Source of the DNA: Gautieria morchelliformis
Taxonomy: Eukaryota > Basidiomycota > Agaricomycetes > Gomphales > Gomphaceae
Length of the DNA: 64,000 nt
Assembly (NCBI GenBank): GCA_015179125.1
Contig: WHVA01000396.1
Location: 1 to 64,000 of the forward strand
Direction of reading: 5' to 3'
Shown here piece by piece: positions 1 to 64,000 of the stretch. Position numbers and translations under genes: made by a program. Under the pieces are notes generated by a model that saw nothing but the letters and a program-made list of their open reading frames with translations, did no database searches and had not been told where the DNA came from. The number at the start of each line of letters is the position of its first letter. Position 1 is the stretch's first letter.

Positions 1-106
1 GTGCAGACCACGTGACGCGCTGGCCACGGCATGGTTAAATTTTCACCTCGGATCTTTCCGAGGGCGCATCGCTTCTTGGAAGCCTACCACCATCATCCCC
101 ACAAAG

Positions 107-1410
107 ATGATGCCCCCCAAAGAGGGAATGGACGTTGATCCGTCAACGTCCACAACGCGAGCAATGGCCCCAAGACAGGGGGCCGCAGATATTCTCCGTG
201 CTCCTGTAGACCAGGAGCACTGGATGATCGTGGGATAGTAGGATGCCCTCACCATCATCCACCTGGATGATTGCGCAACATGTGCGGACTACGCCATGCA
301 CATAAGGGCCGCGACAGGCACCCGCAAGGTCAAATCGCGGGACGAAGACATCGGCAACGCCATCAATGCAGCCTGGGGATGGCTCCCAAGGGGCATCGCG
401 CGTGGCGTGCGAGAATAGCTCCTCCGGGACATCCACGACCTCAAAAAAGAGGTCAAGGAGTTGGAACGCGCGGTCGAAGACCGCAACGACATGCTCGAAA
501 CCGAGCGCACCAAGATCAAGGAACTGGAGCAGCAGCTGAGCGCAGCCCAGCTCCAGGTTACCCTGGTCCACGCTGCCTCAAAAAGGCCGCGACATGACCC
601 GGCCACGGACCCAGTGGCCGGGCCATCATCACCTCGCGCAACAGCGCCTTTGCTGGCGCATGCAACATCAGGGCTAGCGTCCCGATTGCCGGTGCCGACC
701 CCGACAACGACAATGATGGAAGGGCATAGCACACCTTCCGACTCTGTGTACGGCATCCCAGATGGATGGGAGTCAGACTCGTCCGTCTGGAAGACATACG
801 ACCCGGAAAGGGCACAGCGGCTAGCAGATCAGCCAAAGAAAAAGCGCAAGAAATTGTGCGGCTCCCCCAACACCGTCAATGGGCTAGCCATTGCAAGGGA
901 AAGTGCAATTGGCGCTTACCTAGCGGCGTCATCGTCGCACACTGTCAACGACCCCGCCCTTCAGCGGTGGGTAGCACAGATCGAGGCCCAGTACATCGGG
1001 CCTGGCGTGGCCCTGCCTCCACCAGTGGGGACAGTTCACCCTCCCTACCCCGGGGAGGGGACGCTCATCCCACTCGGAGCTCCACCGATCTCCGAGACGG
1101 GCCTACTACCACGGCCAGTAGGAAAGGCCCAACAGCGTCGTACTCAATGGTACGACGTCTGCCTGCTCGACGACCCACGCTTCGTCGCACTCATAGCACA
1201 GGCAAAAGAAACGCCGCAGCTCATGCATACGCACGAGATGATTGGCGTATTCAAACGCATCGAGCGCGAACAACGCGCCTGCAATCCCAAAAGGGATTGT
1301 CTCGTGATAGCGGGCGGTACCCCGCACGATATCGCGGCCATCCTAAAGGGTTGGATACACAACCCTGAAGGAATCCCATCAGCCATCCGTGACAACGCGG
1401 ATGGCACCTT
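107..1410 (+). pseudogene. 5' part of a coiled-coil ORF split by the LTR element
   Basis: The frame opens with tandem ATGs at 107 and 110 and runs to 1410. It has in-frame stops at 236-238, 239-241 and 416-418, so it is decayed. The middle part (about 440-560) encodes a heptad-like acidic/basic helix (LKKEVKELERAVEDRNDMLE) predicted to form a coiled coil. A basic stretch follows (KKKRKK near 840), then Pro-rich sequence. The LTR element enters at 1411, and the frame resumes at 14393 after one copy of the 5-bp target duplication ACCTT. Without the insertion the joined frame totals 1986 nt, about 661 codons. The protein resembles a class of dispersed agaricomycete repeat proteins of unknown role, perhaps a Gag-like or ORF1-like protein. 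I cannot name a family. Confidence 0.6.
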
Positions 1411-2678
1411 TGTCAAGATTGGTTTTCAGGTGTTAATATCATGTATTAGTGAACACAGCGAATGCCCGAATAACTTGTGTGAATAAGTATGCCGTTCGGC
1501 GAATAGGTGAACCAATGAATGTTCACAAGGTAAGAGGGTTTGCCTAAACGGGGCTCGCCCTATCTACAGTCATAGTGAAATAGCCCGTGGCTCTTGACAA
1601 TGTAACGTGCAAGGTCTCACGGCTGTCTAAGTCTCGACAATCCCTTCGCTGGCGAAGGTGCTCCTTCGGAGCCCTTCGCCAACAGCACAGAAAATGGTTC
1701 GAAGGCTAAGGTAACGAAGATGAAGTATGGGAACTCACCAGTGATGCCTAAGTCCTCTGCTAGTCGAAGATGGAAATCTCCAAGAGAAGGCTTAAGACGA
1801 TGACCACGGCGAGGTCAAAGCTGCACAAGATGAACGACGTATGATAATTGAACTGGGGAATATACATGCGAATGTAAACTACTTATATCAAATGCTCGTA
1901 AGGTATCAGCGAATAGGAAAGAGGCCGTCACAGGTCAGTGTTGGATAGGGGTGCGCAGTCATGATACAACATAGATGAAATAAACATACAATAGAATGTG
2001 AGAAGAGGGAGAACATGAAACAACGGAGAGTAAAGCTGGCGAAGGCACTTATGGACAAAACCATGTCTTGGGACCCGCATACATGCTACCCTGCACGGAC
2101 TCTTGGTATACTGGGTTGATCCCGCACGACCTATGGAAGGGATGTCCTGCGAACACATTTTGACCATACGAACGCCCAATGGGGTTGGATTAAGAAGACG
2201 ATGGGGTTGACGATGAACCATCATACTGGGTGAATGGTATCGATCATATTTGATGGTGTGCCTGCTGGCGAATGATGCGAGCAGCGAATAGCCATTTGGC
2301 GAAATGCAAGGAAGGGCGAACAGGGTGACATAGGGGAGGAGAGGTCAAGGTGGAGGGCGAAGCCGAGCGAACACTGAGGAGGAGTAGCGAAAGGGAAAAT
2401 GGGGATACCAAGGTGCAGGAAATACACAGGTCATGACAATCCAACTATCAGAACACCGTTGGAAGAGGGTCGAGCAGAGGAGGTGGTAGACCCAGTGATG
2501 ACTGCCAAGTCAGTCCAAAGCCGTCGATCGTGCGTTTGAAGGCGTGGCGATGGTAATTGGCGCGAATCAGCGAGCATCGGTCGCCCAACATGACAATGGC
2601 GATCGGAACGAACATGGAAATGGGGTGAGAAATGGCAGGACAGAGCACCTGAGTATGAAGAATAAACGTGTCATGACA
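1411..2678 (-). repeat. 3' LTR of the Gag-only element
   Basis: This LTR is 1268 bp with TGTCA...TGACA ends. It is closely similar to 9961-10880 plus 14042-14387. It is the 3' LTR for the minus-strand element, because the purine-rich tract lies just to its right. The 5-bp ACCTT on its left is matched only at the right end of the other LTR, which pairs the two as ends of one insertion. Confidence 0.85.
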
Positions 2679-2803
2679 GCACCCCCCTCCTAGCTTCGGA
2701 GTCCAACGACGTAGTGCTCTAGGATGGGGGACGAGCTTGAGGACGTAATAGTGCCCCCGATATGATCTCTCGCCGCCTGGTCCGTGCACGGCTCAGCCCT
2801 GGG

Positions 2804-2813
2804 CTTTAAAAGG
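2804..2813 (+). promoter_or_regulatory. TATA-like box of the antisense cargo gene
   Basis: The motif CTTTAAAAGG lies 46 bp upstream of the chosen ATG at 2859. This spacing suits a TATA element followed by a short 5' leader. Placement by eye only. Confidence 0.4.
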
Positions 2814-2858
2814 CGTTGGGATGTGAGACGACGGGTCCATTCCACCACTCGATTCCTC

Positions 2859-4273
2859 ATGCCTGATAACGAATCGCCTTCTTTTTCCGTGCTTATTGAG
2901 CGAATGCGGGTTAAGCTGAAGGTTCGCCCTGACTTTCAGGGGGACTTGCGCGAAGAGGTGGAGGAATGGGTTGCCGAGGCTGAAGAACTTCAGGTAAGAG
3001 AGCTCTCCGATCAAGTCTTTCGCTGAACACCCGATCATAGGCTGAGCTGCGGACCACGTTGCGTGTCGAAGTGATCGCGGATCCTGACTTAGAACGTCCG
3101 TCGGATGTGGACGACCTGGTGAAGGAGGTGAAGGAAGCGAAGGAGTGGCTCGGGGGTGCGGGCTTCCTGCTTAGCCCAGAGTTCCTTGATGCTGGGATGA
3201 ACGTGGTGCAAGGGACGACAGCTTTGCGGGGCCCGTTGAAGGAAGCCGAGGTAGTGGGGGATGCTGCGAAGGAGCTTGAAAGTACATGACACGTATCCGT
3301 TCGCTAGCCAGGCTAATTTGGAGCTCTGTCAAAGATCCTCCTCCTGTTGTTGAGACCATCGCTGCACCACCGGAATCACTCCGACCCTCAACTATAGGTC
3401 CGTCAACGGGCATGAAACGTCGACCGATGTTTCTTTCGTCCGAGGACGAAGGCAGCGATGCTTCGACACCGAAGAAGCCTCGCAAGGAACGCACTCGGAG
3501 CCCTACGCCCGAGATCGTCGCAGTTGAGCCAACTCCTGCCCATCGTCACAAGGGTCGGGCGACTGCGCTGGTTGCTGAAGCGGACAAGGTCCCACAATCG
3601 GTGGCGAAACATGGCTACCCCGAGCATGCATATTTGCTCAGGTGGCTGATTTATCAAGGGGTAAGCAGCATGGTTCTTCATCGAAGTACTCCGCCCGCTG
3701 ACCGCGTGCTTCCCCGTAGCACGACGTATTGAAGAGGCCTGCGAAGTGTGGGCGATGTCTTCACTATGGTCACACCTGCAGCGGCGAGGCAGGAATGATG
3801 TGTGGACGCTGCATTCCCAATCACCAGGGTTGTGTCGCGGCAGAAGGTAAGTTTCCATCGCCGTTATTTCTCCTACACCGTTCAAGCTCATGTGGAGTCC
3901 TTGTACCTCCTCTAGAGTACGTGGCGAAGGATGAGAAGGATAGTCGAGAGCCAGAGGTGAAGGAGCGGGGATCGAAGGGAAAGAGTAAGGGGAAGGCGAA
4001 GGATAAGGGATTGACGACGGGTTCATCCTCAATTTCGTCGAAGGGTGTCCTTGGTAAGTTTGTTACGCCCTTCCTTCGAGCATCCCTGGCTGATTCTCAG
4101 ATACCCCCAAAGGCACCCGAACGTCTACCCTGGCCAGCAAGGAGAGGATGGAGGAGCTGGTGGAGAGGTCGGAGGATCTGATGAGGAGTGTGTCCAGAAA
4201 GTTGAATGATTTAAGCGGAGAGGTGTTGGAACTCGAGGGGGTCCAGGAAATGATAAGGAAGTTAGCGAAATAG
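2859..4273 (+). CDS. Antisense cargo gene: zinc-cluster-like coiled-coil protein, 379 aa, six exons
   Basis: The gene lies between gag and the 3' LTR of the retroelement, on the opposite strand to gag. Proposed exons are 2859-2993, 3041-3281, 3335-3660, 3720-3846, 3916-4053 and 4101-4273. All introns are GT-AG and 47-69 bp, and the exons sum to 1140 nt, exactly 380 codons. The N-terminal third is acidic and helix-rich. The middle has basic patches resembling nuclear localisation signals (KKPRKERTR). Residues about 244-272 hold C-X2-C-X6-C-X7-C-X2-C-X6-C, which fits the spacing of fungal Zn(II)2Cys6 binuclear clusters but lacks the usual basic residues between the second and third cysteines. 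The C-terminus is a leucine-rich coiled coil. A DNA- or RNA-binding role is possible but inferred. The open spliced frame suggests selection or recent insertion. Confidence 0.7.
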
Positions 4274-4546
4274 AGTAGAGTTTGTTGCGGTATTTTTGTG
4301 TGAACATATAAATGTTTATTTTCGCTTTTGAAACTCTAGGTGGTGTCCTAAGCCTTAGGTCCCTTCGGGGCTTCGTGTGAACCTAGGCGAAGTTGTGCGA
4401 AGGGGGCCAAAGTAGTCTCCAGGATTCTCGAATGTCAGAGTTGTGAGAATTTGTCCACTGCCCAAGCACCATCCCCCCCTTTGTGGTACACGTTTCCCCA
4501 ACGGGAATAATATGTAGGGATGGTTCGTGACACTGTTGGAAGACAG

Positions 4547-6530
4547 TGTCATGACGCGTTTATTTCCCATACTCGGAAGCTCAGTTTTCCTATTTTCTCA
4601 CCCCACCTTCGTGTTCATTCCGATCACCATTGTCATGTTCAGCAACCAACTCTCACTGTTCGCGTGTTATGTATCGAGATTTCCACTAGGTCGGAACTGG
4701 AAAGGACGGTGGCTTCAACTTATAGGTTGCGCCCCCGATGAACTATAGTCCTAAGTATTTCGGAACTGAGTCGGAAGTCAGAAAGTACTGGACCAGAGGT
4801 TTGGTCGGAACTTGTGTCGGAATTGAGGCGGAAGGCGGAAGACGGAAGACTGAGAGAGACTGAGATCTTGCTAGACTCGCTGTGCTAAGAACAGGAGATG
4901 GAGCGAAGGAAATCAAGTATCGAAGGTGATTATCTGATTGCAGAATAACAGACATACATGAGGGGGTTTTATACAAAGCGCAGAACAACAAGTAATGGTA
5001 TTGTACTAAGCAAATTCCGGGGGAAGCGGAAGTCGAGTAGACAATGTGTGGGAAATAACTATGGGGAACAATGGGACTACAAGGGGGGGTTCAGGGTAAG
5101 GTAGAACAATGGCAAAGAACAAGGCGGGTAAGTACAATAGGGATCGGAAGAAACGGAACTACGGAAATGGTATCTTGCTGTGCTCAGGGTCGAGTACGGG
5201 GGCCGGTGTCTGGAGGTGGCCAGGGGTACTGAAAGAACAAGGGAGGAGGGTTGCGGATATTGCAGATGTTGCGGATGATGTGGATGTCGGAATAGAGTCG
5301 GAGGTGGCGCGGAGGTGGCGCGGAGGATATGCGGAGGTGGCAGAGATGGTTGATCGGAACAGTTGTAACATCCCGCCAACTACCATAGCCGCGCCGTCAA
5401 ACGCACGATCGACGTCTTGGGACTGACTCGGCAGTCATCACTGGGCCTACCACCTCCTCTGCTCGACCCTCTTCCGATGGTGTTCTAATAGTTGGGTTGT
5501 CATGACCTGTGCATCTCCTGCACCTTGGTATCCCCATTTTCCCTTTCACTACTCCTCCTCAGTGTTCGCTCGGCTTCGCCCTCCACCTCGACCTCTCCTC
5601 CCCTATGTCACTTCTGTTCGCCCTTCCTTGCATTTCTGAACAGCTATTCGCCGCTCACATCATTCGCCAGCAGGCACACCATCAAAAACGATTGATACCA
5701 TTCACCCGGCATGATGGTTCATCATTAACCCCATCGTCTTCTTAAATCCAACCCCATTGGGCGTTCGTATGGTCAAAGTATGTTCACAGGACATCCTTTC
5801 CATAGATCGTGCGGAATCAACCCAGTAGACCAAGAGTCCATGCAGGGTAGCATGTATGCAGGTCCCAAGACATGGTTTTGTCCATAAGTGCCTTCGCCAC
5901 CTTTACTCTCCGTCATTTCATGTTCTCCCTCTTCTCACATTCTATTGTATGTTTATTTCATCTATGTTGTATCATGACTGCGCACCCCTATCCAACCCTG
6001 ACTTGTGACGGCCTCTTTCCTATTCGCTGATACCTTACGAGCATTCGATATAAGTAGTTTACATTCGCATGTATATTCCCCAGTTCAATTATCATACTTC
6101 GTTCATCTTGTGCAGCTTTGACCTCGCTGTGGTCATCGTCTTAAGCCTTCTCTTGGAGATTTCCATCTTCGACTAGCAGAGGACTTAGGCATCACTGGTG
6201 AGTTCTCATACTTCATCTTCCTTACCTTAGCCTTCGAACCATTTTTTGGGCTGTTGGCGAAGGGCTCTGAAGGAGCACCTTCGCCAGCGAAGGGATTGTC
6301 GAGACTTAGACAGCCCTTCCGTGAGACCTTGTACGTTACATCGTCAAGAGTCACGGGCTATTTTGCTACGGCTGTAGATAGGGCAAGCCCCGTTTAGGCA
6401 AACCCTCTTACCTTGTGAACATCCATTGGTTCACCTATTCGCCGAACGGCATACTTATTCGCACAAGTTATTCGGGCATTCGCTGTGTTCACTAATACAC
6501 GATATTAACGCCTGAAAACCAATCTTGACA
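4547..6530 (+). repeat. Solo LTR of the same family, inverted, with TSD GACAG
   Basis: This is a reverse-complement copy of the flanking LTRs, starting TGTCATGACG and ending AATCTTGACA. It is flanked by GACAG at 4542-4546 and at 6531-6535. With no internal domain, it is a solo LTR left by LTR-LTR recombination of an element that inserted inside its relative. It is about 1.27 kb once the nested 706-bp LTR at 4665-5370 and its duplication are removed. Confidence 0.85.
4665..5370. repeat. Second-family solo LTR nested in the inverted LTR
   Basis: A 706-bp block starting TGTTATGTAT and ending TTGTAACA interrupts the inverted LTR. It is flanked by TCGCG (4660-4664) and TCCCG (5371-5375), a 5-bp duplication with one mismatch. 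Segments of the same family recur at 51140-51620 in rearranged form. It carries GGAAG/GGAGG-rich purine repeats. The small ORFs inside it are not considered genes. Confidence 0.7.
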
Positions 6531-6535
6531 GACAG

Positions 6536-7423
6536 GACGGTTCGCTGTCCATGTTGCATGTCTGTGGAAGGGCCAAGGTGTAATAGAGTGGTCCAATCGC
6601 CGTGTTCGGGGCGTAACCCAAGAATAGCGGGGACGAGTATAAGGCGGCGATATGGAGGACTCGGTAGAGTGATGCTCGATAGGCTTTTTGCTGAAGTAGC
6701 GAATAGTTTGCCATCCATGTCAAACATCTGTTCGAAAACAGGAAGATTCGGGATAGAAAAGGGCAAAGAAAGAAACGACACCTGGTGGAAGGGCCAAGGT
6801 GTAATAGAGTGGTCCAATCACCGTGTTCGGGGCGTAACCCAAGGATAGTGGGGATGAAATAGCGAGCAGCGATATGGAGGACTCGGTAGAGTGATGCTCG
6901 ATAGGCTTTTGCTAAGGTAGCGAATGGTTTGCCGTCCATGTCGACCGTCTGTGCGAAAACAGGAAGATTCGGGATAGGAAAGGGCAAAGAAGGAAACGAC
7001 ACCTGGTGGAAGGGCCAAGGTGTAATAGAGTGGTCCAATCGCCGTGTTCGGGGCGTAAGCCAAGGATAGCGGGGACGAGTTCTCGGAATGTGTGTTGAAG
7101 GTGACTAAAGAGTGCTATGTGGTAGAAATATCTATCAAAGTGGAGTATACTGAATGAGACGAAGATCTACGTGTTCGGCCAATGAGACGAGTAGTGGCTA
7201 GTGTGCTAACAAGGAGAAGGAGAAGGAGACATTGTTCGAGAATTGGGGCGGTGAATTTTGAGAACTAGGATGAGAGGGGGGGGAATCGGAGACTGAGAAG
7301 GTGTACATGGATGGGGACAGAATATTGGAAGCGAACGGATACAGGGATTCGTACAGAGTGGGTAAGGTCGTTGTTCGAAGGGGTAAAATGATCCGTTCTT
7401 CGCACCACAGAGGGATCGCGAGC
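6536..7423. other. Non-coding internal region of the Gag-only element
   Basis: This is the place where pol would be expected downstream of gag (minus strand). It contains the 221-bp tandem array (6565 to about 7075) and purine-rich unique sequence. I see no protease, reverse transcriptase or integrase motif on either strand. Confidence 0.6.
6565..7075. repeat. Tandem array, 221-bp period, about 2.3 copies
   Basis: Units begin at 6565, 6786 and 7007 with TGGAAGGGCCAAGGTGTAAT. The third unit is cut short at about 7075. The copies differ by scattered substitutions. The array sits 30 bp from the solo LTR's right target duplication and belongs to the internal region of the Gag-only element. Confidence 0.85.
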
Positions 7424-9914
7424 TTAGTCTTCCATGGAAAAGCTTTCGCTATCTTTGGGGACCTCTTCGAGAATCACAACCTGAGGGTTGCCTTCGAGAG
7501 TGAAGATAGCTCTGCCAGTGGTTGAGGCAGACTCTTGAAAGCGGCACCCCTTCGCATGATGTGTGGGGGTTTCGCCGCAATAAGGGCAAAGGCCTTTGGT
7601 TTTTCGTCGCTCTTTCTCGGCTTCAGTCAGACGTCCGGTAGCATCGAGGATGCCGGAAAGATCTTTCTGTTCGTCGGGCTTGGCTGTGGCAGAGAGGGTC
7701 TGGGTCGAGCGTTAGCACGTGGTGTAGAAGAAGGTTCGGAAGAGGAAGGGGGACGAATAGAGGTTGTAATCTGCTTTTCGCCTTGGCGCTCCCAGTAGCG
7801 ATTGTCAATGCGAAGAGCCTGACGTTTGAGATCGTCGAGGCTTTTGGGACGTTCGTAGGAGAGCACGTGGTCTTTGATGCGCTCGGCGAGGCTGTTGTAG
7901 AAAGCATCGTAAAGGGCGGCATCGTTCCACTCGACGTAAGAGGACAACTCAGCAAATGTGGTCATGTGGCGATTGACACGATGGGTATCAAGCATCTTGA
8001 GCCTGCGAATAGCTCGCTCGGATACCTGGATGATGTCGGCCTGACCGAAAAGACGATTAAGTTCGTCGACAAAGATAAGCCAGTTGCTCCGAATGGGAGG
8101 TTCTGGGAACTGAATGAGAAAGGGTTGCCACCAAATCAAGGCAATGTCGCTGAGGTAGGATGCTGCATAGGAGACCCGCTGTCGCTCCTGCTGAAACTTT
8201 CGGGGCTTGTTGTCGAAGACCATAATACAACTAGCAATGAATGTTTGGAGAAGGCGGGGTTCTTTCCCAGTGAATTTGTCGGGTTTCGCAGCGTTGGAGT
8301 CACCATCAGGGATGGCCTGAGGGTAGGCGAAAGGAAAGGGATAATAGGGATTCCACGGGAACCCTGGTTGTGGCCAAGGCCCTCCACCAAAGGGTGGAGG
8401 TGGGCCAGGAGGTCTGGGGGGCCCGGGTGGCCCGGGAGGCCCGATCGGAGGCACTCCGAAATGGGGAAATGGTGGCCCGAGGGGTGGTGGAGCAGGCGGT
8501 GCAGGCCCGCCAGGTGGGGCAGGAATCTGTGCCGGAGGTTTCTGCAGGGGAGGTCATCCCGCGAAGGGGTGAGGATGTCCCGCGAAGGGGTGAGGATGTC
8601 CCGCGAAGGGGTGAGGATGTCCCGCGAAGGGGTGAGGATGTCCCGCGAAGGGGTGAGGATGTCCCGCGAAGGGGTGAGGATGTCCCGCGAAGGGGTGAGG
8701 ATGTCCCGCGAAGGGGTGAGGATGTCCCGCGAAGGGGTGAGGATGTCCCGCGAAGGGGTGAGGATGTCCCGCGAAGGGGTGAGGATGTCCCGCGAAGGGG
8801 TGAGGATGTCCCGCGAAGGGGTGAGGATGTCCCGCGAAGGGGTGAGGATGTCCCGTGAATGGAAAAGGCGCAGGCCCACCAGGTGGGGCAGGAATCTGGG
8901 CCAGGGGCTGTTGCGGGGGAGGTTGTCCCGCGAAGGGGAGAGGTTGTCCCGCGAATGGAAGAGGCACAGGCCCACCAAGTGGGGCAGGAATCTGGGCTGG
9001 AGGGTGGTACAGGGGAGGTTGTCCCATAAACGGGTGAGGTTGCCCTGCGAATAGAGGCGGGGCACTGCCGAAAGGTAAAGCATTCGGGTCATAATAGGGC
9101 ACGCCAGTAACGAGATAGCCAAGATGTTGCTTGGGCGCAGGGTCAGCGTGATGTCCCTGGTCCGCCAAAGGTGCCTCACGAGGGGGGTAGGTTGAGAGCT
9201 GACTCGAGTATGGTCGCTATGTACCGAATGGTGAAGACTGCGAAGAGCCTGCGAAGAGTGCGAAGAAGCATGTGAGTGATACGAATGAGATGAAGAATTG
9301 TGCGAAGCGGGTGTGTGAGCCTGAGATTCTGCGTGTACAGGGGTGGTATGCCTAGAATTGAGAGGAGATGTAGGCTGGGGGTTAAGAGGACGCTGGGCGT
9401 AGTGCACGTCGAGAAAAGGGTTCAGAGTGTGACTAGGCGAAGCAGGTGGCAAGTGTGGTCGTGCGAAGGCCGATTGTAATCGGAGTCCTGAAGCACCAGC
9501 AATCCGAGGGAGCCTAGAAGGATAAGGTTCTTGGAATGTGCTAGGGTTCTGTGGGCGACCGCTGGGCGAATTAGGGGCGAATAAGCGGCATAAAGAATCG
9601 GCACCGGGCCTATGACCAGATATGGGGGTGCTGGCTGAAAGTGGTCGCTGAGGGGAGAAATGCTGTTCGCCTGGAGTCAGCTGCCGTCGAACGTCGAAAA
9701 GAGGCGGTGATGCGTGCTCGGGGACTGGGTGGTATGGTGTAGGCCGAGATGCAGACATGGCGACGGGGCGGGAGAAAGGGATGATGTCCTCTGTGGGGTT
9801 TTGCGAAGGGAACGAGGCGGAAGCTGCTCACCTCTGGAGTGGTGCTGGGGTAGGAACTGGACCTGTCGAGCGGGTTCTATGGACAACAGGGTTTTCTTGT
9901 TGTGTAGACGACAT
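7424..9914 (-). pseudogene. gag: Gypsy-type Gag polyprotein, broken frame
   Basis: On the minus strand a Pro/Gln-rich N-terminal half (from about 9914, with the main frame from 9758) is followed by a Gly-His-Pro heptad array. A typical Ty3/gypsy capsid domain comes next (about 8330-7800; KPDKFTGKEP start, IALIWWQPFL and FVDELNRLFG blocks). A zinc knuckle follows, C-X2-C-X5-H-X4-C (CPYCGETPTHHAKGC, about 7570), and the frame ends at 7424. Lesions are a frame change near 9190, an in-frame TGA at about 8554 and a frame change near 7680. The first segment from 9914 ends in a stop near 9832 that may mark an unresolved short intron. The domain order and size fit gypsy Gag. The protein would package element RNA in the cytoplasm. 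No pol follows. Confidence 0.8.
8558..8851 (-). repeat. Minisatellite: 14 x 21 bp inside gag
   Basis: Fourteen head-to-tail units of CCCGCGAAGGGGTGAGGATG plus T, apparently identical, run from 8558 to 8851. Read on the minus strand they encode a repeated GHPHPFA heptapeptide in the Pro-rich part of Gag. A degenerate flank with the same theme continues to about 9050. Confidence 0.9.
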
Positions 9915-10882
9915 GAAAAATAGGGTAATGCTTTGACTGTAGCTGTTAGTTCAATTATACTGTCAAGATTGGTTTTCAGACGTTAATATCGTGTATTAGT
10001 GAACACAGCGAATGCCCGAATAACTTGTGCGAATAAGTATGCCGTTCGGCAAATAGGCGAACCAATGAATGTTCACAAGGTAAGAGGGTTTGCCTAAACG
10101 GGGCTTGCCCTATCTACAGTCATAGCGAAATAGCCCGTGGCTCTTGACAATGTAACGTGCAAGGTCTCACGGCTGTCTAAGTCTCGACAATCCCTTCGCT
10201 GGCGAAGGTGCTCCTTCGGAGCCCTTCGCCAACAGCACAGAAAATGGTTCGAAGGCTAAGGTAACGAAGATGAAGTATGGGAACTCACCAGTGATGCCTA
10301 AGTCCTCTGCTAGTCGAAGATGGAAATCTCCAAGAGAAGGCTTAAGACGATGACCACAGCGAGGTCAAAGCTGCACAAGATGAACGACGTATGATAATTG
10401 AACTGGGGAATATACATGCGAATGTAAACTACTTATATCGAATGCTCGTAAGGTATCAGCGAATAGGAAAGAGGCCGTCACAGGTCAGGGTTGGATAGGG
10501 GTGCGCAGTCATGATACAACATAGATGAAATAAACATACAATAGAATGTGAGAAGAGGGAGAACATGAAACAATGGAGAGTAAAGGTGGCGAAGGCACTT
10601 ATGGACAAAACCATGTCTTGGGACCCGCATACATGCTACCCTGCACGGACTCTTGGTCTACTGGGTTGATCCCGCACGACCTATGGAAGGGATGTCCTGC
10701 GAACACATTTTGACCATACGAACGCCCAATGGGGTTGGATTAAGAAGACGATGGGGTTGATGATGAACCATCATACTGGGTGAATGGTATCGATCGTATT
10801 TGATGGTGTGCCTGCTGGCGAATGATGCGAGCAGCGAATAGCCGTTCGGCGAAATGCAAGGAAGGGCGAACAGGGTGACATA

Positions 10883-13800
10883 AGATAGAAGTCGTTTAAA
10901 TGCGGCACCTTTACATAATATGGGCGCTTATGACACATGATGCGCCAAATCCTTGTCTTGGAAAAAAAAAAACTTTTTTTCTTAGTTGAGACAGCACCTG
11001 GGTGCAATGGTACATCCAATAAGAGCAGTGACCACTATCAAATCAGTTTACATGAATTCTTTGTCAAGATTGGACATAATGTTTGGAGGTAAAGTACGAT
11101 GGCCATGGTATTTCCGGTTTGCCCAGACAGCTTGCGCCCCATTCAACCCCTTTTTATAGGCATCTATAAATCTGGCTGACCTATTAGCATACCTGTTGAA
11201 AAGTTAGAATCAGCTAATAAGAAACAATTCTTACACACCTCTGAATCTGTACCAGGGGGACATTGTCTAGACAGGCAAGCATGTTTGCTTGCATCTCATC
11301 GATGTTGGTGGTACACGTGCTGGATCGATAGCGTAATTTTGCTGCACCCCAGTATTGCTCAATGAAATTGAGTTCACAATGAAATTTTGGGTAAAAATCA
11401 CAAATATGCCCCCGGGAGGTGATATATTCTTCCAATTCGGACTTCTGTGAGGCAAAGTCTGGTTGGGTGAATAGAAGCCGCCGGCAGCAGCAATCTGTGC
11501 GGCCAGCCTCGCACTTAAACCCTGCACATTGTGCAAGAAGTCCAGTTGCTGGCCAGAGACCCCGCTCTTTTATTATGACATCCATGCCCTTGAACCAGCC
11601 TGGCATTGTGGGGTGATTCTCAGGGAAATAGAGAGGCTGGGGTGTTCCATCAGCAAATTTACCATCCCGCATCTTTGGACCATCCTTTTCATGCGTCCAT
11701 ATTTCCCGTGGTGATTTGATCATGCTACGAGCAGAGAGTGCATCGGCAGCACGTTTCTGGTGGCTTGGAGCATTATCAAACATAAATAGTCCTGTTGCTG
11801 TGCCATTTGTTTTGGATTCAAATATATCCACTGCACTCTCAACCTGTTTGAGTAAATCCTCTGCGGAAAAATAACCGTCTTGGTTCTTGCCAGCTTTGAA
11901 CACAATTCGGGCCTCGCTGGACACATTTCAAAACATAAACCAGTTGAAGGTAAAGGTACTCACTCATTATCATCCTTTAAACGACCCCATTCAGATGTAA
12001 GAAAGTCTGACACCATGAGAGATGGTCCTTCCCCTTTCCGCTCTGGCACTGCCTTCTCACTTGAATGTATCCATTTCGTTTTTCGACGATCATTTGCATA
12101 AAATGTCGACTCATCATGCGTGACCAAAATGAGCCGAAACCGACCTCCAGGTACAGAGAATCCATCAGGTGTGGTGAGCACATTGCCTAAATGGTCATAG
12201 GTGACCATTCGCTTTGTGTATTCTTCCCAGCGTGCCAGAAACCCACGACGATATGCCACAACGTCATCATGTTCATGGCCATCAATATACATACCATTTC
12301 GTTTCCTTGAAAACCGCCAATCAAGTTTGTGCAACCACCGCTGTGCAGTTGAGAGGCTGATTTTAGGTTTTTTGTCACCAAGTCGTTCCTGCATCTCTGG
12401 GGTTGCCATATAATCAACAACGTCTTGTGCTCGTATGTAACCCTCCTTTGCAATTGACTGCATGTGTAGCTGAATTGCCTGGGACAAGTCTTCATCCTCC
12501 AGAACTGAACAAGTACGCCGACCATACCGATGCACCGGCAGTTTGCCACTGGCCAGAAACCGGTGGATCCAAGAACGCAAAGCTCGTGCATGTCGATTTC
12601 CTTTACCTGCTGCTCTGGCAGCGAGTAGGGATGCTTCGCGCCATGAAAACGAGAGCTCAGGGTCAAGGTACAGTTTCAGAGTACCAACCATCGCGGTGAG
12701 TCGGCTCCGGAAGAACACACCTAGTTTCTTATCTTTACTAAGCACCGTGAGCTTTGATTGTGCTTGACGCAGTGCAGGGAAATCACACCAGTTAAGGCTA
12801 CCCAGTGCCCTGTCTGTGGCATTTGGCAGGCTCTCATCTCGTAAGTTTTGAAGCAGCTGGTGTATTTTTTGTACAGCATCGTCTGCACTGTTTATCTGCG
12901 CTTCGCCTGTATGTCCGGTCTCAGCCTCTTCCTGAGACTCTGAGTCGCTCGCACTTTCCTCAGTGGTTGTGGAAGTAACAGCAGGCTAAGCAGGCTTCAG
13001 GTGAGAATTTAAATCAACGGTGAACCGAACAGCGTACCTGGGTCTCCACTGCACGCTCTTTGTCCGACGAAGGATCTGACAATAGTTCTACAATGTCTCC
13101 AGGTACCGTGACACTTTTATTTGTTTTGGAGAAGAAACTTGTGATTAGTTTATTCCCTGCATTGGTTATGTCTCTTCTTTTTGCAGCCCACCGCTGTTTC
13201 GACCTCACTGAATTCCCGGTGTAGTGTCTTGACCGCTTTCTCTTCTTTTGGCTCTCTCCTTCAGCGGCAGCAGCAGCATCATGAGCCTTCTGCAGTGTTT
13301 CTGCGAAGGTCAATAGCTCAGCGTCGGTACGTATTTCATCTTCGGCCTCTTCATCTTCTGATCCCGCTGAATCTTCATCATCCGACCCCACTGAATCTTC
13401 GTCATCTGACCCCATAATAAATCCTTCATCTCCAAGCACTGGAAGCCATCTAGAAGCACCATCCTTCATTCAGCTGCGTGTGAAGTGTGCTCATCAACGA
13501 AGGTACATACTCGTCATCTGAATCCGCTGACTCCTCTGCAACCGTGACTGCGTTCTTTGGTGACCTTGGACGCGCGGATTTGAGATTGTGGACTCGAGAA
13601 GCTTTGTTTTTAGATTTTCGTCCCATCTTGTGGCTCAGAGTGTTCAATTATAACTATCTTGAGAAGCGGAGGGGGTAGGAAGGGCCTAGGAGCAGTAGTG
13701 CGTTGTTTTTTCTTCGGCCTCCGAAGCTGACAAATGTATCACGTGATCATTCACGTGACTGCCAAATTCTGCGGTCCAAATATCGAAATTGCGTGGAATC

Positions 13801-14039
13801 ACTCTAGGATATCAAAAAAAATAATTTGGAAAATTTTTGTGTCACACTTTGAACATGATATTTCTCCTCCAGTAATGTAGATATTTCCCAAGTCTCTCCT
13901 AGAAAGTGTAGCTATGCATAACCCAAATGGAATCTAGGAAGCATTCTGGAAAAAAGTTTCTGCCTTCGAGACTTATTGAGCTCACCGTTGGATGGTCCTG
14001 AGCTTACGTAAAGGTGCCGCATTTAAACGACTTCTATCT
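10883..14039 (-). mobile_element. Tc1/mariner-like (DDE) DNA transposon, apparently intact
   Basis: This is a 3157-bp element with terminal inverted repeats identical over 32 bp, beginning AGATAGAAGTCGTTTAAATG at both ends. TA is duplicated at 10881-10882 and 14040-14041. Removing the element restores the LTR sequence exactly. TA targeting and the DDE-type transposase place it in the IS630/Tc1/mariner supergroup. The clean ends and open transposase frame indicate a recent insertion and possible activity. Confidence 0.9.
11048..13626 (-). CDS. DDE transposase of the mariner-like element, 790 aa, five exons
   Basis: Proposed exons (minus strand) are 13626-13511, 13449-13038, 12985-11964, 11916-11239 and 11192-11048. 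The GT-AG introns are 61, 52, 47 and 46 bp, and the exon sum is 2373 nt, 791 codons with the stop. An ATG 21 bp upstream (13647) is in frame and could be the start instead. The N-terminal part is acidic, then basic (KKRKRSRHYTGNS) and helix-turn-helix-like. Catalytic candidates are an aspartate in THDESTFYAND, an aspartate in FMFDNAPSHQK, and a glutamate in HCELNFIEQYWGAAK, in DDE_3-like order. A cysteine-rich insert (AGRTDCCCRR) lies between the second and third. It would cut and rejoin the element ends in the nucleus. No stop or frameshift was found. Confidence 0.85.
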
Positions 14040-14392
14040 TAGGGGAGGAGAGGTCGAGGTCGAGGGCGAAGCCGAGCGAACACTGAGGAGGAGTAGCGAA
14101 AGGGAAAATGGGGATACCAAGGTGCAGGAAATACACAGGTCATGACAATCCAACTATCAGAACACCGTCGGAAGAGGGTCGAGCAGAGGAGGTGGTAGAC
14201 CCAGTGATGACTTCCAAGTCAGTCCAAAGCCGTCGATCATGCGTTTGAGGGCGTGGCGATGGTAATTGGCGCGAATCAGCGAGCATCGGTCGCCCAACAT
14301 GACAATGGCGATCGGAACGAACACGGAAATGGGGTGAGAAATGGCAGGACAGAGCACCTGAGTATGAAGAATAAACGCGTCATGACAACCTT

Positions 14393-15074
14393 CAACCTAG
14401 ACGAAATGGACGTCTGGATGTGGTTGAAGGCCCTTGCGCCCCGGGTCAAAGGGGTCGCATCACCTCTCAGGGCGAGGCTACTCGACCTATTCGGCTCGAC
14501 AGACCAATGGTCAAGCCTCGTCGACGCCAGGGAAGTGCTGACACCTCAGAGCACCACCCTGCGGCTCTCCATCACGGGCCCATTCCCCGTGGGGGGCCGA
14601 GCCGGCCCCGACATCCCCCTCACCGAGATCACGAGATGGTTGGCCCGCTACGCGGGGGTCACTCGCGAGCGAGTGGCACACATTGAACACTATGTTCAAC
14701 GCAGCATCACTGGCGCGGCATTCAGTGCTGCTGCCCGCGAGGGCCAACAAAAGGTCCTCAAGACCAGCCATGTGAGGGCCACGGTGCTGCAACCCCTCAC
14801 TCATGCTCAGCTCGACCAAGAGCTGGCGTGCTTCCAGCCCCCTCCTCAGACTGAGGACCCGGCCATTGAGGCCATGCTCCGCGAGGACACTGGCCTCATC
14901 ACCCAAGCGGATACCGCCGCTAGTGGTGAGGCCGACCAGCCTCACCCAATCACCACCGATGACGCGGAGGTGCCCCCAGAGGAGTCACGCGCTCCACCGG
15001 CCCCGTACGACGACGACGTCATCATATCGGCCACTCTAGAGGACTCCATTATGGATGACCTCTATGAGTCGTAG
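14393..15074 (+). pseudogene. 3' part of the split coiled-coil ORF
   Basis: This continues the frame of 107-1410. The codons across the target site read Gly-Thr-Phe-Asn-Leu once the element and one ACCTT copy are removed, with no frame loss. It encodes FNLDEMDVWMWLKALAPR followed by an acidic Pro/Ala-rich tail and ends at TAG 15072-15074. The part of the ORF shown as starting at 14253 lies in the LTR and is artificial. The stops in the 5' part mean the whole gene was already dead or has decayed since. Confidence 0.6.
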
Positions 15075-15332
15075 TTGACCCCTATAGTTGTCTATAGAGG
15101 GGGAGGGTGCAAATAACCTATGTATCTACATGTACAATAGTTATTACATAATCCCAGTGGTCCCCTTAGGGACCCACTGTATAGTTTATGCGTGGGAACA
15201 GGCCAGTGGTTCCCATCGCATCTTACTCTTACCTGTCACTACGTAGCATTCAGAATACCACTCATTGGTCAAGTTCTGCAGTACCCTTGTGATACAAGGA
15301 CCTAAGATCGACATCTTTACAAGGCCATCTTG

Positions 15333-15794
15333 AGTCAGGGTTGGATAGGGGTGCGCAGTCAGGATACAAATAGATGAAACACATATACAATAGAAGAAAG
15401 GGGAAGTGCGAACATGAAACAATGGGAGGGAGAGAGGACAAAGGTAGCTATGTAAGAAAACACACCTTCAGACCTGCATACATGTTACTCTGCATGGACT
15501 CTTGGTCTGCTGGGTCGATCTCACACAATCTATGGGTAGGACATCCTGCGAATGCATGCCGGCCATAGGAACTCCCAAAGGGGGTTGAATCGGGGAGGTG
15601 ATGGGGCCAGTGATGAACCATCACACCAGTTAGAGGATGTCAATTGTGTTTGATGGCGCGACTACTGGTGAATGATGCGAGTAGCGAATGGTCATTTGGT
15701 GAATTCAGTGAAGGGCAAATGGGGCAAACATAGAGATGGAGGGATGAAAGGAAAAATGGGGGTAACTGGATACAAGAATAAATGAGTCATGACA
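15333..15794. repeat. Diverged, 5'-truncated copy of the TGTCA LTR family
   Basis: This aligns by eye with about 1935-2678 of the left LTR (GTTGGATAGGGGTGCGCAGTC, ATGAACCATCA, terminal GTCATGACA). It has several deletions and many substitutions. It is an older relic than the LTRs at 1411 and 9961. Confidence 0.7.
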
Positions 15795-15834
15795 GCTAGC
15801 TGCCCAGTGTGTTGAAGAGTAAATGGAATCACAC

Positions 15835-16440
15835 TGTTGTTGACTTGCATTCAACTCAGCATGAGGAGACAAGAAAAAGATTTTTTTTCAGAGTAGTAAT
15901 TAAATATTATTATTGGGATATAAATAATTCTACTTTTGTCCCTCCCAAGTGGCAACTCTACCAATGAGAATGCATCTTCTTATTTTTATGAGTCTTCTTA
16001 TTTTTTCTACCAACTTTTAATATACACTATATCATTATAACTATTCATATTAATACTCCCTCTCATATATATTACAAATATCTATGCAAGTACTATTACT
16101 TCATATTGAAGTCTAATACTCTCTCATTATAACTATTCATACTAATACTCCTACTCATATTCCTACTCATATCTGTTAGAAGTATCTATCCAAGTATCTA
16201 TTACTTTATATTGTAGTCTAACACTCTCTCATATGTATATATATCTCCAAGATGTTTAAATATATACAAAATCTTCTAATAACATCTATTATTCTCCTTA
16301 TAAACACTACTATATATTCCTATATGTTGTTATTAATACTCTTATAATATATATTATATACTCATATATGCTGTATCACATGACCTTTTTGATTATCCTC
16401 ATAGTATATTGTGGATGTGTCCTTGTTTGTTGTGGGTTGA
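15835..16440. repeat. AT-rich region with a two-unit tandem repeat
   Basis: Strongly AT-rich with long pyrimidine-biased stretches. Units at 16033-16124 and 16125-16229 both begin CATTATAACTATTCAT and end GTCTAA(T/C)ACTCTCT. No coding potential seen. Confidence 0.6.
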
Positions 16441-17052
16441 CATGGTGGAAATATCACGTGATGTAAACATGAAAAATCAGAAATAGCTGCCATTTCTTAA
16501 AAAACCTGTTAGGGTTAGTGGATCCATGGTCCATGGAAGTGTGAACGGCCAGGCCTTTCTGGAAAAAGAAATCCTTTATGTGGGCTGTACATCCAAAAAA
16601 GTGGGAAGGAAAGTCTGTTTCCAATCGGATATTGTATCTACATTTTCTATTCATGACGTACATCATTGGATCCGTTATTTTTCGTGCCGCGAGCAATTAC
16701 CGGGTGTTCGTTTACCTGTGGAACTTTGTGACCCGTCGGTCCGGTGTTGAATCCGGTGTAGCACAGCAGAGCTGTCAAAGGTGATAAGTGAAAATGTGGC
16801 TGGAATGGTCCTTGCCCATGCATGTCCTGATAAGATTGCTACCCAGACGAACGGTTACCCTCGCAAGGCAAAAGCAAGGCTGTGGGCACTGGCTCCTGCC
16901 CCGTCGTATCAAACCCATGGCTATTCTTCCGATGAATACTGCTGGACGGGAGACACTCGAACAGCTAGCTTGGCTACGGTGACGACAGCAAAAGCAAGTC
17001 AGACGCTTCCAGGGCTTTCTTCCACCTGGCGATGGAAGTTCCATCGCCAGAT
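16441..17052. other. No gene recognised; perfect palindrome at 17027-17051
   Basis: Short ORFs on both strands show no recognisable motif. The stretch TGTGGGCTGTACATCC (about 16577) also occurs near 28680, so part is repeat-derived. At 17027-17051 a 12-bp inverted repeat with a 1-bp spacer (CTGGCGATGGAA) directly abuts the target of the next transposon. Confidence 0.4.
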
Positions 17053-17405
17053 CACTGGAGAAAACTCCGACATTAGATTTCGGTACCTTTTACCCAAACG
17101 GTAATATTCAGTACCTTTGAGCACTGACAAATCAGTGCTCAAAAATATCATTAAATGAGCACTAAAAATAAGTGCTTTGGAGCACTGAATTTCAGATACT
17201 GAAAAACATGCAAGTATGTGAAATTTTTTTTTGAAACGCGATCGCCCTCTTCACTCGGCCGTCATAGCCCCACTTAGACATCCATCCACAGAGGTTGTAT
17301 ATCGTGCAAGCCGAGTGATCATGCGCCATAGGGCCGATGAATCCGGAAAGTATTGGCCGTTGAACTGTTTGCTGGAATTGGATGGTGCGCGGACGGCGAT
17401 GGAAA

Positions 17406-17982
17406 TTACCATGGTGGAGAGATGCTTGCGGGTGAAGGTATCAATTTGAAATTGGAGAAGTCGCAGCCGTGGGTCAGTCGGGGGTGCCTCGGGGAGGAAC
17501 TCAGCGTGCAGTTGGCTGGCCTTAGATCGACAGGCTGCCATTCGTCACCATATCGTTCTTGAAGGACACGAACCAGATCGTCTTCGGTGATGTCATCATC
17601 GTATTCTTCTTCCTCTTCCTCCTCCCCCTCTGATTCATCTTCATCTTCCTCCTCAACCTCGATGTGGCCATGGGAATGGTTGGTCATCTTCAGACTGTCC
17701 CGTGTCCGAGTCCGAGTCTGAGGTCACTTGAGCAACAGTATCAGTGTGGTCTGAGATTGGATCTTGATCAACTGTGTCATCGTCAGGTTTGTAGTTTGCA
17801 AAGTCTGGTTGACTGTGCCTGTTGGCTCCACTGTCTGATCCAGATTCTGAGGGGTCAAGCGCTCTAGCTTTTTTTAGAAGGTGTCGGTGTCGTCGACGTT
17901 GGCGACTGCTGATAGGTTTTGTGCATGTAGGAATACACAGACATGGGCGGGTGTCTGGCATTATGCTATGTGCGTAGTCCAA
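17406..17982 (-). pseudogene. Possible N-terminal transposase remnant in E1
   Basis: Two overlapping minus-strand frames encode a cysteine cluster (CLCIPTCTKPISSRQRRRH) and long Asp/Glu runs with ITEDDLVRVLQERYGDEWQP. A CxC cluster followed by S-x-R-x3-RH resembles the start of Tnp2-type CACTA transposases. The match is weak and no catalytic domain follows, so this is a remnant at best. Confidence 0.35.
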
Positions 17983-18121
17983 AATTTCTCCAAGTGATTG
18001 AATCTCCGATGCAATAGAAATTCTAACTCCTTTCTCCCGACCTCCACCCCGACTAACAGAAAAGAGGCTTCAACACGTTTTCATCAATTTTAGTCGTGTC
18101 CATTCTCAATAACTTGGCATA

Positions 18122-19010
18122 ATGGAGCGTGCCACGAGGAAAATGCAAAGTGAGTCTCATATTTGTGATGTTATCGCGCGATCAATCCCCGCTCAACACC
18201 CTTACACGCATGTGCCACCGAAATCACCTCGACCACCAGTGTTACCATGCCTGTATCCAGTTCCAAATCCAAGACGAAGAAGAAGGCTCATACGATTGTG
18301 GAGGTTGCGTCACAAGATGGCATAGGTAAATGCACTCCAAAGGTGGCGAAGCAACGCCAGCCTACTGTCAAAGTACATATTCACTGCTACTCATCTCACT
18401 GTGGTCTAACCACGTTGCATTCTTACTTCACAGGCTCCATCGAAGGACAACACCACCAAGGGGAAATCGGGTCACAATACCTCCCAGGTGATTTCATCGA
18501 TAGGCGGCGTATATTTCTTTTAACAAGATCCATTCTATAAGGACAAGCCTTCGAAATCCAAGAAAACAGTCCGCCCCAAGCCTAACTACAAATCACCTGA
18601 CAACCACGACATCAATCTCGATCTCGAGACCCTAGGGGTTAAAAAAATGAAAGGTAAACAGAAGCAAGCACCTCTCCCTGTCCCTTCTGCTGTCAATGTC
18701 TCAAAGAAGAGTGCAACAAACTCTATCAAGAAAGCCAAGAGGAAAATCATCGAAGACAGTGTTGAGGATGGTGTTGGCCCGGTAAGTCTGTCATTCCTTC
18801 GATTACATATTTTGATACATTTATATATAGTCCAAACGCTATAAAACGGTCGATTCAGTCCTAAAGAAGACCATAGAAGTAAAGGTATGCCTATTATTAT
18901 GCTCCCAGATGTCAAACTATGCTGATATCGCACAGGTGGTTCCACCGGCACCATCTACATCTGCAGCCACTGCTGATAGAGCCAGGAAGTCCCAGCGCAA
19001 GGTAAGTAAG
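18122..19010 (+). pseudogene. Lys-rich gene fragment with introns carried by E1
   Basis: Plus-strand segments with good splice signals appear in series. ATG 18122 begins a block (MERATRKMQ) whose counterpart is also in E2. Then come exon-like pieces ending at gtaaatg, gtgattt, gtaagtc, gtatgcc and gtaagta (18325-19005), separated by AG-ended gaps of 50-110 bp. The pieces encode Lys/Ser-rich sequence (SKSKTKKKA, KKTVRPKPNYKSP, KKAKRK). Preserved introns imply capture at the DNA level rather than through mRNA. The source gene is not recognised; a nuclear basic protein is a guess. Confidence 0.4.
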
Positions 19011-19732
19011 TGTATTCGATGCCGTTGCGCTATGCTGATGGAGACATAGTCGATCCCGTCTGCTAGAGCTTGTGGTGCCAACCCATGATGCTCTCGAACC
19101 CTCCCCCCTCTTCTATTACTTGGTACCTGCGTATGCCATTTTGCATTGTATCTGCCCCACACTGACTACGTAAAATACAGATAGACCCATGTTCTTGCGC
19201 AAGCCGCACCAGCTTTCACAATATGTCCCCTCGGCTGCCCTCACTCCCACAATAGACTGCTCCTGCCCTCGCTCTGCTCGTGCTCAAACTCGATCTTGCT
19301 CTTACACTCAAGCTCTCGCTCTCACAATATGTTCCCTCGGCTGCTCTCACTCTCCCAATATATCGCTTCCGCTCTCGCACTTGTCTCTACCGGCCGTCAG
19401 CTCTCGTCTCTTCTATGATGGTTTGTAACTGCATGTGTCCATTTCATTGTTCACACTAGCTTTCAATCAATGTATCTCTAAGTGCTTTTTCAGTAATAGA
19501 AAGTACTGTTTTATTGTGTTCTAGAGTACTATTTATAAGTAACTTAGGAGCGGAAAACCAGTGTTCTAGGACGCTGAAAGCGGACATTCTAGCTACTAGA
19601 TTTCGGTACGCAGCTTATCGAGAGGAAGCGTCAAAAATCCGCTCCCCGGTTACTTATTATCAGTAACTTGGGCACTGAAAATTTGGTGCGTAATGTACTT
19701 ATATTAAGTGCTCCGAGTTACTGCAGTGAGAT

Positions 19733-20140
19733 GGAACAAAGCCCCAGCTCCCCACCCAGTGGAGACTGGGTATAATCATTCTTACATGTTTGTGCAGCTG
19801 TAAGTACTTGAGTATGCATCTCAGTTCGTAGCATAACCACCCCGTCGTCTAGTTGGGAATCATTGGTCCACGTAAGTCAGATTCTGCAGGCATACTAATA
19901 TCCTAGTGAACGTACTAACGTAACGCAGGATCTCATTGTTGGGCTCAAAACGACCAGTATCATTATCAGCACTCGAAGTATATCCGTGAAATATTTAGTA
20001 GCCTAAGTATCACGAATACGGCAACACGTAACGGCCGGACACGGGTATCTGATTATGCAATCACTGCTCCTTTCGCTGCGACCACCATCATGCTAGTCGA
20101 GTGCACATTCATTCGTCATCCTTTCCACTAATTTAACGCC
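19733..20140. other. No feature recognised
   Basis: The sequence is not repetitive within the window. It may be the decayed start of the WD40 gene that follows. Confidence 0.3.
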
Positions 20141-22190
20141 CTCAAGTCATATCATATTCGGGACCATGTTCTGCCCTTGTATACCCGCTATGACTTCAGC
20201 CAATATCGTCAAGCACTACCAGGACGAGAAGCAGAGCACGACTACTTCGAATGAGCTCCATGGAGGATATCTCACGAGCCAGATTCGTGCTCGTTATCTT
20301 CTCTGACTTCAATGACATCTTGTTCTTGAAAATGTAACGAACCAACTGCAGCGAGGTTATATGGGGGAGCTCCGTGACAACTTTGCAGCCTCACCGACCT
20401 TTCACCCAAGTACGAACTTTCAATTTCTTGCTACTTCCAAAAACACTCAAGCAAATTATTCCTTCGTCAACATGGTTCGAATACGAAAGAAACCTATTCT
20501 GCTGTAGCTCGAAAGATAAATATCTCCTCGGGAGACCTTGCCGTTGCCTCTTAAGAGGCTCGTGAATTGCTCCAGAGCGACCCTGCTATGATGAACTTGG
20601 GTCGAGAACTTAAAGCGACAGGGCGGATCATATTTGCAATGTCGAACATTTCCGCACCCGACTGCGAGGTACTGGTATCGAAGCAGATCCTTCCGAATGG
20701 GCACGATGACAGTGCTAAGGCGCACGGACGCAAGCCCAGCGTGCTTTTATCAACATGTTCTCAAGATGATTGGTGTGGCCCCCCACCCGAACGGTATTTG
20801 TCATGACAAATGGGAGAATGTGTTTACTGCCCGGTCATTGGACGGTACTGCATCGTATTCGATAATGCCAGCAAGGTGGCATGACGGTGGAGGAACCTTG
20901 GTGGAGATACCGTCCAGCGTGCAAAATCATTCCTAGCTACCAACAAGAAGCAACTCCTCTCTGTGACCTCTTGTGGTGTTGTTCAGCATGAGGTACCCCT
21001 GTTTCTCCTTCAGGCAATTAGCTCACATGTGGCTGCTGCATCTCCAGTTTGCGCCGTCAAGCACTCAGACAGCTTGTATGTAGGTACAGGGTGGTCTTTG
21101 CACCTCTCTATGCGCCGTAGTGGATGATTCCTCAAGATGCGCCTACGTGAATGCAGGTATCATCAAAGTGTGCATTGCTTACTTCGCTTTAGTTTGCAGT
21201 GTCGATTGTTCTGCAGAGTGGCTCTTTGGCTCGCCTGGTCGTCAGACGGAGTCCTATTACGTCACTGGCTCCCACGATTTCCGAGGCTACCTGTGGCACA
21301 TACCAGATGGACTGGCTAGTTTCATGCGGGAGTTGAGCTATTCAGATTGGGCAGCCGAGAACCCATCAGTATGTAACCGCAAACATCAAACTAGTTAGAA
21401 AGTGCCCCCTTGAGCGCTGTCAGCAGCTTTCGCCAAGTCTGCCATGGGACGACGTCTCGTATGTGTAGAATTGCAGAAGCCTCATTTCATGGTGTGTGGT
21501 ATGCTGTGCTCTAGGTCATTGGAATATGCGCCTAATTTCCTTTCTCCTACCCTACTCCGTCTAAGGGTACACCAAGTCTATCGTAAACACGGTAGGTGAG
21601 CGCAGCATCCACTTTCGTCTGTTAGCTCGGACGCTTGCCGTACAATGTGACATTGTACGGCAAGCGCCCTAGTCAACAGACGTTTGTAACTGTTTCATCC
21701 CTTTGAACCTTATGTTATTACTTCAGGTATCGAGCGGCATGTCATTGTGCATTGCCCCTTCGAGGTTACCCCCGCATGCGGGAAACTGGCAAAGACAGAC
21801 CGTTAGAGCGAGAGAGTCACGGGGAGGCAACTCTTCCCGTCCACGTGAGTACACCTATGGAAACTGAATATTGGGGAAGACCTGCAGCATCCCGCTTGGT
21901 TGGGCAATGTCCGCGACGTCCCCATCGCCCCCGGCCTTGCAGATCAAACGAAGTGGAGGAGGCAGCGACGAGAGTACTATCAGACTTTTCGACGAGTAAG
22001 TTGCCGCCTTCTTCGCCCAGCCTTGAAAGCATCATGTTGTCCGTCAGTATTTTACGTCATGAGGCACATCAGACGTGTTTGTTATAAGGGACTGGGATGA
22101 GGATGATTCTAATTCGGATCGAGATCGGGATTCACGTTCAAGTTCAGACACTGTTCGTTCAGAGGATAACTCGCCGCCACGTGTGTAAAA
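20140..22190 (+). pseudogene. Decayed WD40-repeat protein gene
   Basis: Pieces of a WD40 protein lie in order on the plus strand. They are a propeller-like segment near 20560-20900, then a blade (YYVTGSHDFRGYLWHIP, about 21255-21310), then a C-terminal signature resembling GIERHVIVH (about 21727-21755), then an acidic Ser/Asp-rich tail (DWDEDDSNSDRDRD, about 22090-22160). The order resembles fungal DCAF5/DCAF6-like CUL4-adaptor WD40 proteins. Frames shift often, stops are frequent, and exons cannot be joined into one frame. I class it as a pseudogene; family identity is tentative. Confidence 0.4.
21616..21682. repeat. Long inverted repeat / hairpin
   Basis: The core 21633-21665 is a perfect 15-bp inverted repeat (GCTTGCCGTACAATG) around TGA. 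Outer arms CGTCTGTT/AACAGACG extend the imperfect stem to 67 nt. It may be a small MITE end or a structured relic. Confidence 0.7.
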
Positions 22191-22314
22191 GAATCGACGT
22201 GCAGACTCAAATCAGACACCTGTAATTGCCTATCAATTACAAGGTTTGGTACATTTCCGATGAGATAACAACTGGCAAAGTAGGGTAAGTGAACTGGTTG
22301 TTTCCGCAGATGTC

Positions 22315-23839
22315 CTACCAGGCATCCCAGGGATCACCATATTTGCCAACCATAAGCGATTCCCACTTTCGTGCTCGCTCCAATTTCTTTGATGTGCAAG
22401 CAGCAGGCTTCCAGCCATAGATGCCAGGGTTTAGGAAAGCGGCACGAAGGTTTCGCCGTCGTCGGCGAGGCATCTCCTCGTCCTCGTGAATTGAATAAGA
22501 AAGTTCCTTGGCAGTCGAAGGTATGTGAACGAAAGCTCGGACTCCAGCGCGTGTGGGTGACAGTGAAGTCGGAGAGGACGTATCGGACCTGCCTGTTGAT
22601 GTCATAGGTGTATTATCAAATGCGACGACAGCCGCCGATGGGCTAACTCGAGTGGACGTTGGGGTAACGGGTTCAGACCCTACGGCAGCAGGTATGGGCT
22701 TTTGGAGATCCCAGGCACTCCGACTAAATTGATTCCGCGTAGGTCGGGTAGGCCGGACGACTATAGTCTCGTTTGATGCTGATTCGTTATCACTTTCTTC
22801 TTCATGCATTGCCCCCGGTTTGGCGCATCTCGCTGCCGCCGCATTAACTCTTCGGGCTTTTGGTGTGTGCGTTGACAAATCTTGTCCTAACCCGGATGGG
22901 ACGTAGGTCGGTCGTTTGGGCCGTTTTGAAGGACTTCCGCTTTCCTTGGATTCCACTTCGTCAGGCATTTTCCGCTTCATTCGCTGAACTAGAGCCGAGT
23001 TTGTTGGAGTCGATGGGTCTGACAATTCGCGAGGCTGGAGATTTGCCATGGGAGAGTGATCCTTCACTTTGGTCCTTGACTGCATCTGAGAGCGAGTTTC
23101 CCTCCCAGAAGTAGCAGTTTCGGCCTTCCGAGTTAGATCCTCCACCATAGAGGAACAGTGTTTCTCTAGAACCCTCTGTGAGGCGGACCACTTATATGGG
23201 GACGCCTTTATCATCTGTCGTAAATGGGCATCTGGAATCGTGACCTTTTTTTGGACGCGTTAATCACATGACTTGTGGAACGTAGGAGAAAATTTTACCC
23301 CTAGGACAACCGTGCAGACCCAGTAAAAAATGGCACACTTCATTAGTGGCGACTTTAGATCAATTGGGCTTCCATCCACCAACGACCCGCAACCTCTCAG
23401 CGTTTCTTCCACCTCCAACATCGGAACAAACGCGTCTTCTCTTGCGCCAAACCGTTTTAAAAGTGATTGATACGTGATGCTCAGCTGAGTGAGCCGTGGG
23501 GAAGAGGGGGTTGCTCGTAGAACGCTCTCAACGATCGACAAAGTAGAGTCGAAAGTCTTAGGGTCGACGCAGGCAACTGCACATGCTTGGTCCCTCGTGA
23601 CTTCGCCGTTTCCAAGCCTAATATAAAACCATGAGATGAAGTAGTTGCAAACTGGCCTGAACTAACCTCGTTGATGCGAGAAACGCGCAGATTGCGGATA
23701 GTGCGCTATGTCCTTGGCCAAGAGTCCGTCCCGAACCTTGCTTTGTGAGCAGCGAGGCCTGTCTATGGAGACTCCGTGCTATCTTACGCGTCTCGTCTCC
23801 TGCCTGAAGCCTGACGAATACTTCATCGTAAGGAGTCAT
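22315..23839 (-). CDS. ORC6: Origin recognition complex subunit 6-like protein, 473 aa, three exons
   Basis: Proposed exons (minus strand) are 23839-23667, 23617-23299 and 23244-22315. The introns are 49 and 54 bp (GT-AG), and the sum is 1422 nt, 474 codons with the stop. Residues about 1-190 match the two cyclin-like/TFIIB-like halves of Orc6: RSLHRQASLLTKQGSG, HSALSAICAFLAS and GNGEVTRDQACAVACVDP, then YQSLLKRFGAREDAFVP, EVEETLRGCGSLV and MKCAIFYWVCTVVLG. The C-terminal half is low-complexity with basic patches (KRPKRP, RRRRRNLRAAF), usual for the disordered tail of fungal Orc6. The protein marks replication origins in the nucleus as part of ORC. The frame is open throughout. Only the conserved half supports the name; the tail is not diagnostic. 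Confidence 0.75.
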
Positions 23840-24880
23840 GAGTGAGTGGAACGAGACATGTCACGCGCCGTCACAGTCGCCTATAAGCGCTCCCTTTGTA
23901 TTATTTTAGTATTTACGTAACTAGGAATTACAGACAGCAAAAGTGCACCGTCAATTCATGGGTTCATGAATATAATAAAGTTCCCTCGCTCTCGCTCAAA
24001 CGGTATATCTGGTTTTTCGTGACCAATATTCTTCTCCCAAGGCCATAACGCAGTACCATCTTTTCTTCCTACTAGTACCGACGATACTGTGTTTGGTGCC
24101 CTGCAGTTTGCCAGTTTCTTCTCCGCCAGGTTTCCCTACAAATACTATATACGATCATAAAACGGTATCTTGGTAATCCTTGGTTGAGTACCTAGACGCC
24201 TTTTCGAGTCGCCAGTCTCAATAGTACAAAGGAAACGCAGACGAAGATACACCGCCCTCCTCTATCGCGCGAGAAAGTGATTAGTTCGGGAGAATTCCAA
24301 TCTGGAGGTGGAAACTGCGTTGTCGATGTATACATTGGGCGTGGATCCTTAACCAAGCCCGGTCGGTTTCCGTCAGAACCATTCCCGCGCTTCGAAGGCT
24401 TGCGATATCCTGGAGGTCGTCCTCACTTCTTGGATGGCCCATACGAGTAGGAGGCACGGTTTCAAATGCGTCTAACCCAGGTCAGAAGGTGTTACGGTCT
24501 CGCGCTTAGTACGTTTCACGCTTTTGCCATCACGAGCTTCCAAGTTTCAAGTTGATCTCCTCATAGACAGGAGAAGGCTGTCGGCGACTGTTTGCCAGGA
24601 GGGTTGGCGCTGTTGCTGCGAGAAAGACAGTACTTACATCACCCGCACTGGTAGTAGCCTTCTTTCAATTGAATTGATTTCGTCGAGAGCTAGGCCATGA
24701 CCCGCCTTTTCGTTGAACGGCAAGGACCTCTTTTTGTTCTGCTGCAAATACAGAGACACGCTTAGTTCCTAAACACAGCCTCGCAATCAGAGGTTCAGGT
24801 CTCTTTCAAATCAGTCCATGTATTCTTGGGAATTTGCCCTGCGGACCGTGGCTTCCCGAATGGAAGCGTTTCAAAGGTGC
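23840..24880. other. No confident gene; possible minus-strand gene remnants
   Basis: Minus-strand frames between about 24480 and 24010 are open in pieces (PPPDWNSPELITFSRDRGG; GRKDGTALWPWEKNIGHEKP). Candidate short introns exist, but I could not join them or name a family. The rest shows nothing recognisable. Confidence 0.25.
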
Positions 24881-24884
24881 TTAT

Positions 24885-26886
24885 CACTGTAGAAAACTCC
24901 GACATTAGATTTCGGTACCTTTTACACAAACGGCAATAATCAGTACCTTTGAGCACTGATTTTCAGATACTAAGAAACATGCAGGTATGTGAAAAAAAAA
25001 ACAAAGAAACACGATCGCCCCCTTCACTCCGCCGAGCGCATGTTAGACCATTAGGCGTACAGAGCAATTTACTCTTGTTATCGAACCGAGGCCGCCAAGT
25101 AATTAGCGCCGCCGCCACTATAGCATGAAATAATTGCTCACCAACATCGTGGCGGCCAATGTACCTTGTACGCGCGTCCGAATTTTTCCCCCAAGTAATT
25201 TGAATCTCCGACCCGCTTGAATTCTAACTCGTCTCTTCCCACCATGACCACGGCCAACAGAAAACAAACTATAATGCTTTCCCTCATCCATTTTTTGATC
25301 GTGCCCAGTTATGATGGAGCGTACTAGCAGGAAAATGGGGAGTATGTGCACAATCGTGATGTTATCGCGGGGTTGGGTAAAATCACGGTGGTTTAGAGGG
25401 TGCCTCCTGGTAAGCTACTCTTTCATTGAAAATACCATGCATATACTCAATATATTATTGCTACGTGCCCCTCTGCTGCTCTCGCTCTTGCACTCTGGCT
25501 CTTGCTCTCGCACCATCTCCCCTCGCCTGCTCATTCTCACAATAGACCGCTCCCGCCCTCGCTCTCGCCATATGTCCCCTCGGCTGCCCTCGCTCTTACA
25601 ATAGACCACTTCTGCTCCCACTCATATGGAGGTTGCGAGAGGTGAGTGTGGGGGCTGGGCTGTCGCAAGTATTGGGAACCATGTTGCATGCCTTATATGC
25701 CTACCTTCCTCATCGCTCACATGCTCACATTCCGATCCTTCCAGCATACGCAGTCCTATCAGACCCCCAGGTGCGCCGATGAACATCTCTACTATTCCTT
25801 AACTCAACCTGACCACTGTATTTCTTTTTTTGTACAGAAACGTGGCCTTTATGATCGACATGGGGAGGTACGTGTTGCAATTCACCCTTGTCATTGTTCT
25901 TTGAGCTCCCTTTATTTTACTTCGTCACTTATCATTTTATACTTGCCCGGACGTGAGCTGACAAATATTACCCTTCCCCCTCATCCAGGAAGGCCTGACA
26001 CAACATGAAGGCGGTCAGCACCCCAATCCCTTTGATATGTTTTCGTCCTTCTTCGGTGGCAGCAGACGTGAGTCATTTCATTGTGAATTTATCGTTCTGC
26101 ACGCTCAAAATGATACTTTGCCGTATAATACTCCTCGTACTCATGTGCCATATCATCCATGACACTTGTGATCCTGTGACACTGCAGCCCAACAACAGGA
26201 GGTCTGCCGCGGGCCCATGATGACAAGCGACTTTGAGGTGAACCTCAAGGATATGTACAAGGGTGTCGAGATCGATATAGGTTCCAAACATCGTCTTTGC
26301 GTGATTTCTGCACTGACAATTATGCTTTCGAAGCCCATTCCGATCCTGCCTTTGGCTTTCATCTCCATTTCTCATGATCCTGTGACTCGGTATCCAGTTC
26401 ATGATTAACAAAAAGGTCCTCTGTGACCACTTCCGCGGCTCCGGAGGACTCGCACATCCAGACGTGTTCCACGTGCTCGTTCCGCACATGCAGCACTACA
26501 CGCTCAATGTCCCCGTGGGCATTGCCAAGGGCAGTAAGTTCGTGTTTGAGGGCGAGGGCGACGAGAGCCCGGACTCGGAGGCATTGGGGTTGAGGAGGTG
26601 TGTAGGGCGACGTTGGATGGGTTGGGACATAGCTTTCATTCTGTCTTTCAGTAATAGAAAGCACTGTTATATTGTGTTCTAAAGTACCATTTATAAGTAA
26701 CTTCAGAACTGAAAATCAGTGTTCTAGGGCACTGAAAGCGGACATTCTAGCTACTAGATTTCGGTACCAAGCTTATCGAGAGGAAGCGTCAAAAATCTGC
26801 TCCCTGGATACTTATTATCAGTAACTTGGGCACTGAAAAATTGGTGCATAATGTACTTATATTAAGTGCCCCGAGTTACTGCAGTG
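24885..26886. mobile_element. TIR transposon E2, 2002 bp, TSD TTAT, with captured chaperone gene piece
   Basis: The ends are CACTGTAGAAAACTCCGACA and, on the complement, CACTGCAGTAACTC. TTAT is duplicated at 24881-24884 and 26887-26890. It shares its first 130 bp, a central block (from about 25200, including ATGGAGCGT) and its last 240 bp with E1. It has no transposase. The middle holds DnaJ-type exons and introns absent from E1, making it a Pack-type non-autonomous element. Confidence 0.8.
25745..26590 (+). pseudogene. Captured DnaJ (Scj1/ER Hsp40-type) gene fragment
   Basis: Exon-like pieces occur in chaperone order. The end of the J domain (AYAVLSDPQ, 25745-25770) is followed by KRGLYDRHGE (25838-25867). 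A Gly/Phe linker (HPNPFDMFSSFFGGSR, 25989-26067) and the first substrate-binding segment (SDFEVNLKDMYKGVEIDI, 26188 to about 26272) come next. A zinc-finger start (VLCDHFRGSG, from 26399) then runs directly into QHYTLNVPVGIAKGSKFVFE. GT-AG introns remain between most pieces, but the donor near 26272 seems lost. Most CxxCxGxG zinc-finger repeats are deleted and the protein is cut at both ends. This is an intron-bearing DNA copy, not a retrocopy, and could not encode a working chaperone. Confidence 0.7.
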
Positions 26887-26890
26887 TTAT

Positions 26891-28953
26891 TATGTATGCA
26901 ACAATCTTTCCGGAGACCAATCTAGAGTGGTCGGCGTTTGAAGAATGCAACAGTATCTTCACCACGACTCAGTCCCGCCGGCGCACCCCTCCAAAAGGTG
27001 CCCGGTCATCTGAGTCGAGTGGTGACGTTACATGACGGCTGACTTACTCGGGTCAGCTGGTTATGCTCCTGCTCTCCGCCTCAACATGCACGCGAGGCCT
27101 TTTCGCTGATGTAATTCTTTGTTCACGCAAAGGAAGGTGGCTGATGGTGGCACATGTGGAAGACGTCGCTACTAACCCGTGAGTTAAGATGATTACCACT
27201 AGCGACAAATTCTACATACATGCATAGACCCGTGCCATTCTCCGTATCGAGACAAGTACCTGATGTGAAGAGATGGCTATCGACTCTTTTATAGTCATCT
27301 CCACCAGCCTCAAGCACTGACATTAGATGCCACTCTAGACATTCTTTCCATGTTGCAGTTGTGCTCCGAACGTACAGGTTCAAAGTTATCTTTCCTATTT
27401 ACATTGAACTTTTGTAACTTTCACGTACCAGTAGAAGCTTGAAAGCTTTGACTGATCCATAATGCTTGCATTTTTCTCGCTGGCGTCATCCTGAATCAAG
27501 GTGGATATTACTCTGATCTGCAGCCGTTGTTATCCAAGCCCACAGATCGTCCAGACAGCCCCAACGTTAGTAGTGAAATTGAAGCTCGAAATCCTGCCAG
27601 CGTTGCGTTTGATTTAGATCGAAGCACGACTGAAATAGGCACGCCCATCAGCTTGTCTTATAACACTTGGTGAGACGTCACGGTCCTCGTCAAGTTGCCA
27701 CACAGCCGGCGTGGCTAGGCATCATGCATCAGCGACAACCATCAGGTCTGATTCAGCAGTGTTCAATGAATCCATGCGCTGAGGAGGGCCGGAGTGACTT
27801 CCGGTGCGTCACCAGGGCCGAATTTAAGGCTCACCCAAATAATTTCCTTTTCGAGCGACACCCAAAAATAGCAATTAGCGCCAGGATACTTCGGCGATTC
27901 CCCTTTAGGGCTTCGACGAGATATCTTCTCTCTGAGTCCTTCGGCGTTGTCCACGTGTCTTACTTAATCCCAGCAGCCACGCTCACTACAAATGTGCACG
28001 AAAGGTCAACCTACGGAACTCCAAAGGGCGTCAAACATTTTGAAGACCGTGGAACCACAAAGCTCGCGGCTTTCGTCTCATGGAAGATGTTTCCAGGAAA
28101 GCCCATGCTAGAGAAATACCACTGTTTGCCTTCTCCTCGCAAGGTTTACTGTAGTTCAGTGGTTTGGGCGTTAGCTGTGGTATTTGTGGGCGTTGGTTCG
28201 ATTCTTATACTAGTTTTTTGCTTCGCAGATTTTGATTCATAAAATTTGCCACTGGTTAATTCACTTTTGCATTGATTATATCATGGAGCGGTGAAATTCA
28301 CGAAACACTCATACTATTTGGAATGCACGAACGAGGCTTTAGCGTGCCGACCTGAACCGACCCGGTTCGGGGGGACCCCCCGAGCGCAGCGAGGGAGGGG
28401 AGGGTCGGTGAATGGTCGGTCCTCTTCGTGCGCCTGGCAGACGCGATAAAACCTCAACCCAAGTGAAAGTACCCTTTTTTTCTTATTTTTGTTTTATGTG
28501 TTGTGTGTTATGTGTTATGTTATATATTTTATATTTCATGTTTTGATTCTTACCCCACGCCATGCCCTATGGAAGGACTTAGAGAAAATATCTCGTCGAA
28601 GCCCTAAAGGGGAATCGCCGAAGTATCCTGGTGCTAATTGCTATTTTTGGGTGTCGCTCGAAAAGGAAATCATTTAGGTGGGCTGTACATCCGCAGGGGC
28701 CAGGACATTAGCGCTTAGCCGCCATTGGTTGTAATACGCCGAGCTAACAGAATCTGACGCGGAGGGACCCTGATCAGACGCCTGGGGATTTATTAAAAGG
28801 TACTTATGTCTAACACCTGATCTACCTATCCCTTTCCCGGTCTCACGCTACTTCTAACTGCTACTAACGGTGAGTCGCACGAAGTGATTTTGACTTCGGC
28901 TGTCGCGTCAACCTGACGGTCGATTGCAGGTGCAAGCTCACCACTAATTTTGC
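26891..28953. other. Intergenic; no confident gene
   Basis: The open frame at 27667-28242 is partly made of an inverted repeat and lacks a recognisable domain. A GC-rich palindrome (CGGGGGGACCCCCCG) lies near 28368. The rest shows nothing that can be supported. Confidence 0.4.
27829..28684. repeat. Inverted repeat arms of about 110 bp, 630-bp spacer
   Basis: 27829-27938 is nearly the reverse complement of 28571-28684 (AAATAATTTCCTTTTCGAGC against GCTCGAAAAGGAAATCATTT). The outer end GTGGGCTGTACATCC also occurs at about 16577. It may be the two ends of an unrecognised TIR element or two inverted copies of a short repeat. Confidence 0.7.
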
Positions 28954-30668
28954 ATGCCAATGGACACACCGCAGGCCGATGCTCAGGTCATCACCCGCTT
29001 AGTGGCTTCAAAGTATTACTTGTTGGCCTCTATCGGTATGTACTGCCAGTACTGTGATCCATGCGTCTCGGAGTCTCGAACTATGCTGATCGTTTGTTTC
29101 CAATTCGTTGCTGTAGTCACTCTTTACTTCGATCACGTTCTTACTTTCGGTCAGGAGGTTAAAAGCTTGTGGAGGAGGCCAGCTTCAGTACCTGGGGTCT
29201 TGTTTCTGTTGGTATGCACCCTCATGCGTAATCAAATGACGATCTCTTACTTGGATGTAACGTTAGAACCGGTACTATCCGTTGTTGGTTTACGCGGTTG
29301 TCCTTCTCGGTTCGTGATGTCGCTTCCTCCTGGTCGAGCTGCCTCTGTATTTCTGTAGCTGTCTATGACCCTTTATGGAACGCAAAAGTAAGTAAAAGCA
29401 ATTTCCCGCCAAGAACATGGCTGATTCCTACCTCACCGTGGCAAGACGTTAGTTGGTCCCCGGGAATTGAACGCAGCCTACTGATGTCATGACTATAGAT
29501 GCGAAGCTTTTAAATACTTCCCATTTGCTGCCCCCCTTGTCAGCGAAGCCATACTTGGATGTAAGTCCACATCCCATTGAGCGACCTCGGAGACCATGAC
29601 CTCTCTTCAGTAATCGTGGTTCTACGACTCTTCGCGCTCTATGGTAGAAACTTCATGATTCTGTCACTACTTGTGCCAGCGTACATTACACAGCTTGTTC
29701 TCGGAGGGGTACGTCACTTGTTTTACCTGTCGTTGACTGCCAGGCAATAACTACAGTGGCGCCAGTGGGCTTCTGTTGCAATTGTTCGTGATGCTGGTCT
29801 CCCGCAGGGGTCTGGCTGTATTGTGACCGTCCCGACCGAGCTGTGCGTGAGACGTGTAGGTGGAGGTGACATCAACTAACGCTCCTGTCAACGTATAGTG
29901 TTTACCGTGGGCTTTCTTTACGCATGCACCTTAGATTTTCTGCTGATATGGCACCCTAGGATTTGCTTGGCTCTGGGCAAGCCAAGTTGTCTTCGACACC
30001 ATGGTATTTGGCCTCACAGCATCTCGCATCATATTTCTGCGGAAGTGGGGTCTCAAGATGCCTCTCACAACATTATTCCTCCGAGATGGTTAGTTCGCTG
30101 TCATGTACCTGGGGCCTCACTAACACCCTAGATCAGGGCTTATTTACTTTGCGTAAGATGTTATTCTCTTACATATTTGCATTAGTCATCTATTATAATA
30201 GGGTAATGTTCTCTGCTAAACTGCTGAATTTTCTCTTGTTTTGGGTGCGCAAGCCCTCATTTACCTCGCTCCTGGGTCAAACTCATTTGCCCTACAACTG
30301 TTCCAGAGCACCGTTACTGTAAGTATTCCTCTCAGGCAGCTACTCGCACGCTTAGATATATGTATACAGTCGAATCTCGTGACTCTCAACTGGGCATTTA
30401 ACAACATGTACGTCTGTTCTATGCAGACACGTGGTCCGCGCATTGCTTGACGTGTTTCCGGACACAGCATCACGATAATCATGGTCAACCGTCTTGGTCA
30501 GTCTTGTCATTTATCGTGAAAGGCATTCAGAACAACTTCAATACTGACTTCTTCTCGGACAATGAAGTCCTTAACTTGCGTGAAGAGGGTTCACGGTCCA
30601 CTGTCATCTCGAACAACGAGCCAGACCATTCCCATGCCTTATCTCGCACGAGTGCTTTTGTCGTCTAG
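28954..30668 (+). CDS. DUF6533-type multi-pass membrane protein, about a dozen short introns
   Basis: The start is ATG 28954. Early exons 28954-29035, 29117-29211 and from 29267 join in frame. They give the DUF6533 hallmarks LYFDHVLTFGQEVKSLW, VPGVLFLL|NRYYPLLVYA, then CEAFKYFPFAAPLVSEAILG and VVLRLFALYGRN. Later exons give ASQVVFDTMVFGLTASRI, a segment ending FLRDG/LIYFA, LLNFLLFW and a C-terminal RL|VLNLREEGSRSTVISNN ending at TAA 30668. Six or seven hydrophobic segments are visible. This family is abundant in agaricomycetes and of unknown function. Donor choices for exons 3 and 7-8 (an 8-nt micro-exon is implied) are uncertain, but no definite lesion was found. A remnant of its first exon recurs upstream of the second oxygenase copy. 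Confidence 0.65.
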
Positions 30669-30982
30669 CTCGTCGGAGTGCTTTGTTAACACTCCAACAT
30701 TAACCCTTCAGGAGGAAACCCAATACGAGATAGGCGTCAACTGGAAAGTGAAGACCTAGTTTAGTTAAAATCGAATCAATATAATTCGATTATGAATACG
30801 TTGGTACCGGTAATTGATTTTAGTAGTGACCTTGAGAGTTGTACGGAAAGTGCGATGTAGAAGGTCTACACTGCGTAGCCGGCCATTTCGTTGAGAGAAA
30901 CTTATCAACAGTAATGTACATGCGTTAGGTGTCCACTTGTCTAAATAACACCACTAACCAATGATCGTCGAAAGGGCCTACT

Positions 30983-32528
30983 TCAGAGATAATGCTTCAC
31001 GAGCACGCCAGCAAGAACTTCTTCTTCTGTTCCATCCTGTCTACCCTTCTTGAGTTCACTCTGCCCATAGGCAGCCACACGCGCCTTCCGATATTCACCG
31101 GACGTCGGAGGCACGAATGCATCGCCCTTGAATCGTTCGCTGACACCGACACGCCGCAAGACTGGTGACTCCATTAAAGGACTCAGCCTCACGTTGTCAT
31201 CCGCTATGACAAAGTAGAAGGCACCAAGTCTATTGTATCCACGTTGATCCGGAGGCGGCTGGACAACGCGGTGAATGGTAGCCTTGTAATAACCCCCCGA
31301 GAGAAATTCCAAACAGTCGCCAGCATTGATGACCTGCGAAATGGTGAGCTCGCAATCGTACGAGGAAAGAGTGACATACGAGCGCATTCTCAATGTGTTT
31401 GATCCAACGCCATTTTCCATCAGGGGATTTGATTTGCAATCCCGAGACAGGCTGGCTCCACAAGATGGTAAGGCTTCCGAAATCTGGACGATTATATGAG
31501 CCATGAGAAATAAACGGATGGCTGCATTTCTAACCTGTGTGACCCTTAAGCCACAGATTTTTAGTTTTATTTTCATCCTCCTCTGTGTGTGGATAGCTGG
31601 AGTACAGTAGGGAAGTGGCTACATGCGAAGGGAGAACCGACTCACTATTTCATAAAACGCATCCAGGTATCACCTTCTGCATCGAAACCATGATTATCAA
31701 CAAAGGTGTCTTCAGGGAGCTCCAGACCGAGCGCAACCAGCCTGACAGAGTAGACATAGGTTGAAGTGCCATAGAGGAGAGGAAGAGAAGCAGGCACCTA
31801 AGAATAGGGTGGAGCACATTGAAATGGTTGTGTCGTGCGAATGCTGAAATTTCAGGAAGAAACGGGCGCAGAGCCTCGGGGTGTGCACGCTTCGTAACAT
31901 CACGATGGACTGGAAGACGAGTCACGATTCGGCGTAAAGACATTAACTAGCCATATAAATAAAATATATACCGTTGTAATTTTCGATCTGATCTCTCACA
32001 CCGTTATCGACATGCTGGATAGCCCATGGCATCGGTATTAATCAATGTGAACTTATCCACTATTGCGAGAGGATGCGAACCCAGTAAGAACGAAGTTTGT
32101 AGCCTTGATATGATCCCGTCTGTTTCATTTGGCCGGCGTACTGTTGCTTCTCTGCCTGACTCACTTGCTCGAAGGGAACATCGGCGATATCGAACATTCG
32201 CTTCGTCTATTACATGCATTCAAGTTCTATTTGAACCTCCCAGGGCTAACTCAGACGCACCTGTTCCGGTGTGTAGCCGTGGTTCACGACGTAGAAGAAT
32301 CCAGTGGTAGACAGCGCATCTCGCACTTGGACGGAGAGCTGTGCGCGACCCTCGGGGGTAGCAGCCTTTGAAATGTCAATGATTGCGAGGTCAGCCCATT
32401 CCACTGTGGTATCCGCGTCAGCCTTGAAGCCTGCCTGGAGTAGTATATGGCTATCCTCACTAACATTCGCACTTGGTAGTTGGAGGGGAAATGTAGTAAC
32501 GTGCATTGGGAAGGGTAGTCGCCGGCAT
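30983..32528 (-). CDS. 2-oxoglutarate/Fe(II) dioxygenase (isopenicillin N synthase-like), copy 1, 366 aa
   Basis: Nine exons on the minus strand: 32528-32465, 32403-32261, 32206-32081, 32014-31972, 31909-31798, 31741-31646, 31596-31535, 31483-31380 and 31333-30983. All introns are GT-AG, 46-66 bp, and the sum is 1101 nt, 367 codons with the stop. The N-terminal DIOX_N part has ALSTTGFFYVVNHGYTPEQ. The double-stranded beta-helix has the H-x-D of GHTDFGSLTILWSQP, the distal His in KATIHRVVQPP and the 2-oxoglutarate-binding Arg in NRLGAFYF, so the iron triad is complete. Such fungal enzymes hydroxylate or cyclise small molecules in the cytosol; the substrate is unknown. It has the same order relative to a DUF6533 gene as copy 2. 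Confidence 0.85.
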
Positions 32529-33820
32529 GTTGTACCTAGCTTTGGCGAAGACGGACGGTGGGTGAGAAACACGAGCAGAGTTGACAAGTCCCCCCGTGTC
32601 TCTATATAGTTTCGTGCTGGGAATGGAAGGCAACATCTTACCACACATGATCAGTTGGTATGAGGCTAGAGAAGCGACCCCTCCTGTCGAGGAAGTAGTG
32701 GGCCGAATGGCACTCAAGATGAAGACTCTCTGGATAGAATCGTCCCCACGGCTTGCGGAGCGCTCCTGGAAATTCGGAGGGACTAGTAAAGATAGCCTTG
32801 TAATGGCAATGAGGTTTTTCTAGAAGACGTCACCGCGTCGATTCGATTTGGTAGCAAAATACGCCCTGTTCGACGCAACCTACTGTTTCCATCTGGCGTG
32901 CGATAGTCATTCTTCAACTCGCATAGTGGGAGCTATTACTCACTGCTCGTGTCCACCCACAGACAAGAATGTCACGGGGTCTTCTAGCGGTAATGCTTAC
33001 TGCAATATCGAAGCATCATCTAATTATAAGCCGAAGGGCAATCACGAGACACTGTGTATGCGCAGCTCTCGATTTGTGTGTTCACGTTAGTGTTGCGTTG
33101 TAAGGCGTGGAGCAGACTCACAGGCTTTCTCCACTAATACGGCGATAATTTCCATGCTGTCTGCATCTCTGAAGAGCTTAGTTGATGCATAACCTTTGTT
33201 CTCCCGGAGCATCTTTAATCAACGTGAATATTGATTTTGGACTCGGCTGATGTCCAGATCCACAAAATTAGTCTGACAGACAGACAGACTCAGTGAACCC
33301 AAGTGTTCCTCTTGCTCTGGTGACAGCATTGAATAGATAGTCAAGCACGAAACAATATGTCCATCTGCCCGAGTACTGTGTAAGTGAGATACATGGTCGT
33401 CCTCCTGGCCCGCGAGTGGGCTGAGGCAGTCAGGACAATTTTTCACCCTGCAAGGAGGTCCGACTGTTCAAAGTTGAGACCAGTGAGCCTGAGCGAGAGA
33501 ATCCCAAGCCAATGGTGAGAGGACGAGCAGCAGGGGCAGTGTCGGAAAGAGCATAAAGCTTTTGTCCAGGAACGCTCCATACTTATTTTTATGCTCCTTC
33601 GTCCAACAGGTCCATGGTCATTTTCCCAGCAGCGTCAAAGTTCTAAATGAACCGAACGAGCCGCTAAGAACAGCACTTTTAAATTTTGTAAACTCCGACT
33701 TGCGTCTCCAACCCTTTGGGTGCTTTACTCGTCTCGGTCACGCCTTGTAATTCGAACATGCCCGCAGGTTGATTTCGATTGCGACGTCCGCGATGTCACC
33801 CTCTATACATGGTTCGCATT
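32529..33820. other. No gene recognised between oxygenase copy 1 and the kinase remnant
   Basis: Short frames on both strands carry no motif. The promoter of the oxygenase presumably lies at the left end. Confidence 0.35.
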
Positions 33821-35145
33821 TTGGGACTCCACCAGGTCCTGGCTGGCTGGCTGAGCAGGGTTACTTACACGCTCTTCGAGTATGGTTATCATCGGGGGGA
33901 CAGATACCTCGGCCACGTGACACAAGTACTGGGCTCCTAAGCTAAACGGTGTGTCCGATTCTGACGTGGAGCATCCTTTTTCAAAATCTGGGGGACTCAG
34001 AGGGTCAACCAGTGCGCGTTCCCTCAATATTCATTGGATTCAAGGAACGCATCGGTTTCGCCCAAGATTCATGGCAGCGTCATGTTGCATTGAGGTTGAC
34101 CAAGAAGACCTCCGATGAGTATAAAATTTTGCGATTCTTGAATAAGGAATGTATCGGCCTGTCTCTGGAAAGTTTCGAGGGTGTTTTACCCCATTTAGAC
34201 CTCTTGGACTTCGGAGAGCTCTTTTCAGCCCTGGTTCTCGACCATCCGTGAAGCCGTCGACTATATACGCTACTGGCTTAAGGTAATAATACTACTAAAA
34301 TCGCTTGATCCCTTTCTGCATATCCTGTCGACTTCAACAGGGCTTGAGCTTCTTGCGCAAATACCACATTGTCCACCGCGTTGGCCTGTTCCTTTCTTGC
34401 ACGGTCCGAAATGTCCCGTCTAAGTGTCTTTTGCCGGACAACAAGAGCGGCAACATTCTAGTCAATCATTTTAGGACTTCCACCGATAACCCTTCGAACG
34501 ATCTATGAAGAAAACTCCGACGTGATGGCCACTTAGTGTATGCCAACATCGACTTCGACATCTCCATGATATTCCCACCCACTGCGACACGGGAAGAATG
34601 TCGCCTTCCCAGTTACCTGGTGGACAAGACCAACCTTACGACACCAGGCAGGGCGAACTCGATTATGACCCGTGCGCGTTTGATGTAGGGTGCCTTGGCG
34701 TTCACTTCTGCAAACACTTTCAAGTCCGTTTCCATTCGCTGTGCTGTCCTAGGTAGTGACTAATCTAGGTGCTCTGCCACAGCATTTCACCCGCATTGTT
34801 CCAACGTTTGCTCCGCTAATGGATCGAATGACGACGCGTGATATCAGTCGCCGATTTACAGCTAGTCAAGCCCTCGAGTTCTTGGAAAGATTCGCCTCCG
34901 AGTTGACTCAAGAGCAACTGGAGTTCCCTGCGCTACCTAGGGACCCCAGCTATCCTCCATATGAATCTTATGATCGTTGGACAGGTCTTTCAGACACATT
35001 TATCAAGGATTGGGGTCATTTCCGTGAACCGAAGTTGACATTTCAGTTCAGACTTCTTCGCCGAATCTGTGATTATGAATGGGCTACAAGTTGGTGCAGT
35101 GGGTTAGACAAATTATTAGGTTTTGGAAGAATCATTCCTTTTTAG
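33820..35145 (+). pseudogene. Decayed fungal protein kinase-like gene
   Basis: Plus-strand pieces follow the plan of agaricomycete kinase-like proteins. They include an N-terminal GYTLFEYGYHRGDRY-like stretch (about 33865), DEYKILRFLNKECIGL (about 34110), and the catalytic-loop region LSFLRKYHIVHR with DNKSGNILVNHF split by a gap. NIDFDISMIFPPTATREE and ELDYDPCAFDVGCLGVHFC (about 34640-34720) come next, then PLMDRMTTRDISRRFTASQA leading to the stop at 35145. Frames change between pieces and internal stops occur, so a full coding frame cannot be built. The conserved HRD-type aspartate falls in a broken segment. Confidence 0.55.
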
Positions 35146-36082
35146 TGACCGTCCGACCGAGGGGATACTGTTTGTTCAGGCGCGGATCTCCTCGAGTCTC
35201 TTAGAGATTGTCTCGTGCCTCAGGATGCCACTGGTAATCACGGCTGCAGCGAAAGTGAGGCCGACGGCTCTCACATGTATGTTGTCTCTTCGCAGATTAT
35301 TCTTCTGACGTCTCGCCAGACAACGGCGCAACCTCTTGAGCTGCCCGCAGTGGCGCGGGATAGTCTACTATGTCTCTGGTTACGCCATCCTCAAGCGCCA
35401 TCTCCTCAGGCCGGCTACTGTCAGTCCCAGCCACTCTTCTGACCCTCCATCCAGCGTCCACGCATCCTCGTCAACCTCGACTACCTCCCGACCTGCTTCG
35501 CCACGGCCATTGTCCCGTCCTACCCCGACTTCCTCCTCGCAGTGGGTGGCACCCACTTACAGCTCCATCTCTCCCTCCATTCCCTCTAGCACCCCGCCAC
35601 GGCCGCCCCGCACACCCGCACCTAGCCCCTCAAGCGTTTGCGCCCCCAGCGCGACATCGTGAACTACATGTTCTTCTCCCGGAAGAGCTCACGGACACCC
35701 GTGCACCGCGCCGCAAAACATCTCCAAGCGGCTGTCCCACTGATCGCGTGGCAGCAGACCCTGCCCCCTCGACATGCCTGAGTAGAGCCGTAACGTTCGT
35801 GGGATTGACAACGCAAACTTCAACCTTATCTTCGAGCACTTCGTAAGCCTTAGTCTTCATGTCTTCCTGGTTAGGCTTCAAATAAGAACAGGTCATTTAA
35901 AGTCCAGCAGATTTGTATATGCATTTACATGGATACTCAAGGAGTGGCGAGACCTGCCGCTTTCCATCTCGTAGGTTGTATGACTCGCCAGGAACCTCTC
36001 ACCAGTAGCTTCTGGCTCAAACCATGACTGGGAACTAGCACTAAGTACTGCCCGGCTCTTGACGATGATTAGTTGCAGGGTA
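35146..36082. other. Unassigned; Pro/Ser-rich open frame at 35336-35662
   Basis: The open frame encodes Ser/Thr/Pro low-complexity sequence without a recognisable domain, and its reverse frames are open too. I do not count it as a gene. Confidence 0.3.
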
Positions 36083-36250
36083 CCTACAAGCTCATCACCA
36101 AATTTGCACTGCTATGTCCCCGGCGATTTCCCAGATAATGCGTTTAGTGACTTCGAAGTATTGCATATTGGGTTCTGTCGATTCGGTAAGTACCATGGTG
36201 TCCCTCGAGTATTCTCATGGTCATTCCTTAATTCGTTGCGGTAGCCTTTG
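36083..36250 (+). pseudogene. Truncated remnant of the DUF6533 gene's first exon
   Basis: AAGCTCATCACCAAATTTGC...TAGTGACTTCGAAGTATTGC parallels 28930-29035 in front of the intact DUF6533 gene, and the first intron's end (AATTCGTTGC) follows near 36231. The rest of the gene is missing and oxygenase copy 2 follows directly. This shows that the DUF6533-oxygenase pair was duplicated together and one membrane-protein copy was then lost. Confidence 0.55.
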
Positions 36251-36474
36251 CACGATCAGCTTCTTTTAATCTTCCCTTTTCTTTCTTTCTTTCTTCTTTT
36301 TAAGTTCCGGCTTTGTCCCTCGAGACCCATGTGACGTGGTAGGCTCCACGCAGGCCACGGAACCCTCCTTGTTGCAAGAGCTTATCAACAGTAATGTACA
36401 CACGATAGGGCAGGGTCCCTTTCCTCTGTCCAAGTAATACCACCAATCAGTGCTAGTCGTGGAAACGGTCTACT

Positions 36475-38015
36475 TCACAGATAGTGCTTTACAAGGACAC
36501 CAGCGACAACCTCTTCTTCCGTTCCATCCTGTTTACCCTTCTTGAGTTCACTCTGCCCGTAGGCAGCCACCCGCGCCTTCCGATATTCACCGGACGTCGG
36601 AGGCATGAATGCATCGCCCTTGAATCGTTCGCTGACACCGACACGCTGCAAGACAGGTGAGTCCATCACAGGACTCAATCTCACGTTGTCATCCGCGAAA
36701 GCAAAGTAGAAGGCACCAAGCCTGGTGTATCCACGTTGATCCGGAGGCGGCTGGACAACGCGGTGAATGGTGGCCTTGTAATAACCCCCCGAGAGAAATT
36801 CCAAACAGTCACCAGCATTGATGACCTGCAAAATGGTGAGCTCGCAATCGTACGAGGGAAGAGGGACATACGAGCGCATTCTCGATGTGTTTGATCCAAC
36901 GCCATTTTCCATCAGGGGATTTGATTTGCAATCCCGAGACAGGCTGGCTCCACAAGATGGTAAGGCTTCCGACATCTGGACGATAATGGGCCATAGGAAA
37001 TAAACGGATAGCTGCATTTTCTAACCTGTGTGTCCCTTAAGCCACAGATTTTTAGTTTTATTTTCATCCTCCTCTGTGCGCGGGTAGCTGGGTGACAGTA
37101 GAAAACATAATTGCCTAGAAAGGAAATATCGACTCACTATTTCATCAAACGAACCCAAGTATCATTTTCCGCATCGAAACCGTGATTATCAACAAAGATG
37201 TCCTCAGGAAGCTCCAGACCGAGCGCAACCAGCCTGATAGAGTAGAAATAGGTTGAAGTGCCATATATGAGAGGAAGAGAAGCACGGACCTAAGAATAGG
37301 GTGGAGCACATTGAAATGGTTGTGTCGTGCGAATGCTGAAATTTCAGGAAGAAACGGGCGCAGAGCCTCGGGGTGTGCACGCTTCGTAACATCACGATGG
37401 ACTGGAAGACGAGTCACAACTCGGTGTGAAGACGACAACCAAGAATATAAATATATACCGTTGTAATTTTCTATCTGATCTCTCACACCGTTATCGACAT
37501 GCTGGATAGCACCATTAGTATTAACCAATGTGAGCTTATGCACTATTGCGAGGATACGAACCCAGTAAGAACGAAGTTTGTAGCCTTGATATGATCCCGT
37601 CTGTTTCATTTGACCGAGGTACTGTTCCTTCTCTGTCTGGCTCACTTGCTCGAAGGGAATATCGGCGATGTCGAACATTCGCGTCGTCTACGTATTGCAT
37701 GTGATCAGCTTTTATTTGAACCTCCGTGTGCACACTCAGATGCACCTGTTCCGGTGTGTAACCGTGGTTCACGACGTAGAAGAATCCAGCGGTAGACAGC
37801 GCATCTCGCACTTGGACGGAGAGCTGTGCGCGACCCTCGGGGGTAGCAGCCTTTGAAATGTCAATGATTGCGAGGTCAGCCCATTCCACTGTAATACTGC
37901 ATCAGTCTTGAAGCTAGGAGGATGTCATAGTCTATGTCAATCCTTGCTCACAATCGTAGCTGGTAAATGGAGGGGCAATGTAGTGGGGTGCACTGGGAAA
38001 GGTAGTTGCAGGCAT
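36475..38015 (-). CDS. 2-oxoglutarate/Fe(II) dioxygenase, copy 2
   Basis: This is a paralogue of 30983-32528 with the same nine-exon layout and very similar exons and introns. The start is ATG 38015 (rc of CAT 38013-38015). The first intron ends at TTACAG before TGGAATGG, as in copy 1. The iron ligands are kept: H-x-D (GHTDVGSLTILW, Val replacing Phe), the distal His (KATIHRVVQPP) and Arg in TRLGAFYF. No stop or frameshift was seen. It differs from copy 1 mainly at the N-terminus (MPATTFPSAPHYIAPP) and by scattered substitutions. Activity and substrate are unknown; divergence around the first 25 residues may reflect relaxed constraint. Confidence 0.8.
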
Positions 38016-38351
38016 GATGTTGGATGCAAGTGTCACGCAGCAAGCCCAGGTCTGCTGGTTTATATATTCCGCCGGTTCCTCTATAGTATATTACTATTAC
38101 ACGTTCTGGATTCGCAGCCATTCAGGCACTGCACGTTTTCAGAAACCGATGGTTTTGGCAATGGCCCTCGGCTTGCGGCCCGATAACCAGCTATGTCGTT
38201 CGAATGAGTGGCAGATCTAGGGTTGAGAGAATTCTTGTGGTGGCTAGTCTAATTCATTTGCCTGCGCTGCGTGGTTGTTCATGTTAACAAAATAATGCGT
38301 TCGTAAGTTAAGGGTGCTTACGTATTCCCGGACTCAAAAAATGAAGAGTTT
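38016..38351. other. Upstream region of oxygenase copy 2; nothing else seen
   Basis: It presumably holds the oxygenase promoter. A T-run complementary to 38334-38340 lies just past the tRNA 3' end and can serve as its RNA polymerase III terminator. Confidence 0.35.
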
Positions 38352-38440
38352 AGCCTCACGCGGGGGTCGAACCCGCAACCTTGAGATGACAACTTAGCAG
38401 CTGTAAGAGTCTCACGCTCTACCGATTGAGCTAGCAAGGC
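38352..38440 (-). tRNA. tRNA-Lys (CUU) with a 16-nt intron
   Basis: On the minus strand the acceptor stem GCCTTGC pairs with GTGAGGC. The D arm is TAGCTCAATCGGTAGAGC, the anticodon stem TGAGA/TCTCA and the T arm GCGGGTTCGACCCCCGC. The anticodon loop reads C-T-C-T-T-A, then a 16-nt intron CAGCTGCTAAGTTGTC after position 37, then A38. The anticodon CTT specifies lysine. Internal A and B boxes are present, and a run of six T follows the gene. Confidence 0.9.
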
Positions 38441-38726
38441 GACGAAACAATGCGACGCCCGTACACTTATGACTACATTACAGGACCGGAAGTGATGAGG
38501 ATTGACCTATAGCCATCCTTTGGAAGTCCATACCGGAGCTTCTATGCAATGTGTCCTGAGCAGCTAAGCACCTTTACTAAAATATTCTGAAAGAACTTGA
38601 TAGCCAGGGGTTGACAGCTAGCTGTCGCATTCAGCAGACCGATTGCAACTTTATTCTTTCGATTTTTATACCTATGGTCACTTATATTTGCCCCGTTTCC
38701 TAAGCTAACAGTACAAACGGGTATTC
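38441..38726. other. No feature recognised
   Basis: Unique sequence between the tRNA and the start of duplicated block A. Confidence 0.3.
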
Positions 38727-39420
38727 TGCTCGAACGGCTAGCTAGTGCAACGATCGATAGTGTTGCGTTATGACCGGGTCAGTACCTCTTTTGTGAAGAT
38801 CATGGACGCAAGTGAAGGCCCAAGGCCAGGTACCCCACGAGGACAGCACCCTCGCAAAACACCGAATACACTCATCTTCATGGACCCACGGCTCCATTTG
38901 AACAGGGCATCCCTGAAGAATGGTATGCCCTTGGTCCTTCCGACGGGCCACGGCAAGCAGAGACAGAGGAGATGCGCAGACGCAGGGTAAGATTACGAGT
39001 CGTGGCAAGACTCATAATCCACGAATACACGTACCTAGCAGCCCGATTATACACCAGGTACTTACAAACGATGCATACAACGTCCGCTCCATTACACGTT
39101 CCTGCACATAGGTAGACTCAACGAGCCCAGGTCCCGGGCTGAAGATCGCATGCATCATACCTGTACGTACCCACAAGAAAACGTGTGCAAAACATGAAAT
39201 AGCGAGCGTGAGCCAATGCCGTAGGGTGTTCGAAACATCGCGTGCCCAGATATTGTCCGTGGGACGTCCAGGTCAGTCCGTATGTCGAAACTTGACGCCA
39301 TGTCGAGCGACTCCTGTTGCGTGCGTCAGATGCGATTAGATGCGATTTGCATGAGGGACGCGGCGTGGAATACTCACTCGATATTGCCGAGCGAGAACCG
39401 CGCGCGTCGCACCTGTATAT

Positions 39421-39565
39421 TGTTGCAGCGACGTTGTCACATGACGCGATCAACCGCTTAGTCAGACATCGTGCTGTACAGTACCCTAAGTTCGGAGTGT
39501 AGAAGCCTTACTTGCTTCTTCCTCCGAACTCAGATCGGAGTAATATACCTGTACTGCGTTTAACA
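39421..39565 (+). repeat. 5' LTR of the copia element
   Basis: 145 bp, TGTTGCAGCG to GTTTAACA. Followed immediately by the tRNA-Met half-molecule primer site. Confidence 0.85.
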
Positions 39566-39609
39566 GGTTATGGGCCCCGTGCTCTAAATCGAAGAAGAAG
39601 TCGCAAACC

Positions 39610-42600
39610 ATGTCAGATTCAGAAACCGAGCACCGCACTAGCAGCGTAAGACTCACGAGTTCCAACTACAATGTATGGGCTATCACACTGCAAGGAAAAC
39701 TCATGACCGTAAACGCGTGGCGAATAGTCACTGAGGAATTCAGAAGACCGACCGACGCAGTAGAAGTATCGAAATGGCTATTAAAAAGAGAGGAGGCAGC
39801 TGGAATCCTACTCAAATCTCTCTCGCCAACGCAGTACGTCCACGTCGAAGGCGCGATGGACGATCCTATTGAGATGTGGAAGAGATTGAGAGCCGCACAC
39901 AGATCACAGGTAGCGAACAGCCGCTTCCACACGATACAGAAGCTGTTGAGCATACGAAAAGACAACACGGAATCACTCACTGATTATATCACCCGCATCA
40001 ACGCGGCCACCAACGACCTCATAGCACTCACACCGAGCACGCTTACCGTCCGAAACATCGTGGATGAAGTTGGCATCCACGCTGCGATCACAGGACTCGA
40101 CCAAACGGAATACGGAGCATTCACCTCCTCCCTTCTCTTAATCAGCACCCTTGACCGCGCGACCGTATCCACAGCTTTCCGCAACGAGGACCTGAAGCAC
40201 CAGACGTCCTCGGCCTCCACAACAGCCGCCCTCGCCACAGCTCGAGGAAAGAAGTCCCCCATCCTGACGTGTACCGCGTGCAGGAAGCGGGGGCACTCAG
40301 TGGATCGCTGTTGGATCGCTCATCCGGAACTTAAACCTGCGCGATGGGGGGAGGAGAACGAGAAAAAGAGAAATGCGCACCAGGCAGTGGAAAACGGGCA
40401 AGACGGAGCGGCGCAGGAACTTGCTGGAAATGCGAGTCTGCACTCCTCATCCCTGCCCATTTCCACTAGCGATGCTAACACATGCTGGAACACAGACACG
40501 GGCGCTACAAGCCATATGACCCCACACCGACATTGGCTTCGGGACTACGAACCCTATCGCGTGCCCATCCACCTCGCAACCAATGAGATCGTGTATTCAG
40601 TTGGAAAGGGGCGCATCTTGTTTACACCCATCATAAATGGGAAGCCAGCGCAAAGTATCGTCTTGTCAGAAGTCTTACATGTACCCATGCTTCAAAATAA
40701 TCTACTCGCGGTCCTTCGCCTTACCACGCACCACGGTTTTGTCGTCAATATTATAAAAGATCGCATTTCTTTCATGCAGGATGGAAATCTGCGGTTTTGT
40801 GCGACAGTACGAAACGGAACAGGCTTCCTTGTCGGGGACACGATCCCAATCCTGGAGTTCGCCCTAACGATGCTGTGGACAGATTGTTGCTGCACAAACG
40901 GTTAGCTCACATCGGATTGGCGTGCCTGGACAAGCTCCTTGAAAACGGTATGGCAAAAGGAGTAAACGTGAGCTCGAACGATAAAATTCCCAAAATTTGC
41001 GAACCTTGTATTGCTGCAAAACAGCATCGCGACCCCTTCCCAGGGGCCAGTAACAACCGATCCTCCAAACCGCTCAACCTCATCGTATCTGACATACACG
41101 GACCTCTCCCAGTCAGGACGTCATCCAGACACAGATACTGGGTAACCTTCACAGACAGCTGCACAAGATACAGATGCGTATACCTCTTGAAAAACAAAGG
41201 GCGAGGTCTTCGACGCCTATCTATCCTACGAGGCGCTGGCGGAAAACCAACTGAACCTGAGAGTAAGGAGATTCAGAGATGACAAAGGAGGCGAATACAT
41301 TGGCAGAAAATGGGATGAACACTTCCGACGCTGGGGAATAATTCATGAGCACACAACTAAAGGCACCCCACAACAGAACGGGATCTCCGAGCGTACCAAT
41401 CGCACCCTCATCGAAGGAACGATAGCGCTCCTGCATCAAGCTCGTCTCCCAGCTTCAATGTGGGGGGATGCTCTACGACTACTAGTTCGGATAATCAATG
41501 CTACACCAACGTCCGCATTACCAGACATGACCCCATATGAGGCCTGGCATGGCCAAAAGCCAGACCTTGGGATGTTGCGCGTATTTGGCTGCACTGCCTA
41601 TGTCCACATACAGAAGGATGAGAGAAATGGACTAGAACCACGATCTCAGAAATGTATCTATCTTGGATTCGAGGATGGCTACAAAGGGTGGCGCTGCCTT
41701 GACCCTACCACAAAGCGTTATATCATATCACGCGACATCATTTTCGATGAATCGGAGTTCCCGGGCCTCTCCACCAAAGCCTCCGACTACAGCTCACTCC
41801 TACCCACACCCGCTCCATTGGAGAGAAATGTCGTCACCCTGCCAGATGCACCAGACCGAAATCCCGGAGATGATGCGCTCGCTCCCGAGCCCGATCCTGC
41901 TCCTGACCCTCCGGGGGACCACCAGCCTGACCCAACTCCAGACCCAGTCATCCCTGCTCCACCTGAACCAGACCAGGCCCTGCCTCTACCGCCAGCACCT
42001 GCACCCATCGATCAACCCCGTTGCTCGAGCAGAGCCATCTCATGGCTGGACTACCGGTGCCTTAATGACCCGTTCCTGAGACCGAGGCCACCACCTGATC
42101 ACGACGACCCGGGCCCTGAAGGGGGCGCAGCAGCCAGTGCATCAATTATTCAGGCCTTGGAATACATATACAATGAGTCTGACATTGCTAGAGCGTATAC
42201 AATCTCACCAAACGAAGTTGAACTTGCATTCAATGCCACAATAAAAGACGACCGTGTCCCAAAGACATTCGCCGAAGCAATGCAGCGCCCTGATGCACCA
42301 ATATGGAGAAGCTCAACTGACGCAGAGATCCAAGTGCTCCTGAACAACGGCACTTGGGAGTTAGTATGGCTACCACCCGGAGAGAAAGCCATAGGCTCAC
42401 GATGGGTTTTCCGAATCAAACTCAACTCTGATGGAACATTAGACAAATACAAGAGTCGCCTAGTTGCAAAGGGTTATAGGCAACGGCCAGGCATTGACTA
42501 CGACGAGGTTTTTGCTCCAACGGCACGATGGGCGGCACTACGCACCATACTAGCTCAAGGAGCGCTTCAGGGAGCGTACATTGAATCCATAGACATATCC

Positions 42601-43818
42601 AACGCTTACCTGAATGGAATACTGAGCGACAATTCCCAGATATACATGGAGCAACCAGAAGGCTACCATCAGGGGGGTGCGGACTGGGTATGCAAGCTGA
42701 AGAGGGGACTCTACGGACTGAAACAAAGTGGGAGATTGTGGTACGAGCGACTCGGGACAGCGCTGGAAGGCTTGGGATTCAAGCGCCTCCAATCAGACCC
42801 GAGAATCTACGTCTGGACAAGTGATGAGACCAAAATCATCATACCCGTATTTGTTGATGACTTGACACTGGTATCGAACTCAAAGTCAGAACTCGACCAA
42901 GTGAAGAAGGGATTGGCCAAGGTATTCAAACTGAGGGATCTAGGTGAAATAACGTCGCTGTTAGGTGTGGAGGTGGATTACAACCGCTCACAGAGAACGC
43001 TGAAGCTCACACAAAAGCAGTACATCGGAGAAATTCTCGAGAGATTCCACATGTCAGACTGCCGCCCTGTGACCACGCCGATGTCCCCAGGATTGAACCT
43101 AAATGCAACCATGGGACCATCAACGCCTGAGGAGATAGAAGAGATGTGAGGCCTACCTTATTTGAATGCAGTCGGAGCGTTGAACTATTTGGCCATCGCG
43201 ACCCGCCCCGACATTGCCTACGCCATCGGATGCCTCGCACAGTTCAACTCGAATCCGGGCCCAGCTCACTGGGCAGCAGTAAAACATCTCCTTCGTTATC
43301 TAAAAGGGACCACTGATTTGGCACTCACTTTTGCGCCAAACAACTCTACCGAAGCGTTCCAGACATGGACAGACGCCGATCATGGAGGAAACCCGGATAA
43401 CGGACAGTCGACCTCAGGATTCCTCGCTAAAATCGGAACCGGAGCTGTCAGTTGGGCCAGCAAACTACAGAACATCGTTACTCTATCCACGACGGAAGCC
43501 GAGTTCGTAGCAGCGGCATTAACTGGAACCGAGATCGTCTGGCTGTGCACTTTATTGGATGAGCTCGGCTCAACAATAAATAAACCGTCTCACCTCTGTA
43601 TCGACAACCACTCCCCTCTATCTGTTGCCAAGAATCCGGAGCATCACGGACGAATGAAGCACCTCGATCTACGGTACTTCTGGCTGCGGGAGAAAGTTGC
43701 GCATAAAATCATCCAAATGGATTACGTACCTACAAAGGACATGCCGGCGGACCTATTAACGAAGGCCTTGCCTCGCGAATCAGTGGAACGGCATCGCCGA
43801 GCCATGGGACTATTCTAG
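39610..43818 (+). pseudogene. gag-pol: Copia Gag-Pol polyprotein with two frameshifts and one stop
   Basis: Domains run in copia order. Gag is at 39610-40250, with a zinc knuckle CTACRKRGHSVDRC. Protease has NTDTGATSHM (about 40490). The GAG-pre-integrase/HHCC zinc finger has HKRLAHIG and CEPCIAAKQH. Integrase has aspartates in IVSDIHGP and FRDDKGGEY, and the glutamate in QQNGISERTNR. Reverse transcriptase has YLNGILSD, GLYGLKQSGRLWY and the catalytic FVDD in place of the usual YVDD. RNase H has TDADHGG, STTEAEFVA and CIDNHSPL. The frame changes near 40850 and near 41188 (an extra G in GGGCGAGG), and a TGA lies at 43147-43149. The protein is otherwise well kept, so inactivation is recent. Confidence 0.85.
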
Positions 43819-43844
43819 GGTGGATTGCCCGCGTCAGGGGGGTG

Positions 43845-44037
43845 TGTTGCAGCGACGTTGTCACATGACGCGATCAACCGCTTAGTCAGACATAGTACCC
43901 TGAGTTCGGAGTAGAAGCCTTACTTGCTTCTTCCTCCGAACTCAGGTAAGTAGCTAGTCCCCTAGCGTAACATCAACACTTACTTGCTTCTTCCTCCGAA
44001 CTCAGATCGGAGTAATATACCTGTACTGCGTTTAACA
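43845..44037 (+). repeat. 3' LTR of the copia element
   Basis: 193 bp. Matches the 5' LTR apart from a 14-bp deletion after AGACAT and an internal duplication of the CTTACTTGCTTCTTCCTCCG segment. Confidence 0.85.
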
Positions 44038-44042
44038 TATAT

Positions 44043-44457
44043 CGCTCAATGAGTAGGCTCCACGCGGCGGATAGCCTGGCGTACGGAATACATTCATATA
44101 TATGCTCCCCGACATAGGGCTGTGAGGTGAGATAGGTTTCGCGAGTGTGAACTCTACGCATTCGTACGCATCCTCGGTGTCTAGCTGTACGGAGGTAGAG
44201 CGAACATGAAACGAATCGGGATGTTCCTCTTCGGATCGCTGCGCCAGGGGGAGACTAGGGCTTGGGCCGGATGGAACTGCACGGGTAATAGGAATGGAGA
44301 CGGCATTTGCGGTGGTGAACGAGGTGGGTTAGGGGGAGTCGAAGGAGGTTGTCCGTGTCGATACATGCGATTAGACATTGGCTGCGCTGCGTCAGGCACA
44401 TGGCTGTCCACGATAGACGCTGCCACGCTGTTCTAGTACTCTGACCAACTCGACACT
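44043..44457. other. Upstream region of NACHT gene A
   Basis: Homologous to about 56060-57029. Blocks GAGATAGGTTTCGCG and CTGTACGGAGGTAGAGCGAA are conserved between copies. The small frame from 44206 is not conserved as protein and is not called. The promoter presumably lies here. Confidence 0.4.
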
Positions 44458-47400
44458 ATGGCTGCAGCTCTGGGATTAGCAGGTAAGTCCCCGACAACCT
44501 ATCAGAACCGTGGATAGGGTGCTAACCACTCCAATCAGCGAACGTCATTGCCGTTCTCCAGTTCACTGGAGCGACTATCAGTGCATGCTACAACTATGGG
44601 ATTAGCGTCAAGAACACATCAAGGGACAAGCAAAGGATCCTTGATCAGCTGTTTGGACTCCAAAAAGTGCTCGATAGTATTCGTAGACTGGTAGAAGAGG
44701 ACGAGACAGCAGCATCCTCCCGATTGCCGTCTCTGAATGAGCAACTTCTTCGTTGCCGTGACGAGCTGCAGAGTCTCAATACGGTCCTTGCAAAGGGACT
44801 TGGAGGCAAAGGCCGCATGCAAGCGTTGATATGGCCTCTAAAGGAGAGCGAGGTGCACAAGACTCTCGACAAGCTAGGCAAGCTCCAAGATTTGCTGACA
44901 ACGGCCATGGACGTAGATCAGACGTACGTTGCACCCGCTAGCTTCCCCTCCGTGCTGATCAACCAGACAGACGCTTGACACTGAAGATAGATAGTGGGGT
45001 CGTGAAGATAGGTAGCGGGGTTGAAGCGTTGCAGGCACGGACTGCTGAGCTTGGAGAGGCTATGGAACAGGCGAAATTGCGTACGTCACATATCTCCAGT
45101 TCCCCTTAAGGTGGGACGCTGATTCAGACGGCCTTTTTATGTAGAAGAACATCGTCAGAAGATTGATAAATGGCTGGCAGCTCCTGATCACGAATCAAAG
45201 GATAGAAATGCTCGAAGCATGCGACGGGAGGAAACCGGGTCATGGGTTCTTGAGGAAGAACGCTTCCGGGAGTGGCGGGAGGCCCCCCACTCTTTCCTAT
45301 GGCTTCATGGTATACGTGCGTGCCCATTAAGCTGCTGAAGTTTGTAATCGCCGCTGATGCACTGCCGCAGCTGGTGCTGGGAAAACTATATTATGGTATG
45401 TGCATCACATCTGTCTGTGTCTTCCCTATCACACTAAGGTGTGATTGTGTTAGCTCAACCATCATCGAAGAACTCTCACTTCACTGCCGTTCCGACCCCT
45501 CTCTGGCAATCGCATTTTTCTATTTTGGTTTTAACAGCAGCAGGAAAGACACACTGTCAGACGCCGTCCTTCGATCTCTGCTGAAACAATTATCCGGTCA
45601 ATGTACAGCCATCCCCAACACCCTGGATATCCTATGTTCTGAGAGTGTTGTTGCAAACCGATCGCCGGCTCATGGGCAGCTGCTATCCACATTGAAGTCC
45701 GTTATTGGGCACTTTCGTGCGGTATATATCGTGTTTGATGCGCTTGACGAGTGTCCAGAGCGATCCACGTTTCTGAAAGTGGTCAAAGAGATACATGCTT
45801 GGAGGGTGGATGGGTTACACCTGCTGGCAACGAGTAGAAAAGAGGGTGACATCGAGAGGGTGCTGAAGGGCTTGGTGTCTCATGAGGTGTCCATGAACGA
45901 GAGTCTTGTCGACCCTGACATCAAAGTCCATATTTCCAGGACACTTGAGGAGGACATTGAGTTTAGCATGTGCTCAGAAGATGAGAAGGAAATGGTCAAG
46001 ACTACCTTGATGAATGGTGCGCACGGAATGTAGGTGTCATTCGACCTGCTTTGAAGTAGTTACTGACAGAAAGGAAAGGTTTCGATGGGTTGTTTGTCAG
46101 CTGGATGCACTGCGGAAGTGCCGTTCTCCGGCTGCACTTGAGAGAGCACTCACATGTCTACCAAAGACGCTATATGAGACGTATGATCGAATTCTGGAAG
46201 CCATCGACGAGGACGATAGACGGGATGCTCTGAGCTTGCTTCAGTGGCTGGCATTCCTTGTCGGCACATTATCACCAGATGAGGCTGTGGATGTGATTGC
46301 TACTGATGCTGATGCAAAAGGTGGACCTCTATTTGACCGCCGGCGGCGGCTTCATGATCCACGAGATATCCTCAGCATATGTTCCAGTTTGGTGACCATT
46401 TCTGTGCCAGGTGCAACATCTTCGGACATCGAGGAGACAGATGATAACACTCAAGCAGGAGAGATCAGATTGGCACACTTCTCCGTCAAAGAATATCTGA
46501 TTTCGGAACATTTGGGGAATAGCGCTGCCCAGGTTTCATATTTTCACTTTAATGAACAGATGGCACATGCGTTCATTGCGAAGACATGTCTTGCATACCT
46601 CATGCAGTTCGACCAGGCTAATGTTATAAGCCAAAGTACAATCAGCTCATATCCATTATCTCGTTATGCGGCAAAGTACTGGATATTTCATGCTCAGTCT
46701 GATCCAGCTGGTGACAATGATCTACATGAACTAGGCATGGCCCTCCTGGAACCTATGGGTGCTATTTATGTTAACTGGCTGAGGCTTTATCATCAATATG
46801 CAGGATCTCAAGAGGCTGAGGGCTCACCTCTCTATTATGCAGCTGAAGCTGGACTGGAAAGGGTGTGCCAAAGCTTGTTGAATCATGGGTTGGAAGTTGA
46901 TGCACCAGGAGGGCTCTACTACACTCCACTGCAGGTAGCAGCAGCATGTGGTCATGATACTATTGTTGAGCTGCTCCTAGAGAAGGGTGCAGAGCTTGGG
47001 TGTGCACTACCAGCAGCGGCATACAATGGTCATGATATGACTGTACTGCTGCTCCTTGAGGAGGGTGCAGATCCGAACACCATAGGACCTTATGGGAGTG
47101 CGCTGCAGGCGGCCGCAAGTAATGGTCAAGATACAACTGTACTGCTGCTCCTAGAGAAGGGCATGGATGTGAATGGCCAAGAAGAAGGAGGGCATGGGAG
47201 TGCACTGGCGGCAGCGGCGGCTCATGGTCATGATACTACTGTACTCCTGCTCCTAGAGAATGGCGCAGAGGTGAATGCTCATGGGGGACAGTATGGGTAT
47301 GCACTGGAGGTGGCGGCATTATGGGGCCATGAGATGATGGTTCGGCTGTTCTTGGAGAAGGGCACAGATATGCATGCTCATGGAGGAAAGTTTGGGAGTG

Positions 47401-49427
47401 CGCTGCAGGCGGTGGCATATAATGGACATGATACAATTGTTCAGCTCCTCCTAGACATGGGTGCTGATGTCAAAGCTCAAGGCGGAGTGTATGGTGGTGC
47501 ACTGCAGGCGGCAGTAGTGGGTGGGCATGATAAACTTGTCTCATTGCTCCTGGAGGCCGCGGCGGCAGTCCCCAACGGGCCGAACACCGTGCGGCCAGGG
47601 ATGAAGCTGGTGCGTTGCTGGCCCATTGCTAGCCCTTTCCCCATCTATCCACCTCACCTCATTGGCAACAGGGTGCAGGCTGGGTTGTGGCCTTCAGTAA
47701 GGATGTGCCTCACCGCCAAATAGAGGTGGACTTGTTTCATACTCTAGCAAAGCGTGAGCGCAGGTGAGTTGTGGTGGAGCTTTGGCATTCTGATGATGAC
47801 TTGTTTTTGGTTTCATTTATCCCTCACTCATACTCCTGTATTTGCATTTCCTCCCAGCTTGGTACAGTGTGTCTGCTTCTCAGCTGACGGGAGGTACCTC
47901 GCAACTGGGTGCAGTGGATCGGTGGAAATATATGAGACGACCACCGGGGCAAGGTCATGGGGAGCAATTGCCTCTTCTTTCACTTGGATAATACACATTG
48001 ATGGGCTCCTTGGCACCAGTATCCTCATTGACGACACTGCTACACCCAGTCTCTGGATCACGAGCGTGTGCTTTAGCCCCAACGGGAAGCTTCTGGCCAC
48101 GGGCGCGGCCGATTACAAAATTAGAGTGCGTGTTCGTCATGTTATTTGCTGAAAACCTTCATTTATTTCCTGGCCTACTCCTTGATCCCGTTCTATTCCC
48201 ACAATGCATGGACCATCTGTTCTCCCTCAACTGCCCACTTACCTCTCAACCCACACATATCCCTTCACCTGTCACCGTCAGATATGGGATATTTCAGACA
48301 AGCCCACCCTCACCATCTTTGAGGGTCATCACCGGTGGCTCTCATCCCTGGATTTTTCGCACGATGGCAGTCTCATCGTGTCCGGCTCCGACGACAGCAC
48401 CGTGCGTATCTGGGATATGGAGACCGGGGAGCACAAGATGTTGTCGATTATGACACCTTCTGATGTGAGTCTTCTTGTCGCTTATGGTCGCGTGTCGCAT
48501 TCTGATGCGAGTTGTGCTTGTGGGCGATGTTGATGGCTTGGTATGCTGTTTTGTGTGGGTTGTGATGTTCGTATATGTAGATAGATGGGCGTGTAAGCGG
48601 CGTAAGCTCTGTCGCCATCTCCCCCGATGGGCATCTTGTCGCTGCCGGCTATTACGACGCCACTGTGCGCCTATGGGATATCCAAACAGGGCAGCTCCTC
48701 AACCACCTCATGGGCCACAGCAGCCAGATTTTGAGCGTGGCATTCACACCTGATGGAAACGGCCTCATCAGCGGAAGCATGTCCGGGGAGGTGAAGCGTT
48801 GGGATTTGGGACTATTGCTAAGGACTGTGCAACGAGGGGCGCCGTTGAAGCAGTCGTATGAAGTGGATGGAGAAGGCGTGGGCTCACCAGCAAAAGAGGA
48901 GAGCGGGCAGAACGAAGGTGTGTATGTGTGGATGGTTGAGTTTATCGGACATACGGTATGTAACAGGACAGTCTGTTGGCCTCTCTTGTTGCTTTCTGTT
49001 GCATGCTTTCGGAACTCGTAAATATTGACAACTTATGGATCTTGATGCTCATGATTGTGAATGTAGCGTGGAGTGCGCTCCGTCGCAGTGTCACACGACA
49101 ACCAGTGGGTCGTGTCCGGTTCGTATGACCGATCCGTGCGGTTCTGGGACCTGCGCACGGGGGAAGCGCAGCTTGTACTTCATGGCGATAGGGGTTACGG
49201 TATGTCCCAGCGCGTATGCATGCAGGCGTGTAGCTCATTTCTCATTGCACCATGTGTGCATGCATGCACGCATATGCAGTTAAATGTGTCGACCTGAGCC
49301 CGACGGGGGGCATGCTCGCCACAAGCTACTCTGACGGCTCCGTGAGATTATGTGCGTGCCTCTCACTCGTTCATACACTGTACCCATGAGAGTTTAACTC
49401 GCAGGGAGTTACGCAACACTACAATGA
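44458..49427 (+). CDS. STAND/NLR-type receptor A: Helo-like N, NACHT, ankyrin, Tup1-type WD40; 1322 aa, 14 exons
   Basis: Exons: 44458-44482, 44539-44923, 44971-45080, 45145-45315, 45371-45395, 45454-46029, 46079-47609, 47672-47763, 47858-48125, 48282-48464, 48581-48955, 49067-49199, 49280-49351, 49405-49427. Their sum, 3969 nt, is 1323 codons with the stop. Residues 1-140 match the fungal STAND N-terminal domain ([15 protein letters not shown]). The NACHT P-loop GIPGAGKT (about 229-236) is assembled from two exons. Walker B-like VFDALDEC lies near 333, and the winged-helix end has [15 protein letters not shown]. Ankyrin repeats span about 678-930. From about 945 the sequence follows Tup1: [51 protein letters not shown], seven blades, ending RLWSYATLQ. 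By family, a cytoplasmic oligomerising sensor triggering a defence or incompatibility reaction. The ANK-to-WD40 link needs the 62-bp intron 47610-47671; otherwise the frame stops at 47723. Confidence 0.85.
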
Positions 49428-50023
49428 CAGTACTGGAGAGCATATAACCTTGGATCAGTGGCTGTCTCTCTTCATGATCACTTCTGTTCATACTGGTTTG
49501 TCTGCCAGAACGAATGGCTGATTTCTGCACTATTTGCTGCCTCGTCGAGTCGTCCAACCTCGCCCCGAAGGTATTCTACCCTGGGTTTGAGCACGACACA
49601 TCCGGATGAGACAAGGAAACTAAGAATCACGCCATACTTGCCCTCGTTTTACTTGCTGCCACCCGGACTAAATTTGGTAGCCGACCCGGAAAACTCTGCT
49701 TCAAGTCGTGTGTGTTCGATCTGTAGTCCAGTTCCCCGCGCTGCAATTCTTTGATTCATGTTCGTCCACATGGGTACGGCCTGCTTCACGAGCTTGTTCA
49801 AGATTGTCAATTTCGATTTTAGCAACGTCATACCTGCTGAGACGTTATGTTCGGACTCGACGTATACCATCGTTCCTGTCGCAGGGACCTGGGCTCGAGG
49901 GGAGTCGGTCCGAGAAATCGACTGACTGAGGCGGGAACGCCGCACAAGAAATTCATGACAATGCTGACACTTCATCCGATGGAGGTCATGTTCTAGTGAT
50001 TCTCGGGATGCCGCACTCTCCCC
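49428..50023. other. Downstream region of NACHT gene A, shared with copy B
   Basis: Collinear with 61983-62585. Frames in this region are not conserved between copies. It may include the 3' UTR. Confidence 0.5.
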
Positions 50024-50038
50024 TCTAGTCGCAAGAGC

Positions 50039-50776
50039 TTGAGGGCTCACGCCATCGACCATGAGACGGCAGAGGCCCTGAACAAACAGGTGCAGGCTGC
50101 GCTGCACCGAAGTACGCTGACGCGCCTCAAGCACGATCAGCTGGCCTCGCAGCTTGACAACGCCGCCACCGCCCTAATGGCAATCGGCAAGGAACTCCAC
50201 CAAGCGGAGGAGATCAGGCTGCAAGATGCAACCACGCTGGAGGACGTCCAGAAAGCACTCCGCCCACGCGGGGAACGTGACGCAACGTGTCCGAGCTCGC
50301 GACAGTCCGCAGCTAACGAACGCAGTTGCGACGCGAGCCGAAAGGAGCAAGACAAGCAGCAAATGCCGCTGCCAGCCGTCCCGGTCGAACAGGACGTAAG
50401 GTTCGGAAACGAGCCTCAGGAACAACTGGCTGCCCCAATGGACAGCCGTAAAACGATCCAACAGATCGTTAGGGATCAGGTCGCCTCAGGGCCTGACTCT
50501 GAAACCACGACCGAGAGCTTAGAGCTCGAAGTCGCACACTGGCAGCGTAAAGAAGCTGCAGCCACGCGCCGCCACACACGGGCACTCGAGCTACTAGCGA
50601 AGAACGCTGAAGAAACGGTGGCCCACAGCCACACCGCGCAGCTACCAGACGAGCAGCTCATGCAAGCCGTACAAGACGCACGGCAAGCGCGCGCAACCTA
50701 CAACAGCAGGCTACGGATCTGCAACGCGGGACTGACCAGGGACACAAGGCACAAAACGCCCCCGGAAGAGATGTGA
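50039..50776 (+). pseudogene. Gag-like coiled-coil frame in the gypsy-derived insert
   Basis: An open frame of 245 codons encodes a helical, Gln/Ala/Glu-rich protein (HETAEALNKQVQAALHRS; LELEVAHWQRKEAAATRRH). It resembles the coiled-coil N-terminal or ORF1-like proteins of basidiomycete elements but has no zinc knuckle. Its true start is unclear because the insert edge lies only 15 bp upstream, so it is probably truncated. No host function is implied. Confidence 0.45.
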
Positions 50777-50855
50777 AGATGACATGCTGTCCCAAGTCAT
50801 GTGGGGGCAGACCTGTTGTCAGAGGGCCCACAGTCGAAACTGTTCCAGAAGAGAG

Positions 50856-51129
50856 TGTAGATCAAGAGTAGGTTCCCATACAGCACACCCGCTCCCTACT
50901 TGAGGAAGGAGACAGGACCTTTGTCATCTTTGTGAATGAGAGTCCTGAAATGATTGGCGCAGGCTGGACTGTATCCCAACAGCTTGCTGAACGGGCCAGC
51001 AAGTCTGCACCAGTCAGATCCTTTGAGGACCTTGTCCCCAAACCATACCAGGAGTTCAAAGATGTGTTTTCTAAGGAGTCATTTGACCAACTGCCTCCTC
51101 GAAAGCCCTGGGACCATGCAATTGAGCTC
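50856..51129 (+). pseudogene. pol: Ty3/gypsy pol fragment (protease-RT junction)
   Basis: The frame encodes FVNESPEMIGAGWTVSQQLAE, then SFEDLVPKPYQEFKDVF and PPRKPWDHAIELT. This is the conserved linker just upstream of reverse transcriptase in basidiomycete gypsy elements. It breaks off at about 51130, where LTR-like sequence begins. No RT catalytic motif remains. Confidence 0.7.
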
Positions 51130-51139
51130 ACTACTTTTG

Positions 51140-51660
51140 TGTTGCGCCCCTGATGAACTATTGTTCTAAGTATTTCGGATTTGACTTCCAGACGTCGGAG
51201 AAGGTGGAAGTCGGGAAGAGAGTGCTGAAGGTCGGAGGTCGGAGGACAGAGGTCAGAAGAGGCGGAAGACAGAGTATCGAAGGCAGAGAGAGAGACAGAG
51301 CTTGCAAGACTCGCTGTGCTAAGAACAGGTGTTACGACTGCCCCGATCAACCATCTCCGCCACCTCTGCATATCCTCCGCACCACCTCCGTACCACCCCC
51401 GACTCTATTCCGACATCCGCAACTTCCGCAACCCTCTACCTCGACCCCTTGTTCTTTCAGTACCCCTGGCCACCTCCAGATACCGGCCCCCGTACTCGAC
51501 CCTGAACACAGCAAGATACCATTTCCGTAGTTCCGCTTCTCCCGATGCCTATTGTACTTACTCGCCTTGTTCTTTGCCATTGTACTTACCCTACCTGTGT
51601 GGGATCCTGCTTTGCTGGTCAATTAGGAGAAATTCCATGTATTTTCGATATAGTGACCTT
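51140..51660. repeat. Rearranged LTR pieces joined in inverted orientation
   Basis: 51143-51329 parallels 4722-4890 of the nested solo LTR in the same direction (TTGCGCCCC.GATGAACTAT; GACTCGCTGTGCTAAGAACA). 51330-51620 is the reverse complement of 5103-5370 (TGTTACGACTGCCCCGATC at the junction). This is a head-to-head fusion of LTR ends. Confidence 0.65.
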
Positions 51661-51982
51661 AAAATATAGCATACAGGCTTTGCTATCATTGGGGATGATT
51701 TATTTAAACTTCCTCTAATTTCCTATGGCCCTTCGCAAGGTGACATGTCTCTTCCCCACATTTATGCGAGCTCTTGGACAACCCCGGCGTTGTGACCGAA
51801 TGGTGCGCACATTTTCTTCTGCGGAAGAGTGTAACAGCATCTGTCTGTTTCATATATCACATCTCCTACATCTCGTGCGGCTCTTTCGACCCACAAACAT
51901 CCTCATCCCATCCACTTGGGCCGCGTCCAAGTTCCCCGTGTGGGAGGGCTCGTGGATTTCGAGGATTCGAGGCTGCACTTGG

Positions 51983-52570
51983 CGTGCTGTGCGTGGAGTA
52001 GATCTTCCATCTTACTGCTACGCTCAAGCTTCAGATTATCCTCTGCCCAAAAGCACAAAAGAAACACGCCGCACCCTTAGACCCCCGGAAAATCATGGAC
52101 TCACCGCGACGAACATAGACCGAGCCCACTGTTGGCGAGCAGGCGCCATTGAGTCAGATAAAAGGATGCGGCGCTGGTACAGTGACGGTAGAATTGTAGT
52201 CCACGAATTGGTATCGACACCTCCGACTAAAATTCACTGGAGACTCTATGCTCCTAAGCACACCAATTACCCACTTAATTATGGCAACCCAAGCTGACAT
52301 CCGTTACCACCGACCGATGATTGCGATCTGATTTCGCATGATTGTCACACTGGCACCACCACGGGCCCTTCTCAAGGTTGAGTATCCTCGGCATTTGAAA
52401 TGAATGAAGATCGTATGTACGTTCCCAATAAGCCATGGAATATATAGTTAAGTAGGGCTCGGTACATAAACCTGTACTGGATTAGACAAATAGCTATTGC
52501 GAAGCATGGAAGGTCCGACATAGGTCAAGATAGCAACGGATGTTGAAAAATCAACAAAATAAAGATCTCA
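51983..52570. other. No gene recognised
   Basis: Frames here show no motif. The left edge is where similarity to block B ends, because B is cut by the second copia element. Confidence 0.3.
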
Positions 52571-52574
52571 ACTA

Positions 52575-54650
52575 AATATCTCAAAAGCCTCCTCCCATAT
52601 TGGAGCAATGCTTCCATGGTTGTCAATTTCAATCCATCGCCGATCAGGACCGACATCAGTCCCATCAAAATCGAATGAGCGATTCCATCCGAGTCCCACA
52701 GCAGCGAGCTTGCAAAAATTAGACCTGACAGTGAGCCTCATTAACATATATGCTATAGGCAGATGTATTAGATTGGACATACGGAAGTGTGCAAACAGCT
52801 GCAGCAGGTTTAATTAGCCCATCTTGGGCTCCAGCACCTAGCTCGGATGTCCAAGCTCCGGAGAGAAGTGCCCGATCCACGATCGCACCCCTCGTTTCTC
52901 TCACCCTGTCTTCCTGCGTACGATTGTTCTATTCGGCCTGTACATATTCCAATGCTGGCGCAAGACTACGCAGCTCAGAATCCTTGCTCGTACGGAGCTC
53001 GTATACCACTGGGTTGAGGGTCTCATTCCCCTGCACCACGCTATTATTTGTAACGAAAAATTGAGTGAATTCAGATGCTGCGGATGGGGAGTCGGACGCA
53101 AGGTAAATGAGCAGCGGGAAAGATGGTGATCCGTCTGAGGACAGATTTTGCATTCGAGCGTGCGTTTTCAATACAGCATCCACGTATTCGGCTGTGGGGA
53201 CGTGGACATTGGGCAACCGTTGATAACGCCACGACATGGCTTTACGATCTCCTCGCCGAATGTGCGTTGAAACGTACGCTCGGTCTGTGGAATCTGGTAG
53301 TCCTGAAGAGGATTTTGAATGCGGATCGATACAGCAGCAGGAAGGAGCACACTTAGAATTGGAAGTGCGAGTACGGCAAGTTCGTCTCCACCGCGCTGGA
53401 TGAGTTTCTCATTCGCAGTGCTGGGTCGTATGAACTGCGCAAAGGACTCGGAAGAACGATAGAAAACGGGTTTCTTTCTCTCTGTGGTTATACCTAATAA
53501 GTAAAGCAGTTAACGTAAGAAGTTGGGACGACGTGCGAGGCTCATGGATCTTCAAACTCGTCCTGAAAGTGCTCACCCATGTGATGAAAAGCACTGCAAG
53601 CCGATATAATCTTGTTGTAAATGAGTATCCTCACTACCGATGGGTTTGCATCCACGACATACCCAATGACTGTCCAACAATTTGAGCTTGTAATAGCATA
53701 TTCGAATTGTGATGACAACAAACGCTGACCGTGCTGTTCTGGGACAGGGAACTAGTTCTACTCCCGCGACGAGAGTCAGAGGAGTTAGTACTCATGTAAG
53801 TGGTTACGCACCCTCGGGTGGTGGTGGTGCGCACCCGGGTTCTGGTCCAGGCTGCGTTTTACAAAACGACATGAAATCTATCTAACGTCCCCTATTGCAC
53901 CGTTCATTGTTTACGAAGACGGTGCGATTTTGCTGCCGTGAGCAACTCATCGTGAGTGACTTATATGGCAACGATCAATGTAAAAGCCTACCTCGCGTGC
54001 AAGTATGGCGACCTGCGGTAATATAGCAAGATCTGCCATGAGACCAACCGAGCCGTCCAACAGGTATGTAATCGTAGACGTGCATGTACTTTGAGAGGGG
54101 CTTTGTTTCTGGGCATGGATGTTAATAAGCAGAGAGTAAGATACATATTGAGTGGTCTCAATAGTTTGTGAAGAACGTCCAGCTCGGCTCCTGGGCTAGC
54201 TGACCAATACGACGTATACACTCGCATGCGTGGGTCATTTGCAGCACTCGTCGAGGTACTGTTCCGTGGTCAATGGGTACGACGTATAGCAGGACGCAGC
54301 ATAACCGATTACTGTGGAGCTGTTGAACCGTGTCTTGCTTTCCTCGTCCAGAGACTCAAAGGCGGTAGCCGTTGCATTGACTCCCATGTAATCCAGTTTA
54401 GTAAAGTGTCTGATCGTCGAATCGAGAAAAGCAGTAAGAAAGCCACAGCAGACCCCAGATTCAAGCCGACGGGCAAGCGATCCTGCAACAATCTCTCTCT
54501 AACCATGCGCCATATGCGGCGCTTCCTGCTACCACTCCGTCGCCGATCACTGCCCATAGGGAAGGATTCCAAAGTAGAGCCATGGAGTAAAGGGTGACTC
54601 TGACTTTGGAACTCTATTTCGTCAAGGTTTCCGACATCTTCACTCTGCAA
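52575..54650 (-). pseudogene. Possible glycosyltransferase (GT-like type II membrane protein), decayed or unresolved
   Basis: Minus-strand pieces run from 54650 (a basic N-terminus, then LNLGSAVAFLLLFSI as a possible signal anchor) to 52575. The C-terminal exons show VPTAEYVDAVLKTHARM, FPLLIYLASDSPSAASEF and a VRETRGAIVDRALLSGAW block. LAAVGLGWNRSF and RRWIEIDNHGSIAPIWE follow. This order resembles fungal fucosyltransferase-like Golgi proteins. Frames change near 53240 and the middle exons (53500-54240) contain stops, so I call it a pseudogene with low confidence. Unrecognised introns could explain part of this. Confidence 0.4.
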
Positions 54651-55380
54651 TATCTTCGTTGACTAGGATGGCCGGAGTCGAGCGCCGCGAACGACCCTCC
54701 TCTGCATTTGCTGTTAGGCGCGAGTATGGAGTCGTAGGGTGAGTCCCGCCGACTCTGAATCGCCAAAGAGCTGTGTTCGGGGATAGGCAGGTTGACGGTT
54801 GTGGGGGCTTTGGGGGCGTGTCGTGACTTCTGAGGCCCAGTGGAATTTGAATGCTGCGCGTAGCTGTAAAGACCGAAAAGGAAATACAAACTCGGAGTTA
54901 AATTTGTAGGCACCGGTGGCGCACCGATGCACGAAAATCTATTTTTACAAAACTCAGTTGCCTGTTCAGAGCCACCACCAACCGATGCCGGGTGCCTGGC
55001 GCAGCGCTAAAAACTAAGAAGACTTCTGCTTGGCAACATCCTAGATCGACTTGTCGCATGCATTTCTGTCACTCGCATCTGCATTCTGCCACTGCCACCC
55101 GATTTCTCGTCTCTGCGCGTCTGCGCATGCCCTGCAGAATTTTGCACTCACCACTTGGGTTTCCATTCCTGCGTGTTTCTGCACTGGACACCGATTTTAC
55201 CTCACCAGCACACAATTTTCGCTATTGCACGCACACTCCTCGACCACACGCTTGGAGCTTGGAGACTCTAGGTTTTCATGCGCTCGTTTTTGCATGGGCA
55301 TTTTTGATTTGTGCTGATGCACTGCCACTCAATTTTCTACACCTGCACACGCTCTCGTATTTCCCGATTCTGCGCGTGCA
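54651..55380. other. No gene recognised
   Basis: C/T-rich sequence with many CTGCAT and CTGCGC motifs in 55030-55380. The plus-strand frame 54992-55414 crosses into block B and looks like compositional noise. Confidence 0.3.
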
Positions 55381-57029
55381 TGCTCGAACGGCTAGCCAGT
55401 GCAACGATCGATAACGTTGCGTTGCGACCGGGTCAGCTCCTTGTTTGTGAAGGTCATGGACGCAGTGAAGGCCCAAGGCCAGGTACCCTACGGGGACACC
55501 ACCCTCGCAAAACACCGAACACACACAATCTTCATGGCCCGCGGCTCCATTTGAACAGGGCATCCCTGAGGAATGGTATGCCGTTGGTCCCTCCGACGGG
55601 CCACGGCAAGCAGAGACAGCGGAGATGCGTGGACGCAGGGCAAGATTACGAGTCTTGGCAAGACTCATAATCCACGAATACATGTACCTAGCAGCCCGAT
55701 TATACACCAGGTACTTCCAAACGATGCATACAACGTCCGTTCCATTACACGTTCCTGTACATAGTTAGACTCAACGAGCGCAGACCCCGGGCTGAAGATA
55801 GCATGCATCATACCTGTACGTACCCACAAGAAAAGGTGCAAAACATGAAATAGCGAGCGTTAGCCAATACCGTAGGGTGTTCGAAACATCGCGTGCCCAG
55901 ATAATGCCCGTGGGACGTCCAGGTCAGTCCGTAGGTCGAAGCTTGACGCCATGTCGAGCAACTCCTGTGCGTGCGTCAGATGCGATTCGCATGAGGGACG
56001 TGGCGTGGAATACTCACTCGATATTGCCGAGCGAGAACCTCGTAAGATGCGCGCGTCGTACCTATGGATCGCTCAATGAGTAGGCTCCACGCGGCGGTTA
56101 ACCAGGCGCCCGGAATGCATTTCTACATGCTCCTGGAACTTTCGTTCTTTCCGTCCACAACTCGCCAGGCTAACACGTTCCCACTTCCATTGTGGGATTC
56201 GGACTCAAGCATGCGTCCCCATTTGTTGAGCTCCTCGGGCGCGGCGCGCGAGAGCTCAGTTGGTGGAAGAGTAAGCGCAGTTGTGCCGGTACCGGTGACG
56301 AAGCGGGGGGCAGGGATGAGTCGACTTGTGGTGGCTTGGAGAGTTGGGACAATGGCAAGAGAAGAAGGCGATCGCTGGCTGCAGATGGTGCCATAAGTGA
56401 CCCAATCGTTGAATTAAATTGATATAGGGCGCTAACAACAATCCGATAGACACTGGCCAACACAGCTACCTCCTCGGGAGTGAGGTCGCTCGCTGTATAT
56501 AGGGCTAAGAGGTGAGATAGGTTTCGCGCGTGTGAGCTCTACACCTTCCTACGCATCCTCGGTGTCTAGCTGTACGGAGGTAGAGCGAACATGAAACGAA
56601 TCGGGATCTTCCTCTTCGGATCGCTGCGCCAGGGGAGACTAGGGCTTGGGCCGGATGGAACTGGACGGGTACTAGGAATGGAGACGGCATTTGCGATGCT
56701 GAACGATTTTGTGAGGTGAACGAGAAGGTGGCTTAGGGGGGGTCAAAGGAGGTTTTCCGTGTGGACACATGCGATTACGAGTGTAAGGCAAAAAGGTAGA
56801 TGCTTCAGAAGTTTGGTACGAGCTCATCACTACGAAGTGTCTCTGATCGGGGTCATCAGGAGCAGAGGGAGTTGTTGGGTCTTCAAGGGTGGCGCCATCA
56901 CGTCTGTGGGTCCATGTGGACACAATGGCTTCTCCGAACCTGTGTGTCTGGCACATGGCTGTCCACGATAGACGCTGCGATAAGAGGCTGCAACGCTGTT
57001 CTACTTAGTACTCTGACCAACTCGACACC
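55381..57029. other. Upstream region of NACHT gene B
   Basis: Frames at 55311-56396 are not conserved as protein in block A (indels shift them), so no gene is called. About 500 bp (around 56095-56495) is missing from copy A. The promoter of the NACHT gene presumably lies near its right end. Confidence 0.4.
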
Positions 57030-60000
57030 ATGGCTGACGATCTGGGATTAACAGGTAAGGCCCCGACAACCTATCAGAACCGTGGGTAGGGGGCTAACCA
57101 CTCCAATCAGCGAGCGTCATTGCCGTTCTCCAGCTCACTGGAATGACTATCAATGCTTGCTACAACTATGGGATTAGCGTCAAGAACGCATCAAGGGACA
57201 AGCAAAGGATCCTTGATCAGCTGTTTGGGCTCCAAAAAGTCCTTGATAGTATTCGTCGACTAGTAGAAGAGGACGAGACAGCAGCATCCTCCCGATTACC
57301 GGCTCTGAATGAGCAACTTCTTCGTTGCCGTGACGAGCTGCAGAGTCTCAATACGGCCCTTGCAAAGGGACTTGGAGGCAAAGGCCGCATGCAAGCGTTG
57401 ATATGGCCTCTAAAGGAGAGCGAGGTGCACAAGGCTCTCGGAAAGCTAGGCAAGCTCCAAGATTTGCTGACTACGGCCATGGACGTAGATCAGACGTACG
57501 TTGCACCCGCTACCTTCCCCTCCGTGCTAATGATCCAGATAGACGCTTGACACTGAAGATAGACAGCGGGGTCGAAGCGTTGCAGGCACGGATGGAACAG
57601 GCAAAATTGGGTACGTCGCATATGACCAGTTCCCTTTAAGGTGGGACGCTGATTCAGACGGCCTTTTTATGTAGAAGAACATCGTCAGAAGATCTATGAA
57701 TGGCTGGCAGCTCCTGATCACGAATCAAAGGATAGAAATGCTCGAAGCATGCGACGGGAGGAAACCGGGTCATGGTTTCTTGAGGAAGAACGCTTCCGGG
57801 AGTGGCGAGAGGCCCCTCACTCTTTCCTATGGCTTCACGGTATACGTGCGTGCGCTTTAAGCTGCTGAAGTTTGTAATCGCCGCTGATGCAATGCCGCAG
57901 CTGGTGCTGGGAAAACTATATTATGGTATGTGCATCACATCTGTCTGTGTCTTCCCTTTCACACTAAGGTGTGACTGCGTTAGCTCAACCATCATCGAAG
58001 AACTCTCACTTCACTGCCGTTCCGACCCCTCTCTAGCAATCGCATTTTTCTATTTTGATTTTAACAACAGCAGCAAGGACACACTGTCAGACGCCGTCCT
58101 TCGATCTCTGCTGAAACAATTATCTGCACAATGTACAGCCATCCCCAACACCCTGGATACCCTATGCTCTGAGAGTGTTGCTGCAAACCGATCGCCGGCT
58201 CATGGACAGCTGCTATCCACATTAAAATCCTTTATTGGGCCCTTTCGTGCGGTATATATCGTGTTTGATGCGCTTGACGAGTGTCCGGAGCGATCCACGT
58301 TTCTGAAAGTGGTCAAAGAGATCCATGCTTGGAGGGTGGATGGATTACACCTGCTGGCAACAAGTCGAAGAGAGGGCGACATTGAGAGGGTGCTGAAAGG
58401 CTTGGTGTCACATGAGGTGTCCATGAACGAGAGTCTCATCGACCCTGACATCAAAGTCCATATTTCCAGGACACTTCTTGAGGACATTGAGTTTAGCATG
58501 TGCTCGGAAGATGAGAAGGAAATGGTTAAGACTACCTTGATGAAAGGTGCGCATGGAATGTAAGTGGTCATTTCACCTGCTTCAAAGTAGTCACTGACAG
58601 AAACGAAAGGTTTCGATGGGTCGTTTGTCAGCTGGATGCACTGCGGAAGTGCCGTTCTCCGGCTGCACTTGAGAGAGCACTCACACGTCTACCAAAGACG
58701 CTATACGAGACGTACGATCGAATTCTGGAAGCCATCGACGAGGAGGATAGACGGGATGCTCTGAGCTTGCTTCAGTGGCTGGCATTCCTAGTCGGCACAT
58801 TATCACCAGATGAGGCTGTGGATGTGATCGCTACGGATGCTGATGCAAAAGGTGGACCTCTATTTGACCGGCGGCGGCGGCTTCGGGATCCACAGGATAT
58901 CCTCAGCATATGTTCCAGTTTGGTGACCATTTCTATGCCAGATGCAACATCATCAGAGATCGAGGAGACAGATGATAACACTGAACCAGGAGAGATTAGA
59001 TTGGCCCACTTCTCTGTCAAAGAATATCTGATTTCAGAACACCTGCAGTATAGTGAGGCCCAGCTCTCATATTTTCACTTTAATGAACAAATGGCACATG
59101 TGTTCATTGCGAAGACATGTCTGGCATACCTGCTGCAGTTCAACCAGGATAACATCATAAGCCAGAGTACAATCAGGGCATATCCACTATCTCATTATGC
59201 AGCAAAGTACTGGATCTTTCATGCTCAGTTGGATCCAGCTGGTGGTAATGATCTATATGAACTAGGCATGGCCCTCCTGGAACCTATGAGTGCTGTTTAT
59301 GTGAACTGGCTGAGGCTTTATCGTCAATATACGTCAGAGGGAGAGGCCAGAGGCTCGCCTCTCTATTATGCAGCTGAAGCTGGACTGGAAAGGGTGTGCC
59401 AAAGCATGTTGAATCATGGGTTGGAAGTTGATGCACCAGGAGGGCTCTACTACACTCCACTGCAGGTAGCGGCAGCATGTGGTCATGATACTATTATTGA
59501 GCTGCTCCTACAGAGGGGCGCGGATGTGAATGCCCAAGGAGGAGAGCTTGGGTGTGCACTACCAGCAGCGGCGTACAATGGTCATGATACGACTGTACTG
59601 CTGCTCCTTGAGAAGGGTGCAGAGCCGAACACCAGAGGAACTGCTGGGAGTGCACTGCAGGCGGCGGCAAGTAATGGTCAAGATACAACTGTACTGCTGC
59701 TCCTAGAGAAGGGCATGGATGTGAATGGCCAAGAAGGAGGGCATGGGAGTGCACTGCCCGCAGCGGCGGCTCATGGTCATGATATGACTGTACTCCTGCT
59801 CCTAGAGAAGGGCGCAGAGGTGAATGCTCATGGGGGACAATATGGGTATGCACTGGAGGTGGCAGCATTATGGGGCCATGATATGATGGTTCGGCTGCTC
59901 TTGGAGAAGGGCGCAGATATGCATGCTCATGGAGGAGAGTTTGGGAGTGCGCTGCAGGCGGCGACATATAATGGACATCATACAATTGTTCAGCTCCTCC

Positions 60001-61982
60001 TAGACATGGGTGCCGACGTAGAAGCTCAAGGCGGAGTGTATGGTGGTGCACTGCAGGCGGCAGTAGTGGGTGGCCATGATAAGCTTGTCTCATTGCTCCT
60101 GGAGGCGGCGGCGGCAGTCCCTAACAAGAACCTGAACATGCTGCGGCCAGAGATGAAGCTGGTGCGTTGCTGGCCCATTGCTAGCCCTTTCCCCATCTAT
60201 CCACCTCACCTCATTGGCAACAGGGTGCAGGCTGGGTTGTGGCCTTCAGTAAGGATGTGCCTCACCGCCAAATAGAGGTGGACTTGCTTCATACTCTAGT
60301 AGAGCGTGAGTACAGGTGAGTTGTGGTGGAGCTTTGGGGTTCTGGTGATGGCTTGGTTTTTGCTTTTATTTATCCCTCACTCATACTCCCGTATTCCAAT
60401 TCCCTCCCAGCCCTGTCGAGTGTGTCTCCTTCTCAGCCGACGGGAGGTACCTGGCAACTGGGTGCAGGAGAGCGGCGGAAATATATGAGACAACCACGGG
60501 TGCAAGGTCATGGGGAGCAATTGCCTCTTCTTTCACTTGGATAATACACATTGATGAGCCCCGTGGCACCAGTATCCTCAGTGACGACACTGCTACATCT
60601 GGCCATCTCTGGATCAACAGCATGTGCTTTAGCCCCAATGGGAAGCTCCTGGCGACAGGCGCTACCGATTACAAGATTAGAGTGCGTGTTCGTCATGTTA
60701 TTTGCTGAAATCCTTCATTTATTTCCTGGCCTACTCCTTGATCCCGTTCTATTCCCACAATGCATGGACCATCTGTTCTCCCTCAACTGCCCACTTCCCT
60801 CTCAACCCCCACATATCCCTTTGCCCCTCACTGTCAGATATGGGATATTTCAGACAGGTCCATCCTCACCATATTTGAGGGTCATCACCGGTGGCTCTCA
60901 TCCCTGGATTTTTCGCCCAATGGCAGTCTCCTCGTGTCCGGCTCCGAGGACAGCACCGTGCGTATCTGGGACATGGAGACCGGGGAGCACAAGACGTTGT
61001 CGATTATGACACCTTCTGATGTGAGTCTTCTTGTCGCTTATGGTCGCGTGTCGCATGCTGATGGGAGTGTGCTTGTGGGTGGTGTTCATGGCTTGGTATG
61101 CTGTTTTGTGTGGGTTGTGATATTCGTATATGTAGGTAGATGAGCGCGTAAGCGGCGTAAGCTCTGTCGCCATCTCCCCCGATGGGCATCTTGTCGCTGC
61201 CGGCTATTACGATGCCACTGTGCGCCTATGGGATATCCAAACAGGGCAGCTCCTCGACCGCCTCGTGGGCCACAGCAGCCAGATTTTGAGCGTGGCTTTC
61301 ACTCCTGACGGAAACGGCCTCATCAGCGGAAGCATGTCTGGGGAGGTGAAGCGTTGGGATTTGGGACTATTGCTAAGGACTGCGCAACGAGGGGTGTCGT
61401 TGAAGCAGTTGTATGAAGTGGATGGAGAAGATGTGGGCTCGGCAGCAATAGAGGAGAGTGGGCGGAACAAAGGTGTGTGTGCATGCGTGGTTGAGTTTAT
61501 CGGACATACGGTATGTAACAGGATAGTCTGTTTGCCTCTCTTGTTGTATTTTGGTGCATGCTTTCTGAACTCGTGAATGTTGACAACTTGTGGGTCTTGG
61601 TGCTCATGATCGTGAATGTAGCGTGGAGTGTGCTCCGTCGCAGTGTCACACGACAACCAGTGGGTCGTGTCCGGTTCGTTTGACCGATCCGTGCGGTTCT
61701 GGGACCTGCGCACGGGGGAAGCGCAGCTTGTACTTCATGGCCATAGGGGTTACGGTATGTCCCAGCGCGTATGCATGCAGGCGTGTAGCTCATTTCTCGT
61801 TGAACCATGTCTGCATGCATGCACGCATATGCAGTTGAATGTGTCGCCCTGAGCCCGACGGGGGGCATGCTCGCCACAAGCTACTCTGACGGCTCCGTGA
61901 GATTATGTGCGCCTCTCTCACCCCTTCATACACAGTACTCATGAGGGTTTAACTCGCAGGGACTTACGCAACACTACAATGA
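57030..61982 (+). CDS. STAND/NLR-type receptor B: Helo-like N, NACHT, ankyrin, Tup1-type WD40; 1316 aa, 14 exons
   Basis: Exons: 57030-57054, 57111-57495, 57543-57610, 57675-57845, 57901-57925, 57984-58559, 58610-60161, 60224-60315, 60411-60681, 60838-61020, 61136-61510, 61622-61754, 61835-61906, 61960-61982. The sum is 3951 nt, 1317 codons with the stop. Every intron position matches gene A. Versus A it lacks 14 codons in exon 3 (the helix before the NACHT domain) and has seven more codons in exon 7, including an extra ADVNAQGG segment between ankyrin units. The P-loop [16 protein letters not shown] and all seven Tup1-like blades are kept. Ankyrin units carry near-identical [13 protein letters not shown] cores, a pattern seen in fast-evolving fungal NLR repeats. 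No lesion found. Possible roles are non-self recognition or guarding the corepressor pathway; both are inference. Confidence 0.85.
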
Positions 61983-62830
61983 CAGTACTGGAGAGCATAT
62001 AACCTTGGATCAGTGGCTGTCTCTCTTCATGGTCACTTCTGTTCATACTAGTTTGTCTGCCAGAACGAATGGCTGATTTCTGCACTATTTGCTGCCTCGT
62101 CGAGTCGTCCAACCTCGCCCCGAAGGTATTCTACCCTGGGTTTGAGCACGACACATCCGGATGAGACAAGGAAACTAAGAATCACGCCATACTTGCCCTC
62201 GTTTTACTTGCTGCCCCCCGGACTAAATTTGGTGGCCGAGCCGTCAAACTCTGCTTCAAGTCGTGTGTGTTCAATCTGTTGTCCAGTTCCTCGCGCTGCA
62301 ATTCTTTGATTCATGTTCGTCCACATGGGTACGGGCTGCTTCACGAGCTTGTTCAACATTTTGAATTTCGATTTTAGCAACATCATACCTGCCAAGACGT
62401 CATGTTCGGACTCGACGTATTCCATCGTTCCTGTCGCGCCAGTGTGGACCTGAGCTCGAGTGGATTCGGTTCGAGAAATCGGCTGACTGAGACAGGAATG
62501 CAGCACAAGAAGTTCATGATCATGCTGACACTTCATCCGTGGAGGTCATGTTCTAGTGATTCACGGGATGCCACACTCTCCCGGCCCTTCGCAAGGTGAC
62601 ATGTCTCTTCCCCACGTTTATGCGAGCTCTTGGACAACCCCGGCGTTGTGACTGAATGGTGTGCACATTTTCTTGCCGAAGAGAGTGTCAGCATCTCTCT
62701 GTTTCATATATCATATCGCCTACATCTCGTCCAGCTCTTTCGACCCACAAACATCCTCATCCCATCTACTTGATCCGCATCCAAGTTCCTCTTGTGGGAA
62801 GGCTCGTGGATGATTCGAGGCTGCACTTGG
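61983..62830. other. Downstream region of NACHT gene B
   Basis: Parallels 49428-50023 plus 51727-51982 and shows the uninterrupted join at 62585. No conserved frame. Confidence 0.5.
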
Positions 62831-63131
62831 TGTTGAAAAACCGGTCATACTTGACCGATCACCGAGATCACCGACCCTTTGTCCACTTAGCGCGTTGTCC
62901 CTTGCCGCAGCCCCTTTTGTAGTTTCACCCCATTGTTTTACTCCATTGTTCTATTCCTCTTTTAGAGTACAAAAGGTCTCTCTAGCCAGTATAAGTAGAG
63001 CCCCGATTGTACGACGACCTCTCAGCTTCTCCTGACGTCGTCTTAGGTATTTAGTCCTTTCCACTAATAGTATTAGCTTCTCCGGACGTCGTCTTAGCCT
63101 TAGAGCTCTTATCTCAGACCTCTGCGCTACA
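62831..63131 (+). repeat. 5' LTR of the second copia element
   Basis: TG...CA ends. It contains two copies of AGCTTCTC(C/G)GGACGTCGTCTTAG-like sequence (around 63023 and 63076) and a TATA-like TATAAGTAGAG near 62990. Confidence 0.75.
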
Positions 63132-63229
63132 GGTTATGGGCCCCGCGCTCTAAATCGCCCTAACTGATATTACGCACTCTGGCTACCTCGACTACGCACA
63201 CAATCTTGCTTATTGTCTGATCCCTATCC

Positions 63230-63755
63230 ATGACCGACCTCGCCATCTCGCGACCTTCCATAACGGTCGAAAAATTCGACAGTACAAACTGGAGCACCTG
63301 GTCCTTCGGTATCTGTGCCAGTCTCCTATTTACCAACGCACTCGGTATTGCTGACGGCACCGAGACCATCCCAACGAAGTCATCACCGCCGACCGATGAA
63401 GAGCTTGCAAAACTCGAGGATTTTCACAAACGCTCTCGTCAGGGCCTATCTATAGTTCTGTCGACATGCCACCCCTTGGTTTACCAATCTCTCGACCTTG
63501 CAAAATCCCTACGCGAAAACTGGGTTTCGCTCTCTGACAGATATGGCACCACCACCGGTCTCAACACTTGGGTCAATTTCAACAAATATATTTCGACCAA
63601 GTTCACTACCGACACTCCTCTTACCAAACAGATCGACGGCATGTCAGAACTCCGCACTCGCATCGTCGCATCTGGACTTGCCATCAGCGACTCTTTCCAC
63701 GCCCTCTTCATCATCCAAGCCCTTCCCACCTCATACGAAGTTGTCCAGCAAATAG
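63230..63755 (+). pseudogene. gag: Copia Gag, interrupted
   Basis: The frame encodes a Ty1/copia Gag of the UBN2/DUF4219 type. It has VEKFDSTNWSTWSFGICASL near the start, ENWVSLSDRYGTTT, and MSELRTRIVASGLAISDSFH and LPTSYEVVQQ near the end. After VVQQ at about 63750 the sequence switches to a (GAGCCCGA)-like repeat and the frame stops at 63868, so the zinc knuckle and Pol are not reached. The element is disrupted here or the remainder lies beyond the window. Confidence 0.7.
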
Positions 63756-63900
63756 TGATGCTCTGGGCTCGGGCTCAAGCCCGAGCCGAGCCCGACCAAG
63801 CCCTGTTTGAGCCTGACCCGAGCCCGACCCAGCCCGGTTTGAGCCCACCAAATGGCCCGGGCTTCTAAGTTGCGGAAGCCCAGGCCCTGGGCTTAAGCCC
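63756..63900. repeat. GC-rich GAGCCCGA-type repeat inserted in copia gag
   Basis: Interspersed GGGCTCGGGCTCAAGCCCGAGCC and its variants, with palindromic character and strong G/C bias, abruptly replace Gag-coding sequence. It may be one end of a small transposon. Confidence 0.55.
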
Positions 63901-64000
63901 TGGCTTTGCTGCATTTATATGGTACACCTTTGCCTCGATTTGGACGGCAACTGTATATACATTAAACAGAGTTCTTTCTCACAATTTTCCCTCCTGCCTG

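Follow-up and report, generated by a model that had tools for sequence, protein, structure and literature searches.

In Podospora anserina, HET-E, HET-D and HNWD are NACHT receptors with a C-terminal WD40 propeller (PMC1805685; PMC2873952). Positive selection has been reported in the HET-E WD40 domain at the d-a and b-c loops of the top face, the same two loop types as considered below (PMC1805685), and WD40 units of HET-E type are described as highly alike internally and subject to reshuffling (PMC4986451). Other fungal NLRs consist of a HeLo-like domain, NACHT and ankyrin repeats, in which they end (PMC4986451). A host housekeeping domain at the C-terminus of a complete NLR is reported for NACHT NLRs of Sordariales with a CHK-2 kinase (PMC12258605) and for plant NLR-IDs (PMC4759884). 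The origin of fungal NLR sensor domains, and what these domains see, is a largely open field.

The window analysed here is a 64,000-nucleotide stretch of contig WHVA01000396.1 from Gautieria morchelliformis. It contains two genes that probably encode fungal NLRs in which a propeller taken over from the corepressor Tup1 serves as the C-terminal sensor. Gene A (44458-49427) encodes 1322 amino acids and gene B (57030-61982) 1316. That both copies have 14 exons joining in frame, as the original prediction had it, was confirmed by splicing: each model has a single terminal stop and a length divisible by three, and all introns are GT..AG. When a purpose-written spliced aligner was run on gene B with the gene A protein as query, 12 of 13 introns were recovered as in the first model, while intron 2 was given another acceptor, which was adopted in the final model. 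This acceptor is ambiguous, with in-frame options at 44970 or 44994 in gene A and 57542 or 57566 in gene B. The features are as follows.

44458-44482, 44539-44923, 44971-45080, + strand: gene A exons 1-3, weakly HeLo-like (PF17111) N-terminal domain (spliced model, Pfam)
45145-45315, 45371-45395, 45454-46029, + strand: gene A exons 4-6, NACHT/NPHP3_N core (Pfam, motifs in translation)
46079-47609, + strand: gene A exon 7, remaining NACHT region, then ankyrin repeats (about 46820-47560), up to the junction donor (model, Pfam)
47610-47671, + strand: gene A junction intron, 62 nt, phase 0, at the position of Tup1's own intron before GSDW
47672-47763, 47858-48125, 48282-48464, 48581-48955, 49067-49199, 49280-49351, 49405-49427, + strand: gene A exons 8-14, putatively Tup1-derived pre-propeller segment and seven-bladed WD40 propeller (model, blade register)
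47960-48019, + strand: gene A former intron (60 nt) within exon 9, spliced in models of relatives and Tup1, donor lost
57030-57054, 57111-57495, 57543-57610, + strand: gene B exons 1-3, N-terminal domain (spliced model, aligner)
57675-57845, 57901-57925, 57984-58559, + strand: gene B exons 4-6, NACHT (spliced model, aligner)
58610-60161, + strand: gene B exon 7, remaining NACHT region and ankyrin repeats (about 59350-60115) (spliced model, aligner)
60162-60223, + strand: gene B junction intron, 62 nt, phase 0 (spliced model, aligner)
60224-60315, 60411-60681, 60838-61020, 61136-61510, 61622-61754, 61835-61906, 61960-61982, + strand: gene B exons 8-14, putatively Tup1-derived propeller (model, blade register)
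60513-60572, + strand: gene B former intron (60 nt) within exon 9, spliced in models of relatives and Tup1, donor lost

In both proteins a weakly HeLo-like N-terminus is followed by NACHT, ankyrin repeats and a WD40 domain of seven blades. Pfam matches lie above threshold for NPHP3_N (142.7 bits, cut-off 24.8) and NACHT (28.2 bits, cut-off 26.7), and the P-loop GIPGAGKT and the motif VFDALDE are visible in the translation of gene A exons 4-6. Ankyrin and WD40 repeats were also matched, so that C-terminal superstructure-forming repeats are present. By their predicted P-loop NTPase with Walker motifs, A and B are NACHT-type STAND proteins, that is, fungal NLRs. PF17111, presumably the HeLo-like family, gives 24.9 bits in gene A, under its cut-off of 27.2; among five further family members scanned, two are above the cut-off, one is just below and two are without a match. 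The predicted succession of HeLo-like domain, NACHT, ankyrin and WD40 thus holds for the last three, whereas the HeLo-like label is weak in gene A. The part ahead of the propeller resembles the HeLo-like/NACHT/ANK receptors (PMC4986451), which differ in ending in ankyrin repeats; two related loci (L041 and L042) likewise terminate in ankyrin repeats, as far as fetched. In contrast to HET-E and HNWD, ankyrin repeats intervene between NACHT and WD40. Gaps in the ankyrin part that the aligner treated as introns are mostly extra repeats.

The WD40 part had been described as a complete Tup1 propeller and not an ordinary NLR repeat array, and both blade register and shared introns bear this out. The register with Tup1 is 7/7 in all four family proteins tested, and two Tup1-type genes of this genome share the codon and phase of each of the six introns that interrupt the propeller in A and B. 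As in yeast Tup1 (1erj) and in Coprinopsis Cag1 and TupA (PMC5200907), there is a pre-propeller segment, followed by the seven blades in register and the C-terminus. Blade register, introns and pre-propeller segment together indicate that the WD40 part is derived from Tup1. Tup1 also has an intron of its own at the junction point (...PSELKKE before it, GSDWCAVFSKHVPQRRLDVNLVHTL after it; compare ...LPQLKL and GSGWVATFSKHVPQRRVDVDLVHTL in L016). Because the junction intron sits at this position, before GSDW, the propeller was probably acquired through fusion at the level of genomic DNA. The 3' portion of a Tup1 gene is present in these ankyrin-NACHT genes; in A and B it comprises seven WD40 exons together with the intron preceding them.

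A generic WD40 array was rejected as the source. Among the matches listed in a genome-wide protein search there are many other WD40 proteins (with about 37-55% identity to parts of the query), but these sit in long intronless frames of mostly 450-1000 amino acids, unlike the propeller, which spans seven exons. In the PDB, the propeller scores highest against 2ymu, an internally repeated WD40 protein, with yeast Tup1 (1erj) in twelfth place; this ranking was not used, since whole-chain scores add up over repeats. The seven blades are distinct Tup1 blades over seven exons (eight in relatives) and differ by substitutions and small indels, unlike HET-E and HNWD. A coarse search for repeats within one gene (200-nt minimum) gave a single family, in the ankyrin part, and high internal identity of the WD40 part was not found.

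A and B differ from Tup1 in having NLR domains in front, no Tup_N and no Tup1 top face; of these three characters of a Tup1 corepressor, Tup_N, top face and seven-bladed propeller, only the last is present. Tup_N (PF08581) has five matches, on C419, C1048 and C393, and none on C444, the contig of the window. Tup_N is Tup1's contact to itself and to Cyc8, and its absence from this contig argues, together with a partner face that is not conserved, against a propeller that recruits the NLR to Tup1-Cyc8 or chromatin partners and in this way couples its activation to transcription. That the Tup1 paralogues of an agaric are reported as nuclear (PMC5200907), and that plant TOPLESS-family corepressors are reported to play a part in the autoimmunity that the NLR SNC1 causes (PMC7935258), speaks for such a graft, which is nevertheless highly improbable here.

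The original prediction was of one gene spanning ankyrin repeats and propeller, with the junction introns restoring the frame, and both parts were upheld. Reading through the 62-nt intron stays open to a stop at 47723 in gene A and 60275 in gene B, as would be expected of an NLR ending at these stops beside a separate truncated Tup1 copy. However, in relatives the read-through stops after 6 to 54 residues, the junction intron is kept in all 20 that were fetched, and the frame is open across the splice junctions in several family members. NACHT and propeller divergence are correlated (Mantel r 0.88, n 14, p 5e-5; r 0.75, n 10, p 3e-4). In an ungapped comparison of 16 of 22 loci, most differences in the first 75 nt of exon 8 occupy the third codon position when read in the frame of the propeller (641, 445 and 1154 by codon position), though the four closest genes taken by themselves show no such excess (7, 7 and 8). 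Because the junction intron is found in all fetched relatives and NACHT and propeller diverge together, two separate genes are very unlikely, and the arrangement of an NLR with a neighbouring Tup1 fragment, rejected also on NACHT linkage, is extremely improbable.

The two genes first described both exist, but the scale was too small, as the family comprises dozens of places. Tup1-like WD40 sequence was found at 40 places in the 122-Mb assembly. At 26 of these, NACHT lies on the same strand no more than 6 kb upstream, and at 30 there is either such a NACHT or the N-terminal domain within 9.5 kb. The sample compared consists of 20 fetched relatives and the two Tup1-type genes, the latter being the sole outgroup in the divergence comparison. 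There is about an even chance that one capture of a Tup1 propeller by an ankyrin NLR founded the family at the at least 26 NACHT-linked places, some of which may be haplotype copies, and that the partner face evolved into a hypervariable surface for recognition, giving diversified intracellular receptors from a host transcription cofactor. As in the CHK-2 NLRs and plant NLR-IDs, a single integration apparently took place. The differences from those systems, as far as the cited accounts describe them, are that the donor is Tup1, that the fusion occupies dozens of places in one assembly and that the donor's partner face is not kept (PMC12258605; PMC4759884).

Many mutations that harm Tup1 are reported to cluster on the top face of its propeller (PMC2882346). 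Across the family, identity to Tup1 is 0.22 on the top face and 0.65 in the rest, and entropy is 2.03 bits against 0.89. Of the 41 columns of highest entropy, 23 belong to the top face where about 5 are expected; ranked by nonsynonymous differences, just 18 of the 41 most variable do. The maximum-likelihood omega for 17 sequences is 1.38 on the top face and 0.48 in the rest. Tested against 1, the top-face value gives p 0.023, in a test framed after the alignment had been seen, and an omega above 1 is not significant in subsets (p 0.10 for the five closest genes, p 0.30 for eight others). Seven disjoint pairs pooled give a top-face pN/pS of 0.92 (0.73-1.21), and the Tup1 pair, a small control, 0.39 (interval 0.10-1.48). 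Since omega above 1 is not robust and the pooled pN/pS is 0.92, relaxed constraint could explain part of the top-face signal.

A functionless, decaying propeller whose top face is merely relaxed would agree with this near-neutral ratio, with the stops or frameshifts in the models of 9 of the 20 relatives, and with the three related NLRs without a propeller (L037, L039 and L040), in which it appears dispensable. Such a relic is quite improbable, because omega is 0.46-0.50 over the other 310 codons, the propeller exons are open in A, B and several relatives, and variation is concentrated in the top loops. The sequences point instead to a propeller framework under purifying selection with hypervariable top-face loops.

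It had been proposed that the propeller is a decoy or sensor for factors targeting Tup1. A housekeeping host domain at the C-terminus of an NLR has the form of an integrated decoy, duplication and fusion of a host domain are evident, and the framework beyond the top face retains its likeness to Tup1. AT1G15750, one plant gene to consider here, is presumably TOPLESS. It is listed with WD40 as a target of the effector HARXL21 in a report that also has WD40 among plant NLR fusions (PMC4759884), and the CHK-2 kinase fused to fungal NACHT NLRs is a putative decoy (PMC12258605). Resemblance at the binding face was judged on the top face, where it was not found: Tup1 of the same genome (L034) is identical to yeast Tup1 at 29/42 positions, whereas gene A matches L034 at 5/41 and six other members at 4-9 of 37-41. 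Dozens of divergent copies are also unlike copies of a single target. The proposal is therefore not supported as stated, as the predicted Tup1 partner face is almost wholly replaced and strongly variable within the family, and a mimic of Tup1 that is tripped by factors aimed at the corepressor is unlikely; a variant may use other faces of the propeller. A face so replaced and variable is more in keeping with a new surface for ligand binding than with mimicry of Tup1.

The propeller is accordingly best read as a Tup1-derived scaffold with a diversifying, putative ligand-binding face, as in HET-E-type receptors. It would no longer work as a corepressor. The top face would bind a variable ligand, such as a non-self, parasite or allorecognition factor, and the ankyrin array might supply a second variable surface. 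Ligand binding would allow NACHT oligomerisation, and the N-terminus, with its weak HeLo-like match in gene A, could bring about the response, probably the death of the cell. One genome preserves the donor gene, the probable point of fusion next to a Tup1 intron, and what later became of the captured surface. If true, this reading shows a route by which a host propeller becomes a variable receptor face, and it predicts the loops in which specificity resides.

Within exon 9, genes A and B both have a 60-nt former intron that has lost its GT donor. The models of both Tup1-type genes and of every one of the 20 fetched relatives splice this segment out; the relatives' models were built with a query from which it had been removed, after recurrent stops had appeared there. 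These stop codons are only apparent and are explained by the ancestral Tup1 intron. In A and B the segment is predicted either to add 20 in-frame residues or to be spliced from a weak donor.

Each of the two NLR-type genes in the window is represented by a spliced gene model:

44458-49427, + strand, gene A, 14 exons, 1322 amino acids
57030-61982, + strand, gene B, 14 exons, 1316 amino acids

All introns are GT..AG, and each joined frame is divisible by three with a single terminal stop, confirming the original prediction on exon number and frame. The length difference results from small indels, including seven residues in one ankyrin repeat. The gene B model was checked with a spliced aligner written for the analysis, using the gene A protein as query; it agreed with the first model at 12 of 13 introns, and its version of the differing intron 2 acceptor was adopted. 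NPHP3_N/NACHT, ankyrin and WD40 are Pfam matches in the gene models. The N-terminal domain of gene A scores 24.9 bits against PF17111, under the cut-off of 27.2; among five scanned relatives two are above the cut-off, one is just below and two have no match.

Judged by its sequence, the WD40 part of both genes is Tup1. In the genome searched (122 Mb, 1113 contigs), a Tup_N domain on contig C419 is followed by a Tup1 WD40 part (locus L034). The 25 residues at the start of the fused part align with GSDWCAVFSKHVPQRRLDVNLVHTL of Tup1, and its end, VRLWSYATLQ, with ARLWSYTTLQ. Blades 1-7 of A, B and two relatives (L017, L024) each score best against the Tup1 blade of the same number. The six propeller introns of A and B are identical in codon and phase in L034 and in L038, a second Tup1-type gene; a few propeller introns of some relatives are shifted by 1-4 codons. 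Blade register, introns and end-to-end alignment agree with the earlier claim that the WD40 part follows Tup1 from the pre-propeller motif to the C-terminus. L038 (C419:38500-44500) lies about 6 kb from L034 and has no Tup_N match of its own. Tup_N-like matches were also found on contigs C1048 (L035) and C393 (L036, scoring under the cut-off); in neither case did the 5 kb fetched contain a Tup1 WD40 match.

Two more introns occur in the Tup1 genes; the models of all 20 fetched relatives include one of them, and none includes the other. The gene models of A and B read in frame through the first of these, a former Tup1 intron of 60 nt that has lost its GT donor there:

47960-48019, + strand, former intron of gene A
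60513-60572, + strand, former intron of gene B

It is spliced in the models of 20/20 relatives, which were made with a query lacking that segment, removed after recurrent stops appeared there.

Tup1 also has an intron directly before GSDW, and the intron joining the ankyrin and WD40 parts of the fused genes lies at the same point in the same phase. The residues ahead of it are PELK in many relatives and PGMK in A, compared with SELK in Tup1, a likeness of a few residues that is suggestive only. Together these features indicate that the breakpoint was probably within the Tup1 exon preceding this intron, and that the propeller probably arrived as genomic DNA with introns.

A propeller DNA search of the assembly gave 47 matches, counted as 40 places. 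With A and B included, at least 26 carry a same-strand NACHT domain no more than 6 kb upstream, and at least 30 have either this or an N-terminal domain within 9.5 kb; both are lower bounds, obtained with hit coordinates selected from searches for the NACHT and N-terminal domains. Among the remaining 10 are a contig end and short fragments. Certain places are almost identical (e.g. L022, L023 and L025) and may be haplotype copies. The junction intron is present in all 20 fetched relatives (L014-L033). Five of them (L015, L017, L018, L028, L031) start at query residue 0-7 and reach its end free of stops and frameshifts, their ankyrin insertions also being open, and L021 and L024 have an open frame with doubtful ankyrin models. 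A stop or frameshift is found in nine (L014, L020, L022, L023, L025, L026, L027, L030, L032), and four (L016, L019, L029, L033) are incomplete within the fetched stretch.

The fused family apparently has a single origin. NACHT and propeller distances are concordant among loci carrying both domains, almost identical copies removed (Mantel r 0.88, n=14, p 5e-5; r 0.75, n=10, p 3e-4 without A, B, L014 and L015). Related NLRs lacking the propeller include a third copy on the window's contig:

C444:83400-90500, L037, NACHT and ankyrin repeats

L037 is 90-96% identical to gene A across two NACHT exons and has no propeller match within the 7.1 kb fetched. L039 and L040 keep the junction intron, with the Tup1 exon reduced to its first residues. 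In a NACHT tree rooted with L041 and L042, both ankyrin-ended as far as fetched, L037 clusters with A and B (support 89) and L039 and L040 with L028 (support 98), so that after the fusion at least two losses of the propeller probably took place. A repeat whose translation includes SEHSEC..NNLCE comes after the cut-off Tup1 exon in L040, where a mobile element may have removed the propeller. The same repeat terminates window ORFs 419-1486 and 6455-6817, both overlapping repeated stretches. The repeats lie at:

1411-1622, 6319-6531 and 9960-10172, repeats in the window

In WD40 propellers the top face is formed by two loop types, d-a and b-c. To represent it, six positions were taken in each blade on structural grounds; of these 42, 41 had sufficient data. 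At these positions, picked by WD40-motif place yet after loop differences had been noticed, identity to the two Tup1 genes is 0.22 compared with 0.65 elsewhere, and entropy 2.03 compared with 0.89 bits (17 members after removal of almost identical copies; permutation p 5e-5 for each). The top face contributes 23 of the 41 highest-entropy columns, where about 5 are expected, and 18 of the 41 richest in nonsynonymous differences.

L034 shares 29/42 top-face positions with yeast Tup1, 34/41 with L038, 6/41 with B and just 5/41 with A; this last value speaks against the propeller being a decoy or sensor for factors that target Tup1, as originally proposed. Many Tup1-damaging mutations are on the top face, where fission-yeast Tup11 and Tup12 show no significant differences, according to PMC2882346. 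The propeller may still be a decoy, necessarily through another face. Fungal NLRs with additional C-terminal domains are already known, including a CHK-2 kinase as putative decoy (PMC12258605), and plant NLR fusions include WD40 (PMC4759884).

The contrast between top face and remainder inside the family is firm, and the framework of the propeller is under constraint. Pairwise top-face dN/dS is 0.49-2.13 across the ten family pairs tried and 0.35 for the two Tup1 genes; the A-B value of 2.13 is based on 11.5 nonsynonymous differences against 1.5 synonymous ones. Pooled over seven disjoint family pairs, pN/pS is 0.92 (0.73-1.21) on the top face and 0.46 (0.40-0.52) elsewhere, the Tup1 pair having 0.39 (0.10-1.48) and 0.21 (0.13-0.32). 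Maximum likelihood omega for top face and elsewhere is 1.38 and 0.48 in 17 sequences, 2.11 and 0.46 in five close ones, and 1.22 and 0.50 in eight others. Tested against 1 with a coarse kappa grid, top-face omega gives p 0.023, 0.10 and 0.30, respectively, and positive selection on the top face is likely but not proven.

PMC1805685 describes positive selection in the d-a and b-c loops of HET-E-type receptors. The present family varies in the same two loop types, so that a variable ligand-binding face borne by a Tup1-derived scaffold is the simplest reading of the propeller. By analogy with other NLRs, ligand binding would lead to NACHT oligomerisation and the N-terminal domain would act as effector. 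No Tup1-NLR fusion is described in the titles and abstract openings of the best-matching, mostly non-subscription literature. Of the papers found to contain both NACHT and Tup1, those on fungal NLRs cite Tup1 to illustrate WD40, with a reference to a structure, or have the name among their references alone.

Three other features of the window were recorded:

39544-43818, long ORFs directly upstream of gene A, presumably a Copia-type retrotransposon
8274-9216, array of tandem repeats with more than one open frame, next to or within gag-like ORFs
30944-32407 and 36436-37892, duplicate pair with 5.5-kb spacing, resembling 2-oxoglutarate oxygenase genes
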